In this document: positions 1 through 49,222 of the stretch, piece after piece
How the letters are laid out: each line of letters starts with the position of its first letter
Numbering within the stretch: position 1 is the stretch's first letter
Virus record (IMG/VR): IMGVR_UViG_3300044822_000012
Span: 1-49,222 of that record
Source of the DNA: a virus
Direction: 5' to 3' (one strand)
Length of the DNA: 49,222 nucleotides
Position numbers and translations under genes: made by a program
Notes under the pieces: generated by a model
The model's database searches: none
What the model saw: only the letters and a program-made list of their open reading frames with translations
Told to the model about the DNA's origin: nothing

Positions 1-20
1 TTGCCAAGGCGGGAGTATGA
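1..20 (+). CDS. 3' end of an upstream small gene (partial)
   Basis: Only the last five codons (AKAGV) and a TGA at 18-20 are inside the window. The stop overlaps the next ATG as ATGA, the same junction used through the rest of this operon. The ending resembles the EAGL endings of the genes closing at 843 and 1043. No function can be given. Confidence 0.3.
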
Positions 21-208
21 CTACTGCGGAGTTAAAGTCGCGGCTGCGCGCTCTGCGCCAGAGTCACGACACCCTGGCGGCGCTGCTGAGGGATGCGCGC
101 GATGAATTGGCGCGGCTGAACCAGCAGGAGAATGACGAGGGTGCGTTGCTAGGGGATATTGACGTAGGACTCGCACAAGCGAGGCACTTAGAGGGGGGCG
201 ATAAATGA
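17..208 (+). CDS. small hypothetical phage protein, helical/coiled-coil (63 aa)
   Basis: The product is charged and rich in Leu, Ala and Arg (LKSRLRALRQ, then LLRDARDELARLNQQ), which suggests one long helix or short coiled coil. The ATG follows GGGAG at a good distance and overlaps the preceding stop as ATGA. Its own TGA overlaps the next ATG the same way, so it is translationally coupled on both sides. No family is recognised. It belongs to the run of small, presumably early, phage genes at 1-2906. Confidence 0.6.
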   Translation: MTTAELKSRLRALRQSHDTLAALLRDARDELARLNQQENDEGALLGDIDVGLAQARHLEGGDK

Positions 209-372
209 AACACGACACCGAACAATGCGGCTGTCGCACCGAACGCGACGCGCGGGGGCGCGAGAGCATCACGCTCTGCGCGCAGCATCAAGCCGAGCAC
301 AACGCACGGCATGAGGCGGCGCGCGAGTACAACTTGGAACGGGAACGGAGAGAGCAGAATGGCAACACATAG
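205..372 (+). CDS. small Cys/His protein, possible zinc-binding (55 aa)
   Basis: This reading frame fits exactly between its neighbours: its ATG overlaps the stop at 208, and the next ATG (359) lies just before its TAG. Residues C8, C10, C25 and H28 form a C-x-C...C-x-x-H set like that of short zinc-binding phage proteins; the LCAQH stretch is the clearest part. The rest is a charged Glu/Arg-rich helix. The role is unknown. Zinc binding is inferred from residue spacing only. Confidence 0.55.
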   Translation: MKHDTEQCGCRTERDARGRESITLCAQHQAEHNARHEAAREYNLERERREQNGNT

Positions 373-583
373 ACACTACGGCATGGACCCGCACGCTTTG
401 CTGTTGGCAATCGCAAAGCTAATGGATGGCGAGCGATGGTGCTCCGAGACGCTAGAAACCATCGCGGATGTGCTGAACGAGAACGGCTACGCGGTGCGCC
501 AGCAATTCCACGCAGCGGAGCCGCCGTGCGAGCACATTGGCCCGCCTGGCGGCATCTGTATGCGCTGTCTGGAGGAAATATGA
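359..583 (+). CDS. small hypothetical protein with C-terminal Cys pair (74 aa)
   Basis: I chose ATG 359 over an upstream alternative at 311 because it follows a GGAGAGAG Shine-Dalgarno-like stretch and keeps the overlap with the previous gene short. The centre is predicted helical (ALLLAIAKLMDGERWCSETL). The tail has C-E-H...C-M-R-C-L (PPCEHIGPPGGICMRC), which could form a small zinc site. The stop overlaps the next ATG as ATGA. No family is recognised. Confidence 0.6.
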   Translation: MATHRHYGMDPHALLLAIAKLMDGERWCSETLETIADVLNENGYAVRQQFHAAEPPCEHIGPPGGICMRCLEEI

Positions 584-843
584 AATACGGTGTAGCAATC
601 GGCCAAGCCAAAATCAAACCGCCCGCTGCGTGGACATTCACTATGGATGCAACCTCGATCACGGAGGCCGCGCGCACATTGCACGCGGCACCCGCGCTCG
701 CCGCGACGCTGAAAACACTCGTCGCGGGGCTGGAGGAGCTAGGCTTTGGTGGCGAGGACGAAATCAGCGGGGCCGATACGGTCGAAGCGATGGCCGAGCA
801 TTACGCGCATTTGCGTAGGGTGCTTAAGGAGGCGGGGCTATGA
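580..843 (+). CDS. small hypothetical protein ending in KEAGL (87 aa)
   Basis: The start at 580 overlaps the previous TGA (ATGA) and follows GGAGG at 571; an internal ATG at 643 is an alternative. The C-terminal part is a charged helix with the sequence VEAMAEHYAHLRRVLKEAGL. The codons for KEAG contain AAGGAGG, which is also the Shine-Dalgarno sequence of the next gene. The next gene ends in a related sequence. Function unknown. Confidence 0.6.
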   Translation: MKYGVAIGQAKIKPPAAWTFTMDATSITEAARTLHAAPALAATLKTLVAGLEELGFGGEDEISGADTVEAMAEHYAHLRRVLKEAGL

Positions 844-1043
844 AGAAAGCACCGAACGACAGGCAGCGGCATGTGGACGCCATGCCAATGGTCGCTCTAC
901 TGCGCCAGATGGCGCGCATGGAAACCGCTGATGAGTACGACGCGCGTACCGACGGCGAGGGCATGTGCGGCGATGATGCGGTCGAGGGATTGTCGGGGCT
1001 GATTAAAAAGGCGCGCAAGGTCTTACGGGAGGCGGGGCTATGA
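840..1043 (+). CDS. small hypothetical protein ending in REAGL (67 aa)
   Basis: It starts by ATGA overlap with the previous gene, with AAGGAGG seven bases upstream inside that gene's last codons. The C-terminal half (DDAVEGLSGLIKKARKVLREAGL in outline) resembles the end of the preceding protein, so the two may share a short domain. Its own last codons again carry GGGAGG as the ribosome-binding site for the gene at 1040. Function unknown. Confidence 0.6.
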   Translation: MKKAPNDRQRHVDAMPMVALLRQMARMETADEYDARTDGEGMCGDDAVEGLSGLIKKARKVLREAGL

Positions 1044-1312
1044 GCGAGCTAGATTTCGAGCGCGAAACAGCGCGGCTATTACGCGAGGAGAACTTGCTCT
1101 GTCATCGGCGCATCCGCGAGCTAGAGACGGCGCTGCGCGACTTGATCAATCAAGTAACGCTGTTGCCCGACGTTAGCGAGGCACGCGCGGTGCTTGCCAA
1201 GGATTTGATGCCACCGGAGGGCGTGCGCGGGTGGCAGCGCATCGCGCTGCTATTGAACGAAATTGACGAGGCGTTGAAGGAGGCGGGGCCGCACGGATGG
1301 GTGAAGCAATGA
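1040..1312 (+). CDS. small hypothetical coiled-coil protein (90 aa)
   Basis: ATGA overlap with the gene before. The N-terminal half is strongly amphipathic (ERETARLLREENLLCHRRIR and onward), consistent with a coiled coil. The C-terminus has a third copy of the pattern (IDEALKEAGP), here extended by HGWVKQ. AAGGAGG inside that motif at 1277-1283 could serve the next gene. No family is recognised. Confidence 0.6.
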   Translation: MSELDFERETARLLREENLLCHRRIRELETALRDLINQVTLLPDVSEARAVLAKDLMPPEGVRGWQRIALLLNEIDEALKEAGPHGWVKQ

Positions 1313-1509
1313 GCCGGAAAACGAAAGCGGGGCCACGCTGGAAGTGTAGCAACTGCGGCAGCACCGATGTTGACGTGCAGTATGGCCGATGGTTCCGCGA
1401 GACGACCGATTACGAATTGACCGAAACCGGCAGCGAGGATTCGGGGCCGGAATACTTTTTTTGCAACAACTGTGAGTCTAGTGATGATCCAGAGGATTTA
1501 ACCGAGTAA
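1309..1509 (+). CDS. small zinc-ribbon protein (66 aa)
   Basis: Two CxxC knuckles (C13/C16 in KCSNCGS and C52/C55 in CNNCES) separated by an acidic, aromatic stretch make a clear zinc ribbon. Such small ribbons are common in phage early regions and may bind nucleic acid or host proteins; the target is unknown. Start 1309 gives the ATGA overlap usual here. ATG 1297 is also possible, lies 13 bases from the AAGGAGG, and would add four residues. Confidence 0.65.
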   Translation: MSRKTKAGPRWKCSNCGSTDVDVQYGRWFRETTDYELTETGSEDSGPEYFFCNNCESSDDPEDLTE

Positions 1510-1530
1510 TTTAACCATTAGGAGATTGGA

Positions 1531-1827
1531 ATGCTTTTTATGAATGACTGGGACATACAGCGCGCGGTGGATCAAGGCCGGGGCCTTCGAGGCGAGGCCG
1601 CGAGGATTCTTTACGCGCACAGAAACGTGATTAACGCGAACAGCGACGGGTGGGCCTATTGGCAGCCTCCGGTGCGCGCCGCTAAAAAGCTGATGGAGCT
1701 AATACAGTCGCCGGCAGAGCCAACCGAGCGGGGCCTCAAGGCGGCGCTGGTGCCGATCAAGTCTTTCTATAGTCGCCACCCCGATTTGCCGCGCCCCATG
1801 CCATTAGTAGACAAGGTGAGAACATGA
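1531..1827 (+). CDS. hypothetical phage protein (98 aa)
   Basis: Preceded by TAGGAG at a normal distance and separated from the upstream gene by 21 bases, the first real gap in this operon. The protein is soluble, mixed alpha, with a motif-like stretch VINANSDGWAYWQPPVRAAK. I do not recognise a family. The stop overlaps the next start (ATGA at 1824). Confidence 0.6.
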   Translation: MLFMNDWDIQRAVDQGRGLRGEAARILYAHRNVINANSDGWAYWQPPVRAAKKLMELIQSPAEPTERGLKAALVPIKSFYSRHPDLPRPMPLVDKVRT

Positions 1828-2222
1828 GCAACGTCAAAATTGAGTTTCGGCGCGATGTCGAAGTGGACCTAAACGCTTACTTCGAGGCGTTTTCGCGCCC
1901 GCTGCGTAAGCAGATCGAGGATGAGCTATTTAAGCTGCTAGGCGGGGCACCGAAGACGGCGAAAACGAAGAAAGATGGCCGGATGGCTAATTACCAATCG
2001 GTGCGCGCAAGCGATAAGCTGTCGCTCAATCCGCAGGCGCCGCCGCGCCGCACGGGCACTAAAAGCGCTGTGATTCTGGCGCATATCCAGCGTACCCACC
2101 AGGGCAATGCGTTTACGCTGGCAGAGTTCACGCATCTGTTGGAACAGAATGGCGTCGCGGGGCGGCCTTCGACATGGGCGGGTAATCTGGTGCGCAGCAG
2201 ACAGCTTAGGGTGGTGACATGA
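1824..2222 (+). CDS. hypothetical protein with possible C-terminal winged helix (132 aa)
   Basis: The N-terminal third is acidic and helical. A basic Lys/Arg/Pro linker follows (about residues 45-80). The last 50 residues read as a helix-turn-helix-like fold (AVILAHIQRTHQGNAFTLAE, then HLLEQNG and NLVRSRQL). A DNA-binding role is plausible but only inferred. It is coupled by ATGA overlaps to both neighbours. Confidence 0.6.
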   Translation: MSNVKIEFRRDVEVDLNAYFEAFSRPLRKQIEDELFKLLGGAPKTAKTKKDGRMANYQSVRASDKLSLNPQAPPRRTGTKSAVILAHIQRTHQGNAFTLAEFTHLLEQNGVAGRPSTWAGNLVRSRQLRVVT

Positions 2223-2320
2223 CATCGGGGTCGCTTCATTACATGGACCCGCAAGGGCTCTTTTGCAAGCTGCGCTGCGCGGCCCGCTATGGCGTCGTCG
2301 CCGCATTGGCGGGGCCGTGA
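2219..2320 (+). CDS. tiny ORF bridging two genes (33 aa)
   Basis: The frame starts with ATG overlapping the stop at 2222 and ends with TGA at 2318-2320, which overlaps a GTG start for the next gene. The 33-residue product has two cysteines (FCKLRC) and a hydrophobic tail. It is called mainly because it exactly fills the space between coupled genes. It may serve only to carry ribosomes to the next start. Confidence 0.4.
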   Translation: MTSGSLHYMDPQGLFCKLRCAARYGVVAALAGP

Positions 2321-2514
2321 CCTACTTCGTCTCGCACACTCCGCAAAAAGGCTTTTGGGTCGTGCTCCGCAACGACGCGGGGCGCTATCGCGAAGTCGCG
2401 AAGTATCGGCGGCGCGAGGCGGCAGAGCGCGCGGCGGCGATATTTGCTGCGCAGCAAGATTGCAATTCTGTCAAGCGATCATATATTGGTAGTAACCAGC
2501 AACCGGAGATATGA
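2317..2514 (+). CDS. small basic hypothetical protein (65 aa, GTG start)
   Basis: The frame is open further upstream, but GTG 2317 overlaps the previous TGA (GTGA) and is the natural start in this operon. The product begins with a beta-like YFVSHTPQKGFWVVLRND and continues into a basic Ala-rich helix (REVAKYRRREAAERAAAI). It resembles other small phage proteins of unknown role. The stop overlaps the next ATG. Confidence 0.5.
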   Translation: MTYFVSHTPQKGFWVVLRNDAGRYREVAKYRRREAAERAAAIFAAQQDCNSVKRSYIGSNQQPEI

Positions 2515-2906
2515 AAATGGGCAATAGAGCAGTCGTAAGTGTCGAAGGCGGCGAGGTAGGTATCTACCTGCATTGGAACGGCGGTATTGAGTCGGTCAAC
2601 GCATTTCTGCGTGCGGCAAAGGATTTGGGCGTGCGTGATCCGGTCGAGGATCAATCGTATTTCCTCGCCCGCTTCGCGCAGATCATCGGTAATTTTCACG
2701 GCGGTACGACCAGTGTCGGCGTGGGGCCTCTGAAACGCTTGGATACGGATAACGGTGACAACGGACACTTTATCGTGGGGGCCGGCTTTAAGATCGTGGG
2801 CCGCAAACATGCGTGCGGCAATTTACAGAGCGATCAAGGCTACGAAGATAAGGTGTACGAAGTCGCTATGAGGGTGAACCGCCCGATTTTTGAGCGGGAG
2901 GGTTAG
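2511..2906 (+). CDS. conserved hypothetical protein, NRAVVS/LHWNGG type (131 aa)
   Basis: I recognise the pattern GNRAVVSV near the start, YLHWNGGIESVNAFL around residue 20, and a central RFAQIIGNFHGGTTSVGVG followed by LDTDNGDNG. This belongs to a family of small conserved proteins found in bacteria and phages, with no established function known to me. The start could be ATG 2511 (ATGA overlap) or ATG 2517. It is the last gene of the plus-strand operon, followed by a terminator at 3012. Confidence 0.7.
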   Translation: MKMGNRAVVSVEGGEVGIYLHWNGGIESVNAFLRAAKDLGVRDPVEDQSYFLARFAQIIGNFHGGTTSVGVGPLKRLDTDNGDNGHFIVGAGFKIVGRKHACGNLQSDQGYEDKVYEVAMRVNRPIFEREG

Positions 2907-3011
2907 CGGAGGCGCGCGGATCATGGAGTACAACCCGAAATTGACGATGACGCGCTGCAACAGGCGGCGTGAGGTGTACAATACGATCAATCTCCGTGCT
3001 GGAGACCTTTC

Positions 3012-3037
3012 GGGGCGCTTTACGCGCCCCTTTTTTT
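3012..3037 (+). terminator. intrinsic terminator of the left plus-strand operon
   Basis: A perfect 7-bp stem GGGGCGC / GCGCCCC (3012-3018 and 3024-3030) with a 5-base loop is followed by seven T residues (3031-3037). It ends transcription of the 17-2906 gene run just before the converging VapE gene. The opposite strand has no T-run after the stem, so it acts in one direction. The 105 bases between 2907 and 3011 hold no convincing gene. Confidence 0.85.
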
Positions 3038-5201
3038 ATTCGGGCGGCGCATCCTCGCGTGGCGGATACCAATACCGACCGTCCCCAGTGCGACCGCGAC
3101 GAAAGCCAGCCGCGCGCATGATGCGCCCGACACGCCTTTGCTCTACCGGCGTCTGCTTCGCGAGCGGCATGTCGATTGCGTATTGTAGGATGGCCGACGT
3201 GGTGATGCGTCCCCGGCTATCGGCGTGAGTGGTGGCGTAGCTCAGTGCGACAGCCGTCCATGCGTCGGGCTCCGCGACTCGTTCTTCCTGCTCAATCGTG
3301 GCTTGAGCTGGCATTTTGTGCCAGGTCTCGCCGTCCCGATACGCCTGGACCGCTTCGGCGAATACCTGCTCTCGCGTGTCACGCAGCGTGTCAATCTCGA
3401 TCGTCTCGCAGCGAATCGGCCAATAACGGCGCTTGCCGCGAGCATCCGAGAGATAGTCGTCGGTCTCACTTGTCGCCGCGAAGATCGCGGTGCGTGGATG
3501 ATCTTCGGTGATGCGCCCATAACTCGCGCGGTAGGAATCAACGCGCGTCGTAATGGTCGCGACGACCTGTGAATGCTCGCGCCGCGAGAAGTTGGTCATG
3601 TCGGGTATCTCAATGAGCCACGCGCCTTGGATCGCTTGCAAAAAATCTTTCTCCCCGAACCCCAGGTGCGGAAAGGACTTGTACCAGGGACCGCCCAGGA
3701 CTTCGAGGAATGTCGTTTTGCTGGTTCCCGAGACACCTTCGAGCACGGGCATGTTGTCCATCTTGCACCCCGGCACATAGGCGCGAGCCACCATAGCTAT
3801 TGGCCAGTTGTGGCTAATCGCCATCGTGTATTCGTCCATGTCGCAGCCGAGGCAATCAATGAGCCAGGTGTCGAGGCGTTTGATGCCGTCCCATTGTAGG
3901 CCGTCGAGCCAGTCAGTCAGGGAGTTGCGCTCGTCGCTGCGCGCCGCGTGATCGAGGGCTTCGCCCACCAGCCGACTTGTCATCTTCGGCAGCCGCAGCC
4001 CCTCCTGCAACAGCACGGTGACGTTGAGCACGTCGGCGTCTATCAGGGGCCGCTCAATGCCGCCCTGCGGTTTGTAATAAACGCGCCCGCGAAACGTATC
4101 GAACCAGATGCGCCCTTTAAGATCAGGGTGCATCTGGATGATCTTGCTAGCATTCGCGAGCGTCGAGTGCGGCACGCCACCCTCGTTACAGTCGAGGCCG
4201 AATGCGGACCAGTCCATCAGGACGGAACAGCGCGGGGTCTTGGTGACGACCGGGGCCTTTTTTGCCGGGGCTGGCCGGGGGGGCGCCGGGGCCTCTATCG
4301 CAGTCGAGCTGTGCGTGTCCATGTACTCGATCAGGTCAGCGGTGTCCGTGGTCGCTTCGGCTATTGCATCGGCCACGTCCCATCCCGGCGGTGCCTCCTC
4401 ATGCGGCGTTATGACGCGCACGCTCGCGGCGATCGGCAGCAACACCCCCGCGATGGCGGCGGCGGCGTTGCGCCCAGGGTCATCGGCGTCGGGCCAAAGG
4501 GTCACGTTCCGGCCGGCGAGCACCGTCCAGTCGGACTTCTTCCAATTGCTTGCGCCGCCCGCCCAGGTGAGGACCACGTATTCCGGCAGCAGCGGGGCCG
4601 CGGCCTCGGCGCACTTCTCGCCCTCCACCACCAGCACCGGGGCCGTGCGCTGATTCTCAAGATAGACCTTGTTGTACAGCTCCAGCGGGGCCGGCGCTCC
4701 TTTGGCCACCCAGCGATCCTCGCGCCAGGTGAACTGCCTAAATTCCTTGCCGCCGGGGCCTTCGTAGCGCGCGACGCGGAAGCTGTCACCGTAGCTGTAG
4801 ACCGCCGTGGCGGGGCCGAGGGTGCGGTGATCGGGCAGAGGCGGGGCGTCGATGGGAATCTCGTCGGGGGCCTTCTCCGGCGGCTTGGTGAGCGGCAGCA
4901 CCGGCACGTAACTGCCATTCATGCCGACCAGTTGCGCGACTTGCTGCAGCGCCGCGCTCTGGTTAAGGCGGTGGAGCGCGGCATAGAGCGAGATCATGTC
5001 GCCGCCGCGCTCGTCGCTGGCGAAGGCGCCCCAGTGGCCCGTGACTAAGTTGATTTTCCACGAGTCGCCGGGACCGCCGTTGGCTTTTTTACAGCCTACC
5101 CACTCTGAGCCTTCGCGCTTTCCCCCGAGCCATTGGGGCAAAAGCGCGTGCGCCTGCGACAGGGCAGCCTCGGCAACTGCCTTAAAGTCGGGGGCCGCCA
5201 T
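3036..5201 (-). CDS. Toprim/VapE-family primase-helicase (721 aa)
   Basis: The domain order is typical of phage replication primase-helicases. An N-terminal primase-like region comes first. A Toprim-type domain spans about 187-275, with VVEGEK (191-196) and PDADD (237-241). A Pro/Ala linker follows at about 300-320. A virulence-associated-E (VapE) SF3-like ATPase occupies about 430-660. The P-loop reads EGVSGTSKTT (488-497), with Ser in place of the usual Gly before Lys. Downstream are IEIPDM (acidic Walker B-like) and the VapE signature ATSETDDYLSDARGKRRYWP. It should unwind DNA and/or prime synthesis at the phage origin. No polymerase is seen nearby, so host polymerase is likely used. ATG 5201 lacks a strong Shine-Dalgarno sequence. 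Confidence 0.88.
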   Translation of the reverse strand: MAAPDFKAVAEAALSQAHALLPQWLGGKREGSEWVGCKKANGGPGDSWKINLVTGHWGAFASDERGGDMISLYAALHRLNQSAALQQVAQLVGMNGSYVPVLPLTKPPEKAPDEIPIDAPPLPDHRTLGPATAVYSYGDSFRVARYEGPGGKEFRQFTWREDRWVAKGAPAPLELYNKVYLENQRTAPVLVVEGEKCAEAAAPLLPEYVVLTWAGGASNWKKSDWTVLAGRNVTLWPDADDPGRNAAAAIAGVLLPIAASVRVITPHEEAPPGWDVADAIAEATTDTADLIEYMDTHSSTAIEAPAPPRPAPAKKAPVVTKTPRCSVLMDWSAFGLDCNEGGVPHSTLANASKIIQMHPDLKGRIWFDTFRGRVYYKPQGGIERPLIDADVLNVTVLLQEGLRLPKMTSRLVGEALDHAARSDERNSLTDWLDGLQWDGIKRLDTWLIDCLGCDMDEYTMAISHNWPIAMVARAYVPGCKMDNMPVLEGVSGTSKTTFLEVLGGPWYKSFPHLGFGEKDFLQAIQGAWLIEIPDMTNFSRREHSQVVATITTRVDSYRASYGRITEDHPRTAIFAATSETDDYLSDARGKRRYWPIRCETIEIDTLRDTREQVFAEAVQAYRDGETWHKMPAQATIEQEERVAEPDAWTAVALSYATTHADSRGRITTSAILQYAIDMPLAKQTPVEQRRVGRIMRAAGFRRGRTGDGRYWYPPREDAPPE

Positions 5202-5219
5202 ATGCGGGATTGCGGGTTT

Positions 5220-5420
5220 TTAGACTTCGGCTTGGGCGAGCGCTTTGGAGCGCGTATCGGCGATGTATTGGTTGACAAGGTATTCGATGGCGGCCGAGCG
5301 GTTGCCGTTGCCGATGGCTTCGAGGACGGTCATCGCGTCGGAGGAAATGACGCAGTGCATGTCGATGCGGCGCCCGCCCTTGGCGAGGCGCGGGCGGCGA
5401 TTTTCAAAGGGGGCGGTCAT
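5220..5420 (-). CDS. ribbon-helix-helix DNA-binding protein (66 aa)
   Basis: After a basic N-terminal arm (ENRRPRLAKGGRRIDMHC), the protein shows a strand and two helices ending in GNGNRSAAIEYLV, a common signature of MetJ/CopG-type ribbon-helix-helix proteins. I chose ATG 5420, which lies ten bases after GTGGAG; an upstream TTG at 5438 is less likely. It sits just before VapE in the same direction. A 172-bp upstream gap with inverted repeats fits autoregulation, which is inferred. Confidence 0.65.
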   Translation of the reverse strand: MTAPFENRRPRLAKGGRRIDMHCVISSDAMTVLEAIGNGNRSAAIEYLVNQYIADTRSKALAQAEV

Positions 5421-5593
5421 GGGGGCGGGGCTCCACAAAAAATAATGGTTTTATGTGCGGTACCGAACATAGTTCTCACGTACGCGCGTATATGCTTCGA
5501 GGGCGAAACCTGTGTGCGTTCGTGCGTCGACGATGCAAAAATGCGCCCGTCGCCAGGGGTAGTCAAGGGACTACGCGGTATGTAGGCGAAATC
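5421..5593 (-). promoter_or_regulatory. intergenic regulatory region upstream of the RHH gene
   Basis: This is the largest gap in the minus-strand replication block. It holds an inverted repeat GTAGTC-AAGG-GACTAC at 5559-5574 and a 10-bp palindrome TACGCGCGTA at 5481-5490. On the minus strand a TTGACT overlaps the inverted repeat, with a poor -10-like CATTTT 17 bases on, so a promoter is only a weak candidate. Such symmetric sites are what a dimeric RHH repressor would bind. Confidence 0.35.
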
Positions 5594-5938
5594 CTACGAA
5601 TTAATTATTTGGCCCGCTTCTTCGATGCTGCGCGCGATGCCGGCACGCCCTCCACTGCGACGGACAAGATCAATGAAATCACGCTGTTGCGGTGTCACGC
5701 GCGTTCGTGGGCCTTTAACTTCGATGGCGGTAAAGATCGCGCCGGCCGACCAGCCGAGAAGATCCGAGACGCCCTCGGCGGCGAGCCGGATCGGATACCA
5801 GGGCGCTAAGATCAAGCGCTGCGGGGTGTGCTCCAAGACGCGGCCCTGATAGGCTTGGCCCGCGTTGATGCGAAACAGGCGCGTGTCGCCGTGGGAGTGC
5901 GCCGTGAGGATCGTGCCGTAGAGATCGGATTCGGTCAC
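5594..5938 (-). CDS. VRR-NUC domain nuclease (114 aa)
   Basis: A single VRR-NUC (PD-(D/E)xK) domain. The candidate active site is D59 in GVSDLLGW followed by E73-V-K75 in AIEVKGP, then the usual TPQQRDFIDLVRRSGG helix. Phage VRR-NUC proteins are thought to act as structure-specific nucleases in replication or recombination. The start is GTG 5938, six bases after the upstream gene's stop; no ATG exists near the N-terminus. It lies in the same block as RecT and VapE. Confidence 0.85.
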   Translation of the reverse strand: MTESDLYGTILTAHSHGDTRLFRINAGQAYQGRVLEHTPQRLILAPWYPIRLAAEGVSDLLGWSAGAIFTAIEVKGPRTRVTPQQRDFIDLVRRSGGRAGIARSIEEAGQIINS

Positions 5939-5944
5939 ACCGCA

Positions 5945-6172
5945 TCATAGCACCAAAAAGTGATGCAGAGCCTTGACCTGCGCCTCTAGCTCCTCGATGC
6001 GCGCCTCTAGCGCCTCTAGCTCCTCGATGCGCGCCTCCAACTCAGCGATGCGCTTCTGAGCGTGGCTCGCGTACTCCTCCCACTCGCGAATGCGCTCCAT
6101 ATTCGCCGTGGCGACGGCTTTCCACTCCGCAGCTTCCTTTAGCAACGTGCTGTACCGCTTCAATGCCCCCAT
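5945..6172 (-). CDS. coiled-coil protein with 30-bp internal duplication (75 aa)
   Basis: Almost the entire protein is helical, and residues about 40-68 form an ideal heptad-type coil (RIAELEARIEELEALEARIE). Two copies of a 30-bp unit at 5981-6040 encode EARIEELEAL and EARIEELEAQ. The start ATG 6172 follows GAGGTGG and overlaps the frameshifted gene's end by 13 bases. It resembles small phage coiled-coil accessory proteins; no function is assigned. Confidence 0.6.
   Translation of the reverse strand: MGALKRYSTLLKEAAEWKAVATANMERIREWEEYASHAQKRIAELEARIEELEALEARIEELEAQVKALHHFLVL
5981..6040. repeat. tandem 30-bp duplication (2 copies)
   Basis: Positions 5981-6010 and 6011-6040 are the same 30-mer except for two bases at the end. 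The duplication is in frame and lengthens the coiled coil by ten residues. Confidence 0.85.
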
Positions 6173-6382
6173 CTTTTGGCCACCTCGCGCGCCGCTTCAC
6201 GGCAGAGCGTGCCCAGCTCAAGGCGCGTGAGCAAGCCGCCCTCGGGCTCGCCGCTCAAGAATTCAACGGTGAATGCCGTCGGCTGCCCATCGTCAAGAAT
6301 CAACTCCTCGTCAAGAATCCACTCCCATCTCTACTTCGACCGGCTTGCCCCGCAGCGTCGTCTTGAAGCGCACGGGGTTCAC
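6160..6382 (-). pseudogene. small phage gene split by a +1 frameshift (73 aa if joined)
   Basis: Reading starts at GTG 6382, which overlaps the previous stop as GTGA, and gives NPVRFKTTLRGKPVEVEMGVDS before a TGA at 6313-6311. The frame one base ahead then continues without a break as DEELILDDGQPTAFTVEFLS and on to a TGA at 6162-6160. That second frame has no ATG and is closed by a TAG just upstream, so it reads as the second half of the same protein. The total of 223 bases is one more than a multiple of three. Either a one-base indel (or assembly error) or programmed +1 shifting would explain it. The product resembles small acidic phage proteins of unknown role. Confidence 0.55.
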
Positions 6383-6528
6383 AGCACCCCCCAGCGGTAC
6401 AGCACCAGCAGCAACAGTAATCCCACCACGGAGCCCGCCGTGAGGAACGTGCCGACGAACCACAGCCAGCCGAGAACTGCGTGCTCGTCGGTGTAGCGGT
6501 CCCAGAGTTCAAAGATTCGGTCAAACAT
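6379..6528 (-). CDS. small single-span membrane protein (49 aa)
   Basis: ATG 6528 follows TGGAGGG. The protein starts with MFDRIFELWDRYTDEHAVLG and then has one long hydrophobic segment (about residues 20-45, ending VVGLLLLLVLYRWGVL). It is preceded by a minus-strand terminator and followed by the frameshifted gene through a GTGA overlap. It could be a small inner-membrane or holin-like protein; there is no specific evidence for lysis. Confidence 0.55.
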   Translation of the reverse strand: MFDRIFELWDRYTDEHAVLGWLWFVGTFLTAGSVVGLLLLLVLYRWGVL

Positions 6529-6540
6529 CGCAGCCCTCCA

Positions 6541-6568
6541 AAAAAATGCCCCGCCGCGAGCGCGGGGC
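6541..6568 (-). terminator. intrinsic terminator on the minus strand
   Basis: Read on the minus strand, GCCCCGC (6568-6562), a 7-base loop and GCGGGGC (6554-6548) form a perfect 7-bp GC stem followed by a T-run (6547-6539 region, ATTTTTTT). It lies between two small membrane-protein genes and would separate the secreted/membrane cluster upstream from the genes towards VapE. Confidence 0.8.
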
Positions 6569-6588
6569 AAACTTCCCAGCACGGGAGA

Positions 6589-6732
6589 TTACTTGTTGAT
6601 GAACAGCGCAGCCAGCCATAGGATCATGATCGGCACCAGCACAAGGGCTCCCGACCGTCCCATGAGCCATAGGATCACCTGCACGATGAACAGCCCGACC
6701 ATACCCAAAATCATCAGTCGCATGATGCTCAT
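6589..6732 (-). CDS. small two-span membrane protein (47 aa)
   Basis: Nearly the whole protein is hydrophobic: MSIMRLMILGMVGLFIVQVI, then a GRSG turn, then LVLVPIMILWLAALFINK. This gives two membrane helices joined by a short polar turn. It shares pattern and length with the gene immediately upstream (R-L in the first segment, VQV, then GR, then VP), so the two look like a tandem duplication. The ribosome-binding site is weak. The terminator at 6541 follows. Confidence 0.5.
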   Translation of the reverse strand: MSIMRLMILGMVGLFIVQVILWLMGRSGALVLVPIMILWLAALFINK

Positions 6733-6737
6733 ACCAG

Positions 6738-6911
6738 CTACCCGCAACTTAGGCGGCCCTTCCGTCGACTGATCAGTATCACCACGAGCGCGAGCAGCGG
6801 CACCACCATCGCCGGCAATCCCGTCACGGGTCGCCCCACAAAATGCAGCGTCACTTGCACGCCAAGCAGGAAAGCGGCGAGTGTGATCATCACTAAACGT
6901 AGGATATCCAT
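6738..6911 (-). CDS. small two-span membrane protein, paralogue of neighbour (57 aa)
   Basis: The ATG at 6911 directly follows the TAA of the secreted-protein gene. The product reads MDILRLVMITLAAFLLGVQV, then a VGRPVTG turn, then a second hydrophobic helix and a basic end (SRRKGRLSCG). The alignment with the 6589-6732 protein covers both helices and the central VQV and GR. Location in the membrane is well supported; the job is unknown. Confidence 0.5.
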   Translation of the reverse strand: MDILRLVMITLAAFLLGVQVTLHFVGRPVTGLPAMVVPLLALVVILISRRKGRLSCG

Positions 6912-7826
6912 TTAGCATCCATCCCCATAACCCAGGCAAAAGAGGTTCATGGCCCAAAACCCATTCCATCCTGCCCCCCAATCCAGCTCAGGGTCAACGA
7001 CAGTCGGGACAGACACCCATATTTGCGCTGCCTCGGTCGCCAGGGTCTCTAGATCCCCCGTCAACTTCTGCTCAGTGGGGCTGTCGGCGATGGCGAAGAC
7101 CGCGGCGACTATTCCTATCAGCGCCCCCAGAATTATGATCGGTGCTTCTTTCTCGCTGCGGTGCAGCGTGGAGTGTAGGTAAAGGGCGGTCGTGTTTAGA
7201 GCCTGCTTTTTTGGCGTGCCCGCTTGTAGCTCTGCATAGGTGACGTTGCGCTGGTTCGCATACGAATCGAGGAACACTTCGTAAGCGTACAAGTCGCCAA
7301 GCACCGCAGGCAGTTTGCCGCCCTCTTGCACCCAATAGTAAGACTGAGGATAAGGTCCTACCCCGGCTCCCACTAACTCTTCATATATTTGAAGCGTAGA
7401 AGGCGTCATATATGGCACAGCCCACTCCTTCATAAAGTTGGTGCCAAAGGCCCGTGCCATCGAAAACAATACCCCTGGGTAGGTATTCTTCGCCATGCAC
7501 TCGAATAACAGCGGCATCCAGTTTTGGTCGGACGCCATCACCAGAGTTGAGAACCGCGCCATCAGGTAAGGATCTGCGTTCGCCCCCGTCGCAGCATCCA
7601 GCATCAAATCTTTGAATGATGGGTTATTGAGGCAAGCGTCGTACATTTCCTCAGAAAATCTGGCGTTGATTTCCGCTACGGTACTGCCCCAGCTCGGTGC
7701 CGTCTGCCCTGGCGTCGAAGTCGCAATGGTGCCCTTCGGCTGCACAATCAGGTGCGGTGCCGTGGCTTGCGCCGCGCCCGCGTTGAGCAACGCCATCGTC
7801 GCTATCAATGATAGAAATGCTCGCAT
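6912..7826 (-). CDS. secreted/membrane-anchored protein of unknown function (304 aa)
   Basis: A Sec signal peptide is clear (MRAFLSLIATMALLNAGAAQ, likely cut after AQA at residue 21). The mature part is helical with conserved-looking Trp/Tyr/Pro and four cysteines (C65, C110, C297, C304). A hydrophobic segment at about 229-247 (PIIILGALIGIVAAVFAIA) would anchor it in the inner membrane. GGAG lies eight bases before ATG 7826. I do not recognise the family. It is followed by two tiny membrane proteins, which suggests a joint envelope role, for example in superinfection control or lysis timing; this is inference. Confidence 0.65.
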   Translation of the reverse strand: MRAFLSLIATMALLNAGAAQATAPHLIVQPKGTIATSTPGQTAPSWGSTVAEINARFSEEMYDACLNNPSFKDLMLDAATGANADPYLMARFSTLVMASDQNWMPLLFECMAKNTYPGVLFSMARAFGTNFMKEWAVPYMTPSTLQIYEELVGAGVGPYPQSYYWVQEGGKLPAVLGDLYAYEVFLDSYANQRNVTYAELQAGTPKKQALNTTALYLHSTLHRSEKEAPIIILGALIGIVAAVFAIADSPTEQKLTGDLETLATEAAQIWVSVPTVVDPELDWGAGWNGFWAMNLFCLGYGDGC

Positions 7827-7863
7827 TTAAAATCTCCATTTCCAAGGTTAGAAGTTGGTTCCG

Positions 7864-8064
7864 TTACATCGAATCTTCTATTTGGGGTTTTCCTCCTTTG
7901 ATTTCAATCTTGATTTCAATCTCCATCAAGAGATCATCGACCGCTTGGCCAGGCGTTCTGCCGTGGCCGATAGGGTCGCCGCCGTCGTAATCCTCAAGTG
8001 TCGCCTGCCATCGGCACCACTCGCCGGGAATGGGCGCATGCGTGCGGCTAATGATGACTTTCAT
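7864..8064 (-). CDS. small HicB-like-fold protein (66 aa)
   Basis: The first 50 residues (ISRTHAPIPGEWCRWQATLE, then GHGRTPGQAVDDLLMEIE) follow the strand-strand-GxGxTxxEAxxDL-helix pattern of HicB/DUF1902-like small proteins that are common in phages. No HicA toxin partner is adjacent, so I do not call a toxin-antitoxin pair. The C-terminus is a charged Ile/Glu/Lys tail. GGTGGGGATTGG precedes the ATG. Confidence 0.5.
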   Translation of the reverse strand: MKVIISRTHAPIPGEWCRWQATLEDYDGGDPIGHGRTPGQAVDDLLMEIEIKIEIKGGKPQIEDSM

Positions 8065-8089
8065 CCAATCCCCACCTTTTCACCGATCT

Positions 8090-8185
8090 TCATCCGCCAC
8101 AAGGCGCTTCGGCGATCCATAGGCCAAAGCGCACACCGAACAGAAAGGCCATCAACACGAGCAGTGCGATGCCCCAGAGGTTCAT
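8090..8185 (-). CDS. tiny membrane protein (31 aa)
   Basis: An ATG-started frame in the gap between two called genes encodes one hydrophobic helix (MNLWGIALLVLMAFLFGVRF) and a short tail (GLWIAEAPCGG). It starts five bases after the upstream stop and adds to the local set of small membrane proteins. The ribosome-binding site is weak and the frame is short, so this is tentative. Confidence 0.4.
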   Translation of the reverse strand: MNLWGIALLVLMAFLFGVRFGLWIAEAPCGG

Positions 8186-8190
8186 GTTAC

Positions 8191-8841
8191 TTAGCGTCGC
8201 CCCTTGAGCACCAGACCCACGCCCGCGAGCAGCAACAGTGCTGCGCACGCATGCCCCGGATCTAACTCGGGGGCCGCTGTGGCGCGCGGCACCGCCGCCC
8301 GCACCACACTGGAGTATGGAGCCGGCGAGCCGAGGACGAAGAAGTCATTCAATAACGCAGTGGTCGCGAAATTCAGTTGGCCGTGCGCGTACCCCGGCTC
8401 TATATATTGATAAAAGCCGTTGCCACCTTTGCCAGCAGCGCCCCAGAACTGAAAAAAAGGATAGCCCTCATTCGAGAAATTACATTTGTCGCAGTACAGA
8501 CCACCTTTCGTCGCGATGAGGGTCCCACTGATAGGCCCTGGTGTTTGGTTCGCCTGCATTATCTCGGTCACGCCATGATAGGTTATGTTGACGTCGTAGC
8601 CGATGATCAGCGGGTTATAGCCAGGGAACCCCTGGCCCTCGCAAGGACTCACGACGCACCCCGACTTGCCATAGCCGTTAGTTTCAAACCAGCCGGTCAC
8701 AGTGAGGGGGCTCGGGTCGGTCCAGCCTGGGTCGTTGGTTGGCGCCGCGGTCATCAGCGCTTTGTCCGTAATCGCGTAGTACTCGTCCTGCGCATGCGCT
8801 GCGCCCGCCATCAATCCCAAAGCCAAAATTAGCTGCCGCAT
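8191..8841 (-). CDS. secreted protein with PEP-CTERM-like sorting tail (216 aa)
   Basis: The N-terminus is a standard Sec signal peptide (MRQLILALGLMAGAAHAQ, cleavage after AHA at 17). The mature domain (20-180) is Gly/Tyr/Asn-rich with two cysteine pairs (C62/C67 and C117/C120) and looks beta-rich. The end is tripartite: PELDP at 191-195, a hydrophobic helix (about 198-211), and a basic GRR terminus. This is the layout of PEP-CTERM exosortase substrates; the PE(I/L)DP form is a variant I recall from Gammaproteobacteria. CGGAG lies before ATG 8841. A phage carrying this is unusual; it may be a host-derived surface protein. Confidence 0.7.
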   Translation of the reverse strand: MRQLILALGLMAGAAHAQDEYYAITDKALMTAAPTNDPGWTDPSPLTVTGWFETNGYGKSGCVVSPCEGQGFPGYNPLIIGYDVNITYHGVTEIMQANQTPGPISGTLIATKGGLYCDKCNFSNEGYPFFQFWGAAGKGGNGFYQYIEPGYAHGQLNFATTALLNDFFVLGSPAPYSSVVRAAVPRATAAPELDPGHACAALLLLAGVGLVLKGRR

Positions 8842-8859
8842 GTGTCATCTCCGTAGTTG

Positions 8860-9072
8860 TTACCACCCTAATCGCTTGCGCCGCTTCGCGAGCGCCATCT
8901 TTGCGTAGTGCTCTGGACTGCGCCGCTTCTTCGGCCCCACCGCCGAGCCACCCTTTTTGCCCATCTCCGCCATCTTCTCCCGCAGCGCTCTCGACATGCG
9001 CGGGCACGGATAATTCAGGGGGTCCGCGAGATGCGCCGCGAGTTTGCGGCGATAGATCGCGGCCTCGCTCAC
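8860..9072 (-). CDS. small basic protein with KKGG motif (70 aa)
   Basis: GTG 9072 overlaps the stop of the preceding gene (GTGA); the open frame extends upstream but lies inside that gene. The second half is very basic (EKMAEMGKKGG, then GPKKRRSPEHYAKMALAKRRKR) and resembles short Lys/Arg/Gly-rich phage proteins that probably bind nucleic acid. No function is established. Confidence 0.55.
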   Translation of the reverse strand: MSEAAIYRRKLAAHLADPLNYPCPRMSRALREKMAEMGKKGGSAVGPKKRRSPEHYAKMALAKRRKRLGW

Positions 9073-9410
9073 TTGGCTCTCAGCGGTACCGCGCGCGTCG
9101 CCGCCTTCTGCCCCCGACCGAACAGGAATTTCTTGCCGGCCCGAATCGCACTCACCTGGGCGTACCATCGCTCAACCTGCTGTGGGGATAACGGCGCGAC
9201 GCTGTGACGTGTCCTAGTCGATTCCATACACTTGAGGCATTGCCCTCCTGAGACATAACGCTCCGCCACATGCCCATAAATGCAGGGACGACCTGTAAAG
9301 AACCGTATGAGCCCCAGGGCGCGAGCCGCGTCCCGGTCAACGACCGCCAAGTAAATCGCCCCATCAAATGAACACCCTCCTGTATTACGCCGCAGTGCGG
9401 CAATCGTCAA
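9069..9410 (-). CDS. phage zinc-finger-type protein (113 aa)
   Basis: The core LGLIRFFTGRPCIYGHVAER then YVSGGQCLKCMEST gives C43, H47, C58 and C61. This pattern recurs in phage proteins, alone or fused to HNH nucleases (typically LGxxxYFTGKPCxxGHxAER). No HNH motif follows here. The start is uncertain: TTG 9410, one base past the Gp157 stop, keeps the frame. A good AGGAGGG instead precedes an ATG in the wrong frame (near 9365), so a small frameshift near the start is possible. Confidence 0.55.
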   Translation of the reverse strand: MTIAALRRNTGGCSFDGAIYLAVVDRDAARALGLIRFFTGRPCIYGHVAERYVSGGQCLKCMESTRTRHSVAPLSPQQVERWYAQVSAIRAGKKFLFGRGQKAATRAVPLRAK

Positions 9411-9411
9411 T

Positions 9412-9909
9412 TCAAAGGCTTATACGTACGTGCTCGCCCTTCTCCACAAAGCACCCCGGCACGTCCTCACCGTTCTGTAGTGCCGCCTTGATCAGCATTT
9501 TGTCCAACTCCGGCGGCGGCGCGGGCGCCTGGCGCCAGTAGGCCGCCGGCACCGATGCCTCATTCATCACATACACCGAGGCCGGATTCGCTTGGCGGCG
9601 CACCACCAGCTCGTCGCTCTCGATGCGTTCGCATTGCATGATCTGCATTTGCATCAGCAGGTACGCCTTGAGCGAGTCGGCACGCTTTTGAATTCGGTCT
9701 GCGCGCTCGCCCATGCGCTTCGACGCATCGGCAACGGCTTGCGCACGATTGGCGAGCGCGAGCACCATCTGCGCGACCGCGACCGCCTTGACTTCAAAGG
9801 CACCTTGGATGCCTTCGAGAGTATCGAGGATGACTTGATGCGGCACTTCGTCCGAGTCGAGCAACGCCTCGACTTCTTTGAACTGGCCGCTGATTTCAAA
9901 TAGGCGCAT
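9412..9909 (-). CDS. Siphovirus Gp157-family protein (165 aa)
   Basis: The protein starts MRLFEISGQFKEVEALLDSD and continues with the family pattern (DTLEGIQGAFEVKAVAVAQM, then a long coiled-coil with KRMGERADRIQKRADSLKAYL). It ends in a beta region with DELVVRRQANP and a basic tail. Gp157 proteins accompany RecT/Erf-type recombination genes in many phages, and their mechanism is not established. ATG 9909 lies 14 bases inside the end of the RecT gene, which suggests coupled translation. Confidence 0.85.
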   Translation of the reverse strand: MRLFEISGQFKEVEALLDSDEVPHQVILDTLEGIQGAFEVKAVAVAQMVLALANRAQAVADASKRMGERADRIQKRADSLKAYLLMQMQIMQCERIESDELVVRRQANPASVYVMNEASVPAAYWRQAPAPPPELDKMLIKAALQNGEDVPGCFVEKGEHVRISL

Positions 9910-10678
9910 CTTTAGTAGGCGCCTCAACATCGCCGCGCTCGATGGCATCCTTCATATCGTCGTACCATGCCTTTAATTTCTGCCGCGCGATGTCATCGCC
10001 CTCTGCTTTTTTCCACGCCACACCGAACGCCTTTCTCAGCTCGGGGAGCGTGCGTACGTCGAGCGACATGATCAGCTCGTCGGTCACGTCAGCCGGCAAC
10101 GCATTCGTGACGTGCTCGACGGCGCCTTCGACGGCTTTTTCGATGGTCGCTACGGGTTCGCTGCCCTCGATCCCCTCTAGCTCCTGCGGGCTGTACATTT
10201 GCTCCGTGCATTCGGGCGCGCACGTCCTCACGCCTTCGGTGATACAGCGCGAGCGATACATCGGGCGACCAAATTTGTCGTACATGCCGCCATTCTTGCC
10301 GGCGAGGCCCGCGCGCTCGGCTCGCGCACGATCCCAATCCACCGTGATCGGCTCGGGACAGTAAGGATGGCTGAAGATGCCGGTTACGCCATCATCTGAG
10401 TATTTGACCCAGCGCACCCGCCCGCCGCTCGCTTGGAAGTCGCGCAGCATCGCGTCCGCCTTTTTTGACAGGCGCCCCTGGATCAGCTCGTAATCGCGCA
10501 TGATCAGCGCGGGGTGCTTGCCGAGCGCCTGCGCGTACAGCATGAGGCTGAGAGCGCTGTCGGGATCTTTGACGCCAAAGAGACCCGACTTAGCGAATGA
10601 GGTGGCCATGCGCTGCACTTGCTCGAAGGTGTAGGACAATGCGGGCAAATGCTCGCGAACGGCGACGTTAGTTGTCAT
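9896..10678 (-). CDS. RecT-family single-strand annealing protein (260 aa)
   Basis: The stretch FAKSGLFGVKDPDSALSLML, then KHPALIMRDYELIQGRLSKKADAMLRDF and RSRCITEGVRTCAPE is characteristic of phage RecT-like recombinases. These anneal complementary single strands during recombination and end repair. The last 60 residues are an acidic helical tail. GAGGAG precedes ATG 10678. No lambda-exo/YqaJ-type exonuclease is adjacent. The nearby VRR-NUC and the divergent helicase are the other processing enzymes. Confidence 0.8.
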   Translation of the reverse strand: MTTNVAVREHLPALSYTFEQVQRMATSFAKSGLFGVKDPDSALSLMLYAQALGKHPALIMRDYELIQGRLSKKADAMLRDFQASGGRVRWVKYSDDGVTGIFSHPYCPEPITVDWDRARAERAGLAGKNGGMYDKFGRPMYRSRCITEGVRTCAPECTEQMYSPQELEGIEGSEPVATIEKAVEGAVEHVTNALPADVTDELIMSLDVRTLPELRKAFGVAWKKAEGDDIARQKLKAWYDDMKDAIERGDVEAPTKDAPI

Positions 10679-10699
10679 GCAAACTCCTCACGCTATGAT
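10672..10699 (+). promoter_or_regulatory. sigma70-type promoter for the SF2 helicase
   Basis: TTGTCA (10672-10677) and TATGAT (10694-10699) are separated by 16 bases and each match the consensus at five of six positions. The start site would fall near 10706, giving a leader of about 47 bases. The -35 overlaps the start codon region of the divergent RecT gene. Confidence 0.6.
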
Positions 10700-10719
10700 G
10701 GGCGGTCACAAATGTACCT

Positions 10720-10743
10720 CAACGCAAGCGACAACGCAAGCGA
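10720..10743. repeat. 12-bp tandem direct repeat in the helicase leader
   Basis: CAACGCAAGCGA occurs twice, head to tail with no spacer, between the predicted transcription start and the helicase ATG at 10753. It also lies upstream of the RecT gene on the other strand, so it could be a shared regulatory site. Confidence 0.6.
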
Positions 10744-10752
10744 GACGCCAAA

Positions 10753-12165
10753 ATGCTCACCCTGCGCCCCTATCAAGCCGAGGCAATTCAGCGCATCCGC
10801 ACTGCTTTTAGCAATGGCGCGAAGTCTCCTTTATATGTACTGCCGACGGGCGGCGGCAAAACCGTCATCTTCAGCGCCATCGCCGAATCCTCACTGCGGC
10901 GCGGCAAGCGCGTGCTGATCATCGCGCATCGCGTCGAGCTGGTTGATCAGATTGTGAGGGCGCTCAAAGAATTCGGGGTCGAGCCCGACGTCGTTGCGTC
11001 AGGCTACGGGCGGCGCCCATCGAAGACCTGCGATGCTGTCGCCGTCGCGAGTGTGCAGACGCTCGTCAATCGTATGGAGTCGCTCCCACCGCCATCACTC
11101 ATTGTTTGCGATGAAGCGCATCACTGTGCCGCTGGCAATACGTGGTCGCAGGTTTTGCGCGGCTATGCCGATGCGAAAGTTCTGGGTGTTAGCGCGACGC
11201 CCGTGCGTCTCGATGGGCGCGGCTTGGGCGCGCACTTCGATCAATTGATCGTAGGTCCCTCCGTGAGCGAGCTGGTGACGCAGGGCTACCTTGCGCAGCC
11301 GCGTGTGTTCGCACCGCCCACCGTCGACACGAGTGGACTGCACATTCGCATGGGCGAGTATCGGATCGGCGAGTCCGAAGCGCTCATGGACAAGCCGTCC
11401 ATCACGGGCGATGCCATCACCCACTACCGCCGGCATGCGGCCGATAAGCCGGCGCTCGTATTCTGCACGTCGGTCAAGCACGCCGATAATGTCGCGCAGG
11501 ACTTTCGCGCCGGTGGCATTTCGGCAATTGCACTGAATGGCAGCACCGATCCGAAGATTCGGCGCATGGCAGTTGAGGATTTTCGCCGTGGCGCGATCCG
11601 TGTGCTCGCGAGCTGCGATTTGTTCAGCGAGGGATTTGACGTGCCTGGCGTCCACGTCGGCATCATGCTGCGGCCGACTGCATCGGAGGGACTGCACCGC
11701 CAGCAATGCGGGCGCATCTTGCGCACCGCGCCGGGCAAGACGCACGCGCTTATCCTCGATCATGTGGGCAACTCGCAACGGTTCGGGCTGCCCCATGAGG
11801 ACCGCCAGTGGACGCTTACCGATGACATCGCGAAGAAAAAGCAAAACAAGCCGGCCCTGCAGGCGCGCGTGTGTCCGAAGTGCTGGGCGGCATCGCCGGC
11901 CCGCGCGCTTGTGTGCGTCGACTGCGGCCACGTCTTCGAGATAAAGCCGCGCCAGGACATTGAGGAGCGCGAGGGCGATCTAAAAGAAGTGAAGCCGCTC
12001 ACGCCGGAGGAGGTTGATCGGCGCGAGTGGCGAAAAAAACAGGGTCGCGCGCAGTCGCTGGAGCAGCTAGAGGCGTTCGGGCGCTCGCGTGGATACGCGC
12101 CAGGCTGGGCCAGGCATATTATGGAGGGTCGTGAGGCGAAGAAGAAAGGCCCCAGCAGCCCGTGA
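10753..12165 (+). CDS. SF2 DEAD/DEAH-type helicase with zinc ribbon (470 aa)
   Basis: Both RecA-like domains of an SF2 helicase are complete. Motif I is PTGGGKT (31-37), motif II DEAH (120-123), motif III SATP (147-150), and motif VI QQCGRILR (317-324), with the motif V region around FSEGFDVP. Residues 374-391 form a CxxC...CxxC zinc ribbon (CPKCW, CVDCG), followed by a charged helical tail. Phage homologues help replication or recombination by unwinding or remodelling DNA. It is transcribed away from RecT, from its own promoter, and its last 47 bases overlap the converging gene at 12119. Confidence 0.88.
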   Translation: MLTLRPYQAEAIQRIRTAFSNGAKSPLYVLPTGGGKTVIFSAIAESSLRRGKRVLIIAHRVELVDQIVRALKEFGVEPDVVASGYGRRPSKTCDAVAVASVQTLVNRMESLPPPSLIVCDEAHHCAAGNTWSQVLRGYADAKVLGVSATPVRLDGRGLGAHFDQLIVGPSVSELVTQGYLAQPRVFAPPTVDTSGLHIRMGEYRIGESEALMDKPSITGDAITHYRRHAADKPALVFCTSVKHADNVAQDFRAGGISAIALNGSTDPKIRRMAVEDFRRGAIRVLASCDLFSEGFDVPGVHVGIMLRPTASEGLHRQQCGRILRTAPGKTHALILDHVGNSQRFGLPHEDRQWTLTDDIAKKKQNKPALQARVCPKCWAASPARALVCVDCGHVFEIKPRQDIEEREGDLKEVKPLTPEEVDRREWRKKQGRAQSLEQLEAFGRSRGYAPGWARHIMEGREAKKKGPSSP

Positions 12166-12400
12166 GCCACTGCGCCCCGTCGGGACCCGTGGTGTACTGG
12201 TGATACTGACCGGGACAGCCTTCGGGCGCGTTATCGCGCAGATGCTCTTGGGCCCAGTCTCCCGAAAACGCGCGTCCGTCTTCGAGCCGCTCGACGCGGT
12301 CGTTGAGGCCGCTCGATGCGATCTCCAGGTGCGAGATACGCACGAACAGCAGATTCAGCAGGATCAAAAGGATCGCGACCCAAATGAGTCGCATGATCAT
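12119..12400 (-). CDS. membrane-anchored small protein with coiled coil (93 aa)
   Basis: An N-terminal membrane helix (MIMRLIWVAILLILLNLLFV) is followed by a short coiled coil (LEIASSGLNDRVERLED) and a periplasmic-type tail with two cysteines (EGCPGQ, TGCWGL). The topology is like that of Rz-type inner-membrane spanin subunits, but there is no family match to support that. It overlaps the previous gene's stop by one base (TAATG) and is the last gene of the virion operon, running tail to tail into the helicase gene. Confidence 0.55.
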   Translation of the reverse strand: MIMRLIWVAILLILLNLLFVRISHLEIASSGLNDRVERLEDGRAFSGDWAQEHLRDNAPEGCPGQYHQYTTGPDGAQWLTGCWGLSSSPHDPP

Positions 12401-12921
12401 TAGCCGCCGCTCTCAACGGTCGACGTCATCGTTATCACCCCCGAGGCGATGACCGAGGAGCTATTCGTGCTAATTTGAATGAGCAGCGAGCAAGTGCTGC
12501 TCCCCGGTCCAAACCTCGTCAGGCTCCAGCTCAGCGTGCCCGTGACGGGAATCCAGACGTTGAGCGCATTCCCCGTGGGTGCGGTGCCCGACTGCAGCGT
12601 CGCCATGAGCTGATAGCTGCTGGTCGGCGGATACGCCCAATTGCCGACGACGCTCGGCGTCGGCAATTGATTGGTCTGCACCGTCTCGGTACCACTCGTC
12701 GTGAAGGCGATCGTACACGTTGCCGTGCCGGGATAGGTCCCGACGGCGCCCAAGATCTCGGGGATTACCTGCGCGGCGACGAACACGAGGCGCGGGGTGT
12801 TCGTGATATCGACGTAGAACGCACGCTTGATCTGGCGCGCGGTGTTCGTGATGTCGACATAGAAGATCCGCTTAATCAGGCGCGGTGTATTCGTGATGTC
12901 GACATAGAAGACGCGGGCCAT
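12400..12921 (-). CDS. virion-associated protein with triple 15-residue N-terminal repeat (173 aa)
   Basis: ATG 12921 overlaps the previous stop (TGATG). The first 45 residues are three copies of FYVDITNTPRLIKR with small changes. The rest is a beta-rich, T/S/G-rich domain (TATCTIAFTTSGTETVQTNQ, later GTLSWSLTRFGPGSSTCSLL) like phage structural Ig-type modules. Position at the end of the tail operon suggests a minor tail or fibre-tip component. No specific family is recognised. Confidence 0.6.
   Translation of the reverse strand: MARVFYVDITNTPRLIKRIFYVDITNTARQIKRAFYVDITNTPRLVFVAAQVIPEILGAVGTYPGTATCTIAFTTSGTETVQTNQLPTPSVVGNWAYPPTSSYQLMATLQSGTAPTGNALNVWIPVTGTLSWSLTRFGPGSSTCSLLIQISTNSSSVIASGVITMTSTVESGG
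12787..12909. repeat. 45-bp tandem repeat (about 3 copies)
   Basis: The sequence encoding FYVDITNTxRxIKR recurs with a 45-bp period. The copies are imperfect (for example GTGATGTCGACATAGAA versus GTGATATCGACGTAGAA), so the array is not a recent perfect duplication. Confidence 0.75.
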
Positions 12922-13499
12922 CAGTACAGCCAGTAAATATAGCCGTAGACCCCACCCGTCGGTATGCCGCCTGGGTCTGGTTCGACGACGTTGCCGCGAA
13001 CCGTCCCGACGAGCGGCAGGTTTGTTGAATAGACGACGTCGTTGGTACCCATGAACGGGCATTGCGCATAGGCGATCTGATCGGTGAGCTGCGTGAACGA
13101 AGTGGTCGGCCGCTGCGCAAGGGCCATGTTGACGCCATCCGACACGGTCAGCGTGCGCGCCTGCTGCGCGAGGACGTTGCCGAGGCCGCCGGTCACACTC
13201 AGGGTGAGTGTAAACGGCGCGGTTGTATCGTTGTAGATCGTCCACAGGCCGCCAACGCCCGCTGGCACCTGATAGACGAGGTTCGCACTCAAGATGCCCA
13301 CGAACACGATATTCGGCGGTGTGTACTGCGAGACTGAGAGGACAATCGGGTCGGGCCCGACCACGTTGGTCACGGAGATCGTGGTGACGCCCCCGAAGGC
13401 GACGTCGATGGCGTTCCAGTTCGCGTTGACCGGCACGTCCCAGGAATCAGGGTCGGCGCCGTGGGCCGGGATGTTGAGATCTTTATTTGGGGTTGACAT
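12921..13499 (-). CDS. tail/fibre-type structural protein (192 aa)
   Basis: The N-terminus (LNIPAHGADPDSWDVPVNAN, then NWNAIDVAFGG) is a module I recognise from phage tail-fibre and virion proteins that begin by describing a flat start segment. The remainder is beta-rich with VPAGVGGLWTIYNDTTAPFT and a Tyr/Trp-rich end (YGYIYWLY). It follows the two large ejection-type genes after a 154-bp gap and is coupled to the next gene by TGATG. Confidence 0.65.
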   Translation of the reverse strand: MSTPNKDLNIPAHGADPDSWDVPVNANWNAIDVAFGGVTTISVTNVVGPDPIVLSVSQYTPPNIVFVGILSANLVYQVPAGVGGLWTIYNDTTAPFTLTLSVTGGLGNVLAQQARTLTVSDGVNMALAQRPTTSFTQLTDQIAYAQCPFMGTNDVVYSTNLPLVGTVRGNVVEPDPGGIPTGGVYGYIYWLY

Positions 13500-13500
13500 A

Positions 13501-13528
13501 TTGACCTATACGGGCGTTCGTGTAGAAT
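13501..13528 (+). promoter_or_regulatory. sigma70-type promoter, possibly giving a leaderless mRNA
   Basis: TTGACC (13501-13506), a 16-base spacer and TAGAAT (13523-13528) point along the plus strand. The expected start site, about seven bases on, coincides with the ATG at 13535, although GGTGAG also stands just before that ATG. Confidence 0.5.
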
Positions 13529-13534
13529 GGTGAG

Positions 13535-13768
13535 ATGATCATCTTGTGGCTCGCAGTGTGGGCCCTTATCGCGTATATCGCGCTGCTGATAGTCGGCATC
13601 CTGTGGTCGTGCTTCGTCGTCGCGTGGGTATACGTCGGCGCCGGGATCTGGTTCATATCCCGCGCCCTGCGATCTCTAGCGCTTTTTGTATGGTCGCGTC
13701 TGGTACGTGCAGCAACGGCTTGGTACTCGCGTCGGTCGCCTTCTTCGCGGACTTCCAGCGCCCCATGA
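13535..13768 (+). CDS. small membrane protein on the opposite strand (77 aa)
   Basis: This is the only plus-strand frame in the 34-kb virion block for which I see its own promoter. The first 117 bases lie in a region with no minus-strand gene. The protein has two hydrophobic segments (MIILWLAVWALIAYIALLIV, and about residues 24-42) and a basic Arg/Ser tail. Its last 116 bases are antisense to the 3' end of the 586-aa gene. It could be a holin-like or regulatory membrane protein; both the gene and the role are tentative. Confidence 0.4.
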   Translation: MIILWLAVWALIAYIALLIVGILWSCFVVAWVYVGAGIWFISRALRSLALFVWSRLVRAATAWYSRRSPSSRTSSAP

Positions 13769-15413
13769 GGCGCGACACCAGCGGTTCAATATCGTCGACC
13801 TTGCCGCCTGCCGCGCGTTGAATCGCATCGGCGGGTAGCGTACCGAAATCCGGCGCGGGCTGATCTACGTCTCGCTCCTTGGACTCGCCCGCGCCATACC
13901 CGAGTGCGGGGGCGACGGTCTGCACGGCAGGCGATACGGTCCTCACGCCAGGGAGCCCCTTGGCGAGCATATTACCTACGGGACCTTGATTGCGCATCGC
14001 GCGGCCCGCGACAGCACCGGAATAGAAGGCGGCGCCGGCTTTCAGCGCAGCCTTGAAGGGTTCACCTGATTGCGCGATCTCCAAGGCGGTGAGCGTTGGG
14101 ATCGAGCGCTCCGCTGTGCCGCTGTTGGCGAGGTTTTCCGGAATAATTTGCCGCGCGGCCTTCGCCAGCCCCATTAGGCTCTGGTCGCCCCGTCCGTAGA
14201 TCGCCTGATTTCGATTCGACTTGTTCATGAGGGATCGCATGAGCGGCAGCACGCCGATATTCCCATTGGAGTCGATAGCCGGCTCGATCTGCATCAGCTT
14301 CCTGTATTGCTGGCGTGCGCCCGTAAGCGCGGCTGCATCTTCTGGATTTGAACGTTCGAGCGCATCATCAACCACGTCCTGCATGTCATGTGCGAACGGC
14401 GCATAGCGCGGATCTTTGGATAGAGTCCTTAACGACGTGCGCACCTTCTGATAAAAAACGCCGTCAAGTTGGCCGTCATTTTTAGCAGCGTTCGACAAAA
14501 TATCGCTGACGTGGGCCTTGATGGGGCCTAAATCTGTATCCGGCAATTGGCGTGTTGCATTGTACTCAGCATCTCCTAACCCATTCAGCATCTCGTCATC
14601 GACTTTCACGCCACGGCTACCGACGTCGTCCATCACTCCAGTAATCGCCTTCTCGGCCTTATCCATGACGTCGGGGTCTGCTTTGCTCGCGTCTGCGACG
14701 CCTATGCGGCGCAGAACGGCAGCATTGAACTTCGGCTGTTGCGCAGCCATGAAGTCTCTCTGATCGTCGCTGATCATGCTGCTCGCGCGCTCTGCGGTTT
14801 GCGCGCCCTTGGATGCCGTTTTCTGCGCAACAGAGGTAGGGATACCCTCTTTGTTCAAAAGATCCACGGACGCCTGCCGTTCCTCTGGCACACCGAAGCC
14901 GCCGAGCCACTTGAACACCTTGCCGACGGCCCCGCCGGCTGCACCGCCAGCCGCCCCGAGGCCCATGTTCTGCGCTCTCGATTCGCCCGTCGGCACTGGC
15001 TGCGCCGCTCCCATCGCTGCGCCCGCCGCAGCGCCGCCCATAATGCCCGTGCCGGGAACGAATGCCGCCGGAATCGCGGCCCCGATTATATCGCCGGCCT
15101 TTCCCCAGCCGGTATTCATCAATGCCTGGTCCCGTTCGTGAGCGGAGTCGACGTCCTGCTGGATCTCCTTCATCTTTTCGTCGGAGACCAAACCCGCCGC
15201 ATGGCCGAGGGACGCGCCCAACTGATATACACCGCGCCCCGTGTCGACCATGCCCTTGCCGACGCCAGCCGCCAGCCTATCGGACCACGACATGTCGTCG
15301 GTCGGGCTGTACATCTCACCCTGCTTCGGCACCGGCAGGTCGCTGATATCCGGCGTAGCGTTGTCCTTCGACGGATCGGGGAGATCGCTGATATCTGGAG
15401 GCGCGGCGCTCAC
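13653..15413 (-). CDS. probable internal virion/DNA-ejection protein (586 aa)
   Basis: The N-terminus has two repeats of PDISDLP. Residues about 105-165 form Gly/Ala zipper segments (IIGAAIPAAF, GGAAAGAAMGAA, GAAGGAAGGAVG) that could enter a membrane. Long helical regions with Gln/Lys/Asp follow. This composition, and its place next to a 1414-aa Gln-rich protein downstream of the tail hub, is typical of podoviral ejection proteins (P22 gp7/gp16/gp20-type role). The start is GTG 15413, overlapping the previous stop (GTGA). The assignment rests on composition and context, not on a family match. Confidence 0.55.
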   Translation of the reverse strand: MSAAPPDISDLPDPSKDNATPDISDLPVPKQGEMYSPTDDMSWSDRLAAGVGKGMVDTGRGVYQLGASLGHAAGLVSDEKMKEIQQDVDSAHERDQALMNTGWGKAGDIIGAAIPAAFVPGTGIMGGAAAGAAMGAAQPVPTGESRAQNMGLGAAGGAAGGAVGKVFKWLGGFGVPEERQASVDLLNKEGIPTSVAQKTASKGAQTAERASSMISDDQRDFMAAQQPKFNAAVLRRIGVADASKADPDVMDKAEKAITGVMDDVGSRGVKVDDEMLNGLGDAEYNATRQLPDTDLGPIKAHVSDILSNAAKNDGQLDGVFYQKVRTSLRTLSKDPRYAPFAHDMQDVVDDALERSNPEDAAALTGARQQYRKLMQIEPAIDSNGNIGVLPLMRSLMNKSNRNQAIYGRGDQSLMGLAKAARQIIPENLANSGTAERSIPTLTALEIAQSGEPFKAALKAGAAFYSGAVAGRAMRNQGPVGNMLAKGLPGVRTVSPAVQTVAPALGYGAGESKERDVDQPAPDFGTLPADAIQRAAGGKVDDIEPLVSRLMGRWKSAKKATDASTKPLLHVPDATIQKALEIAGRGI

Positions 15414-18400
15414 TGATATCCCTTCTTCTTCAGGTATTGCTGCGCCTTGTCGCGGTCGCCCTTAAAGTGCGCGTCGGCATATGCCTGCAGCTTCGGGCCA
15501 GCCGGCATCGGGTTATTGATGGTTGTGCCCGCAGGCGCCGCCGTGCTCAGGACACTGGACAAAGGAAACTTCCTTGAATAGTACCCGTCGAAGGCGCGGG
15601 CGTCTTTTCCTTGCGCCAAGTAATGAGGAATGGCGCTTTCCTTCGCGACATCGTACTGGCCCTGCTGAATCTGCCAGTTGAGCAACCCCTCGATCGCCGC
15701 CTTCGGCATCTCGGTCGACGCGGCTAGGCGATTGATGATCAAGTTGCTCTCTTGATTGCCGAGGCGGATTTGCGCGCCTCGATCTTTCAGGTCTTCAATC
15801 GCGGTCTCCAACGCGCCCGTTCCCAACGACTTCGCCAAGATGTCATGGGCGGCCGGGTTATTGCCGAGCCACGATACAAACTGCGACCCCGTCATATTGC
15901 CGAGAGCGGTCTGAATGGCCGACATGGTCGTCGTGCCGGGGCCAGTCTTTGCGTTCGGCAGGAGCTGCAGGGCTCTTTGCGCCTTGACGATCGCCTGCTG
16001 CGTGCCTTCGAGACGATTTGCTTCGTCGTATAGGCTCTGTTCTGCGGTCGCGTACTTCTCGGCGACTCTATCCATGTTTACAGTGGGGACTCTGTGCGGA
16101 TTGTCCAGCCATGCTGGCTTAGGCGCCGCATCGCTGAAATCCAGCGATGAACCCTTCGCGGGCGAGCCTGGCGCTCCTGGTGCTTCGGTCGTCGGCGTCG
16201 TCGACCGCTGCGTAGCACCGCCGCCTGGACGCTGAGCACCCGCTGCACTCGCACCCGCATTCGGCACCCACCCACCCTGCGGCTGCCAATTGGTCGGGAT
16301 ATTGCCGCCACCATTCTGCTTGACCCAATTGATGAACGCTTCGCGCGCTGGTGCTCCGGTCTCAGTGGAAGCGTACGTATCCTTAAACTGCTGCCACTGC
16401 TGCTCTGGCGTGAGCGCCTGTGCCGCAGGGCCGATCGTCGGGCGTCCGGTGCGCGAGTTGATCTCCCTGCCAGCGTTGTCCTCGTATTTATCCCCGGTCC
16501 ACGGATGTGTCGCCGTGACCGTGTTCATCGCGTACTCTTTGGCTGCCGCATCCGCATCCGGGGGCGCGTTGCCAGACGTGGGATCAAAGTTCATCTGTTT
16601 CGCGATAGCAGTGGCTGCGGTAGGATCGGTGGTCCTTAAGGCCGCGAAATTGCCGCTAGGCGCGATGGCGACCTCATAGGCCGCATCATGTTTGTTCTGC
16701 ATGTCCAATTGATTCTGCGCGTGTGCTGTATTGATGCGCTGCTGAATCCTCGTGTCTATTTGTGCTGCGAGACCAGGATTCCTTACGGCACCGCCCGCGA
16801 CTTGCAATCCGGCCTTCGCTTGCGCCTCTTCGGGTGTCATCGGCGGCACATAGTTCTTTTTATTGTAATACTGCGTCAGCATCGCCGCACCAGCCGCGCC
16901 CCGCTCAGTCGGGGGTGATCCCATGTCGGACGCGCCAGCCGATGGATTCATGTTATTCATGGAGCCGAGCGACTTGCGCGTGACGTCGAGGCCGAGCCCC
17001 GTCAGTTGGTTCTGTAGATTCCGTGCCTGCACGTCCTGCGCCGCTTGCTGCGTCGGGAAGTACGACTGCGCCCCCGCACCGAGCCCCGCCGCGAGCGCGA
17101 CGCCCAAGTGCTTCGTGGGGTACATGCCCATCGCTGCGAGACCTTGGATGGCAGGGATCGCATCTGTCTTGTTGCGCTCCCACCAGTCGTGGATGCTGCC
17201 CAGCACGCCCTTTTTCTGATCGGGCTGCGGTTCCTCGGGCACTTTCTGATCTGCCGTCGGATCGACGCCAACGGGCGAGAGATCGGCGGCGGCGACGCCC
17301 GAGGGCGCTGCCGCTGGCGCCGGTGCCGGACTCGCCGCCGGAGCCGGAGCCGCATCGACAGGCGCGGACGCAGCGACGCCACTCCGCACGCGCGGCGCAG
17401 ACTTGGGCGCCGGAGCGACGGGCGGGGAATTCGACAAATCAATCGTATTCGGAGCGCCCATGTTGTTGCGCAGAGGACTGCCAGACCACACCACATCTTG
17501 CGGATTGACATCGGGATCGGGACTCATGCCCAGGCCGCCGCCATCATCCTTATGAATGCGCCCCCCGCGCCGATGATTATTCGTCTGGCTCGCACCGTAC
17601 GCATCGTAGAGCTGGCCTGCAGCGCCTGCGTAATCGCCGAAATACGCTTCGCCCGCAGCGAGCGCGAGGTGCTTGACCGAGTCGAGCGAGGTGTTCGGTG
17701 CGGCCTGCGCGAGCGGCGGTGCGGCGGTCTGCAGTGAGGTGTCGGGTTCATCGCCCGACACCGTTGAGTTTCGATCGGCTGAGTTGGAGGTGACGGCATC
17801 GCCGCCCGTGTCCCGACGAATGCGCCCACCACGCTTCTCTGCGCCAGCCAGGGCGCTTGACGCCACGCCCGAGAAGTCATCGCCGCTATCAGCCGCCGCA
17901 CCACCTGCGCCGCCTGCGCCGCTGCTAAACATGCTGCTGATATTGCCGCCCATGCTGCCCATACCGCCCGCGCCAGACATCAACTGCTGAAATCCCGTCG
18001 GCGCCTGCTTCGGTAGGTCGGGCGCTTTGATCATCTGGTTGTGCGAGTTCTCGTCAGGGATCGCGAGTTCCGAGTAATCGTTTACCCACGAATAGGGCGA
18101 GCCACCGGAGGCAAACTCCGAGCGCCCACTTGCCGTGGGGATACCCAGTTCGGTCGAGCCCGCACCCACCACGTTACTGTACGGAATGCCGCCCGAGGCG
18201 AGGCCCACGACACCGCCCCGGCGATTGCTCTGGGTCTGCGGAGGGCTATAGTCATCGTTCGCCGCGACGCCCGTCGGAGATGGAGCGCTATAGAAGCTCG
18301 GGTCCATTGCGGGGACCGATGACACCACGCCCGATGACGGAGCCGCAGTTTGCGTGGGCTGGTTCTTATGCGCGTTCTTTTCGTAGTTGTCGTATCCGGC

Positions 18401-19654
18401 CTGAATCTTCGAGCCCGTGTCGATGAGCTGATTGATGTTCTGCATCCCAGTCGGCTGCGATCGGACTGACCCCTGTGCCGTAATGAGCTGCGGCGAGCCA
18501 CCCGTGGGCGCGGGCACGCGGCTCGAGCCGCCTCGCGGCACCGATCCGGCCGCCAAGCCGAAGGCACCAGGGCCGCCCCCGGTTATGGGCGCGTACATGG
18601 CCTGCTGTGCGGCAAGGATTTCGGCAAGATCGAAGGAAGGGCCGCCGCCCGTCGCGAAGTGCCCGCGATCCGCCGCCTTCTCCGTCGCCTTACCGTAGTC
18701 AACCGTCTTGAACCCCGAGGCGAGGCCCACCGCCTCTGGCTTCTTTTTCTCGACTTCTTGCGCGATCAGACCGACATGCGTGCGCGGGTCGCCGTGCATC
18801 TTGTACGAGTAGATCGACTGCCCGTCATAGGTCTTGCCGATCTTTTTGATGTCGTGCTTCAAGCGCACGTCGGAGAAGAAGCCGCCTGGCTGTGACGTGG
18901 TCGTGGTCGAACCAGACAGCGCACCCGTGCCCTCTGCGATATTCGCGAGGAATTGGTCGACCTGGAACGGATAGCTCTGCTTTTGCAGGAACTGGTTGTA
19001 GAGCGCGGTGTCCTTCGCCTGTTGCGTCTGTTGCTCAAGCGTGCCCGCGCCGATCTCGGCTTGCGCGGTCTGTTGGCCTTGGGCGAACTGCTGCTGCCCG
19101 ATTTGCGCCTCTTGCGCACCCGCCTGCAGGCCAATCTGTTGCTGGCCCTGCGCCGTGCCGAGCGCCGACTGGTAGCCTTGGTTTGCGATGCCGGAGTAGA
19201 TCTGCGAATTCGCGAGATCCTGCTGCTGCTCAAGATTCGCCGCGGCAATGCCCGTGCGGTCGCCGCCGAAGGCACCCTGATTGATCGCGTTGCCGAGCTG
19301 CCCGGCTTGCTGCTGCTGGTTGTTCTGGTTGAGTACGTTCGCGGTGCTGCCGAGTACCGTGTTCAAATAGGGTGAGAGGTACTGATCTATCTGGCTGCCC
19401 GTGAGCGGAGCGCCACTCGCTTGAGTCGTCCCGAGAGCGGTCTTGTCCGTCGCGTTGGCCGTATTCAGCAGCCCCGGCAGTTGGTTGATGCCCTGGGTCT
19501 GCTCCTGGTTGATCGGCGCCACGAATTGGCCGTTGTAGCTCTGGAATGGCGTCTGTGCCGTCTGGTTCGCCCGCGCGTTGACCGCCGAATACTGCGCTAG
19601 GACCTGCGGCGGTATCGAGACTTGCTGTGTACTGGTTGAACTTTTGCCGCCCAC
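15410..19654 (-). CDS. giant virion protein with internal S74 chaperone domain (1414 aa)
   Basis: Residues 1-240 are Gln/Ala/Asn-rich and helical (for example QNNQQQQAGQLGNAINQG). At 261-325 comes a peptidase-S74-type intramolecular chaperone (FFSDVRLKHDIKKIG, then THVGLIAQEVE) with the Ser261/Lys266 pair expected for self-cleavage. The remaining 1090 residues are G/P/A-rich with repeated FASGG/RRGG(V/R) segments, a Pro/Ala linker (about 760-800) and a helical C-terminus. It probably belongs to the internal head or ejection apparatus. Most S74 domains are at C-termini, so its position here is unusual. The start is GTG 19654. Confidence 0.65.
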   Translation of the reverse strand: MGGKSSTSTQQVSIPPQVLAQYSAVNARANQTAQTPFQSYNGQFVAPINQEQTQGINQLPGLLNTANATDKTALGTTQASGAPLTGSQIDQYLSPYLNTVLGSTANVLNQNNQQQQAGQLGNAINQGAFGGDRTGIAAANLEQQQDLANSQIYSGIANQGYQSALGTAQGQQQIGLQAGAQEAQIGQQQFAQGQQTAQAEIGAGTLEQQTQQAKDTALYNQFLQKQSYPFQVDQFLANIAEGTGALSGSTTTTSQPGGFFSDVRLKHDIKKIGKTYDGQSIYSYKMHGDPRTHVGLIAQEVEKKKPEAVGLASGFKTVDYGKATEKAADRGHFATGGGPSFDLAEILAAQQAMYAPITGGGPGAFGLAAGSVPRGGSSRVPAPTGGSPQLITAQGSVRSQPTGMQNINQLIDTGSKIQAGYDNYEKNAHKNQPTQTAAPSSGVVSSVPAMDPSFYSAPSPTGVAANDDYSPPQTQSNRRGGVVGLASGGIPYSNVVGAGSTELGIPTASGRSEFASGGSPYSWVNDYSELAIPDENSHNQMIKAPDLPKQAPTGFQQLMSGAGGMGSMGGNISSMFSSGAGGAGGAAADSGDDFSGVASSALAGAEKRGGRIRRDTGGDAVTSNSADRNSTVSGDEPDTSLQTAAPPLAQAAPNTSLDSVKHLALAAGEAYFGDYAGAAGQLYDAYGASQTNNHRRGGRIHKDDGGGLGMSPDPDVNPQDVVWSGSPLRNNMGAPNTIDLSNSPPVAPAPKSAPRVRSGVAASAPVDAAPAPAASPAPAPAAAPSGVAAADLSPVGVDPTADQKVPEEPQPDQKKGVLGSIHDWWERNKTDAIPAIQGLAAMGMYPTKHLGVALAAGLGAGAQSYFPTQQAAQDVQARNLQNQLTGLGLDVTRKSLGSMNNMNPSAGASDMGSPPTERGAAGAAMLTQYYNKKNYVPPMTPEEAQAKAGLQVAGGAVRNPGLAAQIDTRIQQRINTAHAQNQLDMQNKHDAAYEVAIAPSGNFAALRTTDPTAATAIAKQMNFDPTSGNAPPDADAAAKEYAMNTVTATHPWTGDKYEDNAGREINSRTGRPTIGPAAQALTPEQQWQQFKDTYASTETGAPAREAFINWVKQNGGGNIPTNWQPQGGWVPNAGASAAGAQRPGGGATQRSTTPTTEAPGAPGSPAKGSSLDFSDAAPKPAWLDNPHRVPTVNMDRVAEKYATAEQSLYDEANRLEGTQQAIVKAQRALQLLPNAKTGPGTTTMSAIQTALGNMTGSQFVSWLGNNPAAHDILAKSLGTGALETAIEDLKDRGAQIRLGNQESNLIINRLAASTEMPKAAIEGLLNWQIQQGQYDVAKESAIPHYLAQGKDARAFDGYYSRKFPLSSVLSTAAPAGTTINNPMPAGPKLQAYADAHFKGDRDKAQQYLKKKGYQ

Positions 19655-20143
19655 TTATGTCACCGAATGCCCCGGCTCGGCGCGAGCGCCATAGAGCCAA
19701 AATGCACCCATTGGTTCACCAAAAAAGCGCGTATAAAGCGCGGTCTTGCCCTTCGTGCGTGTGCCCGAGAGCACGCCCATAATCAGCGGCATCCCGAGTT
19801 TGTCGGCGACGTGCTTGCTATATTCGACGAGCTTGCGTGCTCGGCCACCCTTCGCGGATCGGTATTGCGGATAGATAAAGACGGCTTTTTCCTCAAGAAT
19901 TGGCTGATTGCTATACCACATTTTGCCGCATCGCAGCAGAGCTAATCCCTGTATTTCGCCGCCAGGAGGCCCTATAACCGGGCAGAGCCCGTGGTCTAAT
20001 GCCAATGCGGGCCAAATCTCGCGGGCGAGCAATTCGGCCGACGCATTAAGGAAAGCGTTTTCTTGGCACGCTGAGATCGCGAGGCGCATGACTTCGTCCA
20101 TGTCCTCCGTCGTCGCGAGACGTATGACGAGATCCTCGCTCAC
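19655..20143 (-). CDS. GNAT-family N-acetyltransferase (162 aa)
   Basis: The order LVIRLATTEDMDEVMRLAIS, a central beta sheet (GLALLRCGKMWYSN, then EEKAVFIYPQYRS) and RSAKGGRARKLVEYSKHVAD matches a GNAT acyl-CoA-binding fold. The RSAKGGRAR stretch lies where the Q/RxxGxG/A pyrophosphate loop sits. GNATs embedded in phage structural operons recur, and the substrate is unknown (virion or host protein). GTG 20143 overlaps the upstream stop. Confidence 0.7.
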   Translation of the reverse strand: MSEDLVIRLATTEDMDEVMRLAISACQENAFLNASAELLAREIWPALALDHGLCPVIGPPGGEIQGLALLRCGKMWYSNQPILEEKAVFIYPQYRSAKGGRARKLVEYSKHVADKLGMPLIMGVLSGTRTKGKTALYTRFFGEPMGAFWLYGARAEPGHSVT

Positions 20144-20349
20144 GTAGCGATAACCGTGATCGGAATGGCGAGGATGGTGCCAATATCTTCGGCACTACCG
20201 GCGACCTGAAAGACTTGCGCCTGATTCGAGAGTGAGCGGAACAGCACGCCCTCGGTCAACTGCGAGGCGGTGGCCGCGACCCACTGTTTGGTCGTGGGGT
20301 TAAAGATCTCAAGTCGAGCGGTGGGCGGTGGAGTGAGAGTTGAACTCAT
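20140..20349 (-). CDS. small structural-type protein (69 aa)
   Basis: A short beta-rich protein (ARLEIFNPTTKQWVAATASQ, then VFQVAGSAEDIGTILAIPIT) coupled to the GNAT gene by GTGA. It sits among minor tail genes. No family is recognised, although the pattern is like small phage capping or stabilising proteins. Confidence 0.5.
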   Translation of the reverse strand: MSSTLTPPPTARLEIFNPTTKQWVAATASQLTEGVLFRSLSNQAQVFQVAGSAEDIGTILAIPITVIAT

Positions 20350-20352
20350 TTG

Positions 20353-20859
20353 TCAATCCCTTTTTGGTGGCGGTAGTTTCTTCAACGTCTTCACAAGTTC
20401 TTTGCGCATGCGCAGCACGAACTCGTCTAATACTTTGTGGCCGCGGTCCAAGTCCCCGCCGCCCACTTCGCGCACTTGATCGGGATGCACCACGTACTCG
20501 CCACCCGCTGCGACGATGGGAACGCCTTCGGTCGCGCCGCCTTTCGCCATCCCGTAAGGGCCGCCCTCGTGGTTGTAAGGCTGCGCGCCACCCCCGTACG
20601 GGGTGCCGCCGAATACGCGCCGCGCGTGCTTGAAGCCGGCGATGGTATTGCCCTCACCCGCACCGCTGATAATGTCGGCGGGGATCACGTAGCTGCCGCT
20701 CGGGACGTGCATCGGCAGATGGTCGGTGCGGCCCGCGACGGAGCTGTGGATCGGCCCCGTGTGCTGCATCTCTTTGGTATGCCGGAAAGCGTGCGGCGGC
20801 TTCAGCTTCTGCTTTGGGCGCAGGTGCGGGATCTTGAGATTGTTGAGACCTTCGGTCAT
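20353..20859 (-). CDS. conserved podophage-type protein, HVPSGSYVIPADI motif (168 aa)
   Basis: ATG 20859 overlaps the previous stop as ATGA; an earlier in-frame start would lie inside that gene. The central stretch DHLPMHVPSGSYVIPADIIS, GEGNTIAGFKHARRVFGGTP and PYGGG is a motif I associate with virion genes near the ejection proteins of podoviruses. The C-terminus is a basic helix (VLRMRKELVKTLKKLPPPKRD in outline). The exact role is unknown; a portal/ejection-linked structural protein is likely. Confidence 0.6.
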   Translation of the reverse strand: MTEGLNNLKIPHLRPKQKLKPPHAFRHTKEMQHTGPIHSSVAGRTDHLPMHVPSGSYVIPADIISGAGEGNTIAGFKHARRVFGGTPYGGGAQPYNHEGGPYGMAKGGATEGVPIVAAGGEYVVHPDQVREVGGGDLDRGHKVLDEFVLRMRKELVKTLKKLPPPKRD

Positions 20860-21230
20860 GAGTAACTCACTGTCACGCTCTGCCCCGCGCCCGGCACCAC
20901 GTTGATGCCCGTCGAAGTCGGCATGTTCACAATGTAGGGCTCGTCGCCCACGGTGGTGGGGATCTCCCAAATGACATTGGTCGTCGAGGCCACCGTATTG
21001 CCGTCATAGATGTAACCCGCCGCCGTGCCCGCGCCGACTACAACAACCTGGCACACGCGCCCGGCGGTGGTCTTCAGTACGGTCGGCACCGTGATATTGC
21101 AGCGACTCGATTGGCCCTGCACGTTGAGATAGTCCGTCGCGACAGTATTGAGCGCCGTGACGAGATTTTTGATCGCCGTGAGAATGTCTGAAAGCGATGC
21201 GCCCGAGGGTTGCTGCTGAGCGATGTTCAT
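20856..21230 (-). CDS. minor structural protein (124 aa)
   Basis: A helical start (LSDILTAIKNLVTALNTVAT) is followed by a beta domain (TTAGRVCQVVVVGAGTAAGY, then IWEIPTTVG and IVNMPTSTGINVVPGAGQSV). This helix-plus-beta form recurs in phage decoration and minor tail proteins. ATGA overlaps link it on both sides. Function beyond virion structure is not assignable. Confidence 0.6.
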   Translation of the reverse strand: MNIAQQQPSGASLSDILTAIKNLVTALNTVATDYLNVQGQSSRCNITVPTVLKTTAGRVCQVVVVGAGTAAGYIYDGNTVASTTNVIWEIPTTVGDEPYIVNMPTSTGINVVPGAGQSVTVSYS

Positions 21231-23590
21231 ATGCGACCGTCAGGGGCATAACGATAGCGAATCAGGCCGATCCGCCAAAAGGTGCCGAGCGTGCTCGACG
21301 CGATCTTGATCGAGACCAATCGCCCGCGTAGGCGCGTATAAAAGAACGTCGAGGCTTGCGTCACGGAATATGGCCCGAAGATGACCGCCGCCGAGTTGGG
21401 ATAGTCCTTCACGTAGAAGGTAATCTGCACCGATCCCGCCGCCGAGGCGTCGTACTGCGCCCACTTCATGTCGGGCCATACCCAGTCCATGAACGTCTTG
21501 TCGCTCCCTTCGTTGAGCGCAAAGTAGCCGGTCTGCATGAACGAATTCATCGCAACGCCCGCTGCATCGTTCGATGTCTCGTGCTGATACAAGTACAGGC
21601 TCACCGGATCGGCGCCGACTGGCGGCCCGAGCACCGATTGATCGACCCACGCCGAGCGCCCGAGGGTGCCGTAGTCCCAGAGATTCAAGAGCACGTTGTA
21701 CTTCACGTACGAGTCGACTTCGCCTGTGCCGTTGGCTGATGGATAGAACCACTGGATCTCGCCGAAGCGTGAGTTCACCGCGACGCGGATGCGACTGGTG
21801 TACGGAATGCCGTTGCCGTCCACGCCGCCATGCAAGTTCTGGTAGACGACGTCCCACACCGAGCACGGCAGGATCTGCACGCCATTGGCCGAGAGCGTGA
21901 AGAATTGCGACGGCCCCATCCAATAGCCGATGCCGAATACGAAGGCTGCGGCCTTGCGCGCAATGAGTCCGCAGCCCTTGCCGATTTGGTTGAAGCCGTA
22001 GACGTCCGGCGGCCCGATGTACTGCATTGCATAGACGTCGATGTCCGTGAACACGAGCGCCTGTTGCGGGCCCTGCAGGCAGCCGACGATCTTCGAGCCC
22101 GTGGGAATGCGGAAGCTGCCTGCCTGATTGGTGACGAGTGCAATCCACTGATTCGGGTTATTGACGTCGCACCAGTTGATCAGCAGCGGATCTTGGATGC
22201 CGGTCTCGGTCGAGCCCCACGCGACGATTTGCCGCTGTGGCATCGCGACGAAGGCGCCGTCGTTGAAGGGTGGCGCATTGGTGATGAGGGTCGCCTGCGC
22301 AGCGCCTGGGTTCCACTGATAGATCGGCTGAAACGGCGTGCCATTGGCAGCAGCGACGCGATCCGGCACCGCGATCAGATAGGAGCCGAAGTTATCGAGC
22401 GTCCAGTCGATCGCATCAATAGGCGGTCCTGTCGCGGGCTGCACATTCGTGCCCGTGCCGTAGCCGCCCTCGCCGTAGCTGCCCGCCCCGTAGCCCGTGC
22501 CCGAGGGGATGACGCCCGAGCCGAAGCTGTAGATAAAGCGGGCGTTGCCGCCATTCATGTATTCGGTATCGGTCGTGAGTGCGGGCGCGTTCGCGAGGAT
22601 GGTGAACGTGCTCGATGCGTATATCACGGTCTGCGTGCCGGAGCCCCCGGCCCCCGCGACAATGGGTGTGCCACCTGGCGATGCGGCGAGTTCAAAATTG
22701 AGCGTCGTGGCCGCGACCACGAAGTAGACGGTGTTGAGCGCAAAATTAGCGGGCAGCGTACCCGACGTCGCGAGTCCCACCTGCTGACCGACGACAAAGG
22801 CGTTCGCGGCACTGATCGTCGCCGAGCCATTGCTGAACGAGCCCGTCAGGGTGCCTGCCGTGCCCGGCGTAGTCACCACGATGTAGTTGCCAAAGATGGT
22901 GAGGCCGCCAACGATCGTCGGCACAAGCACCGGGAACGTCTGGCCGACAAGATAGGTATATCCCGGCAGCGTCACGCTGACCGATACCGAACCCGCGGTC
23001 GTTGAGAACTGCGGCAGCACGGGATAGCTTGAGTTGACGAGCGCGGGTGAGAGGTTGCCGAGCAAGTCCTCGGAATACACCGTATATCCGTCGGCCGAGA
23101 GAAAGCCGTCCGGGTCGCACTGATACAGGCCGAAGAGGACGATGCCGCCGATGGCAATCTGCGTCGGGATGTACACCGAGTTGTACTGGGTGATACCCAT
23201 CGTCGTCGAATCGGTGATCAGGATCGCTGGATTCCCTGCGAACGACTGCACCACGGGGAGAATGTTGTCGGTGAGCGAGGTGGGCGTGAGGCCCATGAGT
23301 TGACCGCCCGTGATCGCGCCCAAGAACGCCTGACCATTGACGGTCTGCGTGCCCACGGCAAGCCAGGCGTTATCATTCAAATCTTCCCACGCCCAGAGCG
23401 CCCGCACCGGCGCCGGCATCTTATAGGGGACGAAGTTTTGCCAGCCGCCCAGCTTCGTTACGAGACTCAATCCATTTGGATCGTAAATGAACCTTATCAA
23501 CTGGCTGGACGAGACGCCTGAATTCTCGTTCAGCACTGCGGTCTCGTTGGTATTGACGGGACCCAGCAGCTTGAGTGCCGCGATTGGCAT
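21227..23590 (-). CDS. tail hub/tail-tubular-type protein with inserted Ig-like module (787 aa)
   Basis: The protein begins IAALKLLGPVNTNETAVLNE and has the beta-strand-rich, repeated-blade pattern seen in short-tail hub proteins (P22 gp10 / T7 gp12 role). Examples are LIAVPDRVAAANG, RQIVAWGSTETG and KIVGCLQGPQQALVFTDIDV. A separate Gly/Thr-rich Ig-like module is inserted at about 240-330 (GSFSNGSATISAANAFVVGQ, then LNTVYFVVAATTLNFELAAS). The assignment to the hub is by pattern and neighbours. It is coupled by TGATG to the adaptor-like gene. Confidence 0.55.
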   Translation of the reverse strand: MPIAALKLLGPVNTNETAVLNENSGVSSSQLIRFIYDPNGLSLVTKLGGWQNFVPYKMPAPVRALWAWEDLNDNAWLAVGTQTVNGQAFLGAITGGQLMGLTPTSLTDNILPVVQSFAGNPAILITDSTTMGITQYNSVYIPTQIAIGGIVLFGLYQCDPDGFLSADGYTVYSEDLLGNLSPALVNSSYPVLPQFSTTAGSVSVSVTLPGYTYLVGQTFPVLVPTIVGGLTIFGNYIVVTTPGTAGTLTGSFSNGSATISAANAFVVGQQVGLATSGTLPANFALNTVYFVVAATTLNFELAASPGGTPIVAGAGGSGTQTVIYASSTFTILANAPALTTDTEYMNGGNARFIYSFGSGVIPSGTGYGAGSYGEGGYGTGTNVQPATGPPIDAIDWTLDNFGSYLIAVPDRVAAANGTPFQPIYQWNPGAAQATLITNAPPFNDGAFVAMPQRQIVAWGSTETGIQDPLLINWCDVNNPNQWIALVTNQAGSFRIPTGSKIVGCLQGPQQALVFTDIDVYAMQYIGPPDVYGFNQIGKGCGLIARKAAAFVFGIGYWMGPSQFFTLSANGVQILPCSVWDVVYQNLHGGVDGNGIPYTSRIRVAVNSRFGEIQWFYPSANGTGEVDSYVKYNVLLNLWDYGTLGRSAWVDQSVLGPPVGADPVSLYLYQHETSNDAAGVAMNSFMQTGYFALNEGSDKTFMDWVWPDMKWAQYDASAAGSVQITFYVKDYPNSAAVIFGPYSVTQASTFFYTRLRGRLVSIKIASSTLGTFWRIGLIRYRYAPDGRI

Positions 23591-24384
23591 CAGCGTGTCG
23601 GCGTCGCCGCCGTCGGTGTCGAATAGGGCGACCAGCCGCTCGCCTGGAACTTGCGACGATTCTCTTCGGCGATGGCTCCTAAGCGCAGCGCTTGATACTG
23701 CTTCTCGTAGGAGAGGCCCATATCAGGCTGATCGGACGTCGCTGCGTTGAAGTTGCGCTGGAACATGGTGATGTAGATCATGCTCGCCACGATCAGCATG
23801 TCCGGCAGATAGGTGGATACGTACGTGTAAGACGTATCTGCGACCCCCGTGGCCGAATAGGTAAAGAGCGACGGCTCGCGGCTCGTACCCGTGATGCGCA
23901 GCGTGAACGGTGTCGCGGGCGCAGGCCCGAACAAGAGGTTCATGTAGGTGTCCTGGCCGTCCTGCCAGTTATCGCCGTACATGGCAAAGACGCGCGGTTG
24001 GCCCGGCTTGCCGATGCCCCCGAAGCAGTTCTGAATGTATTCCTTCGAGACCGGCGTCAGCGCATTCAACTGATAGAACGTGCCGCCCTGCATCTGGCCG
24101 ATCTCGGCCGTCTGCACGCTCAAGAAGTCATTCACCGGCACGGAGAAGGTCTGCTGACCCGCCGTGAGCGCGTAGGTATTTGAGGACTGCGTCGAAAGGA
24201 GATCGAGATCGCGCTGAATCCGCAGCTCGGCGTAATTCAACATCATGGGCACGATCAACTGCGGGGGCGCATCAACGAAGGCGTAGACGCCCGCAAACTC
24301 AGCCGTCTGGTAGACCGCTAGCGCCGCAACCTGCTGGATGTACTGGTTATAGCTGAGCGGGTTGGTTGAGGGGACGCTGCTCAC
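23590..24384 (-). CDS. head-tail adaptor/tail tubular A-like protein (264 aa)
   Basis: The N-terminal half is helical with MMLNYAELRIQRDLDLLSTQ and a following beta segment (TFSVPVNDFLSVQTAEI). A conserved-looking structural middle (RVFAMYGDNWQDGQDTYMNL) and a helical end (YEKQYQALRLGAIAEENRRK) complete it. This is how short-tailed phage adaptor or tubular-A proteins look, and it directly precedes the hub gene. The start is GTG 24384. The family was not confirmed. Confidence 0.5.
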   Translation of the reverse strand: MSSVPSTNPLSYNQYIQQVAALAVYQTAEFAGVYAFVDAPPQLIVPMMLNYAELRIQRDLDLLSTQSSNTYALTAGQQTFSVPVNDFLSVQTAEIGQMQGGTFYQLNALTPVSKEYIQNCFGGIGKPGQPRVFAMYGDNWQDGQDTYMNLLFGPAPATPFTLRITGTSREPSLFTYSATGVADTSYTYVSTYLPDMLIVASMIYITMFQRNFNAATSDQPDMGLSYEKQYQALRLGAIAEENRRKFQASGWSPYSTPTAATPTR

Positions 24385-24396
24385 ATGCTCAACACT

Positions 24397-24810
24397 TCAG
24401 GACGTGGCTGCGATGACGTCCTTCAAGACATCAGCGACAGCGGCCTGAGTCGCGGCGACGGTCGCATTATTGCCGATCTTTGCGGAGATCGCCGCCGATA
24501 GCGCCACCTCAAATACGGAGATTGCCGCTTGATCCGTAGGCGGCAGGTGCGCGGCAGCGATCTGCGCATTGACGAGATTCGACAGCGCGGCTAGCGTGCC
24601 GCCAGTACCGCTGTCGGCTGCGAGTGCGAACGAGGCAATCCTATGGATCTGCGCGGCAGTGATACCCTGGCCTTCGGCGACATCCACGGCAATGATGACG
24701 GTATCGTTGAGGATGGTCGCATTGCCGCTGAACCACTTGCTCACCGTGGCGCAGCCGACGGCGCAGCCAATGAGGACAAGGAGTGGCGAGGCGAGGAGGA
24801 GACGTCTCAT
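24397..24810 (-). CDS. phage lipoprotein (137 aa)
   Basis: An N-terminal lipoprotein signal (MRRLLLASPLLVLIGC) ends in the lipobox LIGC, with Cys16 the predicted lipidated residue. The mature part is Ala-rich and helical (NATILNDTVIIAVDVAEGQG and onward). It overlaps the holin-like gene by ATGA, so a role in lysis (for example outer-membrane spanin) is conceivable. It is much longer than usual o-spanins and not Pro-rich, so I keep only the lipoprotein call. Confidence 0.65.
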   Translation of the reverse strand: MRRLLLASPLLVLIGCAVGCATVSKWFSGNATILNDTVIIAVDVAEGQGITAAQIHRIASFALAADSGTGGTLAALSNLVNAQIAAAHLPPTDQAAISVFEVALSAAISAKIGNNATVAATQAAVADVLKDVIAATS

Positions 24811-25025
24811 GAGGTGCGTCCCGAAGCCGGCAGGTAGCCGATGACGGTCGCGACAATGGCGGCAATCGCAGCTTCAATGCCTGCCGGGAAGGTGATCCCG
24901 TAGCGCCCGAGAATGTAGATGATGACCGCAGAGAGTGCGCCGCCGAGGGCAGAACCCGTAGTTGAACCTGAAGGGGTCATGCTGGTAGCTGGGGCCGGAG
25001 TCACAGGTATATTTACGTCAGGCAT
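24807..25025 (-). CDS. putative holin (72 aa)
   Basis: After a Pro/Thr/Ser N-terminus come two hydrophobic helices: ALGGALSAVIIYILGRYG, then a PAGIEAAIAAIVATVIGYLP helix. This two-span pattern with GGALS...IE..IA..V...GY is common in small phage holins. No endolysin is visible in the window. Upstream, AGAGGA precedes ATG 25025. Confidence 0.6.
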   Translation of the reverse strand: MPDVNIPVTPAPATSMTPSGSTTGSALGGALSAVIIYILGRYGITFPAGIEAAIAAIVATVIGYLPASGRTS

Positions 25026-25143
25026 TGAGTGTTCCTCTTGGGATCAAACAGCCCGTTACGGGCACGTCGGACACAATCTCTCGCACATAGCTTACCGTTT
25101 CGGGTGGATAATCCATAAGAACGTACTTGTTAAAATCTTCCAT
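25018..25143 (-). CDS. tiny ORF filling the gap before the holin gene (41 aa)
   Basis: An ATG at 25143, overlapping the end of the previous gene by 14 bases, opens a frame that runs to a TGA at 25020-25018 inside the holin gene's start. It encodes MEDFNKYVLMDYPPETVSYV and a short tail. Overlap at both ends in this compact operon supports it. No family or motif is seen. Confidence 0.45.
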   Translation of the reverse strand: MEDFNKYVLMDYPPETVSYVREIVSDVPVTGCLIPRGTLNA

Positions 25144-25312
25144 TCTTACGTGCGCGTTTAATGTGGTAATGGATCGACACCACGCTCGCGATGATGGCGC
25201 ATAGTAGCGCTATCGTTTGCAGAATCTCGTTGATACCCGCGATGTTCGCGATCAGCCATAGGCCCCACGCCGCCAACAGTCCACCATCGGGTCGCGTGTC
25301 GTGGGGGCTCAC
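25130..25312 (-). CDS. small membrane protein (60 aa, GTG start)
   Basis: GTG 25312 overlaps the upstream stop (GTGA); the frame is open further but would lie inside that gene. Two hydrophobic stretches (GLLAAWGLWLIANIAGI and IALLCAIIASVVSIHY) are followed by a basic end HIKRARKNGRF. Together with the holin-like gene 100 bases downstream it may form the lysis set, as a second holin or antiholin. This is inference from topology and position. Confidence 0.55.
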   Translation of the reverse strand: MSPHDTRPDGGLLAAWGLWLIANIAGINEILQTIALLCAIIASVVSIHYHIKRARKNGRF

Positions 25313-25602
25313 CCGATGAGCCACGCGAAGCCGGTCGAATAAACCGGCACGACAAAGGCACCGTTGCCGAACAAAGTCATCCCGAAGCTGTTTGTCGTCG
25401 AATCGAGGACCACGTAGCGTTGCCCCACTACCGTCGGCGGCGGCAGTTGTGCGGTATAGACGCCCCCGAGGGTCGCAGGCGCAAAGGCCGCGATAGCTGC
25501 GACCGTCGTACGCACGGAAGTGCCATCTTGCACGCACTCGAGTTGCTCGTCGCCCACGAGGCCAGTCGCCTGGGGGAGCATGGGTATGGTCGCAGTTGCC
25601 AT
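25309..25602 (-). CDS. small structural protein, fibre-base type (97 aa)
   Basis: The N-terminal pattern IPMLPQATGLVGDEQLECVQ, then RTTVAAIAAFAP is a motif that recurs at the start of phage structural and fibre proteins. The rest is a short beta domain (GQRYVVLDSTTNSFGMTLFG). The role is probably a small virion component. ATG 25602 follows directly after the upstream gene. Confidence 0.55.
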   Translation of the reverse strand: MATATIPMLPQATGLVGDEQLECVQDGTSVRTTVAAIAAFAPATLGGVYTAQLPPPTVVGQRYVVLDSTTNSFGMTLFGNGAFVVPVYSTGFAWLIG

Positions 25603-25603
25603 T

Positions 25604-26452
25604 TTACGGTCCTATTTCCAATTCGATATCGCCCTGACCGCTCTCCAGTTCCATGAAGCCTTGCGCGGTCTCGAGTTCCAAAAGATCAATCTCCGTCGGT
25701 GCCACGAGCGGCGGCCCATAGAGCTTCGGTATCTGCTGATAGCTGCGCGGCAGGCCGACCAGGCAGGTCAGCATGGACGCGGTGCTGGTGAGCAGATTAC
25801 CCGCGGGGATCGAACCGTAGGTCATATACGTGAAGGCCGTCGCCGTCACCACCGTGACACTATAGCTGCCGCACGCGGCAGCGACCGAGAGTCCCTGCAC
25901 ATTGATCTGATCGTTGGTCTTGAGCCCGTGGACGCTGTAGCAAGTCACCGCGACGATCGCCGAGCCGTCGCCGATCACGGAGAGGAGCGGCAGCACCACG
26001 CCAAAGGCTTTCTGTACCGCGCCGTCGTAGGGCATCACCGCGGCCGGCGACAGGCCCACCGGCCTGCCGAACGGTGTCACCGAGCGATTCTGGCAGTCCT
26101 CCGTCACGCGCAACGTCGTCGACGGGATCGGGATACCCGTCACCGGGTCGTAGACTGTCGGCGCGCTGACCGCCCGATAGTCCGTCTCGTCCTGGTCGAA
26201 GTCCTCGACGGAGGGGTAGAAGATCGGCACGGGATCAGCGGGTAAGGTTATTGCGCGAAGCTGCTCTTGTGGAATGTCCAGGCACGGCGGGCAGACCAGG
26301 ATAAAGAGGTTCTGGAGCTGCGAGCCACGCCAGTCATATTGGAAGGTGAGCACCTCGCGGTTGTACCAGATGCCGCAGCGCTGACACACCGCGAACGCGC
26401 GCGGGTCGCGGGCGGATTTTCGAGCGCGACCACTTCGGGATGCGTATGCCAC
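25604..26452 (-). CDS. virion structural protein with N-terminal zinc ribbon (282 aa)
   Basis: The start ARDPRAFAVCQRCGIWYNRE and LVCPPCLDIPQEQLRAI give C23/C26 and C54/C57, a zinc ribbon I recognise from phage structural genes placed near tail adaptors. The middle is a Thr/Pro-rich beta domain with an Ig-like module (GLKTNDQINVQGLSVAAACG). The last 30 residues repeat LELETAQGFMELESGQGDIE. The start is GTG 26452. A precise role is unknown. Confidence 0.65.
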   Translation of the reverse strand: MAYASRSGRARKSARDPRAFAVCQRCGIWYNREVLTFQYDWRGSQLQNLFILVCPPCLDIPQEQLRAITLPADPVPIFYPSVEDFDQDETDYRAVSAPTVYDPVTGIPIPSTTLRVTEDCQNRSVTPFGRPVGLSPAAVMPYDGAVQKAFGVVLPLLSVIGDGSAIVAVTCYSVHGLKTNDQINVQGLSVAAACGSYSVTVVTATAFTYMTYGSIPAGNLLTSTASMLTCLVGLPRSYQQIPKLYGPPLVAPTEIDLLELETAQGFMELESGQGDIELEIGP

Positions 26453-26454
26453 GG

Positions 26455-27165
26455 CTACCGGAAGTAGTTAGTGATGACGGGCGAGATGTAGACCGAGGCC
26501 GACTCGACGTTCTGCTTCGCGAATATCGCCCACGCTTCATCCGCCATCGGCTTCAACATCGGCACTTTCTCGGGATTCCAGATCAGCGCCAGGCGGTAGG
26601 CGAGCGCGAATACATACGCCTCGAGCCCGTAGTAAGGGATCTCGACATTCTGGCCATTCGCAAGACTCGAGTCCTGCGTCTGGCGCAATGAGTAGTACTT
26701 AAATGCCGCCTGCTGGCCGTTCGGTGTCGGCCACAGGGTCACGGTCGGCGACAGCAGCCGATCGAACCAGGCCACGGTGGGCGCACCTTGCTGCGCCTTG
26801 TTCGGATAGCTCGCATACTCGCTGCGGCTCACCGGAAGCATGATGCGATCAATCTCGGCCGTGCCCGTATTGAGCGTGTAGTACATGTCGAGCATGACGA
26901 TCGTATTCGCGGGCACAGGATACGTCGCACAGCCCTGCACCAACTGAATGCAGTTGAGGCACACTTGCCAAAGGTTCACCCCGTCCGAACTCCAGCGCCC
27001 CATCACCAGATTCGTCGCCATACGCGAATCTTCAAAGTGCTGCTGCGTCAGAGCGGTGCGCTTGACGCCCGCGAGCCCGTATGCGTACAGCACCGCCTCG
27101 CCCATCGAGGGCGCGAAGTTATACGTGCCCGTGGTATTGAGGGGTGACTGGTAGGAGGCGCTCAT
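26455..27165 (-). CDS. tail adaptor/completion-type protein (236 aa)
   Basis: The helical first half has EAVLYAYGLAGVKRTALTQQ and MATNLVMGRWSSDGVNLWQV. A beta segment with TYPVPANTIVMLDMYYTLN and WPTPNGQQAAFKYYSLRQTQ comes next. A helical end has AYVFALAYRLALIWNPEKVP. This pattern is typical of phage head-to-tail joining or stabilising proteins (P22 gp4-like role), also common in Mu-gpT-type capsid phages. Family placement is by recognition only. Confidence 0.6.
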   Translation of the reverse strand: MSASYQSPLNTTGTYNFAPSMGEAVLYAYGLAGVKRTALTQQHFEDSRMATNLVMGRWSSDGVNLWQVCLNCIQLVQGCATYPVPANTIVMLDMYYTLNTGTAEIDRIMLPVSRSEYASYPNKAQQGAPTVAWFDRLLSPTVTLWPTPNGQQAAFKYYSLRQTQDSSLANGQNVEIPYYGLEAYVFALAYRLALIWNPEKVPMLKPMADEAWAIFAKQNVESASVYISPVITNYFR

Positions 27166-27402
27166 TCACTTCTGCTTGCGGCACTCGTATGTCGGCCGAG
27201 GCATGTGCTCGTAGATGTCTTTGTATTTGTTGAAACTGGCCTCCAAGATGCCTTGATAGCCCTTGCACGCTTCGAGCGTCGGGTACTCAACCGTCTTGAG
27301 TTCTGCCGCCGGGCGCCCCAAGGTGTCCACCACCGCCGGGTGCGTGGGCACGTATGGCTCGCACGGTATGCCCGCAAAGCAGATCCATAACACGTAGATC
27401 AT
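27166..27402 (-). CDS. small hypothetical protein with short signal-like N-terminus (78 aa)
   Basis: The N-terminus MIYVLWICFAGIPCEPYVPT is hydrophobic but short, and may be a signal peptide or an anchor. The rest is polar with EYPTLEACKGYQGILEASFN and a basic end (YECRKQK). It follows the 1447-aa fibre gene within nine bases and precedes an adaptor gene. No family is recognised. Confidence 0.5.
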   Translation of the reverse strand: MIYVLWICFAGIPCEPYVPTHPAVVDTLGRPAAELKTVEYPTLEACKGYQGILEASFNKYKDIYEHMPRPTYECRKQK

Positions 27403-27411
27403 TTAATCCTC

Positions 27412-30400
27412 CTAGTTCGACTGGTACAGCTTCTCGGAATATTGGTTGATCATGACCCAGTCCGTGCTGCCAAAATTGTTGATCGCGGCTCCCGAAATGA
27501 CGCTCGATCCCGTGTTGACGGACGTGTAGTTAGGCGCTTGGCCACCGCTTGAGCCGATGGCGGAATAAATGGTCGTCTGTGTGGTAGCGAGGCCATTGTT
27601 GGACGTCTTGGCCGTTACGCCACCGTACAGTCCGGTGGTGTTGCTGGCCGCCGTGGCCACCGCAGTGCCCCCGAACTGCGCCGTGCTACCTTTGGCGTTG
27701 GTGCTGTTGTCGTTGAGCGTTGAGTAGGTAAAGTCCAACAGGCCGTTAACGCCGAGCGCATTGCCGGGCACCGAATAGTTCGGCCCCAAGGTCGAGGCGC
27801 TCGCGTTCGCGAACGCTCCAGCCGTGAGCCCCGTGAGCGCCGGGGGGCTCGCCGGAATCTCGGGCTGCCCAGTGGTGTAGACGTAGTTATAGCAGGTGCC
27901 CACGGTGAGGTAAGTGAACTTGCAGAAGTACCACCCCGCAGTCGCCGTCGGTGCGCCCACCAGGAAGTAGACGTAAGCGTTCGCATGAGTCGTATCGAGC
28001 GGTGCCGAGTACGTCACGCCTGCAGCCGCGACATTCGATGCGGTGTACACCGGGCCGCTCAGCCACAGATTCGTGATCGCGCACGGCGAGCCGGAGGTGC
28101 AAGCCGTGGTCAAGGTGTTGTTGAGCGTCACCGTCGCGTGCTGCGTGTCGGTGAAGGTCGTAATAATCGCCGTCTTGTAGCTACTGGAGCCCGTGTCGTA
28201 GATGGTGATTACGCGCCCTGTGTCACCCGCACTGGTGCCGGCAAGCGCCGCTGCGTTGAAGGTGATGGTGATGCCTGCGCCAACCGTATTGGACGAGAGG
28301 TACATCGTCGCGCCCGCTGGCGGATTTGCGCCGAGCACGATATTGCCATTCGCATCCATGTAGCCGGCCGGGGGCGAAATGAACGGCAGGCTGCTATTGA
28401 TGGTGGTATAGCCGCCGCCCGTGATCGCAGAGTTATAGGTGCAGTTCGGCCAAGTGCCCGTAACCGTCATATTGGACCCGGCTTGCGCGCTGCAGCTCAC
28501 GCTCGACTGGTTCGTGCCACCGTTCGCGACGGGCGTGATGCCAGTCACACCGCCATTGACGTTGCCGGCCGCGAGATTAAATGCACCGACGCCCGCCGCT
28601 GGAATGGTCGTATTCGGCAAGTTCACATAGAGCGTGCCGACGGTGCCGGTGGTGTTATTACCGAACATCATGGTGCTTTGGTCGGTGATGACGGTCTGAA
28701 AGCACAGGTTCTTGTTCGCGCCGAGCTGGCATAGACCGCCCTGAATGTTCTGGCTACGAACGGTCCCCGGACCCGCGACCTGTATGCCATAGCGCCCCTG
28801 GCCGCCGCCGTTCGTTTCCCATGCCGTGAGATTCAGGCCGCCGAAGCCGCCAACCCTCCATCCACCAATGCCCGGCGGGGCGGCGTCGGAGTACGCCTGC
28901 GTAATGAACCACTGGCCGCCGTTCTGGCTGTAGCCCAGGTCCCAATTGGGGCCGGCAGCAATGTCGTAAGGGTGGTTGTTCACGTAAATCGTGCCGAACC
29001 CATCGTCCTGAAATCCTGCATAGGTCGCGCCGCCGCCGAAGGTGTTGACCATTTGATCATCAGTTCGATTGAAGACGGGTATGTACACGAAGCCGTTTGG
29101 GCACACCGGCATCATGGCGAGTGAGCCGTCTGCCGCCGTGATCGGGCAATCGTTAAAGAAGTTGTTATCCACGATCCTCTCGCCGAGTACGTCCATCTCG
29201 AATGACCACCCGCCGCCGTAAGGTATGGTCGAGCTGCCGATCGGATTCTTGAAATAGTTGTGCGTCCATTGCATCGGGCTGAACTCCGTCACGAGTTGCG
29301 TGGCAACCGCGCCACCCTCTAGGGTGCAGTTCTGAACCCCGCTGCCCCACGCAGTCCAGTAATTGCCGGCGTGCGATAACATGGTGGCCATTGGCGCGAG
29401 CGCCTGAATGGTAGCGGAGCGACAATCCATATCAAAGAAGCCACCGGGCAAGTTCACCGTTTCGTAGAGGCTGTAGTTTTTGGTAGGATCAAAATAGATG
29501 TAGCCGCCCGCTTGATACACCGCTGCGTTCGCCGCCGCCTGAATCGTCGCGCCATCATCGTGACCGTACATCAGCCATTCCGTTCGGGCCGGAACGCTGC
29601 TGAGGATCTGCGTAGGAATCGTGACCGTAGTGGTATTGGTACCCGAGTTGTACGACAACGCGGAAATCGTGGTATTGAGCACTTCGCCCTGCCAGAAGGT
29701 GCCTCCAGGCAAATTCGAGTTAGTGCCCAAGGTGAGCGTCGGGCAGCTATTGCCACTCGCGGTGCAAAACCCCGGAACCGTCGCGACGTTGTTGGCGTTA
29801 CCGTTCGTGACGCCAGACACTCCGAAATTGAGCGCCGGAGTCCACGTTACCGCCGTCGAGCCGTTCGTGAAGGTACCAGTGACGGTCTGCGTCGAAGTCT
29901 GGCCGTACTCCACCGTGTAGGTGAGCCCCGTAGGAGTGCCCGTCGTCGTGACCAATGCACTGCCCCCTAAAGTGCCTAGCGTAAATGTGTTGGTGCCCGC
30001 TGACGTGACTTGATACGTCGTAGGATTCACATATCCCGCGATAGAGCCGGTACCGCCAAACGCGCCGGATATTTGTACCTGCAGACCTGGCCCCAGCGTA
30101 CAGGTACAGGAGAATTGCCCCCCCGTGCCGGTGATCGCGATGCCCGTTATAGCCGTGGGGTACGACAGCGTCGTGCCGTAGAACGTCAGCGGATATGTGC
30201 CTGACGCATGGGGCCACGGCGTCGACATGGTGTTGCTCGTAGAGCCCGTGCTGGTATGAAAGTCGGTGTCGATGAAAGTGATATGCGTCACATGCGACGC
30301 CATGCTGACCGGGTCGGACGGCACCGACGTATACTCACCCGCGACGATGGGGACAAGCTGCGATGTCTGCACGCCCATCGAGACACTAATCGTCGGATTG

Positions 30401-31755
30401 ACGGTACAAGAAAGTCCGCTGCCCGTCACTGTGACGGGCTCGGCCGAAGAGTCCGTCTGCGCGTCGTAGGTCGTGGGCGGCTGCACGTAGCGCTGACCAT
30501 TGGTCAGCGTGATGGCACCGCTAATCGTGCCGCTGCTCATGGCCACGGTGCCAATAAACCCGACACCCGACGCCGTCTGGCCCGACGTACCCGTAACGGT
30601 GGCGGTGCCAGTGCCGGTGCAGGTGCCTGCGCTCGCCACGGTCGCCGCCTGCACGGTCGTGGTGAATGCGCGCCATTGGCAAGCGTACGTCGACACATAT
30701 GTGCCCCCCGCCAAGGTGAAGATGTCGCCGGGTAGAATGCCGCTACCCGCCGTCGCGAGTACATTGCCCGTGGTGGGATTGAAGGAGCCGCTGTTGAATC
30801 CACCAGCGCAACCCGTGTAGCCCGCGCCGCCGACAGTGATGTTGGCGCCCACATAGCCCGCTGGGATTTGCCCCGGCACGGAGAATGTGGTTTGACCCGC
30901 AGTCGCCGTGATTGCCGCCGTCGTATGCACGCCGTCGCCGCAGGGTGCGCCGGGCGACGCAAAGCTGCACACATTGGCCCCGGTGCTTCCGCCGCTGCCG
31001 GCGATCTTGTCCCATTCCTGCGTCGTCAAATCAATGGTGATAGTGCCGGGGGTGTAGATATTGAGCGCCCAGGTGCTGCCAGCATTAACGCTGCCGAGGA
31101 TGACGGTGACCGTCTGGCCGGCAATCGCCTGAGTGCTGCTGCCGGCCTGGAAGCAGGACGGTCGATGCCACGTCGCCGCACCGCCGAACGCGGCGGGTGT
31201 CTCCCAGAAACCATTTTGCGCGGGCGCTCCTTGCGCCTTAAGCAGAAAGATCGTGTTCGCCGGCACATTGACACCATCAATGAACGGCTCATTATTCTGC
31301 CCCGCCGGATTGCTACCATAAGCGTTGGTGTCTACGACGTAGACGCTATCGCAAGGGCTGCCCGGTATCGCCGTGACGGGAAGAGCGCCAGAACCAAAGT
31401 TGATGTTGCTCGGGTTGACGACTGCCGTGATGGCTGTGCCAGGAGAGCCACCCACGGTGAGCGAACCGTCCGAACTCGTAAAGCTGATATTGCCGCCGCC
31501 GGTCGAGCACGGCGCACCCGCATCACCCATCTGGTTCGCACTCGTCCACGACGCGCAATTCCCTGTGGCGGGAGTCCCGTTAATGGTCGGGATCGCGAGC
31601 GAGGCGGGTGGTGTTCCTACAGGAACGCCCGCGCTAGCTTGCGGGTTGCCCATGACATCGCCTGCAGGGATGACCGGCTGCGCGTAAGCGAGCGGTGTCC
31701 AGAGAGAAGCGATAAGGAGCGTTTTTGCGAGTAGCTTGTTCAAGTGATGGTCCAT
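27412..31755 (-). CDS. giant fibre/tailspike with signal peptide and beta-helix (1447 aa)
   Basis: Residues 1-26 look like a Sec signal peptide (KLLAKTLLIASLWTPLAYAQ). A Ser/Gly/Thr-rich N-terminal region leads to a recurring fibre module at about 130-255 (NVPANTIFLLKAQGAPAQNG, then TWHRPSCFQAG). T/G/S-rich repeats fill 260-720. A pectate-lyase-like beta-helix begins about 730 (DDGATIQAAANAAVYQAGGY). The C-terminal region from 1000 is again fibre-like. It is a likely receptor-binding or depolymerase spike. A signal peptide is not expected on a tail spike assembled in the cytoplasm. It overlaps the upstream gene by 16 bases. Confidence 0.65.
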   Translation of the reverse strand: MDHHLNKLLAKTLLIASLWTPLAYAQPVIPAGDVMGNPQASAGVPVGTPPASLAIPTINGTPATGNCASWTSANQMGDAGAPCSTGGGNISFTSSDGSLTVGGSPGTAITAVVNPSNINFGSGALPVTAIPGSPCDSVYVVDTNAYGSNPAGQNNEPFIDGVNVPANTIFLLKAQGAPAQNGFWETPAAFGGAATWHRPSCFQAGSSTQAIAGQTVTVILGSVNAGSTWALNIYTPGTITIDLTTQEWDKIAGSGGSTGANVCSFASPGAPCGDGVHTTAAITATAGQTTFSVPGQIPAGYVGANITVGGAGYTGCAGGFNSGSFNPTTGNVLATAGSGILPGDIFTLAGGTYVSTYACQWRAFTTTVQAATVASAGTCTGTGTATVTGTSGQTASGVGFIGTVAMSSGTISGAITLTNGQRYVQPPTTYDAQTDSSAEPVTVTGSGLSCTVNPTISVSMGVQTSQLVPIVAGEYTSVPSDPVSMASHVTHITFIDTDFHTSTGSTSNTMSTPWPHASGTYPLTFYGTTLSYPTAITGIAITGTGGQFSCTCTLGPGLQVQISGAFGGTGSIAGYVNPTTYQVTSAGTNTFTLGTLGGSALVTTTGTPTGLTYTVEYGQTSTQTVTGTFTNGSTAVTWTPALNFGVSGVTNGNANNVATVPGFCTASGNSCPTLTLGTNSNLPGGTFWQGEVLNTTISALSYNSGTNTTTVTIPTQILSSVPARTEWLMYGHDDGATIQAAANAAVYQAGGYIYFDPTKNYSLYETVNLPGGFFDMDCRSATIQALAPMATMLSHAGNYWTAWGSGVQNCTLEGGAVATQLVTEFSPMQWTHNYFKNPIGSSTIPYGGGWSFEMDVLGERIVDNNFFNDCPITAADGSLAMMPVCPNGFVYIPVFNRTDDQMVNTFGGGATYAGFQDDGFGTIYVNNHPYDIAAGPNWDLGYSQNGGQWFITQAYSDAAPPGIGGWRVGGFGGLNLTAWETNGGGQGRYGIQVAGPGTVRSQNIQGGLCQLGANKNLCFQTVITDQSTMMFGNNTTGTVGTLYVNLPNTTIPAAGVGAFNLAAGNVNGGVTGITPVANGGTNQSSVSCSAQAGSNMTVTGTWPNCTYNSAITGGGYTTINSSLPFISPPAGYMDANGNIVLGANPPAGATMYLSSNTVGAGITITFNAAALAGTSAGDTGRVITIYDTGSSSYKTAIITTFTDTQHATVTLNNTLTTACTSGSPCAITNLWLSGPVYTASNVAAAGVTYSAPLDTTHANAYVYFLVGAPTATAGWYFCKFTYLTVGTCYNYVYTTGQPEIPASPPALTGLTAGAFANASASTLGPNYSVPGNALGVNGLLDFTYSTLNDNSTNAKGSTAQFGGTAVATAASNTTGLYGGVTAKTSNNGLATTQTTIYSAIGSSGGQAPNYTSVNTGSSVISGAAINNFGSTDWVMINQYSEKLYQSN

Positions 31756-32096
31756 CCGATGCCGTTAATGTAGACGATGAGCGCTGCCGCTTGCGGCTGA
31801 ATCACCCAGGAGACCTGGAGTGGGCACACGAACCAATTGTAGGCCGAGGACCCTGATTGATCCAGAATTGTGATATCGCCGATCGCCGATTGGTTGTAGA
31901 CAATCATCGACCAGCCGTTAACGCCGGGATTCAAGATCCCCAGAAGATTCGAGCCCGCGCTATTTGCGGTCAGTACCAAGAGATTCGTCGTGCCCGCCGT
32001 ATAGCCGGCCGGTGGCGCCGCTCCATAGTCGTTGTTCCCGGCGCCCATGTTCGCGATGATCAGACCGCTGTAGGTGGCACCGTTTACTGTTGCCAT
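31740..32096 (-). CDS. small structural protein, paralogue of collagen-like neighbour (118 aa)
   Basis: I chose ATG 32096 (MATVNGATYSG); ATG 32108 also fits. The body GNNDYGAAPPAGYTAG, SNLLGILNPGVNGWSMIVYN and WVIQPQAAALIVYINGIGW is matched nearly line for line by the protein encoded just upstream, so the two arose by duplication. This copy lacks the collagen-like stalk. It probably forms a beta-sandwich head of a small fibre. Confidence 0.65.
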   Translation of the reverse strand: MATVNGATYSGLIIANMGAGNNDYGAAPPAGYTAGTTNLLVLTANSAGSNLLGILNPGVNGWSMIVYNQSAIGDITILDQSGSSAYNWFVCPLQVSWVIQPQAAALIVYINGIGWTIT

Positions 32097-32590
32097 ACGA
32101 TTACCCATCCGATTCCGTTGATGTAGACGATGTAGACCGACCCCTGCGGTTGAATGACCCACGGGACACCGAGCGGTGTCGTAAAGGAATCGGCGCTCGA
32201 GGCCGCAGCCTGATTTTCTAAAATGATATCGGCGGTGGTCGATGCGTTTTCGATGACCAGCGCCCAGCCGTTAACGCCAGGATTTAAGATGCCGAGCAGA
32301 TTCGAGCCTAATGGGTTCGGCGTGAGGATAAGCGCGTTCGTGATGCCAGGCTGATAGCCGAAGATGGGGGTCGCGCCGTAATCGTTATTCCCCGCGAGCA
32401 TGTTCGCGCTGGACTGAGTACCGTAATAGTTACCACTATTGGTCCCCGGCGTAGGCCCAGGACCAGGACCCGGCGGGCCGGGTGGCCCCGGAATGCCCTG
32501 CGGCCCCTGAATGCCCTGCGGCCCAGGCGTGCAAATCTCGATGACATTACAGGCAGTGATCTGGACGGTGACGCCAGCAAAACCACTCAT
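32084..32590 (-). CDS. collagen-like small fibre protein (168 aa)
   Basis: After an N-terminal attachment stretch (residues 1-20), a collagen-like Gly-X-Y run at about 22-48 (GPQGIQGPQGIPGPPGPPGP) would form a triple-helical stalk. It is followed by the same beta domain as its neighbour (SNLLGILNPGVNGW, WVIQPQGSVYIVYINGIGW). Short fibres of this type occur on phage capsids and tails and help attachment. The ATG 32590 overlaps the upstream stop (ATGA). Confidence 0.7.
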   Translation of the reverse strand: MSGFAGVTVQITACNVIEICTPGPQGIQGPQGIPGPPGPPGPGPGPTPGTNSGNYYGTQSSANMLAGNNDYGATPIFGYQPGITNALILTPNPLGSNLLGILNPGVNGWALVIENASTTADIILENQAAASSADSFTTPLGVPWVIQPQGSVYIVYINGIGWVIVWQQ

Positions 32591-32970
32591 GTCGACACCG
32601 AAGCCGTAACCGTCGCTTGTCCCGCGAGCAGCGCTGTCGCGGCGAAGGTAGGAGTGGGCGCGTATAAGAAAAGATCGTATACGCCCGTGTACCAGGTGAA
32701 GGCTTCCGTGATCGCGGCAGGAACGGTCAGACTGATCGTGCCAGCAGGACCGCCGAGCACTATATAAGGAGAGGCATCAAAGAGAAGGGTCGGCGAGCCG
32801 GGCCACGGTCGGAACTGCATCGTTGCGGTATAGCCGGTGATGTCCACAGGTGCGGTAGTCGCACCCACCGTGCCACTACCGCAACAGGTCCCCGCCGACC
32901 AGACGAACACGAGTGTGAGCGTCTGGCCCTGGTAGAAGCTGATGTTGTAGGCACCGGGCGTTCCGCTCAT
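32587..32970 (-). CDS. structural protein with BppU/Ig-like fold (127 aa)
   Basis: The pattern of an N-terminal strand (GAYNISFYQGQTLTLVFVWS), ITGYTATMQFRPWPGSPTLL, then GTISLTVPAAITEAFTWYTG and VYDLFLYAP is widespread in phage baseplate-upper and fibre-adaptor proteins. It is a single all-beta domain. It couples to the methyltransferase gene by ATGA and to the collagen-like gene by ATGA, and may attach the small fibres. Confidence 0.6.
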   Translation of the reverse strand: MSGTPGAYNISFYQGQTLTLVFVWSAGTCCGSGTVGATTAPVDITGYTATMQFRPWPGSPTLLFDASPYIVLGGPAGTISLTVPAAITEAFTWYTGVYDLFLYAPTPTFAATALLAGQATVTASVST

Positions 32971-33578
32971 TTTTTGATGCAGCTCGCCACGAAGATAATG
33001 TCCTGCGCCGCTTCTTTATAGAACTGCACGGCCATACGCACGTACTCCTGATTGCGGCCCGCCATCTCCTGGTGCAGCGTGTAGTCGTAGCTCACCGCCC
33101 AGTGACAGTTGTACATATGCGGCGCGAATTCGGAATCCGTGTGCGGCGCATTCGCTTTGCGCCACACCGGATCGAGGTAGCAAATTGCCATCTCGCCGAA
33201 CGGCTCCTTATGCGTGGGATCACCGTAATAGCGATTCGAGGCCCAGTGCGGAATGATGATGCGTGCAAAGCCTTTGACCGGCAGCCCCGATGGGCCGTAC
33301 TCGACCGGGACCATCACGCGCCACAGCTCGTTGAAGAAGCGCACGCGCTCCCATCTGTCGCCGAAGTTCGTGAGGTGCTCCAAGACGTGGCTGCAATGGG
33401 CACTCTCGACGGAGTTGTCCGCGAGCGGCCATTGCCCGTGATGCGACAGGTCATGCACGATATCGACGCCAGGGAAGGCGATGGCATCCATGCCCACAGC
33501 GCCGGGCTGCTTGTTGGGACCGCAGCCGATATCGAGCACTTTGATCAGCTCCGGTGCGGATTCAACGACTGCGTTCAT
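32967..33578 (-). CDS. SAM-dependent methyltransferase (203 aa)
   Basis: A class I Rossmann methyltransferase: motif I is VLDIGCGPNK (14-23), an acidic motif II region follows (GMDAIAF, then VDIVHDLS), and motif IV is around ADNSVESAHCSHVLEHL (53-69). The rest is a substrate-binding half with aromatic-rich segments. The substrate is not evident (a glycan, a protein or a small molecule). It lies next to a glycosyltransferase, suggesting joint sugar modification. The ATG 33578 is three bases from the upstream stop. Confidence 0.8.
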   Translation of the reverse strand: MNAVVESAPELIKVLDIGCGPNKQPGAVGMDAIAFPGVDIVHDLSHHGQWPLADNSVESAHCSHVLEHLTNFGDRWERVRFFNELWRVMVPVEYGPSGLPVKGFARIIIPHWASNRYYGDPTHKEPFGEMAICYLDPVWRKANAPHTDSEFAPHMYNCHWAVSYDYTLHQEMAGRNQEYVRMAVQFYKEAAQDIIFVASCIKK

Positions 33579-33581
33579 TGA

Positions 33582-34331
33582 TCACCATATAAATCCCTTC
33601 GGCCCAAAGTCGCCGGTAAAGTCGATATGGCCGACTTTCACCGAGCAGTCAACGGCACACCTGTACCCATATTGACGAGCATCATTCCACAAAACCAAAT
33701 CCTGCGTTCCCAATCCTTGTCCGTCTTTGCCATTCAGGGTACGGAACCACGGCTTCTTTAAACGAACGTCCTTGAACATCGCGAGGCGAAACAGCGTAAA
33801 GCCTTGCGCGACGCCATAGGTCTCGATCAAGCCACCGTTCGGATCGGGCAGTTGTGGCCGATAGTTGAGCACCGGGTCCTGCTGCGGACTGCCCCAAATC
33901 TGCGCACAGCCCCCGGCCCCCTTCGTGAAGTACAGGCCCTGAATCGCTGAGAACTCGGGGTGCGCGTCCATGCGCTCGATCAACTTGATGACGCCGTCGG
34001 CCGGTGCCAAGTTATCGTGTTCGACGCAGAGCAGGTATTCCCAGTCGCAAATCTGCGGGGTATTTAGGATGCTTTCGATGGCGCGCGAGTACGCCTCGCC
34101 CACTTCATCGCCAATCGCCGCGATCTTAACGACGCCATTGTTCGGCGGGAACGCGAGGTTCCAAAGCGCCATCGTCACTGCCGTCGGCATCATCTCGGCG
34201 GTGGGGAGCACCACGCAGATGCGCTGGCGCTTCCATGAGCCGCCACGCTGCAGGCGCGAGTGCGTCTCGGGCATGTTGGTCGCGTGATGACCTTCAAGCG
34301 AGGTGACAATGAGTTGCGGTTTGGGGGACAT
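33582..34331 (-). CDS. GT-A-type glycosyltransferase-like protein (249 aa)
   Basis: The fold order CVVLPTAEMMPTAVTMALWN, then CDWEYLLCVEHDNLAPADG (EHDN at 104-107 in the DxD position) and a C-terminal stretch GQGLGTQDLVLWNDARQYGY are typical of phage-encoded GT-A-like glycosyltransferases. It sits between a 946-aa lectin adhesin and a methyltransferase in the virion operon, which suggests a virion or host-surface target. The donor and acceptor are unknown. Confidence 0.7.
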   Translation of the reverse strand: MSPKPQLIVTSLEGHHATNMPETHSRLQRGGSWKRQRICVVLPTAEMMPTAVTMALWNLAFPPNNGVVKIAAIGDEVGEAYSRAIESILNTPQICDWEYLLCVEHDNLAPADGVIKLIERMDAHPEFSAIQGLYFTKGAGGCAQIWGSPQQDPVLNYRPQLPDPNGGLIETYGVAQGFTLFRLAMFKDVRLKKPWFRTLNGKDGQGLGTQDLVLWNDARQYGYRCAVDCSVKVGHIDFTGDFGPKGFIW

Positions 34332-34332
34332 T

Positions 34333-37173
34333 TTAGGAGGCGCTGAAGGTCCAGTTATTGATATATTGATTGGCCGTCAAGCCACCCACGTAAGCCGCGA
34401 AGCCGACGTAGGCACTATCGTTAAAAGCGCTTGCGTTGACGACGGAGGGGATATTCACCGTCCAGTTATGGGAGAACGACCCCATCGTAATCGCTAGATT
34501 ATTGGTGGCAGCCGTGTAAGCGAGCGTCACCGTGTAAGTGCCGCCATTAAAGCCGAGCCCCGTCGCGACCGATCCGCCGCCGTTAAGTGCCGCGTTGGGC
34601 ACGTCCTGGTAAAGCTCCACGCTATTCGCGTCGCTGTAAAGATCGAAGAAAACCAACACCCCAGTGGGGTGTATGGCGCCGCTCGCCGCGCCCTCATACG
34701 TGCTACCGTCAGCCAACATCAAACAGTTCGGGCCACCCGAGAGCACTGTATTTGCCTTGTACGATTGTCCGACGTTGCTCTGGTTCTGAATAATGAATCC
34801 CAGGCCATTTGCGTTCGCGCTCGACCATTGCACTTCAAACGTCGTTGTCCAGTTGCCAGTTATGGGAACTGGGGTGCCGTACCACATGGCACCGCCCGTG
34901 CCGCCTAACGCATAAGGGGAATTTGCTGTAGTGGTTAGGTGAATACTTGTGCCCGAAAGCGCCGCCACTCCGCAGATCACCACGCCATCGTTCGCGGCGA
35001 AGCCGCTCGGATAGTTGATGATGTTGGCGGTGGCGATGCTGTAGTTAGCCGAGGCCACGTAGCTGTCGGTGAAGCCAGCCTGAATAGCCACGGCATTGAA
35101 GGGACGACCCGCAGTCAGCGTGATCGGGCCGCTGTACAGAGTCGAAGAACTGGTCGGCAAGAGGCCGTTGGTCGTGTAGTAGATCGACGCATCCGCCGGG
35201 CCGGAGATCGTCAGCGATTGCCCTGAGCTGTACTCGCCTGATGCGAGGCTGAAGGTTGGCGTCGCGAGCCGCGCGTTATAGCCGGTGGAGTAATTCCAAT
35301 TGTAGACGGTTGCCGTGCCATACGTAGACGGTGGGTGTTGGCCGCAACTGGCGGTGAAGCCGATCCAAGCGATGTTGCTGCTGCCCGTGCCGGTCGGCAA
35401 CCCAGCACCAACGCCATTGCCTACCAGCAATGGCGGCAGATTGAGCGGATAGGTGAAACGGGCCTGCGCTCCAGTCGTCATGTCTTGAATCACCGCCGTC
35501 AGGATGGTGCCGTCGTACACGATATTCACAGCCATTTCATTGCCATTGGCAACGCTGACTCCGTATGGCAATAGATCCTGCGATGGGAGTAATGGATTGA
35601 ACGGGCCGCCCTCCGTCAACAGACCCGTGTAGCTCGCACCATTCGGACAAGTGGCCGTATCATTATAGGTTTGGTTACATCCAGTATAGTACAGAGCAAT
35701 GCTGTTATAGGTCGCGACACCATAGGGATTGGCGACCAAGTATTGGCCATATCCCATCGCGTTCGCATCCGCGCCTGCGTAGATACCGGGCGTGCCGAAT
35801 CCGCCGTCGCCCGAATAGGCTTGTACTGCGTTAGTGCTGTTCTGTATTTCAAACGTGAACCCGCTCACGTTGGCGTTGCTGATCGAGAACGTGAAGTTAG
35901 TGGTGAACGACGTGATGTTCTGCTGCGTGACGTACCACATCTGGCCCGTGGAGTGCGTATCTGTCGCGTTTACCAGCGTGAGGGTGTCTCCAACGAGCGC
36001 GGTGTGATTTATGATGTTGATCTTGCCGGCGGTGGTGCCGAAGTCCCCCGAATTGAAGCTCGTGTAGTTGAATACCTGCGTCGCCCCGCCGACCTGGTAC
36101 AGCCCAGAGAACTGCGCGCTGTCGGTATAGCCAGTCAAGTGCCCAATGGCGTAGATGGTCTCGGTCGACTCAACCACGATGGGCGTCAACGGGTTGTATA
36201 GCGTCGAGCCGGTCGTCGCGGGCGCGTTGATGTTGTAGTAAATCGACGCCCCTGCCGTCGCGCACGAGAGCGAGACGCTGGTTCCTGCGCTCACCGAGCC
36301 CGCGGCGGGCGTAGCGGTCGGCGTTGCCACCTGCGGCTGCGAGATCGTGTACGCCGCGATCAGCACGTTGCTGTTGACGAAGCCGGCCAGCGCCGCGATG
36401 GCTTGGATGGTCTCGGTGGCTGCTACCGTGAGGGCGCCCATATAGTGCTGCGTAGTGCCGCTGACCGGAAAGGTCGGCGTCGTGTTGTCGGTGGTGTAGT
36501 AGATCGAGGCGCCGCCCGTCGTGGTCGCGAGCGCCACCGTTTGCGTCGAAGTATACGATCCGCCGCCCGGCATTGCGGTCGGCGTTGCCGCCTGCGGAAT
36601 CGCAATTACATAGGTCGCGCTCGATACAAGGCTGTTGGTATAGCCGGTGAGAACGCCGATGACTTGGATGGTCTCGCTCGCGCTCACCGTGATAGGCGTG
36701 CCCGTCCAGGGGTTACTTCCGGTCGTCGGCGTCGTGTTGTTAGTGGTGTAGTACATCGCCGCACCGGCGGTACCCACCGCAAGATTCACGGTCTGCGCAG
36801 CGTTGTAGGTGCCCGTGCCCGGCAGGATTTGTGGTGTCGCCACCTGGAAAGCATACGTCGCCGATCCCACGAGACTGTTCATATAGCCGGTCGCCACCGC
36901 AAGCGCTCGGAGCGTGGTTGCGGTGGCGAGCAGCAACGCGCCCGTGTAGAGCTGCGTGGTGCCGCTGATCGGAAAGGTCGGCGTCGATCCGTCAGCGGTG
37001 TAGTAAATGCTCGCGCCCGGTGTCGCGGAAGTGATCGCGACGTCCTGGTTGTTATTGTAGGTACCGGCGGCCACCGAATAGGTCGGTGTTGCGGCGACCG
37101 ATTCGCCCACCACGAAGATGCCGCTCCCGGCCCCAAGGATCGAGTTGCCGATTTGGATCACGTAGTTGGGCAT
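34333..37173 (-). CDS. lectin/CHB_HEX-repeat adhesin fibre (946 aa)
   Basis: The domain order can be read from the repeats. Four CHB_HEX_C-type Ig modules lie at about 29-109, 112-190, 197-278 and 283-361, each with ASIYYT(T/A)(D/N) and an S(A/G)TY-type end. An L-type-lectin-like beta domain (about 366-625, TFEIQNSTNAVQAYSGDGG) follows. A fifth CHB_HEX module (about 640-725) and a second lectin domain (about 728-946, LGFIIQNQSNVGQSYK) complete it. It most likely binds a glycan on the host surface. The ATG 37173 is directly after the upstream gene. Confidence 0.75.
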   Translation of the reverse strand: MPNYVIQIGNSILGAGSGIFVVGESVAATPTYSVAAGTYNNNQDVAITSATPGASIYYTADGSTPTFPISGTTQLYTGALLLATATTLRALAVATGYMNSLVGSATYAFQVATPQILPGTGTYNAAQTVNLAVGTAGAAMYYTTNNTTPTTGSNPWTGTPITVSASETIQVIGVLTGYTNSLVSSATYVIAIPQAATPTAMPGGGSYTSTQTVALATTTGGASIYYTTDNTTPTFPVSGTTQHYMGALTVAATETIQAIAALAGFVNSNVLIAAYTISQPQVATPTATPAAGSVSAGTSVSLSCATAGASIYYNINAPATTGSTLYNPLTPIVVESTETIYAIGHLTGYTDSAQFSGLYQVGGATQVFNYTSFNSGDFGTTAGKINIINHTALVGDTLTLVNATDTHSTGQMWYVTQQNITSFTTNFTFSISNANVSGFTFEIQNSTNAVQAYSGDGGFGTPGIYAGADANAMGYGQYLVANPYGVATYNSIALYYTGCNQTYNDTATCPNGASYTGLLTEGGPFNPLLPSQDLLPYGVSVANGNEMAVNIVYDGTILTAVIQDMTTGAQARFTYPLNLPPLLVGNGVGAGLPTGTGSSNIAWIGFTASCGQHPPSTYGTATVYNWNYSTGYNARLATPTFSLASGEYSSGQSLTISGPADASIYYTTNGLLPTSSSTLYSGPITLTAGRPFNAVAIQAGFTDSYVASANYSIATANIINYPSGFAANDGVVICGVAALSGTSIHLTTTANSPYALGGTGGAMWYGTPVPITGNWTTTFEVQWSSANANGLGFIIQNQSNVGQSYKANTVLSGGPNCLMLADGSTYEGAASGAIHPTGVLVFFDLYSDANSVELYQDVPNAALNGGGSVATGLGFNGGTYTVTLAYTAATNNLAITMGSFSHNWTVNIPSVVNASAFNDSAYVGFAAYVGGLTANQYINNWTFSAS

Positions 37174-37175
37174 GG

Positions 37176-40100
37176 CTAATAGTCCCTGAATATGAGGGCG
37201 ATGTTGGCTTGGGCGAGCGATGCGCCAGTCTGCACGATTCGTGACAAGGCCATCGAGACAGGGATACCAAGACCTGTGGCGGAGTATATCCCCATCCCAC
37301 CGAAGAGATTCGTGGTACTTGCCGTCGCGGCGGTGAATTCGGCGTAGTTCGCGCCCGCGCCCGTCTGCAGGTTGTTGCCGCCCATCATGGAGAGCGTCTG
37401 CCCATAGCTGGTGTTGCCCGTCGAATTGGTCGAGAAGTTGAAAGCGACGAAATACTCGCCCGGCGTCATGTACATATTCATGGGCACGGACACGGGCCGG
37501 ATCGCGCCCGCGAGAAGCTGCGTGTTGCCTGAATTGTTGGACCCGTACGTGTAGGTTGCCGCCACCGAGCCCGTCGAGAGCGAGGAGAGCGTTGAGCCAT
37601 TTAAGGTGAATACCGCCGCATAAGCCGAGATCACAACGCCCGCGGTACTCGCGTTCGCGCCAGAGCCCTGCAGCCAGGATACGAGCGCGTCCACCCGGCT
37701 CGCGGTCACCCCTTGCTGGGGCGCGACGTATTGCACGCTGATCGCCGCATTGGTGGGCGGCGCAATCGCCGTGAGCTGCTGCCCGACAGGCCAGATCAAG
37801 CGACTCAATGGTGCGGCGGGCTGTGCGGAGATCACCACCGTTCCATTCGAGATCCCGACCGATGCGCCGCCCGCGCCACTCAAAAGCAGCGAGCCGATCG
37901 AACCAGTGCCAAACGACGTCAGCACCGTATTGCCGGTCGCAAAGAGCGATTGGCTTAAAGCCGTGGTCGCAGGCGCCGAGACGACCAGCGCACCGCCCTG
38001 CCAGCCCCCTGACACGAGGCCGCCGGCAAAGGATACGTTTAGGCTCGACAGCGCGTACGTGCTTGAAGTCGTTCCGGTCGTGTTGCCGGCGATGTACGCG
38101 GCGCCGCTCGTGACACCGCCGCCGCCACCACCCGTGCCAGAGATAACGAGTGCGCCATTGGTAAAGCCGACCGAGATATTGCCGGCGCCCGAAATGCTGA
38201 GCGAACGTGCGTCAAAGGTCGAAGACGTAGCGCCTACGGTATTGGCGCCCGTGACATAGAGCCCTTCGGTCTGCGCCGACTGGCTGGCGTAGATGACATT
38301 CGAGCCGTTGGTGAAGCCTAAAGTGATAATCCCCGAGCCGTAGGTCGACTGTGAGCGCGGGTCGAAGGTCGTCGAACTCGCATAGATGGTATTGCCGGCG
38401 GCATAACCGCCCTGGGTCTGGTTGCTCTGCGTGGTGATATAGGGGGGCACCGCCAGCGTGAAGCCGGCGGTATTGTTCGTGCCGAGGATCACCGAGCCCG
38501 CGGTGGACGTGGTCACGAAGCCAGTTGCGGCAATGTTACCCGAAGCCTGCGTCTGCACGGACTGACCGCCGAATGCGATGGACGCCGTGATCGTGCCGTT
38601 ATTCAGGCCAAAAGTGATGTTATTCGAGTTCGCGAAGGTAAGGCCGCCGAACGTATTGGACGTGGTACCCGCCGACACCGACAAGTTCGCTGCGCCAGAG
38701 ATGGTGATGGTATTCGAGTTCTGCGACAACGTGACGTTGTTGCCACCCGCCAAGACCAACGTGCCCGCGGTGATCAACGCCGGAGTGCCGGACACCTGGC
38801 CGCCGATGCTGACGCTGTTGAGGCCCTGCGTCTGGATGGACTGCGTAGTGATGTACGCAGGGACACCGAGCGACAACCCATTCGTATCCAGTGTGCCCAC
38901 GAGCGCGGTGCCGACGTTAGGACCTGTCGTAAAGCCAATGCCAGCAAGGCCGGTCTGCGCGGACTGTGTCGTCAAGAAGGCAGGGACACCGAGCGATAAC
39001 CCCGCCGTATTCAGCGTCCCGACGACCGCCGTGCCTGCGGTGGTCGCCGAACTAAAGCCAGTACCTGCGATAGCACCGCTCGCCTGCGTCTGGACCGACT
39101 GGCCTGCGGTCAGGCCGAAGGTCGCGGTGAGCGTGCCGTTATTCAGGCCCCACGAGACATTATTGGAATTCGCGAAGGTAAGGCCATTGAAGGCGCCGCT
39201 CGTAGTGCCGGCCGATATCGAGACCGTTGCCTGGGCCGCCGTATTCGCCGAGATGGTCACCGACTGGCCATTCTGGGAGAGCGTGATGTTATTGCCGCCG
39301 GCCAAGAAAAACGTTCCTGACGAGACGAGCGCGAGCGTGCCCACGGTATTGCCGCCGAGCGAGACTTCGACAAGATTCTGAGTCTGCACCGATTGCGTGG
39401 TGATATACGCCGGTACGCCGAGCGAGAGACCCGCGGTATTCAGTGTGCCCTGAAGGACGGTCCCGACTGTCGGGCCGGACGTAAAGCCGGTGCCGGCGAT
39501 CCGGCCAGAGGCTTGGGTCTGCACGGACTGCGTGGTCAGGAAGTTGGGAACTCCGACCGAGAGGCCCACCGTATTCAGCGTGCCAACCAAAGCAGTGCCG
39601 GCCGTCGAGGCCGAGCTGAAGCCGGTCCCGGCGATGGCGCCCGAGGCTTGCGTCTGGGTCGACTGACCCATCAAGCCAGCCGACACCGTGACGGAATTGC
39701 CGTTTTGCGACAAGGTAACGTTGTTGCCGCCGGCCAAATAGAGCGTGCCCGTTGAAACGAGTGCGGGCGCCCCCGAGACGTTCCCAAAAATGGATACATT
39801 GTTGAGGCCCTGCGTCTGTACCGACTGAGTCGTCAGGTACGCCGGTACGCCGAGCGAGAGACCCGACGTATTCAAGGTGCCCTGAAGCGCAGTGCCCGTC
39901 GTCGAGCCCGAAGTGAATCCCGTGCGGGCGATGGCGCCAGAGGCTTGCGTCTGCACAGTCTGCGCGACCGTAAAGGTCACGGTGCCATTGGAAAGGCCCG
40001 CCGAAACGTTATTCGCGTTGCCGAAGGTGAGGCCCGTGAATGCGCCGCTGGTGGTACCGCCCGAGACGGGCAGCGGGGACGGCGCCACCGAACCGGCCGA

Positions 40101-40502
40101 GATGGTCACCGAGTTTGCACTCTGCGACAGCGTTACGTTGTTGCCGCCCGCCAGGAACAGCGTGCCCGAGGAGACGATGGCCGGCGTGCCGGCAGTGTTG
40201 GTGCCGCCGACGCTCGCATTGAAGCCGCCACCACCCTGCAACGTGATCGACTGCCCCGCCTGAGAGAGCGTGATGTTATTGCCACCGATAAGGCTGAGCG
40301 TGCCCGACGAGATTACTGCCGTCGCGCCCGCCGTATTGCCACCTGGAGCGAGCGCGATGCCACCACGGGTGCCAATGAAATTGGCGATATCGGATACGCC
40401 AATGGCGTAGTTGGTCGACTGCGCCGTACGCGCGATCGGTATCAGGTCGCCTGACTGAGCGGGTTGTCCTGGCGGGAGTTCAGAGATTTTCTCATTGGCC
40501 AC
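37176..40502 (-). CDS. repeat-rich tail fibre (1108 aa)
   Basis: The N-terminus VANEKISELPPGQPAQSGDL, then IPIARTAQSTNYAIGVSDI is the classic start of a phage fibre-base module. The body is built from at least five GGNN(V/I)TLSQ blocks and six QTQASG.IA.TGF...LGVPAYLTTQ blocks of about 40 residues. The last 180 residues are a non-repeated domain (VGQQLTAIAPPTNAAISVQY and onward) and are the best candidate for receptor contact. The start is GTG 40502. It is one of four adhesin-sized genes in this operon. Confidence 0.75.
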   Translation of the reverse strand: MANEKISELPPGQPAQSGDLIPIARTAQSTNYAIGVSDIANFIGTRGGIALAPGGNTAGATAVISSGTLSLIGGNNITLSQAGQSITLQGGGGFNASVGGTNTAGTPAIVSSGTLFLAGGNNVTLSQSANSVTISAGSVAPSPLPVSGGTTSGAFTGLTFGNANNVSAGLSNGTVTFTVAQTVQTQASGAIARTGFTSGSTTGTALQGTLNTSGLSLGVPAYLTTQSVQTQGLNNVSIFGNVSGAPALVSTGTLYLAGGNNVTLSQNGNSVTVSAGLMGQSTQTQASGAIAGTGFSSASTAGTALVGTLNTVGLSVGVPNFLTTQSVQTQASGRIAGTGFTSGPTVGTVLQGTLNTAGLSLGVPAYITTQSVQTQNLVEVSLGGNTVGTLALVSSGTFFLAGGNNITLSQNGQSVTISANTAAQATVSISAGTTSGAFNGLTFANSNNVSWGLNNGTLTATFGLTAGQSVQTQASGAIAGTGFSSATTAGTAVVGTLNTAGLSLGVPAFLTTQSAQTGLAGIGFTTGPNVGTALVGTLDTNGLSLGVPAYITTQSIQTQGLNSVSIGGQVSGTPALITAGTLVLAGGNNVTLSQNSNTITISGAANLSVSAGTTSNTFGGLTFANSNNITFGLNNGTITASIAFGGQSVQTQASGNIAATGFVTTSTAGSVILGTNNTAGFTLAVPPYITTQSNQTQGGYAAGNTIYASSTTFDPRSQSTYGSGIITLGFTNGSNVIYASQSAQTEGLYVTGANTVGATSSTFDARSLSISGAGNISVGFTNGALVISGTGGGGGGVTSGAAYIAGNTTGTTSSTYALSSLNVSFAGGLVSGGWQGGALVVSAPATTALSQSLFATGNTVLTSFGTGSIGSLLLSGAGGASVGISNGTVVISAQPAAPLSRLIWPVGQQLTAIAPPTNAAISVQYVAPQQGVTASRVDALVSWLQGSGANASTAGVVISAYAAVFTLNGSTLSSLSTGSVAATYTYGSNNSGNTQLLAGAIRPVSVPMNMYMTPGEYFVAFNFSTNSTGNTSYGQTLSMMGGNNLQTGAGANYAEFTAATASTTNLFGGMGIYSATGLGIPVSMALSRIVQTGASLAQANIALIFRDY

Positions 40503-40517
40503 GATGAAGGCTCCCGA

Positions 40518-43187
40518 TCACGGAACGAGCAATTCCACGGTGTAGCCTTCAAGGGTGATGGTGTCGGTGGTGACAGCGGTGGTGGAGTTGAAGTTGATGT
40601 AAAGCGCAGCAGTGGTCGAGAGCGTCGAGGTAGTGAAGTTTGAGCTGTAGGTCTTACCCGTCGGGTTGGAGCAGGTATCAAGTGCGTACTGCTGGGACGA
40701 AGCCGCGTTGGTTTCGTATAAGAAGTCTTCGCACACCGCGCTCGACACGCTTGAACTCGATTCCGCTGCGACCAGGATTTGCGCACCGCCGGTCACAGCG
40801 CCGGAGCTGGTATTCACGCGCACGATCAGGGTTTTGGTATCGGTGTTGCTTGTCATCTGCCAGCGGGTGATGACACGCAGGGTGGCACTATTCTGCAGCA
40901 TGTTCGCGGGGATTGTGCAGACCGCCATGTTGGTTTCGCTGGTCGTGCCGCCGGTGTTGCTCACCGCCGCGCCGGACGAACACCCCGGCACAACGTAGAC
41001 GCCGCCCATCGGTCGCCAGGAGGAGTTGTTGTAGCACTCCTCCGCGCCCCACGAGGAGTTATAGCGGCACTCGCCGTTGGCGGGTGAGCCCGGCCGCTGA
41101 CCATAGGTGCCCACCGCGAGCTGGTCCGCCCCCGTCGTGGTCGAGTTCAGGCCCGAACTGGTGCCCAGCGTGGTGAATGAGCCTGCCGCCGCCGTCGTCC
41201 CGCCTATCGCCGGGGGGGACGCGAGGTAGGTCGAAAACCCCGTGCCCGATACCGTACTCGACGCCGATAGAGTCGTGAACGATCCGGCCGCCGCAGTGGT
41301 GCCGCCGATGGCGGGGGGCGAGGCGAGATAGGTGGAAAACCCCGTGCCCGATACGGTGCTCGACGCCGAGAGGGTGGTAAAAGAACCAGCAGCCGCAGCG
41401 CTCCCACCTATCGCCGGGGGGGACGCGAGGTAGGTCGAAAACCCCGTGCCCGATACGGTGCTCGACGCCGAGAGGGTGGTAAAAGAACCAGCAGCCGCAG
41501 CGCTCCCACCTATCGCCGGGGGGGACGCGAGGTAGGTCGAAAACCCCGTGCCCGATACCGTACTCGACGCCGATAGAGTCGTGAACGATCCGGCCGCCGC
41601 GGTGGTGCCGCCGATCGCGGGGGGCGAGGCGAGGTAGGTCGAAAACCCCGTGCCCGATACCGTACTCGACGCCGATAGAGTCGTGAACGATCCGGTCGAC
41701 GCTATGAGCGCGCCGATGGCCGGAGGCGACGCCAGGTAGAATGCAAAACCGGAACCAGACACTGTGCTGGACGAAGACAGCGTGGTGAATGCGCCAGTGG
41801 ATGCTGTGGTCGCCCCGATGGGCGTGCTGTTAAAGCCCCCTGTTACTTGGCTGTTCGCGGTGGAAGTTGAATCAATGGCCCAGTTGGTCGTGGTTCCTGC
41901 GCCGCCCGAGCCGCCATTCCCTGAGATGAATAGACCATAGTTGGTCGTCGTGCCAGCGCCGGAACCTGTCGGCGTCTGAATCTTCACCCCGTAGTTGAGC
42001 ATTGTGCCGCCGCTCGCGGCAGAGGCGCTGGTGAGCGCTGCAAGGCTTGTGTTATTTGCGGCGATCTGGATATTACTGACCGTGCCGCTCGTGATGCCAT
42101 TGCCAGTTTGCAAAGGTTGAGCAAGGTAGCAATAGTTAGCTGCGGGCGCGGCGGTCAGCGCGGTTGCACGCGAGTCAGTCCAAGTCCCGCATGCCGAGTT
42201 ATACGCTACGACGGGAGGCGTGGTGTGCGTGTAATCGGAGTTGATCTGCAAGCCTGTGGCGGTGATGCCTTCAAGCACGCTGATGCTGGCGCCAGCATTG
42301 TCCAGTGCCGGCGCGGCAAGGAGCCCGATAATCGTTACCGGCGTGGCGCTTGTTGGCGCGAACGCCTCCGTGGCGTTGATACTGGCGAGCGCGGTAGCAG
42401 TGCCTGCGGTCTCGGTGCCATTCACAAGCAGTGTACTTTCATTATCGCTTTGCACCCCGCCGTTGATCCCGACGGTGGTGAAGTTGCCGCCTGCCGCCGT
42501 CGTGCCGCCGATCGCGGGCGGGCTCGCGAGATAAGTCGAAAAGCCGGACCCGGACACTGTGCTGGAAGCCGCGAGCGTCGTGAACGATCCCGCGGCCGCG
42601 GCGCTGCCGCCAATGGCAGGAGGCGACGCGAAGTATGTCGAGAGCGTCGATCCCGCCAGTTCGTTCGCGTTGACAATACCGCTCCCGCTAAAGGTGAGCG
42701 TGCTGCCCGTTCCAAGCGTCATGGTCGCGGTGGTATTAGTGCCCGAGCCAATGGCATCGAATGTCGTGGCGGCAGAGGGCGTGGCGCACGCGCCGTCACC
42801 ACGCAAGAAGGTGGTGCTGGAACAAGTGCCCGTCCACAGCCCGTAGACGTTCGCCGCCGTCGCAGCCGCAATCGCGGTGCCGTTCGCCTCCAAGAGTCCG
42901 GTAATGGTCGTGGTGAGGGTAATGGCCGGCGTGGTGGTCGCCGTAGCCACCGTACCCGCGAAGCCATTGGCACTCGCCACGGAGACGCTGGTGACGGTGC
43001 CGGAGCCACCCCCGCCCGTGGCGTTGATCGTTACGGCCCCCGTGCCACCAGTCGGCGAGATAGTGACATTCGTGCCCGCAACGATCTGCGAGACACCTGG
43101 CACATAGGTGTTGCCACCAGGCTGTGCCTGCGGAATCGCCATGTAGGCGACACCGAGCCCAAAAAGTCCTAGCCAACGAGCGCGCAT
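40518..43187 (-). CDS. tandem-repeat fibre with possible signal peptide (889 aa)
   Basis: The first 22 residues (MRARWLGLFGLGVAYMAIPQ) are a plausible but weaker Sec signal. The body is T/S/G-rich; residues about 470-675 are six tandem 34-residue units (core TVSGTGFSTYLASPPAIGG), with two more copies nearer the N-terminus. The end (GQRPGSPANGECRYNSSW, then ECYNNSSWRPMGG, and a 110-residue beta domain) is unique. It is a likely tail fibre. The stop-start overlap TAATG links it to the preceding gene. Confidence 0.7.
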   Translation of the reverse strand: MRARWLGLFGLGVAYMAIPQAQPGGNTYVPGVSQIVAGTNVTISPTGGTGAVTINATGGGGSGTVTSVSVASANGFAGTVATATTTPAITLTTTITGLLEANGTAIAAATAANVYGLWTGTCSSTTFLRGDGACATPSAATTFDAIGSGTNTTATMTLGTGSTLTFSGSGIVNANELAGSTLSTYFASPPAIGGSAAAAGSFTTLAASSTVSGSGFSTYLASPPAIGGTTAAGGNFTTVGINGGVQSDNESTLLVNGTETAGTATALASINATEAFAPTSATPVTIIGLLAAPALDNAGASISVLEGITATGLQINSDYTHTTPPVVAYNSACGTWTDSRATALTAAPAANYCYLAQPLQTGNGITSGTVSNIQIAANNTSLAALTSASAASGGTMLNYGVKIQTPTGSGAGTTTNYGLFISGNGGSGGAGTTTNWAIDSTSTANSQVTGGFNSTPIGATTASTGAFTTLSSSSTVSGSGFAFYLASPPAIGALIASTGSFTTLSASSTVSGTGFSTYLASPPAIGGTTAAAGSFTTLSASSTVSGTGFSTYLASPPAIGGSAAAAGSFTTLSASSTVSGTGFSTYLASPPAIGGSAAAAGSFTTLSASSTVSGTGFSTYLASPPAIGGTTAAAGSFTTLSASSTVSGTGFSTYLASPPAIGGTTAAAGSFTTLGTSSGLNSTTTGADQLAVGTYGQRPGSPANGECRYNSSWGAEECYNNSSWRPMGGVYVVPGCSSGAAVSNTGGTTSETNMAVCTIPANMLQNSATLRVITRWQMTSNTDTKTLIVRVNTSSGAVTGGAQILVAAESSSSVSSAVCEDFLYETNAASSQQYALDTCSNPTGKTYSSNFTTSTLSTTAALYINFNSTTAVTTDTITLEGYTVELLVP
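41166..41780. repeat. 102-bp tandem array (6 units)
   Basis: Six contiguous 102-bp units encode the 34-residue fibre repeat. Five are near identical in protein. In DNA they fall into two sequence classes: one class is duplicated exactly (the units around 41356-41457 and 41458-41559), while the flanking units share a second set of synonymous bases. One diverged unit lies at the 41690-41780 end. Confidence 0.85.
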
Positions 43188-43834
43188 TAGTACGGTGCCG
43201 CGCCGCTCTGCACAAAGATCGCTTTGATCGACCCCGAGCCCGAGTTCAAAAGCACCCGCCCCCAGATGGGCACGATCAGGAAATTCGTCTGCAGCGACGC
43301 CGTTGCCGCCACCGCGTTCGTGTCATTGGTCGTGATCCACACATAGCTTGACGGGGTGCCAGTCGGGGAATCCATGTTGCCGTCGTTTGAGGACTGCACC
43401 GTGAAACTCACCGTCCCCGTCACGTTGACCTGGATCGACACGGTGCCGGGCGAATACTCGTCGAGGCGCACCCAAGGCGTTGCCGCCAAGGGTGAGCCGC
43501 CGTTACCGACGGTGACGGCGCCCGTCGCGGCACCGTTAATGGCAATCGAGGTGATCGTCATATAGTCAAGGGCCGAGGTGATCGACGAGCCCGCGTTCGT
43601 CAACGTCTCCGTCACGAGCGTTCCCGTTGGCGTCGTGCCCGTGAGGGTGAAGGCGTGCGTGGTGTCGGTGGTGGTGATCTTCACCCGCTGCGGATTCGGG
43701 AGCATGGCCACGCCGCCTGTCACGAGCGAGCCGTTCAGGGTCAAGTTGCCCGCAGCGCCAGGCGTCTGCGACAGGCTGATGTTATTGGCGGCTGTGGTGC
43801 CGACCGGACCCGCGGAAACTACGACTGGACGCAT
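43187..43834 (-). CDS. structural protein of capsid region (215 aa)
   Basis: A T/S/G-rich beta protein starting RPVVVSAGPVGTTAANNISL with VKITTTDTTHAFTLTGTTPT and a C-terminal WGRVLLNSGSGSIKAIFVQ. Proteins with this pattern occur next to capsid genes in environmental tailed phages and are probably head-decoration or tail components. ATG 43834 overlaps the preceding mini-gene's TAA (TAATG). Confidence 0.6.
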   Translation of the reverse strand: MRPVVVSAGPVGTTAANNISLSQTPGAAGNLTLNGSLVTGGVAMLPNPQRVKITTTDTTHAFTLTGTTPTGTLVTETLTNAGSSITSALDYMTITSIAINGAATGAVTVGNGGSPLAATPWVRLDEYSPGTVSIQVNVTGTVSFTVQSSNDGNMDSPTGTPSSYVWITTNDTNAVAATASLQTNFLIVPIWGRVLLNSGSGSIKAIFVQSGAAPY

Positions 43835-43899
43835 TAAACTGCTCCGCTCACGGCGTATAACGCCGCCTTACGTTCGTAAGCTACTTTCACTGGTTCCAT
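43834..43899 (-). CDS. 21-residue mini-gene
   Basis: A 66-base frame with GGGAG nine bases before its ATG (43899) encodes MEPVKVAYERKAALYAVSGA plus Val. Its TAA overlaps the next ATG. It lies after the terminator at 43916. It could be a small virion peptide or a leader that couples translation; no similarity is recognised. Confidence 0.45.
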   Translation of the reverse strand: MEPVKVAYERKAALYAVSGAV

Positions 43900-43915
43900 C
43901 TTTTGTGCTCCCTTA

Positions 43916-43944
43916 AGCAAAGACGGGGGCACAAGGCCCCCGTC
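43916..43944 (-). terminator. hairpin terminator after the capsid gene block
   Basis: On the minus strand GACGGGGGC, a CTTGT loop and GCCCCCGTC form a perfect 9-bp stem (43944-43936 and 43930-43922), followed by TTTGCTT. The stem is strong but the T-run is short, so it may attenuate, leaving more transcript for capsid genes than for fibres downstream. Confidence 0.7.
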
Positions 43945-43968
43945 GAGCAACGTACCTACTTCAAAGCC

Positions 43969-44274
43969 TCAGTCCATCGACTCCGACATCACGGAGCGAC
44001 CGGGGGGCTGCTTACCAGAGTGACTGGACGTCAGAGGGCTGCTGTCAGAACCCGCGCGGCCACCGCTCTTGCGCGGCATCCGGCCGGCGTGTCCGCCGCT
44101 TTTCATGCCCGCCACTGCCATGCCGCCCGACTTACGCTTCGCGCGTCCGCCGTGCTTTTTCGCCTCTCCTTCCTTCGCAGGACCACTCGGTTCGGTGCGA
44201 TCCTTCGGGTTGTCCTTTTCGTCCATCTCGGCGTCATTCGTGCCGCCAGTGCCTTTATGCTTTCTGCCTTTCAT
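43969..44274 (-). CDS. basic low-complexity phage protein (101 aa)
   Basis: A very Lys/Arg/Gly/Ser-rich protein: MKGRKHKGTGGTNDAEMDEK, then KKHGGRAKRKSGGMA and repeated (K/R)SGG(H/R)AG. I recognise the HGGRA(K/R)RK pattern from small proteins next to capsid genes in podoviruses; it may bind packaged DNA. The terminator at 43916 follows within 25 bases. Confidence 0.65.
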   Translation of the reverse strand: MKGRKHKGTGGTNDAEMDEKDNPKDRTEPSGPAKEGEAKKHGGRAKRKSGGMAVAGMKSGGHAGRMPRKSGGRAGSDSSPLTSSHSGKQPPGRSVMSESMD

Positions 44275-44285
44275 TTCATCTACTC

Positions 44286-44867
44286 CTAAGAAGCGCTGTT
44301 GACGCCCGCGAGATATTCGACAATAAGGGTACCGATGCCGCCAGTGCCGGAGCCTGACAGAATCACGATTTGCACGTCCTGCGTGCCCACATTATCCCAG
44401 TTGCCGATCTGTGTCGCGCCCGTTCCGGGTGTGATGGTGACCGAGCCCACAGTGCCGAGCCCCGTTACCGCTTGCGAGCCCGTGAAGGCCGTAGCTGATG
44501 CACCCGAGCCCACTTCAAGTGTCGTGGTCGTCACCCACGCAGTCGTCACGACCAGCTTCATGCTGGTGATCATACTCTGCGCCGGGATCACAATCGGACA
44601 CGCGAATTGATTGGTCGTGCCGTTATTGGATGCCTGCGTGATCACGCACGTCTGCGCCATATGCACATAGCCGCGATTCGCCGTGCCGGTGGTGCCGCCG
44701 ACGCCTGCGAGGTTATTCGAGCCGTCGGAGTGGATCACGTTGCCCGCGAGGAGCGGACCTGCAAAGGTCGTGCCCGGCAGCGCGGGCGAGCCGTTCGGCT
44801 GCGTGAGCGCGCCTTCGTTGATATCAGGATATGCCTGACCGGAGGTGGGGACGATGTAGGTGGTCAT
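44286..44867 (-). CDS. capsid-region structural protein (193 aa)
   Basis: A beta-rich protein (TTYIVPTSGQAYPDINEGAL, later CVITQASNNGTTNQFACPIV and VTTTTLEVGSGASATAFTGS). The pattern resembles cement or decoration proteins placed directly downstream of the major capsid gene. There is no specific family match. Confidence 0.6.
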   Translation of the reverse strand: MTTYIVPTSGQAYPDINEGALTQPNGSPALPGTTFAGPLLAGNVIHSDGSNNLAGVGGTTGTANRGYVHMAQTCVITQASNNGTTNQFACPIVIPAQSMITSMKLVVTTAWVTTTTLEVGSGASATAFTGSQAVTGLGTVGSVTITPGTGATQIGNWDNVGTQDVQIVILSGSGTGGIGTLIVEYLAGVNSAS

Positions 44868-44876
44868 TGCGTGCTC

Positions 44877-45791
44877 CTACGACGTCGGGAAGTTGCCGTA
44901 AATTGCCCGCCAGTTAAAATAGCTTAGGGAGTACCGCTCATAGCCTTTGACCAGCAACGTGTCGGTGGTGAAGTCCACCTGCATGTCGGTCTCGAAGGGC
45001 ATACGCGACATGTACGCGAGGCCCGCGATATTGGTCAGCAAGTACCACGCATAGGACGACGTCAAGAAGTCCATGACCATATAGCCTTCGGGAATGCCAC
45101 CGGCTGTGGACAGGATCGCGTTCACGTCATTGTCCGCCGTGCCGGGCCGCAGCTCCGTCTTCGTGAGACGAATCGCCACCGGCTCCAACTGCGGGGGGAC
45201 GATCAGCTTGCGACCGCGCGAGAACATGCGCAGACCCGCCTGGTCCTTGAAGTTGTAGCGAATGTTGATCTGCGTGTTGAGCAGTGTCGCTTCGTTCAAA
45301 TCGACCTGCGTCGCGGGCGTATTGCCGATCGTGCCGCCGTCGATCGGGTGCGCGGTCGAACAGAGCGCCACGCCGTCGCCGTTCACTGCCGCGTTATAGG
45401 TCGTTGCGGTATTGAGTACGTTCGCGCCGTAGATTTCCTTCGTTTGATGGAAGGATTCGATCAACCCCAGGTTCGATGGGTGAAATTGCGTCTTGTAGAG
45501 GTTGTCATCTATGGCTTTACGTGTGATCGCATAACCCAGGCCAATCTCATTGTGCTCCTGGTTGTAGATGTAGCGTTCGCCCGCGCCGTTGTCGAAAGCG
45601 GTCTGGCCGCCTTCAGTCTTGAGCTGTGCGAGTCCCAAGTAGCGCATCTCGGCCGTGCGCTCTAGCGCCAGCTTCGAGTCGAACTTGGTAAAGACCTTGT
45701 CGTATTGAGTCGGTATCTGCTCGTACTTGCCGGTGAGCCCACGCAGGCCGGGGAGGAGCAGGTCTTTGATCGCACTAAGGTTAATAGCCAT
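44877..45791 (-). CDS. major capsid protein (Mu gpT/HK97 type, 304 aa)
   Basis: Characteristic stretches are LLLPGLRGLTGKYEQIPTQY, the E-loop-like region AERYIYNQEHNEIGLGYAIT (in outline), NGDGVALCSTAHPIDGGTIG, and the P-domain/A-domain RGRKLIVPPQLEPVAIRLTK. These are strongly typical of Mu-gpT-like major head proteins with the HK97 fold. At 304 residues the size is normal. It forms the icosahedral shell. Upstream is a decoration-like gene and downstream are minor capsid genes, matching the usual order. Highly expressed from the promoter at 46545. Confidence 0.88.
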   Translation of the reverse strand: MAINLSAIKDLLLPGLRGLTGKYEQIPTQYDKVFTKFDSKLALERTAEMRYLGLAQLKTEGGQTAFDNGAGERYIYNQEHNEIGLGYAITRKAIDDNLYKTQFHPSNLGLIESFHQTKEIYGANVLNTATTYNAAVNGDGVALCSTAHPIDGGTIGNTPATQVDLNEATLLNTQINIRYNFKDQAGLRMFSRGRKLIVPPQLEPVAIRLTKTELRPGTADNDVNAILSTAGGIPEGYMVMDFLTSSYAWYLLTNIAGLAYMSRMPFETDMQVDFTTDTLLVKGYERYSLSYFNWRAIYGNFPTS

Positions 45792-45805
45792 TTACATCTG
45801 CTCCG

Positions 45806-46447
45806 TTAGGTGTTCGGCGCCGTGGCGTTCTTCGTCTCGACGTTATTGAACGCGACGATCACGTAGTTGTACGCAGCCGCCGTGCCACTCGTAGAAACGC
45901 CGTTCGCGCCGGGTGGCGCCCAAACTAGATTCAGTGCGCGGAACGGATAGGCCGCAGTCGTCGCGCCGCCATGTATGAGGAACGCACCCGAGATCCCGTT
46001 TGAGGTGGTTCCCGTGCCGATGTTGAAGTCGTTGTTCGCGCCAAGATCCGCCGCTGCGACGCCCGTCGAGTCGCTCTGCACGAGGAATTGCGCGTTCTGA
46101 TCGTTGATGATGTACGCCTCAGTCGCCACGGCATTTGCGCTCGTGACATCCGAGCCGGGCCAGTAATTCGACCAAGTCGTGCGCTTTTGCGCCGTCGAGA
46201 GGTACTTGCAGCCCTGGAAGATGCCGGCCATCGTGACGGTCGAGCCGCCTGCAGAGCCTGCCGCCTGGACGAGAGTGCTAGCGCCAGAATCGGCGCGTGC
46301 GACGGGATCGCCGTAGTAGATCGCAGCCGCGTTGTAAGCGATGCCACCCGACAGACCGCCAGGTCCGACCGTGAACTGCTCATACGTTGGAGCCGAGCCG
46401 AGACCCTGATATTGGCGGAAGCCAAACGGGGCATTCGTATTCGCCAT
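45806..46447 (-). CDS. head decoration/structural protein upstream of the capsid gene (213 aa)
   Basis: Starts MANTNAPFGFRQYQGLGSAP, with repeated Gly/Ala and a conserved-looking IYYGDPVARADSGASTLVQA, GIFQGCKYLSTAQKRTTWS and YWPGSDVTSANA. This family of structural proteins precedes the major capsid gene in many environmental podoviruses. GGTGAGG lies seven bases before ATG 46447. It is the first gene of the operon. Confidence 0.75.
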   Translation of the reverse strand: MANTNAPFGFRQYQGLGSAPTYEQFTVGPGGLSGGIAYNAAAIYYGDPVARADSGASTLVQAAGSAGGSTVTMAGIFQGCKYLSTAQKRTTWSNYWPGSDVTSANAVATEAYIINDQNAQFLVQSDSTGVAAADLGANNDFNIGTGTTSNGISGAFLIHGGATTAAYPFRALNLVWAPPGANGVSTSGTAAAYNYVIVAFNNVETKNATAPNT

Positions 46448-46508
46448 GACGAAACCTCACCTTGAGGGTCGTCACAGCAGCCGGAGCGGTGGGGGGACCG
46501 AAGAATCT

Positions 46509-46536
46509 TTGACAAGCGAGCACCGGGCTCGCCAAT
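46509..46536 (+). promoter_or_regulatory. weak candidate promoter facing the virion promoter
   Basis: TTGACA (46509-46514) has a weak GCCAAT (46531-46536) after 16 bases. It would drive the plus-strand genes from 46619. Its -10 lies only eight bases from the -10 of the minus-strand promoter, so both could not be occupied at once. Confidence 0.35.
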
Positions 46537-46544
46537 GGTCGAGA

Positions 46545-46573
46545 CTTATTGCATGTCTGATGCACCGTGTCAA
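46545..46573 (-). promoter_or_regulatory. strong sigma70-type promoter of the virion operon
   Basis: On the minus strand, TTGACA (46573-46568, perfect) is followed by a 17-base spacer and AATAAG (46550-46545, four of six), preceded by TG at the extended -10 position. The start site would be near 46538, giving a leader of about 90 bases that opens with a GCGAGC/GCTCGC hairpin (46516-46532). It stands at the head of 34 kb of structural genes. Confidence 0.65.
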
Positions 46574-46618
46574 GAGAGGCATGCTAAAGTCGCGCAATCC
46601 ACTAGAGAGGAGATCTCG

Positions 46619-46801
46619 ATGTCCGCCACACCGATCATTCCTACTACTTATGCCTATCTCGTCATGAAGCAAGCGATTGTTGATATCGACAACTTATTCG
46701 GCACGAGTTACGCGAAGGCGCACCCCGAGTTGGTGGCGGCCTACATGCAAACCGAAGTCACCTTGCGCGGCCAGAATGTCGGTGTAGCGGCAGCCACCTA
46801 A
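46619..46801 (+). CDS. small hypothetical protein (60 aa)
   Basis: ATG 46619 follows GAGAGGAG at seven bases. The product is MSATPIIPTTYAYLVMKQAI with a helical rest (VDIDNLFGTSYAKAHPELVAAYMQTE). No family is recognised. Its TAA overlaps the glycosyltransferase ATG (TAATG), so the two are translated together. Confidence 0.6.
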   Translation: MSATPIIPTTYAYLVMKQAIVDIDNLFGTSYAKAHPELVAAYMQTEVTLRGQNVGVAAAT

Positions 46802-47919
46802 TGTACGCCGTCTCGCACACCTATCCGCGACCGCACGATGTAGCGCCCGCGATCGAGGGTGCGCGCGTCGTGCTGGTGATCAAAAACTTCTCCAGCATCC
46901 CCGGCGTCTGCCATATCGGTCTAGGCGTCACCGCCGCGAATACGCAGAAAGTCCTGCGCCGCGCCGGCATCCAGGCTGAAGTGTGGTCAGTCAATAAGAC
47001 GAAGACGGCGAGCGAAGCAAAACTGCTCTGGCAGTTGCTCGCGCGACAAGAGCATGCCCATCGGCCGATCACGCATGTGGTGATCAGCTCGCCTGCGTGG
47101 ATTCAGCCGATCGACTTTCACCATCTCGCAATGCGTTGGCCGAATACCACCTTCGTGCAGTTGAACCACTCGGGCTGTGCGTACCTCTCCATCGACAAGT
47201 ACGGCATTCGCAACATTCGCGCCGTCGCGAGCCTCGCCGAGCAATTCCATAACGTGCGCGTTGCGGCCAACAATGAACGCGTAGCGAAATTCATCTCAGC
47301 GCTCGGCACCGATTGCCTGTTGCTGCCGAATCTCTATGACACCGAATCCTTCATCAATCCCGCGACCCCGCAGCGGCTCGGCAATACCTTGCGCGTGGGC
47401 TCGTTTGGCGCCTCGCGCCCGTGGAAAAATCAATTGTGCGCGGCCGAAGCCGCGGTGATGACCGCCAAAGCGCTCGGCTGTAACTTAGAGCTGTACGTCA
47501 ATTCCAAGCGCCCCGACGGGGGCGAGCGCATGATCGAGAGTCGTGCGGAGCTATTTCACGGCTTGCCGCACGGCAAATTGGTCGACGTACCCTGGGCATC
47601 CTGGCCCACCTTCCGCGATATCAGTGCGCGCATGCACCTGCTGTTGCAGCCCTCCTTCGACGAAACTTTCAACGTCTGCACGGCCGACGGCATTGCCGAA
47701 GGCGTGCCGAGCGTCACCAGCAATGCGCTCGAATGGACGCCGACGTCCTGGTGGGCGCATCCCGAAGATCCGTCGGACATCATGCGCGTCGGCATCGGCC
47801 TCTTGCACGCGCCCTCCCATGCGGTCTCCGAGGGCCGTACGCTGCTCAAGAAGTACGTGCAGACGGGACTGATACGGTGGAAAGAGTGGCTACTCGGGCA
47901 GCCGGCGATACCGTACTAA
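46801..47919 (+). CDS. GT-B-type glycosyltransferase (372 aa)
   Basis: A two-domain GT4-like enzyme: N-terminal Rossmann with RVVLVIKNFSSIPGVCHIGL, and a C-terminal domain with LRVGSFGASRPWKNQ and the donor-site region HLLLQPSFDETFNVCTADGI followed by EGVPSVTSNALEW. Members transfer sugars from nucleotide-sugars. It lies next to the virion promoter and opposite the capsid gene. Together with the GT-A gene at 33582 it suggests glycan modification by the phage. The acceptor is unknown. Confidence 0.8.
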   Translation: MYAVSHTYPRPHDVAPAIEGARVVLVIKNFSSIPGVCHIGLGVTAANTQKVLRRAGIQAEVWSVNKTKTASEAKLLWQLLARQEHAHRPITHVVISSPAWIQPIDFHHLAMRWPNTTFVQLNHSGCAYLSIDKYGIRNIRAVASLAEQFHNVRVAANNERVAKFISALGTDCLLLPNLYDTESFINPATPQRLGNTLRVGSFGASRPWKNQLCAAEAAVMTAKALGCNLELYVNSKRPDGGERMIESRAELFHGLPHGKLVDVPWASWPTFRDISARMHLLLQPSFDETFNVCTADGIAEGVPSVTSNALEWTPTSWWAHPEDPSDIMRVGIGLLHAPSHAVSEGRTLLKKYVQTGLIRWKEWLLGQPAIPY

Positions 47920-47920
47920 A

Positions 47921-48106
47921 ATGAGCGAAGGCTGGTTGTGTCCATTATGCAAGAGCGCGCATGCGCCGGACATTAAAACGTGTCCGTACAATCCCGCGCA
48001 AACAACATCTACCGCGTGGCCCTGGTATCCGGGGTATTTTCCTGCGGCGCCTTTACGGCCGTACACGATTTGCGTAGCTGGTCCGGTGGGTCCCGCCGAC
48101 GGTTAA
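47921..48106 (+). CDS. small zinc-ribbon protein (61 aa)
   Basis: N-terminal WLCPLCKSAHAPDIKTCP gives C7, C10, H14 and C21, a possible zinc site. The remainder is Pro/Trp/Tyr-rich (AWPWYPGYFPAAPLRPYTIC) and probably disordered. It starts directly after the glycosyltransferase stop and ends against the terminator hairpin at 48105. Function unknown. Confidence 0.55.
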   Translation: MSEGWLCPLCKSAHAPDIKTCPYNPAQTTSTAWPWYPGYFPAAPLRPYTICVAGPVGPADG

Positions 48107-48132
48107 AAAAAGGCCGGCCTCACAGCCGGCCT
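48105..48132 (-). terminator. intrinsic terminator on the minus strand
   Basis: AGGCCGGC (48132-48125 on the minus strand), a 6-base loop and GCCGGCCT (48118-48111) form a perfect 8-bp stem followed by T7 (48111-48105). It ends the gene at 48165. On the plus strand the hairpin has no T-run, though it may still slow transcription from 46619-48106. Confidence 0.85.
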
Positions 48133-48164
48133 AATGGGTGTTGGACAGACGAGCCAATATAGCC

Positions 48165-48737
48165 CTAATCTTTCGGCACTGGCAAGAGCGGCTCGTACGA
48201 TTTACCCAACTTCGATGCGCGGCCCTCAAAGGGTGAATTAGCTCCGGCGGGCTGACCGCGTACCTGCGCCTCTTTGGCGCCAACTTGCTCGCGCGCACGG
48301 CGATACTCTTTCTCACGCGCACGCTTGACGATGGTCGTGGGACGTTCCATCAATATCATTCCCTTGCGCTCGATCATCTGGCCCTGCCAGCCGATCGGCA
48401 TCATCTCGGGGTGCCGCTTGACGGGCACCGGCTCCCAGCCAGCACGCGCCAGCGACACTTCATAGCTTGGATCGACGGCGCCCAAGGTCTTGTGGCGCTT
48501 CCACTCGTACGTCCAGCCCTCGGGAATGATCTCGTCGGGGATGAAGAACTCATCGTTCGCCTCGTCGAGATCATCAATCTGATCGAGCAGCGCCGCGGCA
48601 CGACGCGCCGCGCGGGTGCGCGCGTCGTCCTCTGCGGGCGCAGGGCCGGTCCTCTCCTCAACACCGGACTCCCTATGTTCGGGTAATGGCAATGGTGCGT
48701 TCGGCCCCTTGCGGCGCGTGATCAGTGGGTCATCCAT
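48165..48737 (-). CDS. conserved phage protein upstream of capsid genes (190 aa)
   Basis: The core FFIPDEIIPEGWTYEWKRHK, VDPSYEVSLARAGWEPVPVK, RHPEMMPIGWQGQMIERKGM and ILMERPTTIVKRARE is a family I recognise from podophage genomes, where it lies near the capsid and scaffold genes. The function is not established. The ends are charged and low complexity (APAEDDARTRAARRAAALLD; KSYEPLLPVPKD), as in some scaffold proteins. AGGAGG precedes ATG 48737, and a terminator follows at 48105. Confidence 0.65.
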   Translation of the reverse strand: MDDPLITRRKGPNAPLPLPEHRESGVEERTGPAPAEDDARTRAARRAAALLDQIDDLDEANDEFFIPDEIIPEGWTYEWKRHKTLGAVDPSYEVSLARAGWEPVPVKRHPEMMPIGWQGQMIERKGMILMERPTTIVKRAREKEYRRAREQVGAKEAQVRGQPAGANSPFEGRASKLGKSYEPLLPVPKD

Positions 48738-48750
48738 TATTCAAATCCTC

Positions 48751-48888
48751 CTAGTTAAAAGTGACGGTCGCGTGAGTGGAGATACTGGTATGCCAGGTGT
48801 TACCCACCACCGTCGCTCGGGGTTGCTTTCATGCTCGCGTGACTTGGCCGAGTGAAACGCGCGTCGGGACTAATACCGACTGTAGCAT
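48751..48888 (-). pseudogene. possible small ORF interrupted by an in-frame TGA
   Basis: The 156-bp gap between two genes holds a 46-codon frame from ATG 48888 to TAG 48753-48751 with one TGA at codon 20. The second part (KQPRATVVGNTWHTSISTHA plus TVTFN) ends exactly at the next gene's AGGAGG. It may be a decayed or sequencing-damaged small gene. The evidence is weak. Confidence 0.25.
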
Positions 48889-48893
48889 TCAAT

Positions 48894-49187
48894 TCATTTT
48901 GCCCCAAATCCCAACATCACTGGCTCGGGATCATGGGGAACATCCTCTGTGCTGAAACGGCAGCGCACTTGCGCCCGCGCGTGGCCGTCAAATTCGCTCT
49001 GCCGTTCTATCTCGGGGTATACCCGCATAAACCACGTTTGGTCTTTCCAGTTGTGGCGTGGCATAAGAGCTATCTCGGCGAACATCTTCTCTATGAGCGC
49101 CAATACGGCAACAGGATCGTCATCGCAATTCTCTATGAAATAGAGGTGCTTGAACTTCCTTCCCTCGATCTCGGTTTCGGTGATCAT
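48894..49187 (-). CDS. hypothetical phage protein (97 aa)
   Basis: I chose ATG 49187, which overlaps a TGA from the upstream frame (TGATG). The product is MITETEIEGRKFKHLYFIEN, then an acidic segment (CDDDPVAVLALIEKMFAEIA) and a beta-like end (RCRFSTEDVPHDPEPVMLGF). No family is recognised. It probably belongs to the packaging/capsid side of the genome. Confidence 0.55.
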   Translation of the reverse strand: MITETEIEGRKFKHLYFIENCDDDPVAVLALIEKMFAEIALMPRHNWKDQTWFMRVYPEIERQSEFDGHARAQVRCRFSTEDVPHDPEPVMLGFGAK

Positions 49188-49222
49188 CAATTCATCTTGC
49201 CTTTATTGATCGCCATCAAGTT
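49187..49222 (-). CDS. 3' end of a gene running off the right edge (partial)
   Basis: The last 11 codons (NLMAINKGKMN) and a TGA overlapping the next ATG are visible. The frame is open to the window edge. The TGATG junction is like others in this genome. No function can be assigned. Confidence 0.35.
   Translation of the reverse strand, partial: NLMAINKGKMN

Follow-up and report, generated by a model that had tools for sequence, protein, structure and literature searches.

A secreted phage protein with a C-terminal tail related to signals found beside bacterial XrtE genes

The window analysed here, a single IMG/VR virus record of 49,222 bases representing a phage from an environmental sample, encodes a primase/helicase (3036-5201), a VRR-NUC nuclease (5594-5938), a Mu-Gam-like protein (9412-9948), a RecT-like protein (9896-10678), a helicase (10753-12165), ejection proteins (13653-19654) and a major capsid protein (44877-45791). 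The last of these has 508 related loci across IMG/VR, and its distant kin, at 30-41% identity, include the capsid proteins of Pelagibacter phage HTVC023P, Roseobacter phage CRP-901, Alcaligenes phage vB_Af_QDWS535 and Caulobacter phage RW. The structural region (27412-43187, minus strand) includes four ORFs of great length (1447, 946, 1108 and 889 aa) without a PHROG match. An ORF of 372 aa on the plus strand (46801-47919), shared at 96% identity by the nearest capsid relative (L002) and missing from the other loci, has only a remote Pfam match to GT4-type glycosyltransferases (E = 0.013), its product possibly being a surface- or DNA-modifying enzyme. Between the VRR-NUC and Gam genes lies a variable islet (about 5945-9410, minus strand) containing many small membrane or secreted ORFs, of which those tested had no relatives in the capsid-related loci. 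As no lysis genes were recognised among the proteins scanned, these may reside in the islet.

The subject of this study, P0001, is a secreted protein of 216 aa encoded within this islet (8191..8841, minus strand), its gene sitting between those for VRR-NUC and Gam/RecT and sharing their strand. The ORF consists of 216 codons from an ATG start, has a coding-like GC content by codon position (0.59/0.50/0.70) and is preceded, 7 nt ahead of the ATG, by a GGAG resembling a ribosome-binding site (8849..8852, minus strand), as read from the sequence. The N-terminus is a predicted Sec signal peptide, MRQLILALGLMAGAAHA (8791..8841, minus strand), in which a positive residue and a hydrophobic core lead to an AxA cleavage site; cleavage, as judged by eye, would follow AHA and leave a chain beginning QDEYY. 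The mature domain (residues 18-188; 8278..8790, minus strand) has no detectable homologue: searches with the whole protein found no matches in Pfam, NCBIfam, PHROGs, IMG/VR or GenBank phages, nor any in 38 capsid-related phage records, and the 23 tail- or XrtE-bearing genomes searched contained no cellular homologue of this domain. An AlphaFold2 single-sequence model (pLDDT 33) was unusable for this domain; among its few regions with pLDDT >50 was the C-terminal end, modelled as a helix followed by KGRR. Directly downstream, as read from the sequence, is a 31 aa membrane ORF, MNLWGIALLVLMAFLFGVRFGLWIAEAPCGG (8090..8185, minus strand), the product of which is a possible partner of P0001, and a second secreted ORF in the islet (6912..7826, minus strand; 304 aa) has a signal peptide and lacks a PELDP-type tail.

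The final 28 residues of P0001 (189-216; 8194..8277, minus strand), AAPELDPGHACAALLLLAGVGLVLKGRR, have the layout of a tripartite signal, composed of the signature motif PELDP (8257..8271), a predicted hydrophobic helix (residues 198-213; 8203..8250) and a basic end, GRR (8194..8202), all on the minus strand. Every part that the original prediction had read in this ORF, from the Sec signal peptide to the PELDP motif, the hydrophobic helix and the GRR end, was confirmed, with the minus strand as the coding strand. BLAST fails on a tail this short, tblastn with the tail alone finding nothing in phages and plasmids even at E = 10, and so codon patterns of fixed spacing were used together with a local profile. 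The profile was constructed from 26 bacterial tails only and applied to 36,583 translated frames from the window and the phage loci, in which the background lies at about 10 bits and is clearly exceeded by only a handful of tail proteins. P0001 scored 35.8 bits (E = 8.5e-9), whereas the best score among 5000 shuffles of its last 32 residues was -0.3, and hence the resemblance of its tail to those of bacteria is not a matter of chance. The bacterial consensus is xxAPEIDPASAxSALALLAGxLxVIRGRR, in which P, E, D, L, G and G are invariant, including the P, E and D of the signature motif and the glycine of the basic end, where arginine is nearly invariant; the window tail departs from it at some columns, having L for I and K for R. 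A leucine of the window tail is encoded by TTA, which kept this tail out of the initial codon-pattern scan.

The same tail, with its spacing mostly exact, was found in at least six further IMG/VR phage records, which may be fragments, and in 21 bacterial genomes. The phage records are G003, G025 (with L122), L123, L125, L126 and L189, of which G003 and G025 share their major capsid protein with the window, while L123 and L126, the two records checked for hallmark genes, contain terminase genes. The tail of G025, VPELDTSGLSGAATLLLGALAVVRGRHR, which has the same spacing as that of the window, was found by scanning the ORFs of related phages for signal-like C-termini; the fixed-spacing codon pattern gave five matches across the entire IMG/VR, and a second pattern that did not require PEID added L189 (APEIS...). 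In the profile search, the window, G003, G025/L122/L124, L123, L125 and L126 all matched at E <= 4.2e-7, and nothing else fell below 0.8. Some change in the motif is evidently tolerated, as that of G003 is AEID. The mature domains to which these tails are joined are mostly unrelated, the exceptions being the related pair of L126 and L189 and a marginal similarity between G025 and L125 (E = 0.001-0.01), and because the tail is retained regardless, it is a portable tag, as would be expected of a sorting signal. This supports the proposal of a phage-borne exosortase sorting signal: conservation of the mature domain without its tail had been named as part of the outcome that would count against it, and the opposite was found. 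The shortest of the phage proteins, in L123 (12338-12580, plus strand; 80 aa), is almost entirely signal and tail; it begins MKRAVLLACMLLPGCATVHQ, resembling a lipoprotein signal, and could therefore have a lipid anchor in addition to its sorting tail. No exosortase is encoded by the eight phage records tested, which led to the idea of a phage equipped with its own enzyme being rejected, and the enzyme must come from the host.

Across 84,980 bacterial and archaeal genomes, the codon pattern identified 25 loci. L149 and L170 were set aside as chance matches inside other proteins. The bacterial matches, with the exception of L149, are C-terminal, mostly following N-termini that resemble signal peptides, and the 21 carriers are soil Gammaproteobacteria and Acidobacteria. 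A match to the exosortase family PF09721 is present in 20 of these 21 genomes, compared to 1 of 14 controls. The model TIGR04162 describes XrtE, in which exosortase E and an intramembrane protease form one fusion protein, and we take it from the family names to be the NCBIfam partner of the VPEID-CTERM model TIGR04161. It is matched above its curated cut-off in 18 of the 21 tail-bearing genomes, with partial copies in two more, and in none of 184 further genomes from the class to which G042 belongs. The association extends to samples that were not chosen for the tail. Among 116 genomes of an order (G042 excluded), two encode XrtE, and it is this same pair that carries the tail (p = 1.5e-4, ignoring shared ancestry), and among 149 genomes of an acidobacterial class, the tail is found in 5/5 genomes with XrtE and 2/144 others (p = 3.7e-8, again ignoring shared ancestry); in all seven of the XrtE genomes from these samples, a tail gene is on the same contig as XrtE and within about 1 kb of it. 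Two acidobacterial genomes, G361 and G458, carry the tail without an XrtE at the threshold used, reflecting either incomplete assembly or another enzyme.

Each of the 12 XrtE loci that were fetched has between one and five tail genes within 1.5 kb, mostly encoding tiny proteins composed of a signal peptide and a tail, and the 12 XrtE proteins all retain the invariant Cys and Arg. In Acidobacteria these loci (L158-L169) feature tandem sets of one to five proteins of around 50-70 aa that have almost no mature part. When P0001 is used as a plain query, it reaches the ORFs neighbouring XrtE through residues 176-216 only. The tail of P0001 is homologous to a signal of bacteria that is itself genetically linked with XrtE. 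Of the bacterial homologues that the original prediction had suggested be sought, those of the tail were thus found, while the mature domain had none in the 23 genomes.

P0001 is accepted by none of the curated sorting-signal models in Pfam or NCBIfam. Neither PF07589 nor TIGR02595, the models for PEP-CTERM, matches it, the motif being PELDP with no Pro-Glu-Pro; the reading of the tail as a classical PEP-CTERM signal must therefore give way to one of the PEID/VPEID type, the form found beside XrtE genes in bacteria. It nevertheless shares with the PEP-CTERM/EpsH system (PF07589, PF09721; PMC1569441) the tripartite layout, the signal peptide, poorly conserved mature domains and an enzyme of the exosortase superfamily. 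The tag is VPEID-CTERM-like, TIGR04161 being the nearest of the curated signals: as in that system, a PE-I/L-D motif is followed by a helix and a basic end, with a signal peptide ahead, and the bacterial copies of the phage-type tail adjoin genes that pass TIGR04162. P0001 is not a formal member, having no reported match to TIGR04161 (cut-off 33 bits), and it differs in being borne by a phage without the enzyme and in the pattern of its tail, [AV]PEIDPasa..AL.LL.G.l.ViRGRR, which falls under that cut-off.

Even the bacterial tails of the XrtE type reach at best 20.6 bits on TIGR04161. At L128-L151 and L171-L173, TIGR04161 misses this branch of tails (no more than 20.6 of the 33 bits among those scanned), whereas the neighbouring enzyme passes TIGR04162, such that the public VPEID-CTERM model overlooks a whole branch of real signals adjoining XrtE genes, leaving a gap in annotation. 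The layout is also similar to that of MYXO-CTERM; the XrtE name denotes an exosortase/protease fusion, and in Myxococcus the cutting is performed by a CPBP protease, the myxosortase MrtX (PMC11980579). MYXO-CTERM, however, requires a Cys signature motif, and the tail of P0001 scores 10.1 bits on TIGR03901 against a cut-off of 20. The LPXTG proteins processed by sortases follow an analogous logic with a tripartite C-terminal tag, but their enzyme and motif are unrelated. No published case of a phage-borne exosortase substrate was found among open-licence papers.

With a probability of roughly three in four, P0001 is a phage-made substrate of a host XrtE-type exosortase that passes from Sec export to the cell surface. 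The most likely path, for which the published PEP-CTERM model (PMC1569441) provides the basis, would begin with export of the chain through the Sec system by means of its signal peptide, which would then be removed. The C-terminal helix would stall in the inner membrane, with KGRR on the cytoplasmic side and PELDP facing the periplasm, where XrtE may recognise the motif, remove the tail and convey the mature domain to the surface of the cell, either anchored or released; the host's own PEID-tailed proteins are presumably sorted likewise. We infer both that the host has an XrtE and that the tail is cleaved in this way, and exosortase-like enzymes do appear to leave their substrates at the surface (PMC11980579). 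What follows is more tentative, at somewhat less than even odds: the mature domain might act in the envelope of the infected cell, most probably by concealing or altering some feature of its surface. As the purpose, either superinfection exclusion or the remodelling of a surface polymer is preferred, since it is the cargo that varies while the tag stays constant.

The main rival concerns this purpose, and holds that the phage protein is a decoy, which occupies or blocks the host XrtE through its tail such that PEID-tailed proteins of the host go unsorted. Such an effect would suit a family in which the tail is the sole conserved part and one version, that of L123, is nearly all signal and tail, but most of the phage versions include a secreted domain of more than 100 aa for which a decoy would have no need, and short forms are in any case normal, given the host tail proteins of 50-70 aa that adjoin XrtE; we consider a decoy unlikely. 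Slightly less probable again is that the gene is a passenger, either captured from a host without any selected role in infection or included through a chimeric contig of phage and host DNA. Its location in an islet that varies between phages with related capsids would be in keeping with this, yet three capsid-related phages bear differing tail proteins on phage contigs, the gene is embedded between VRR-NUC and Gam/RecT on their strand, and a cellular source for the mature domain was not evident in the genomes searched.

A plain membrane-anchored protein of the envelope or lysis type, having a convergent tail and no involvement with an exosortase, is the least probable of these readings. Other small membrane ORFs are encoded nearby, and any secreted protein ending in a helix and basic residues looks roughly similar, but convergence would not be expected to preserve the fixed spacing, the PE[IL]D motif, the glycine and the V-h-[RK]-G-R ending, nor to achieve a profile score that no shuffle approached, and in cells the carriage of the tail tracks XrtE. 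Sorting of P0001 by a host XrtE hence remains the favoured reading. It can be extended, at somewhat under even odds, to the suggestion that several phages of environmental bacteria independently tag different secreted domains for host XrtE and so cover or modify the infected cell's surface, excluding competing phages for example, in which case the tagged proteins would constitute a class of surface-acting phage proteins defined by the tag rather than by the domain.

Exosortase systems are widespread in environmental bacteria, where the surface roles of their substrates are poorly known. Retention of the tag with a change of cargo in phages implies that proteins sorted by XrtE matter in infection, and the phage tag offers a direct test of what an exosortase system is for. 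The tag by itself may also serve as a route to phage proteins that act at the surface, and as a clue to the hosts of uncultured phages. A search for spacer-like DNA in 30 candidate genomes, using 19 kb of the window, returned only noise and no CRISPR-like match. When the tail profile was split by lineage, the window was tied between the gammaproteobacterial and acidobacterial versions (31.8 and 31.7 bits, respectively), and the tails of G003 and G025 look gammaproteobacterial.
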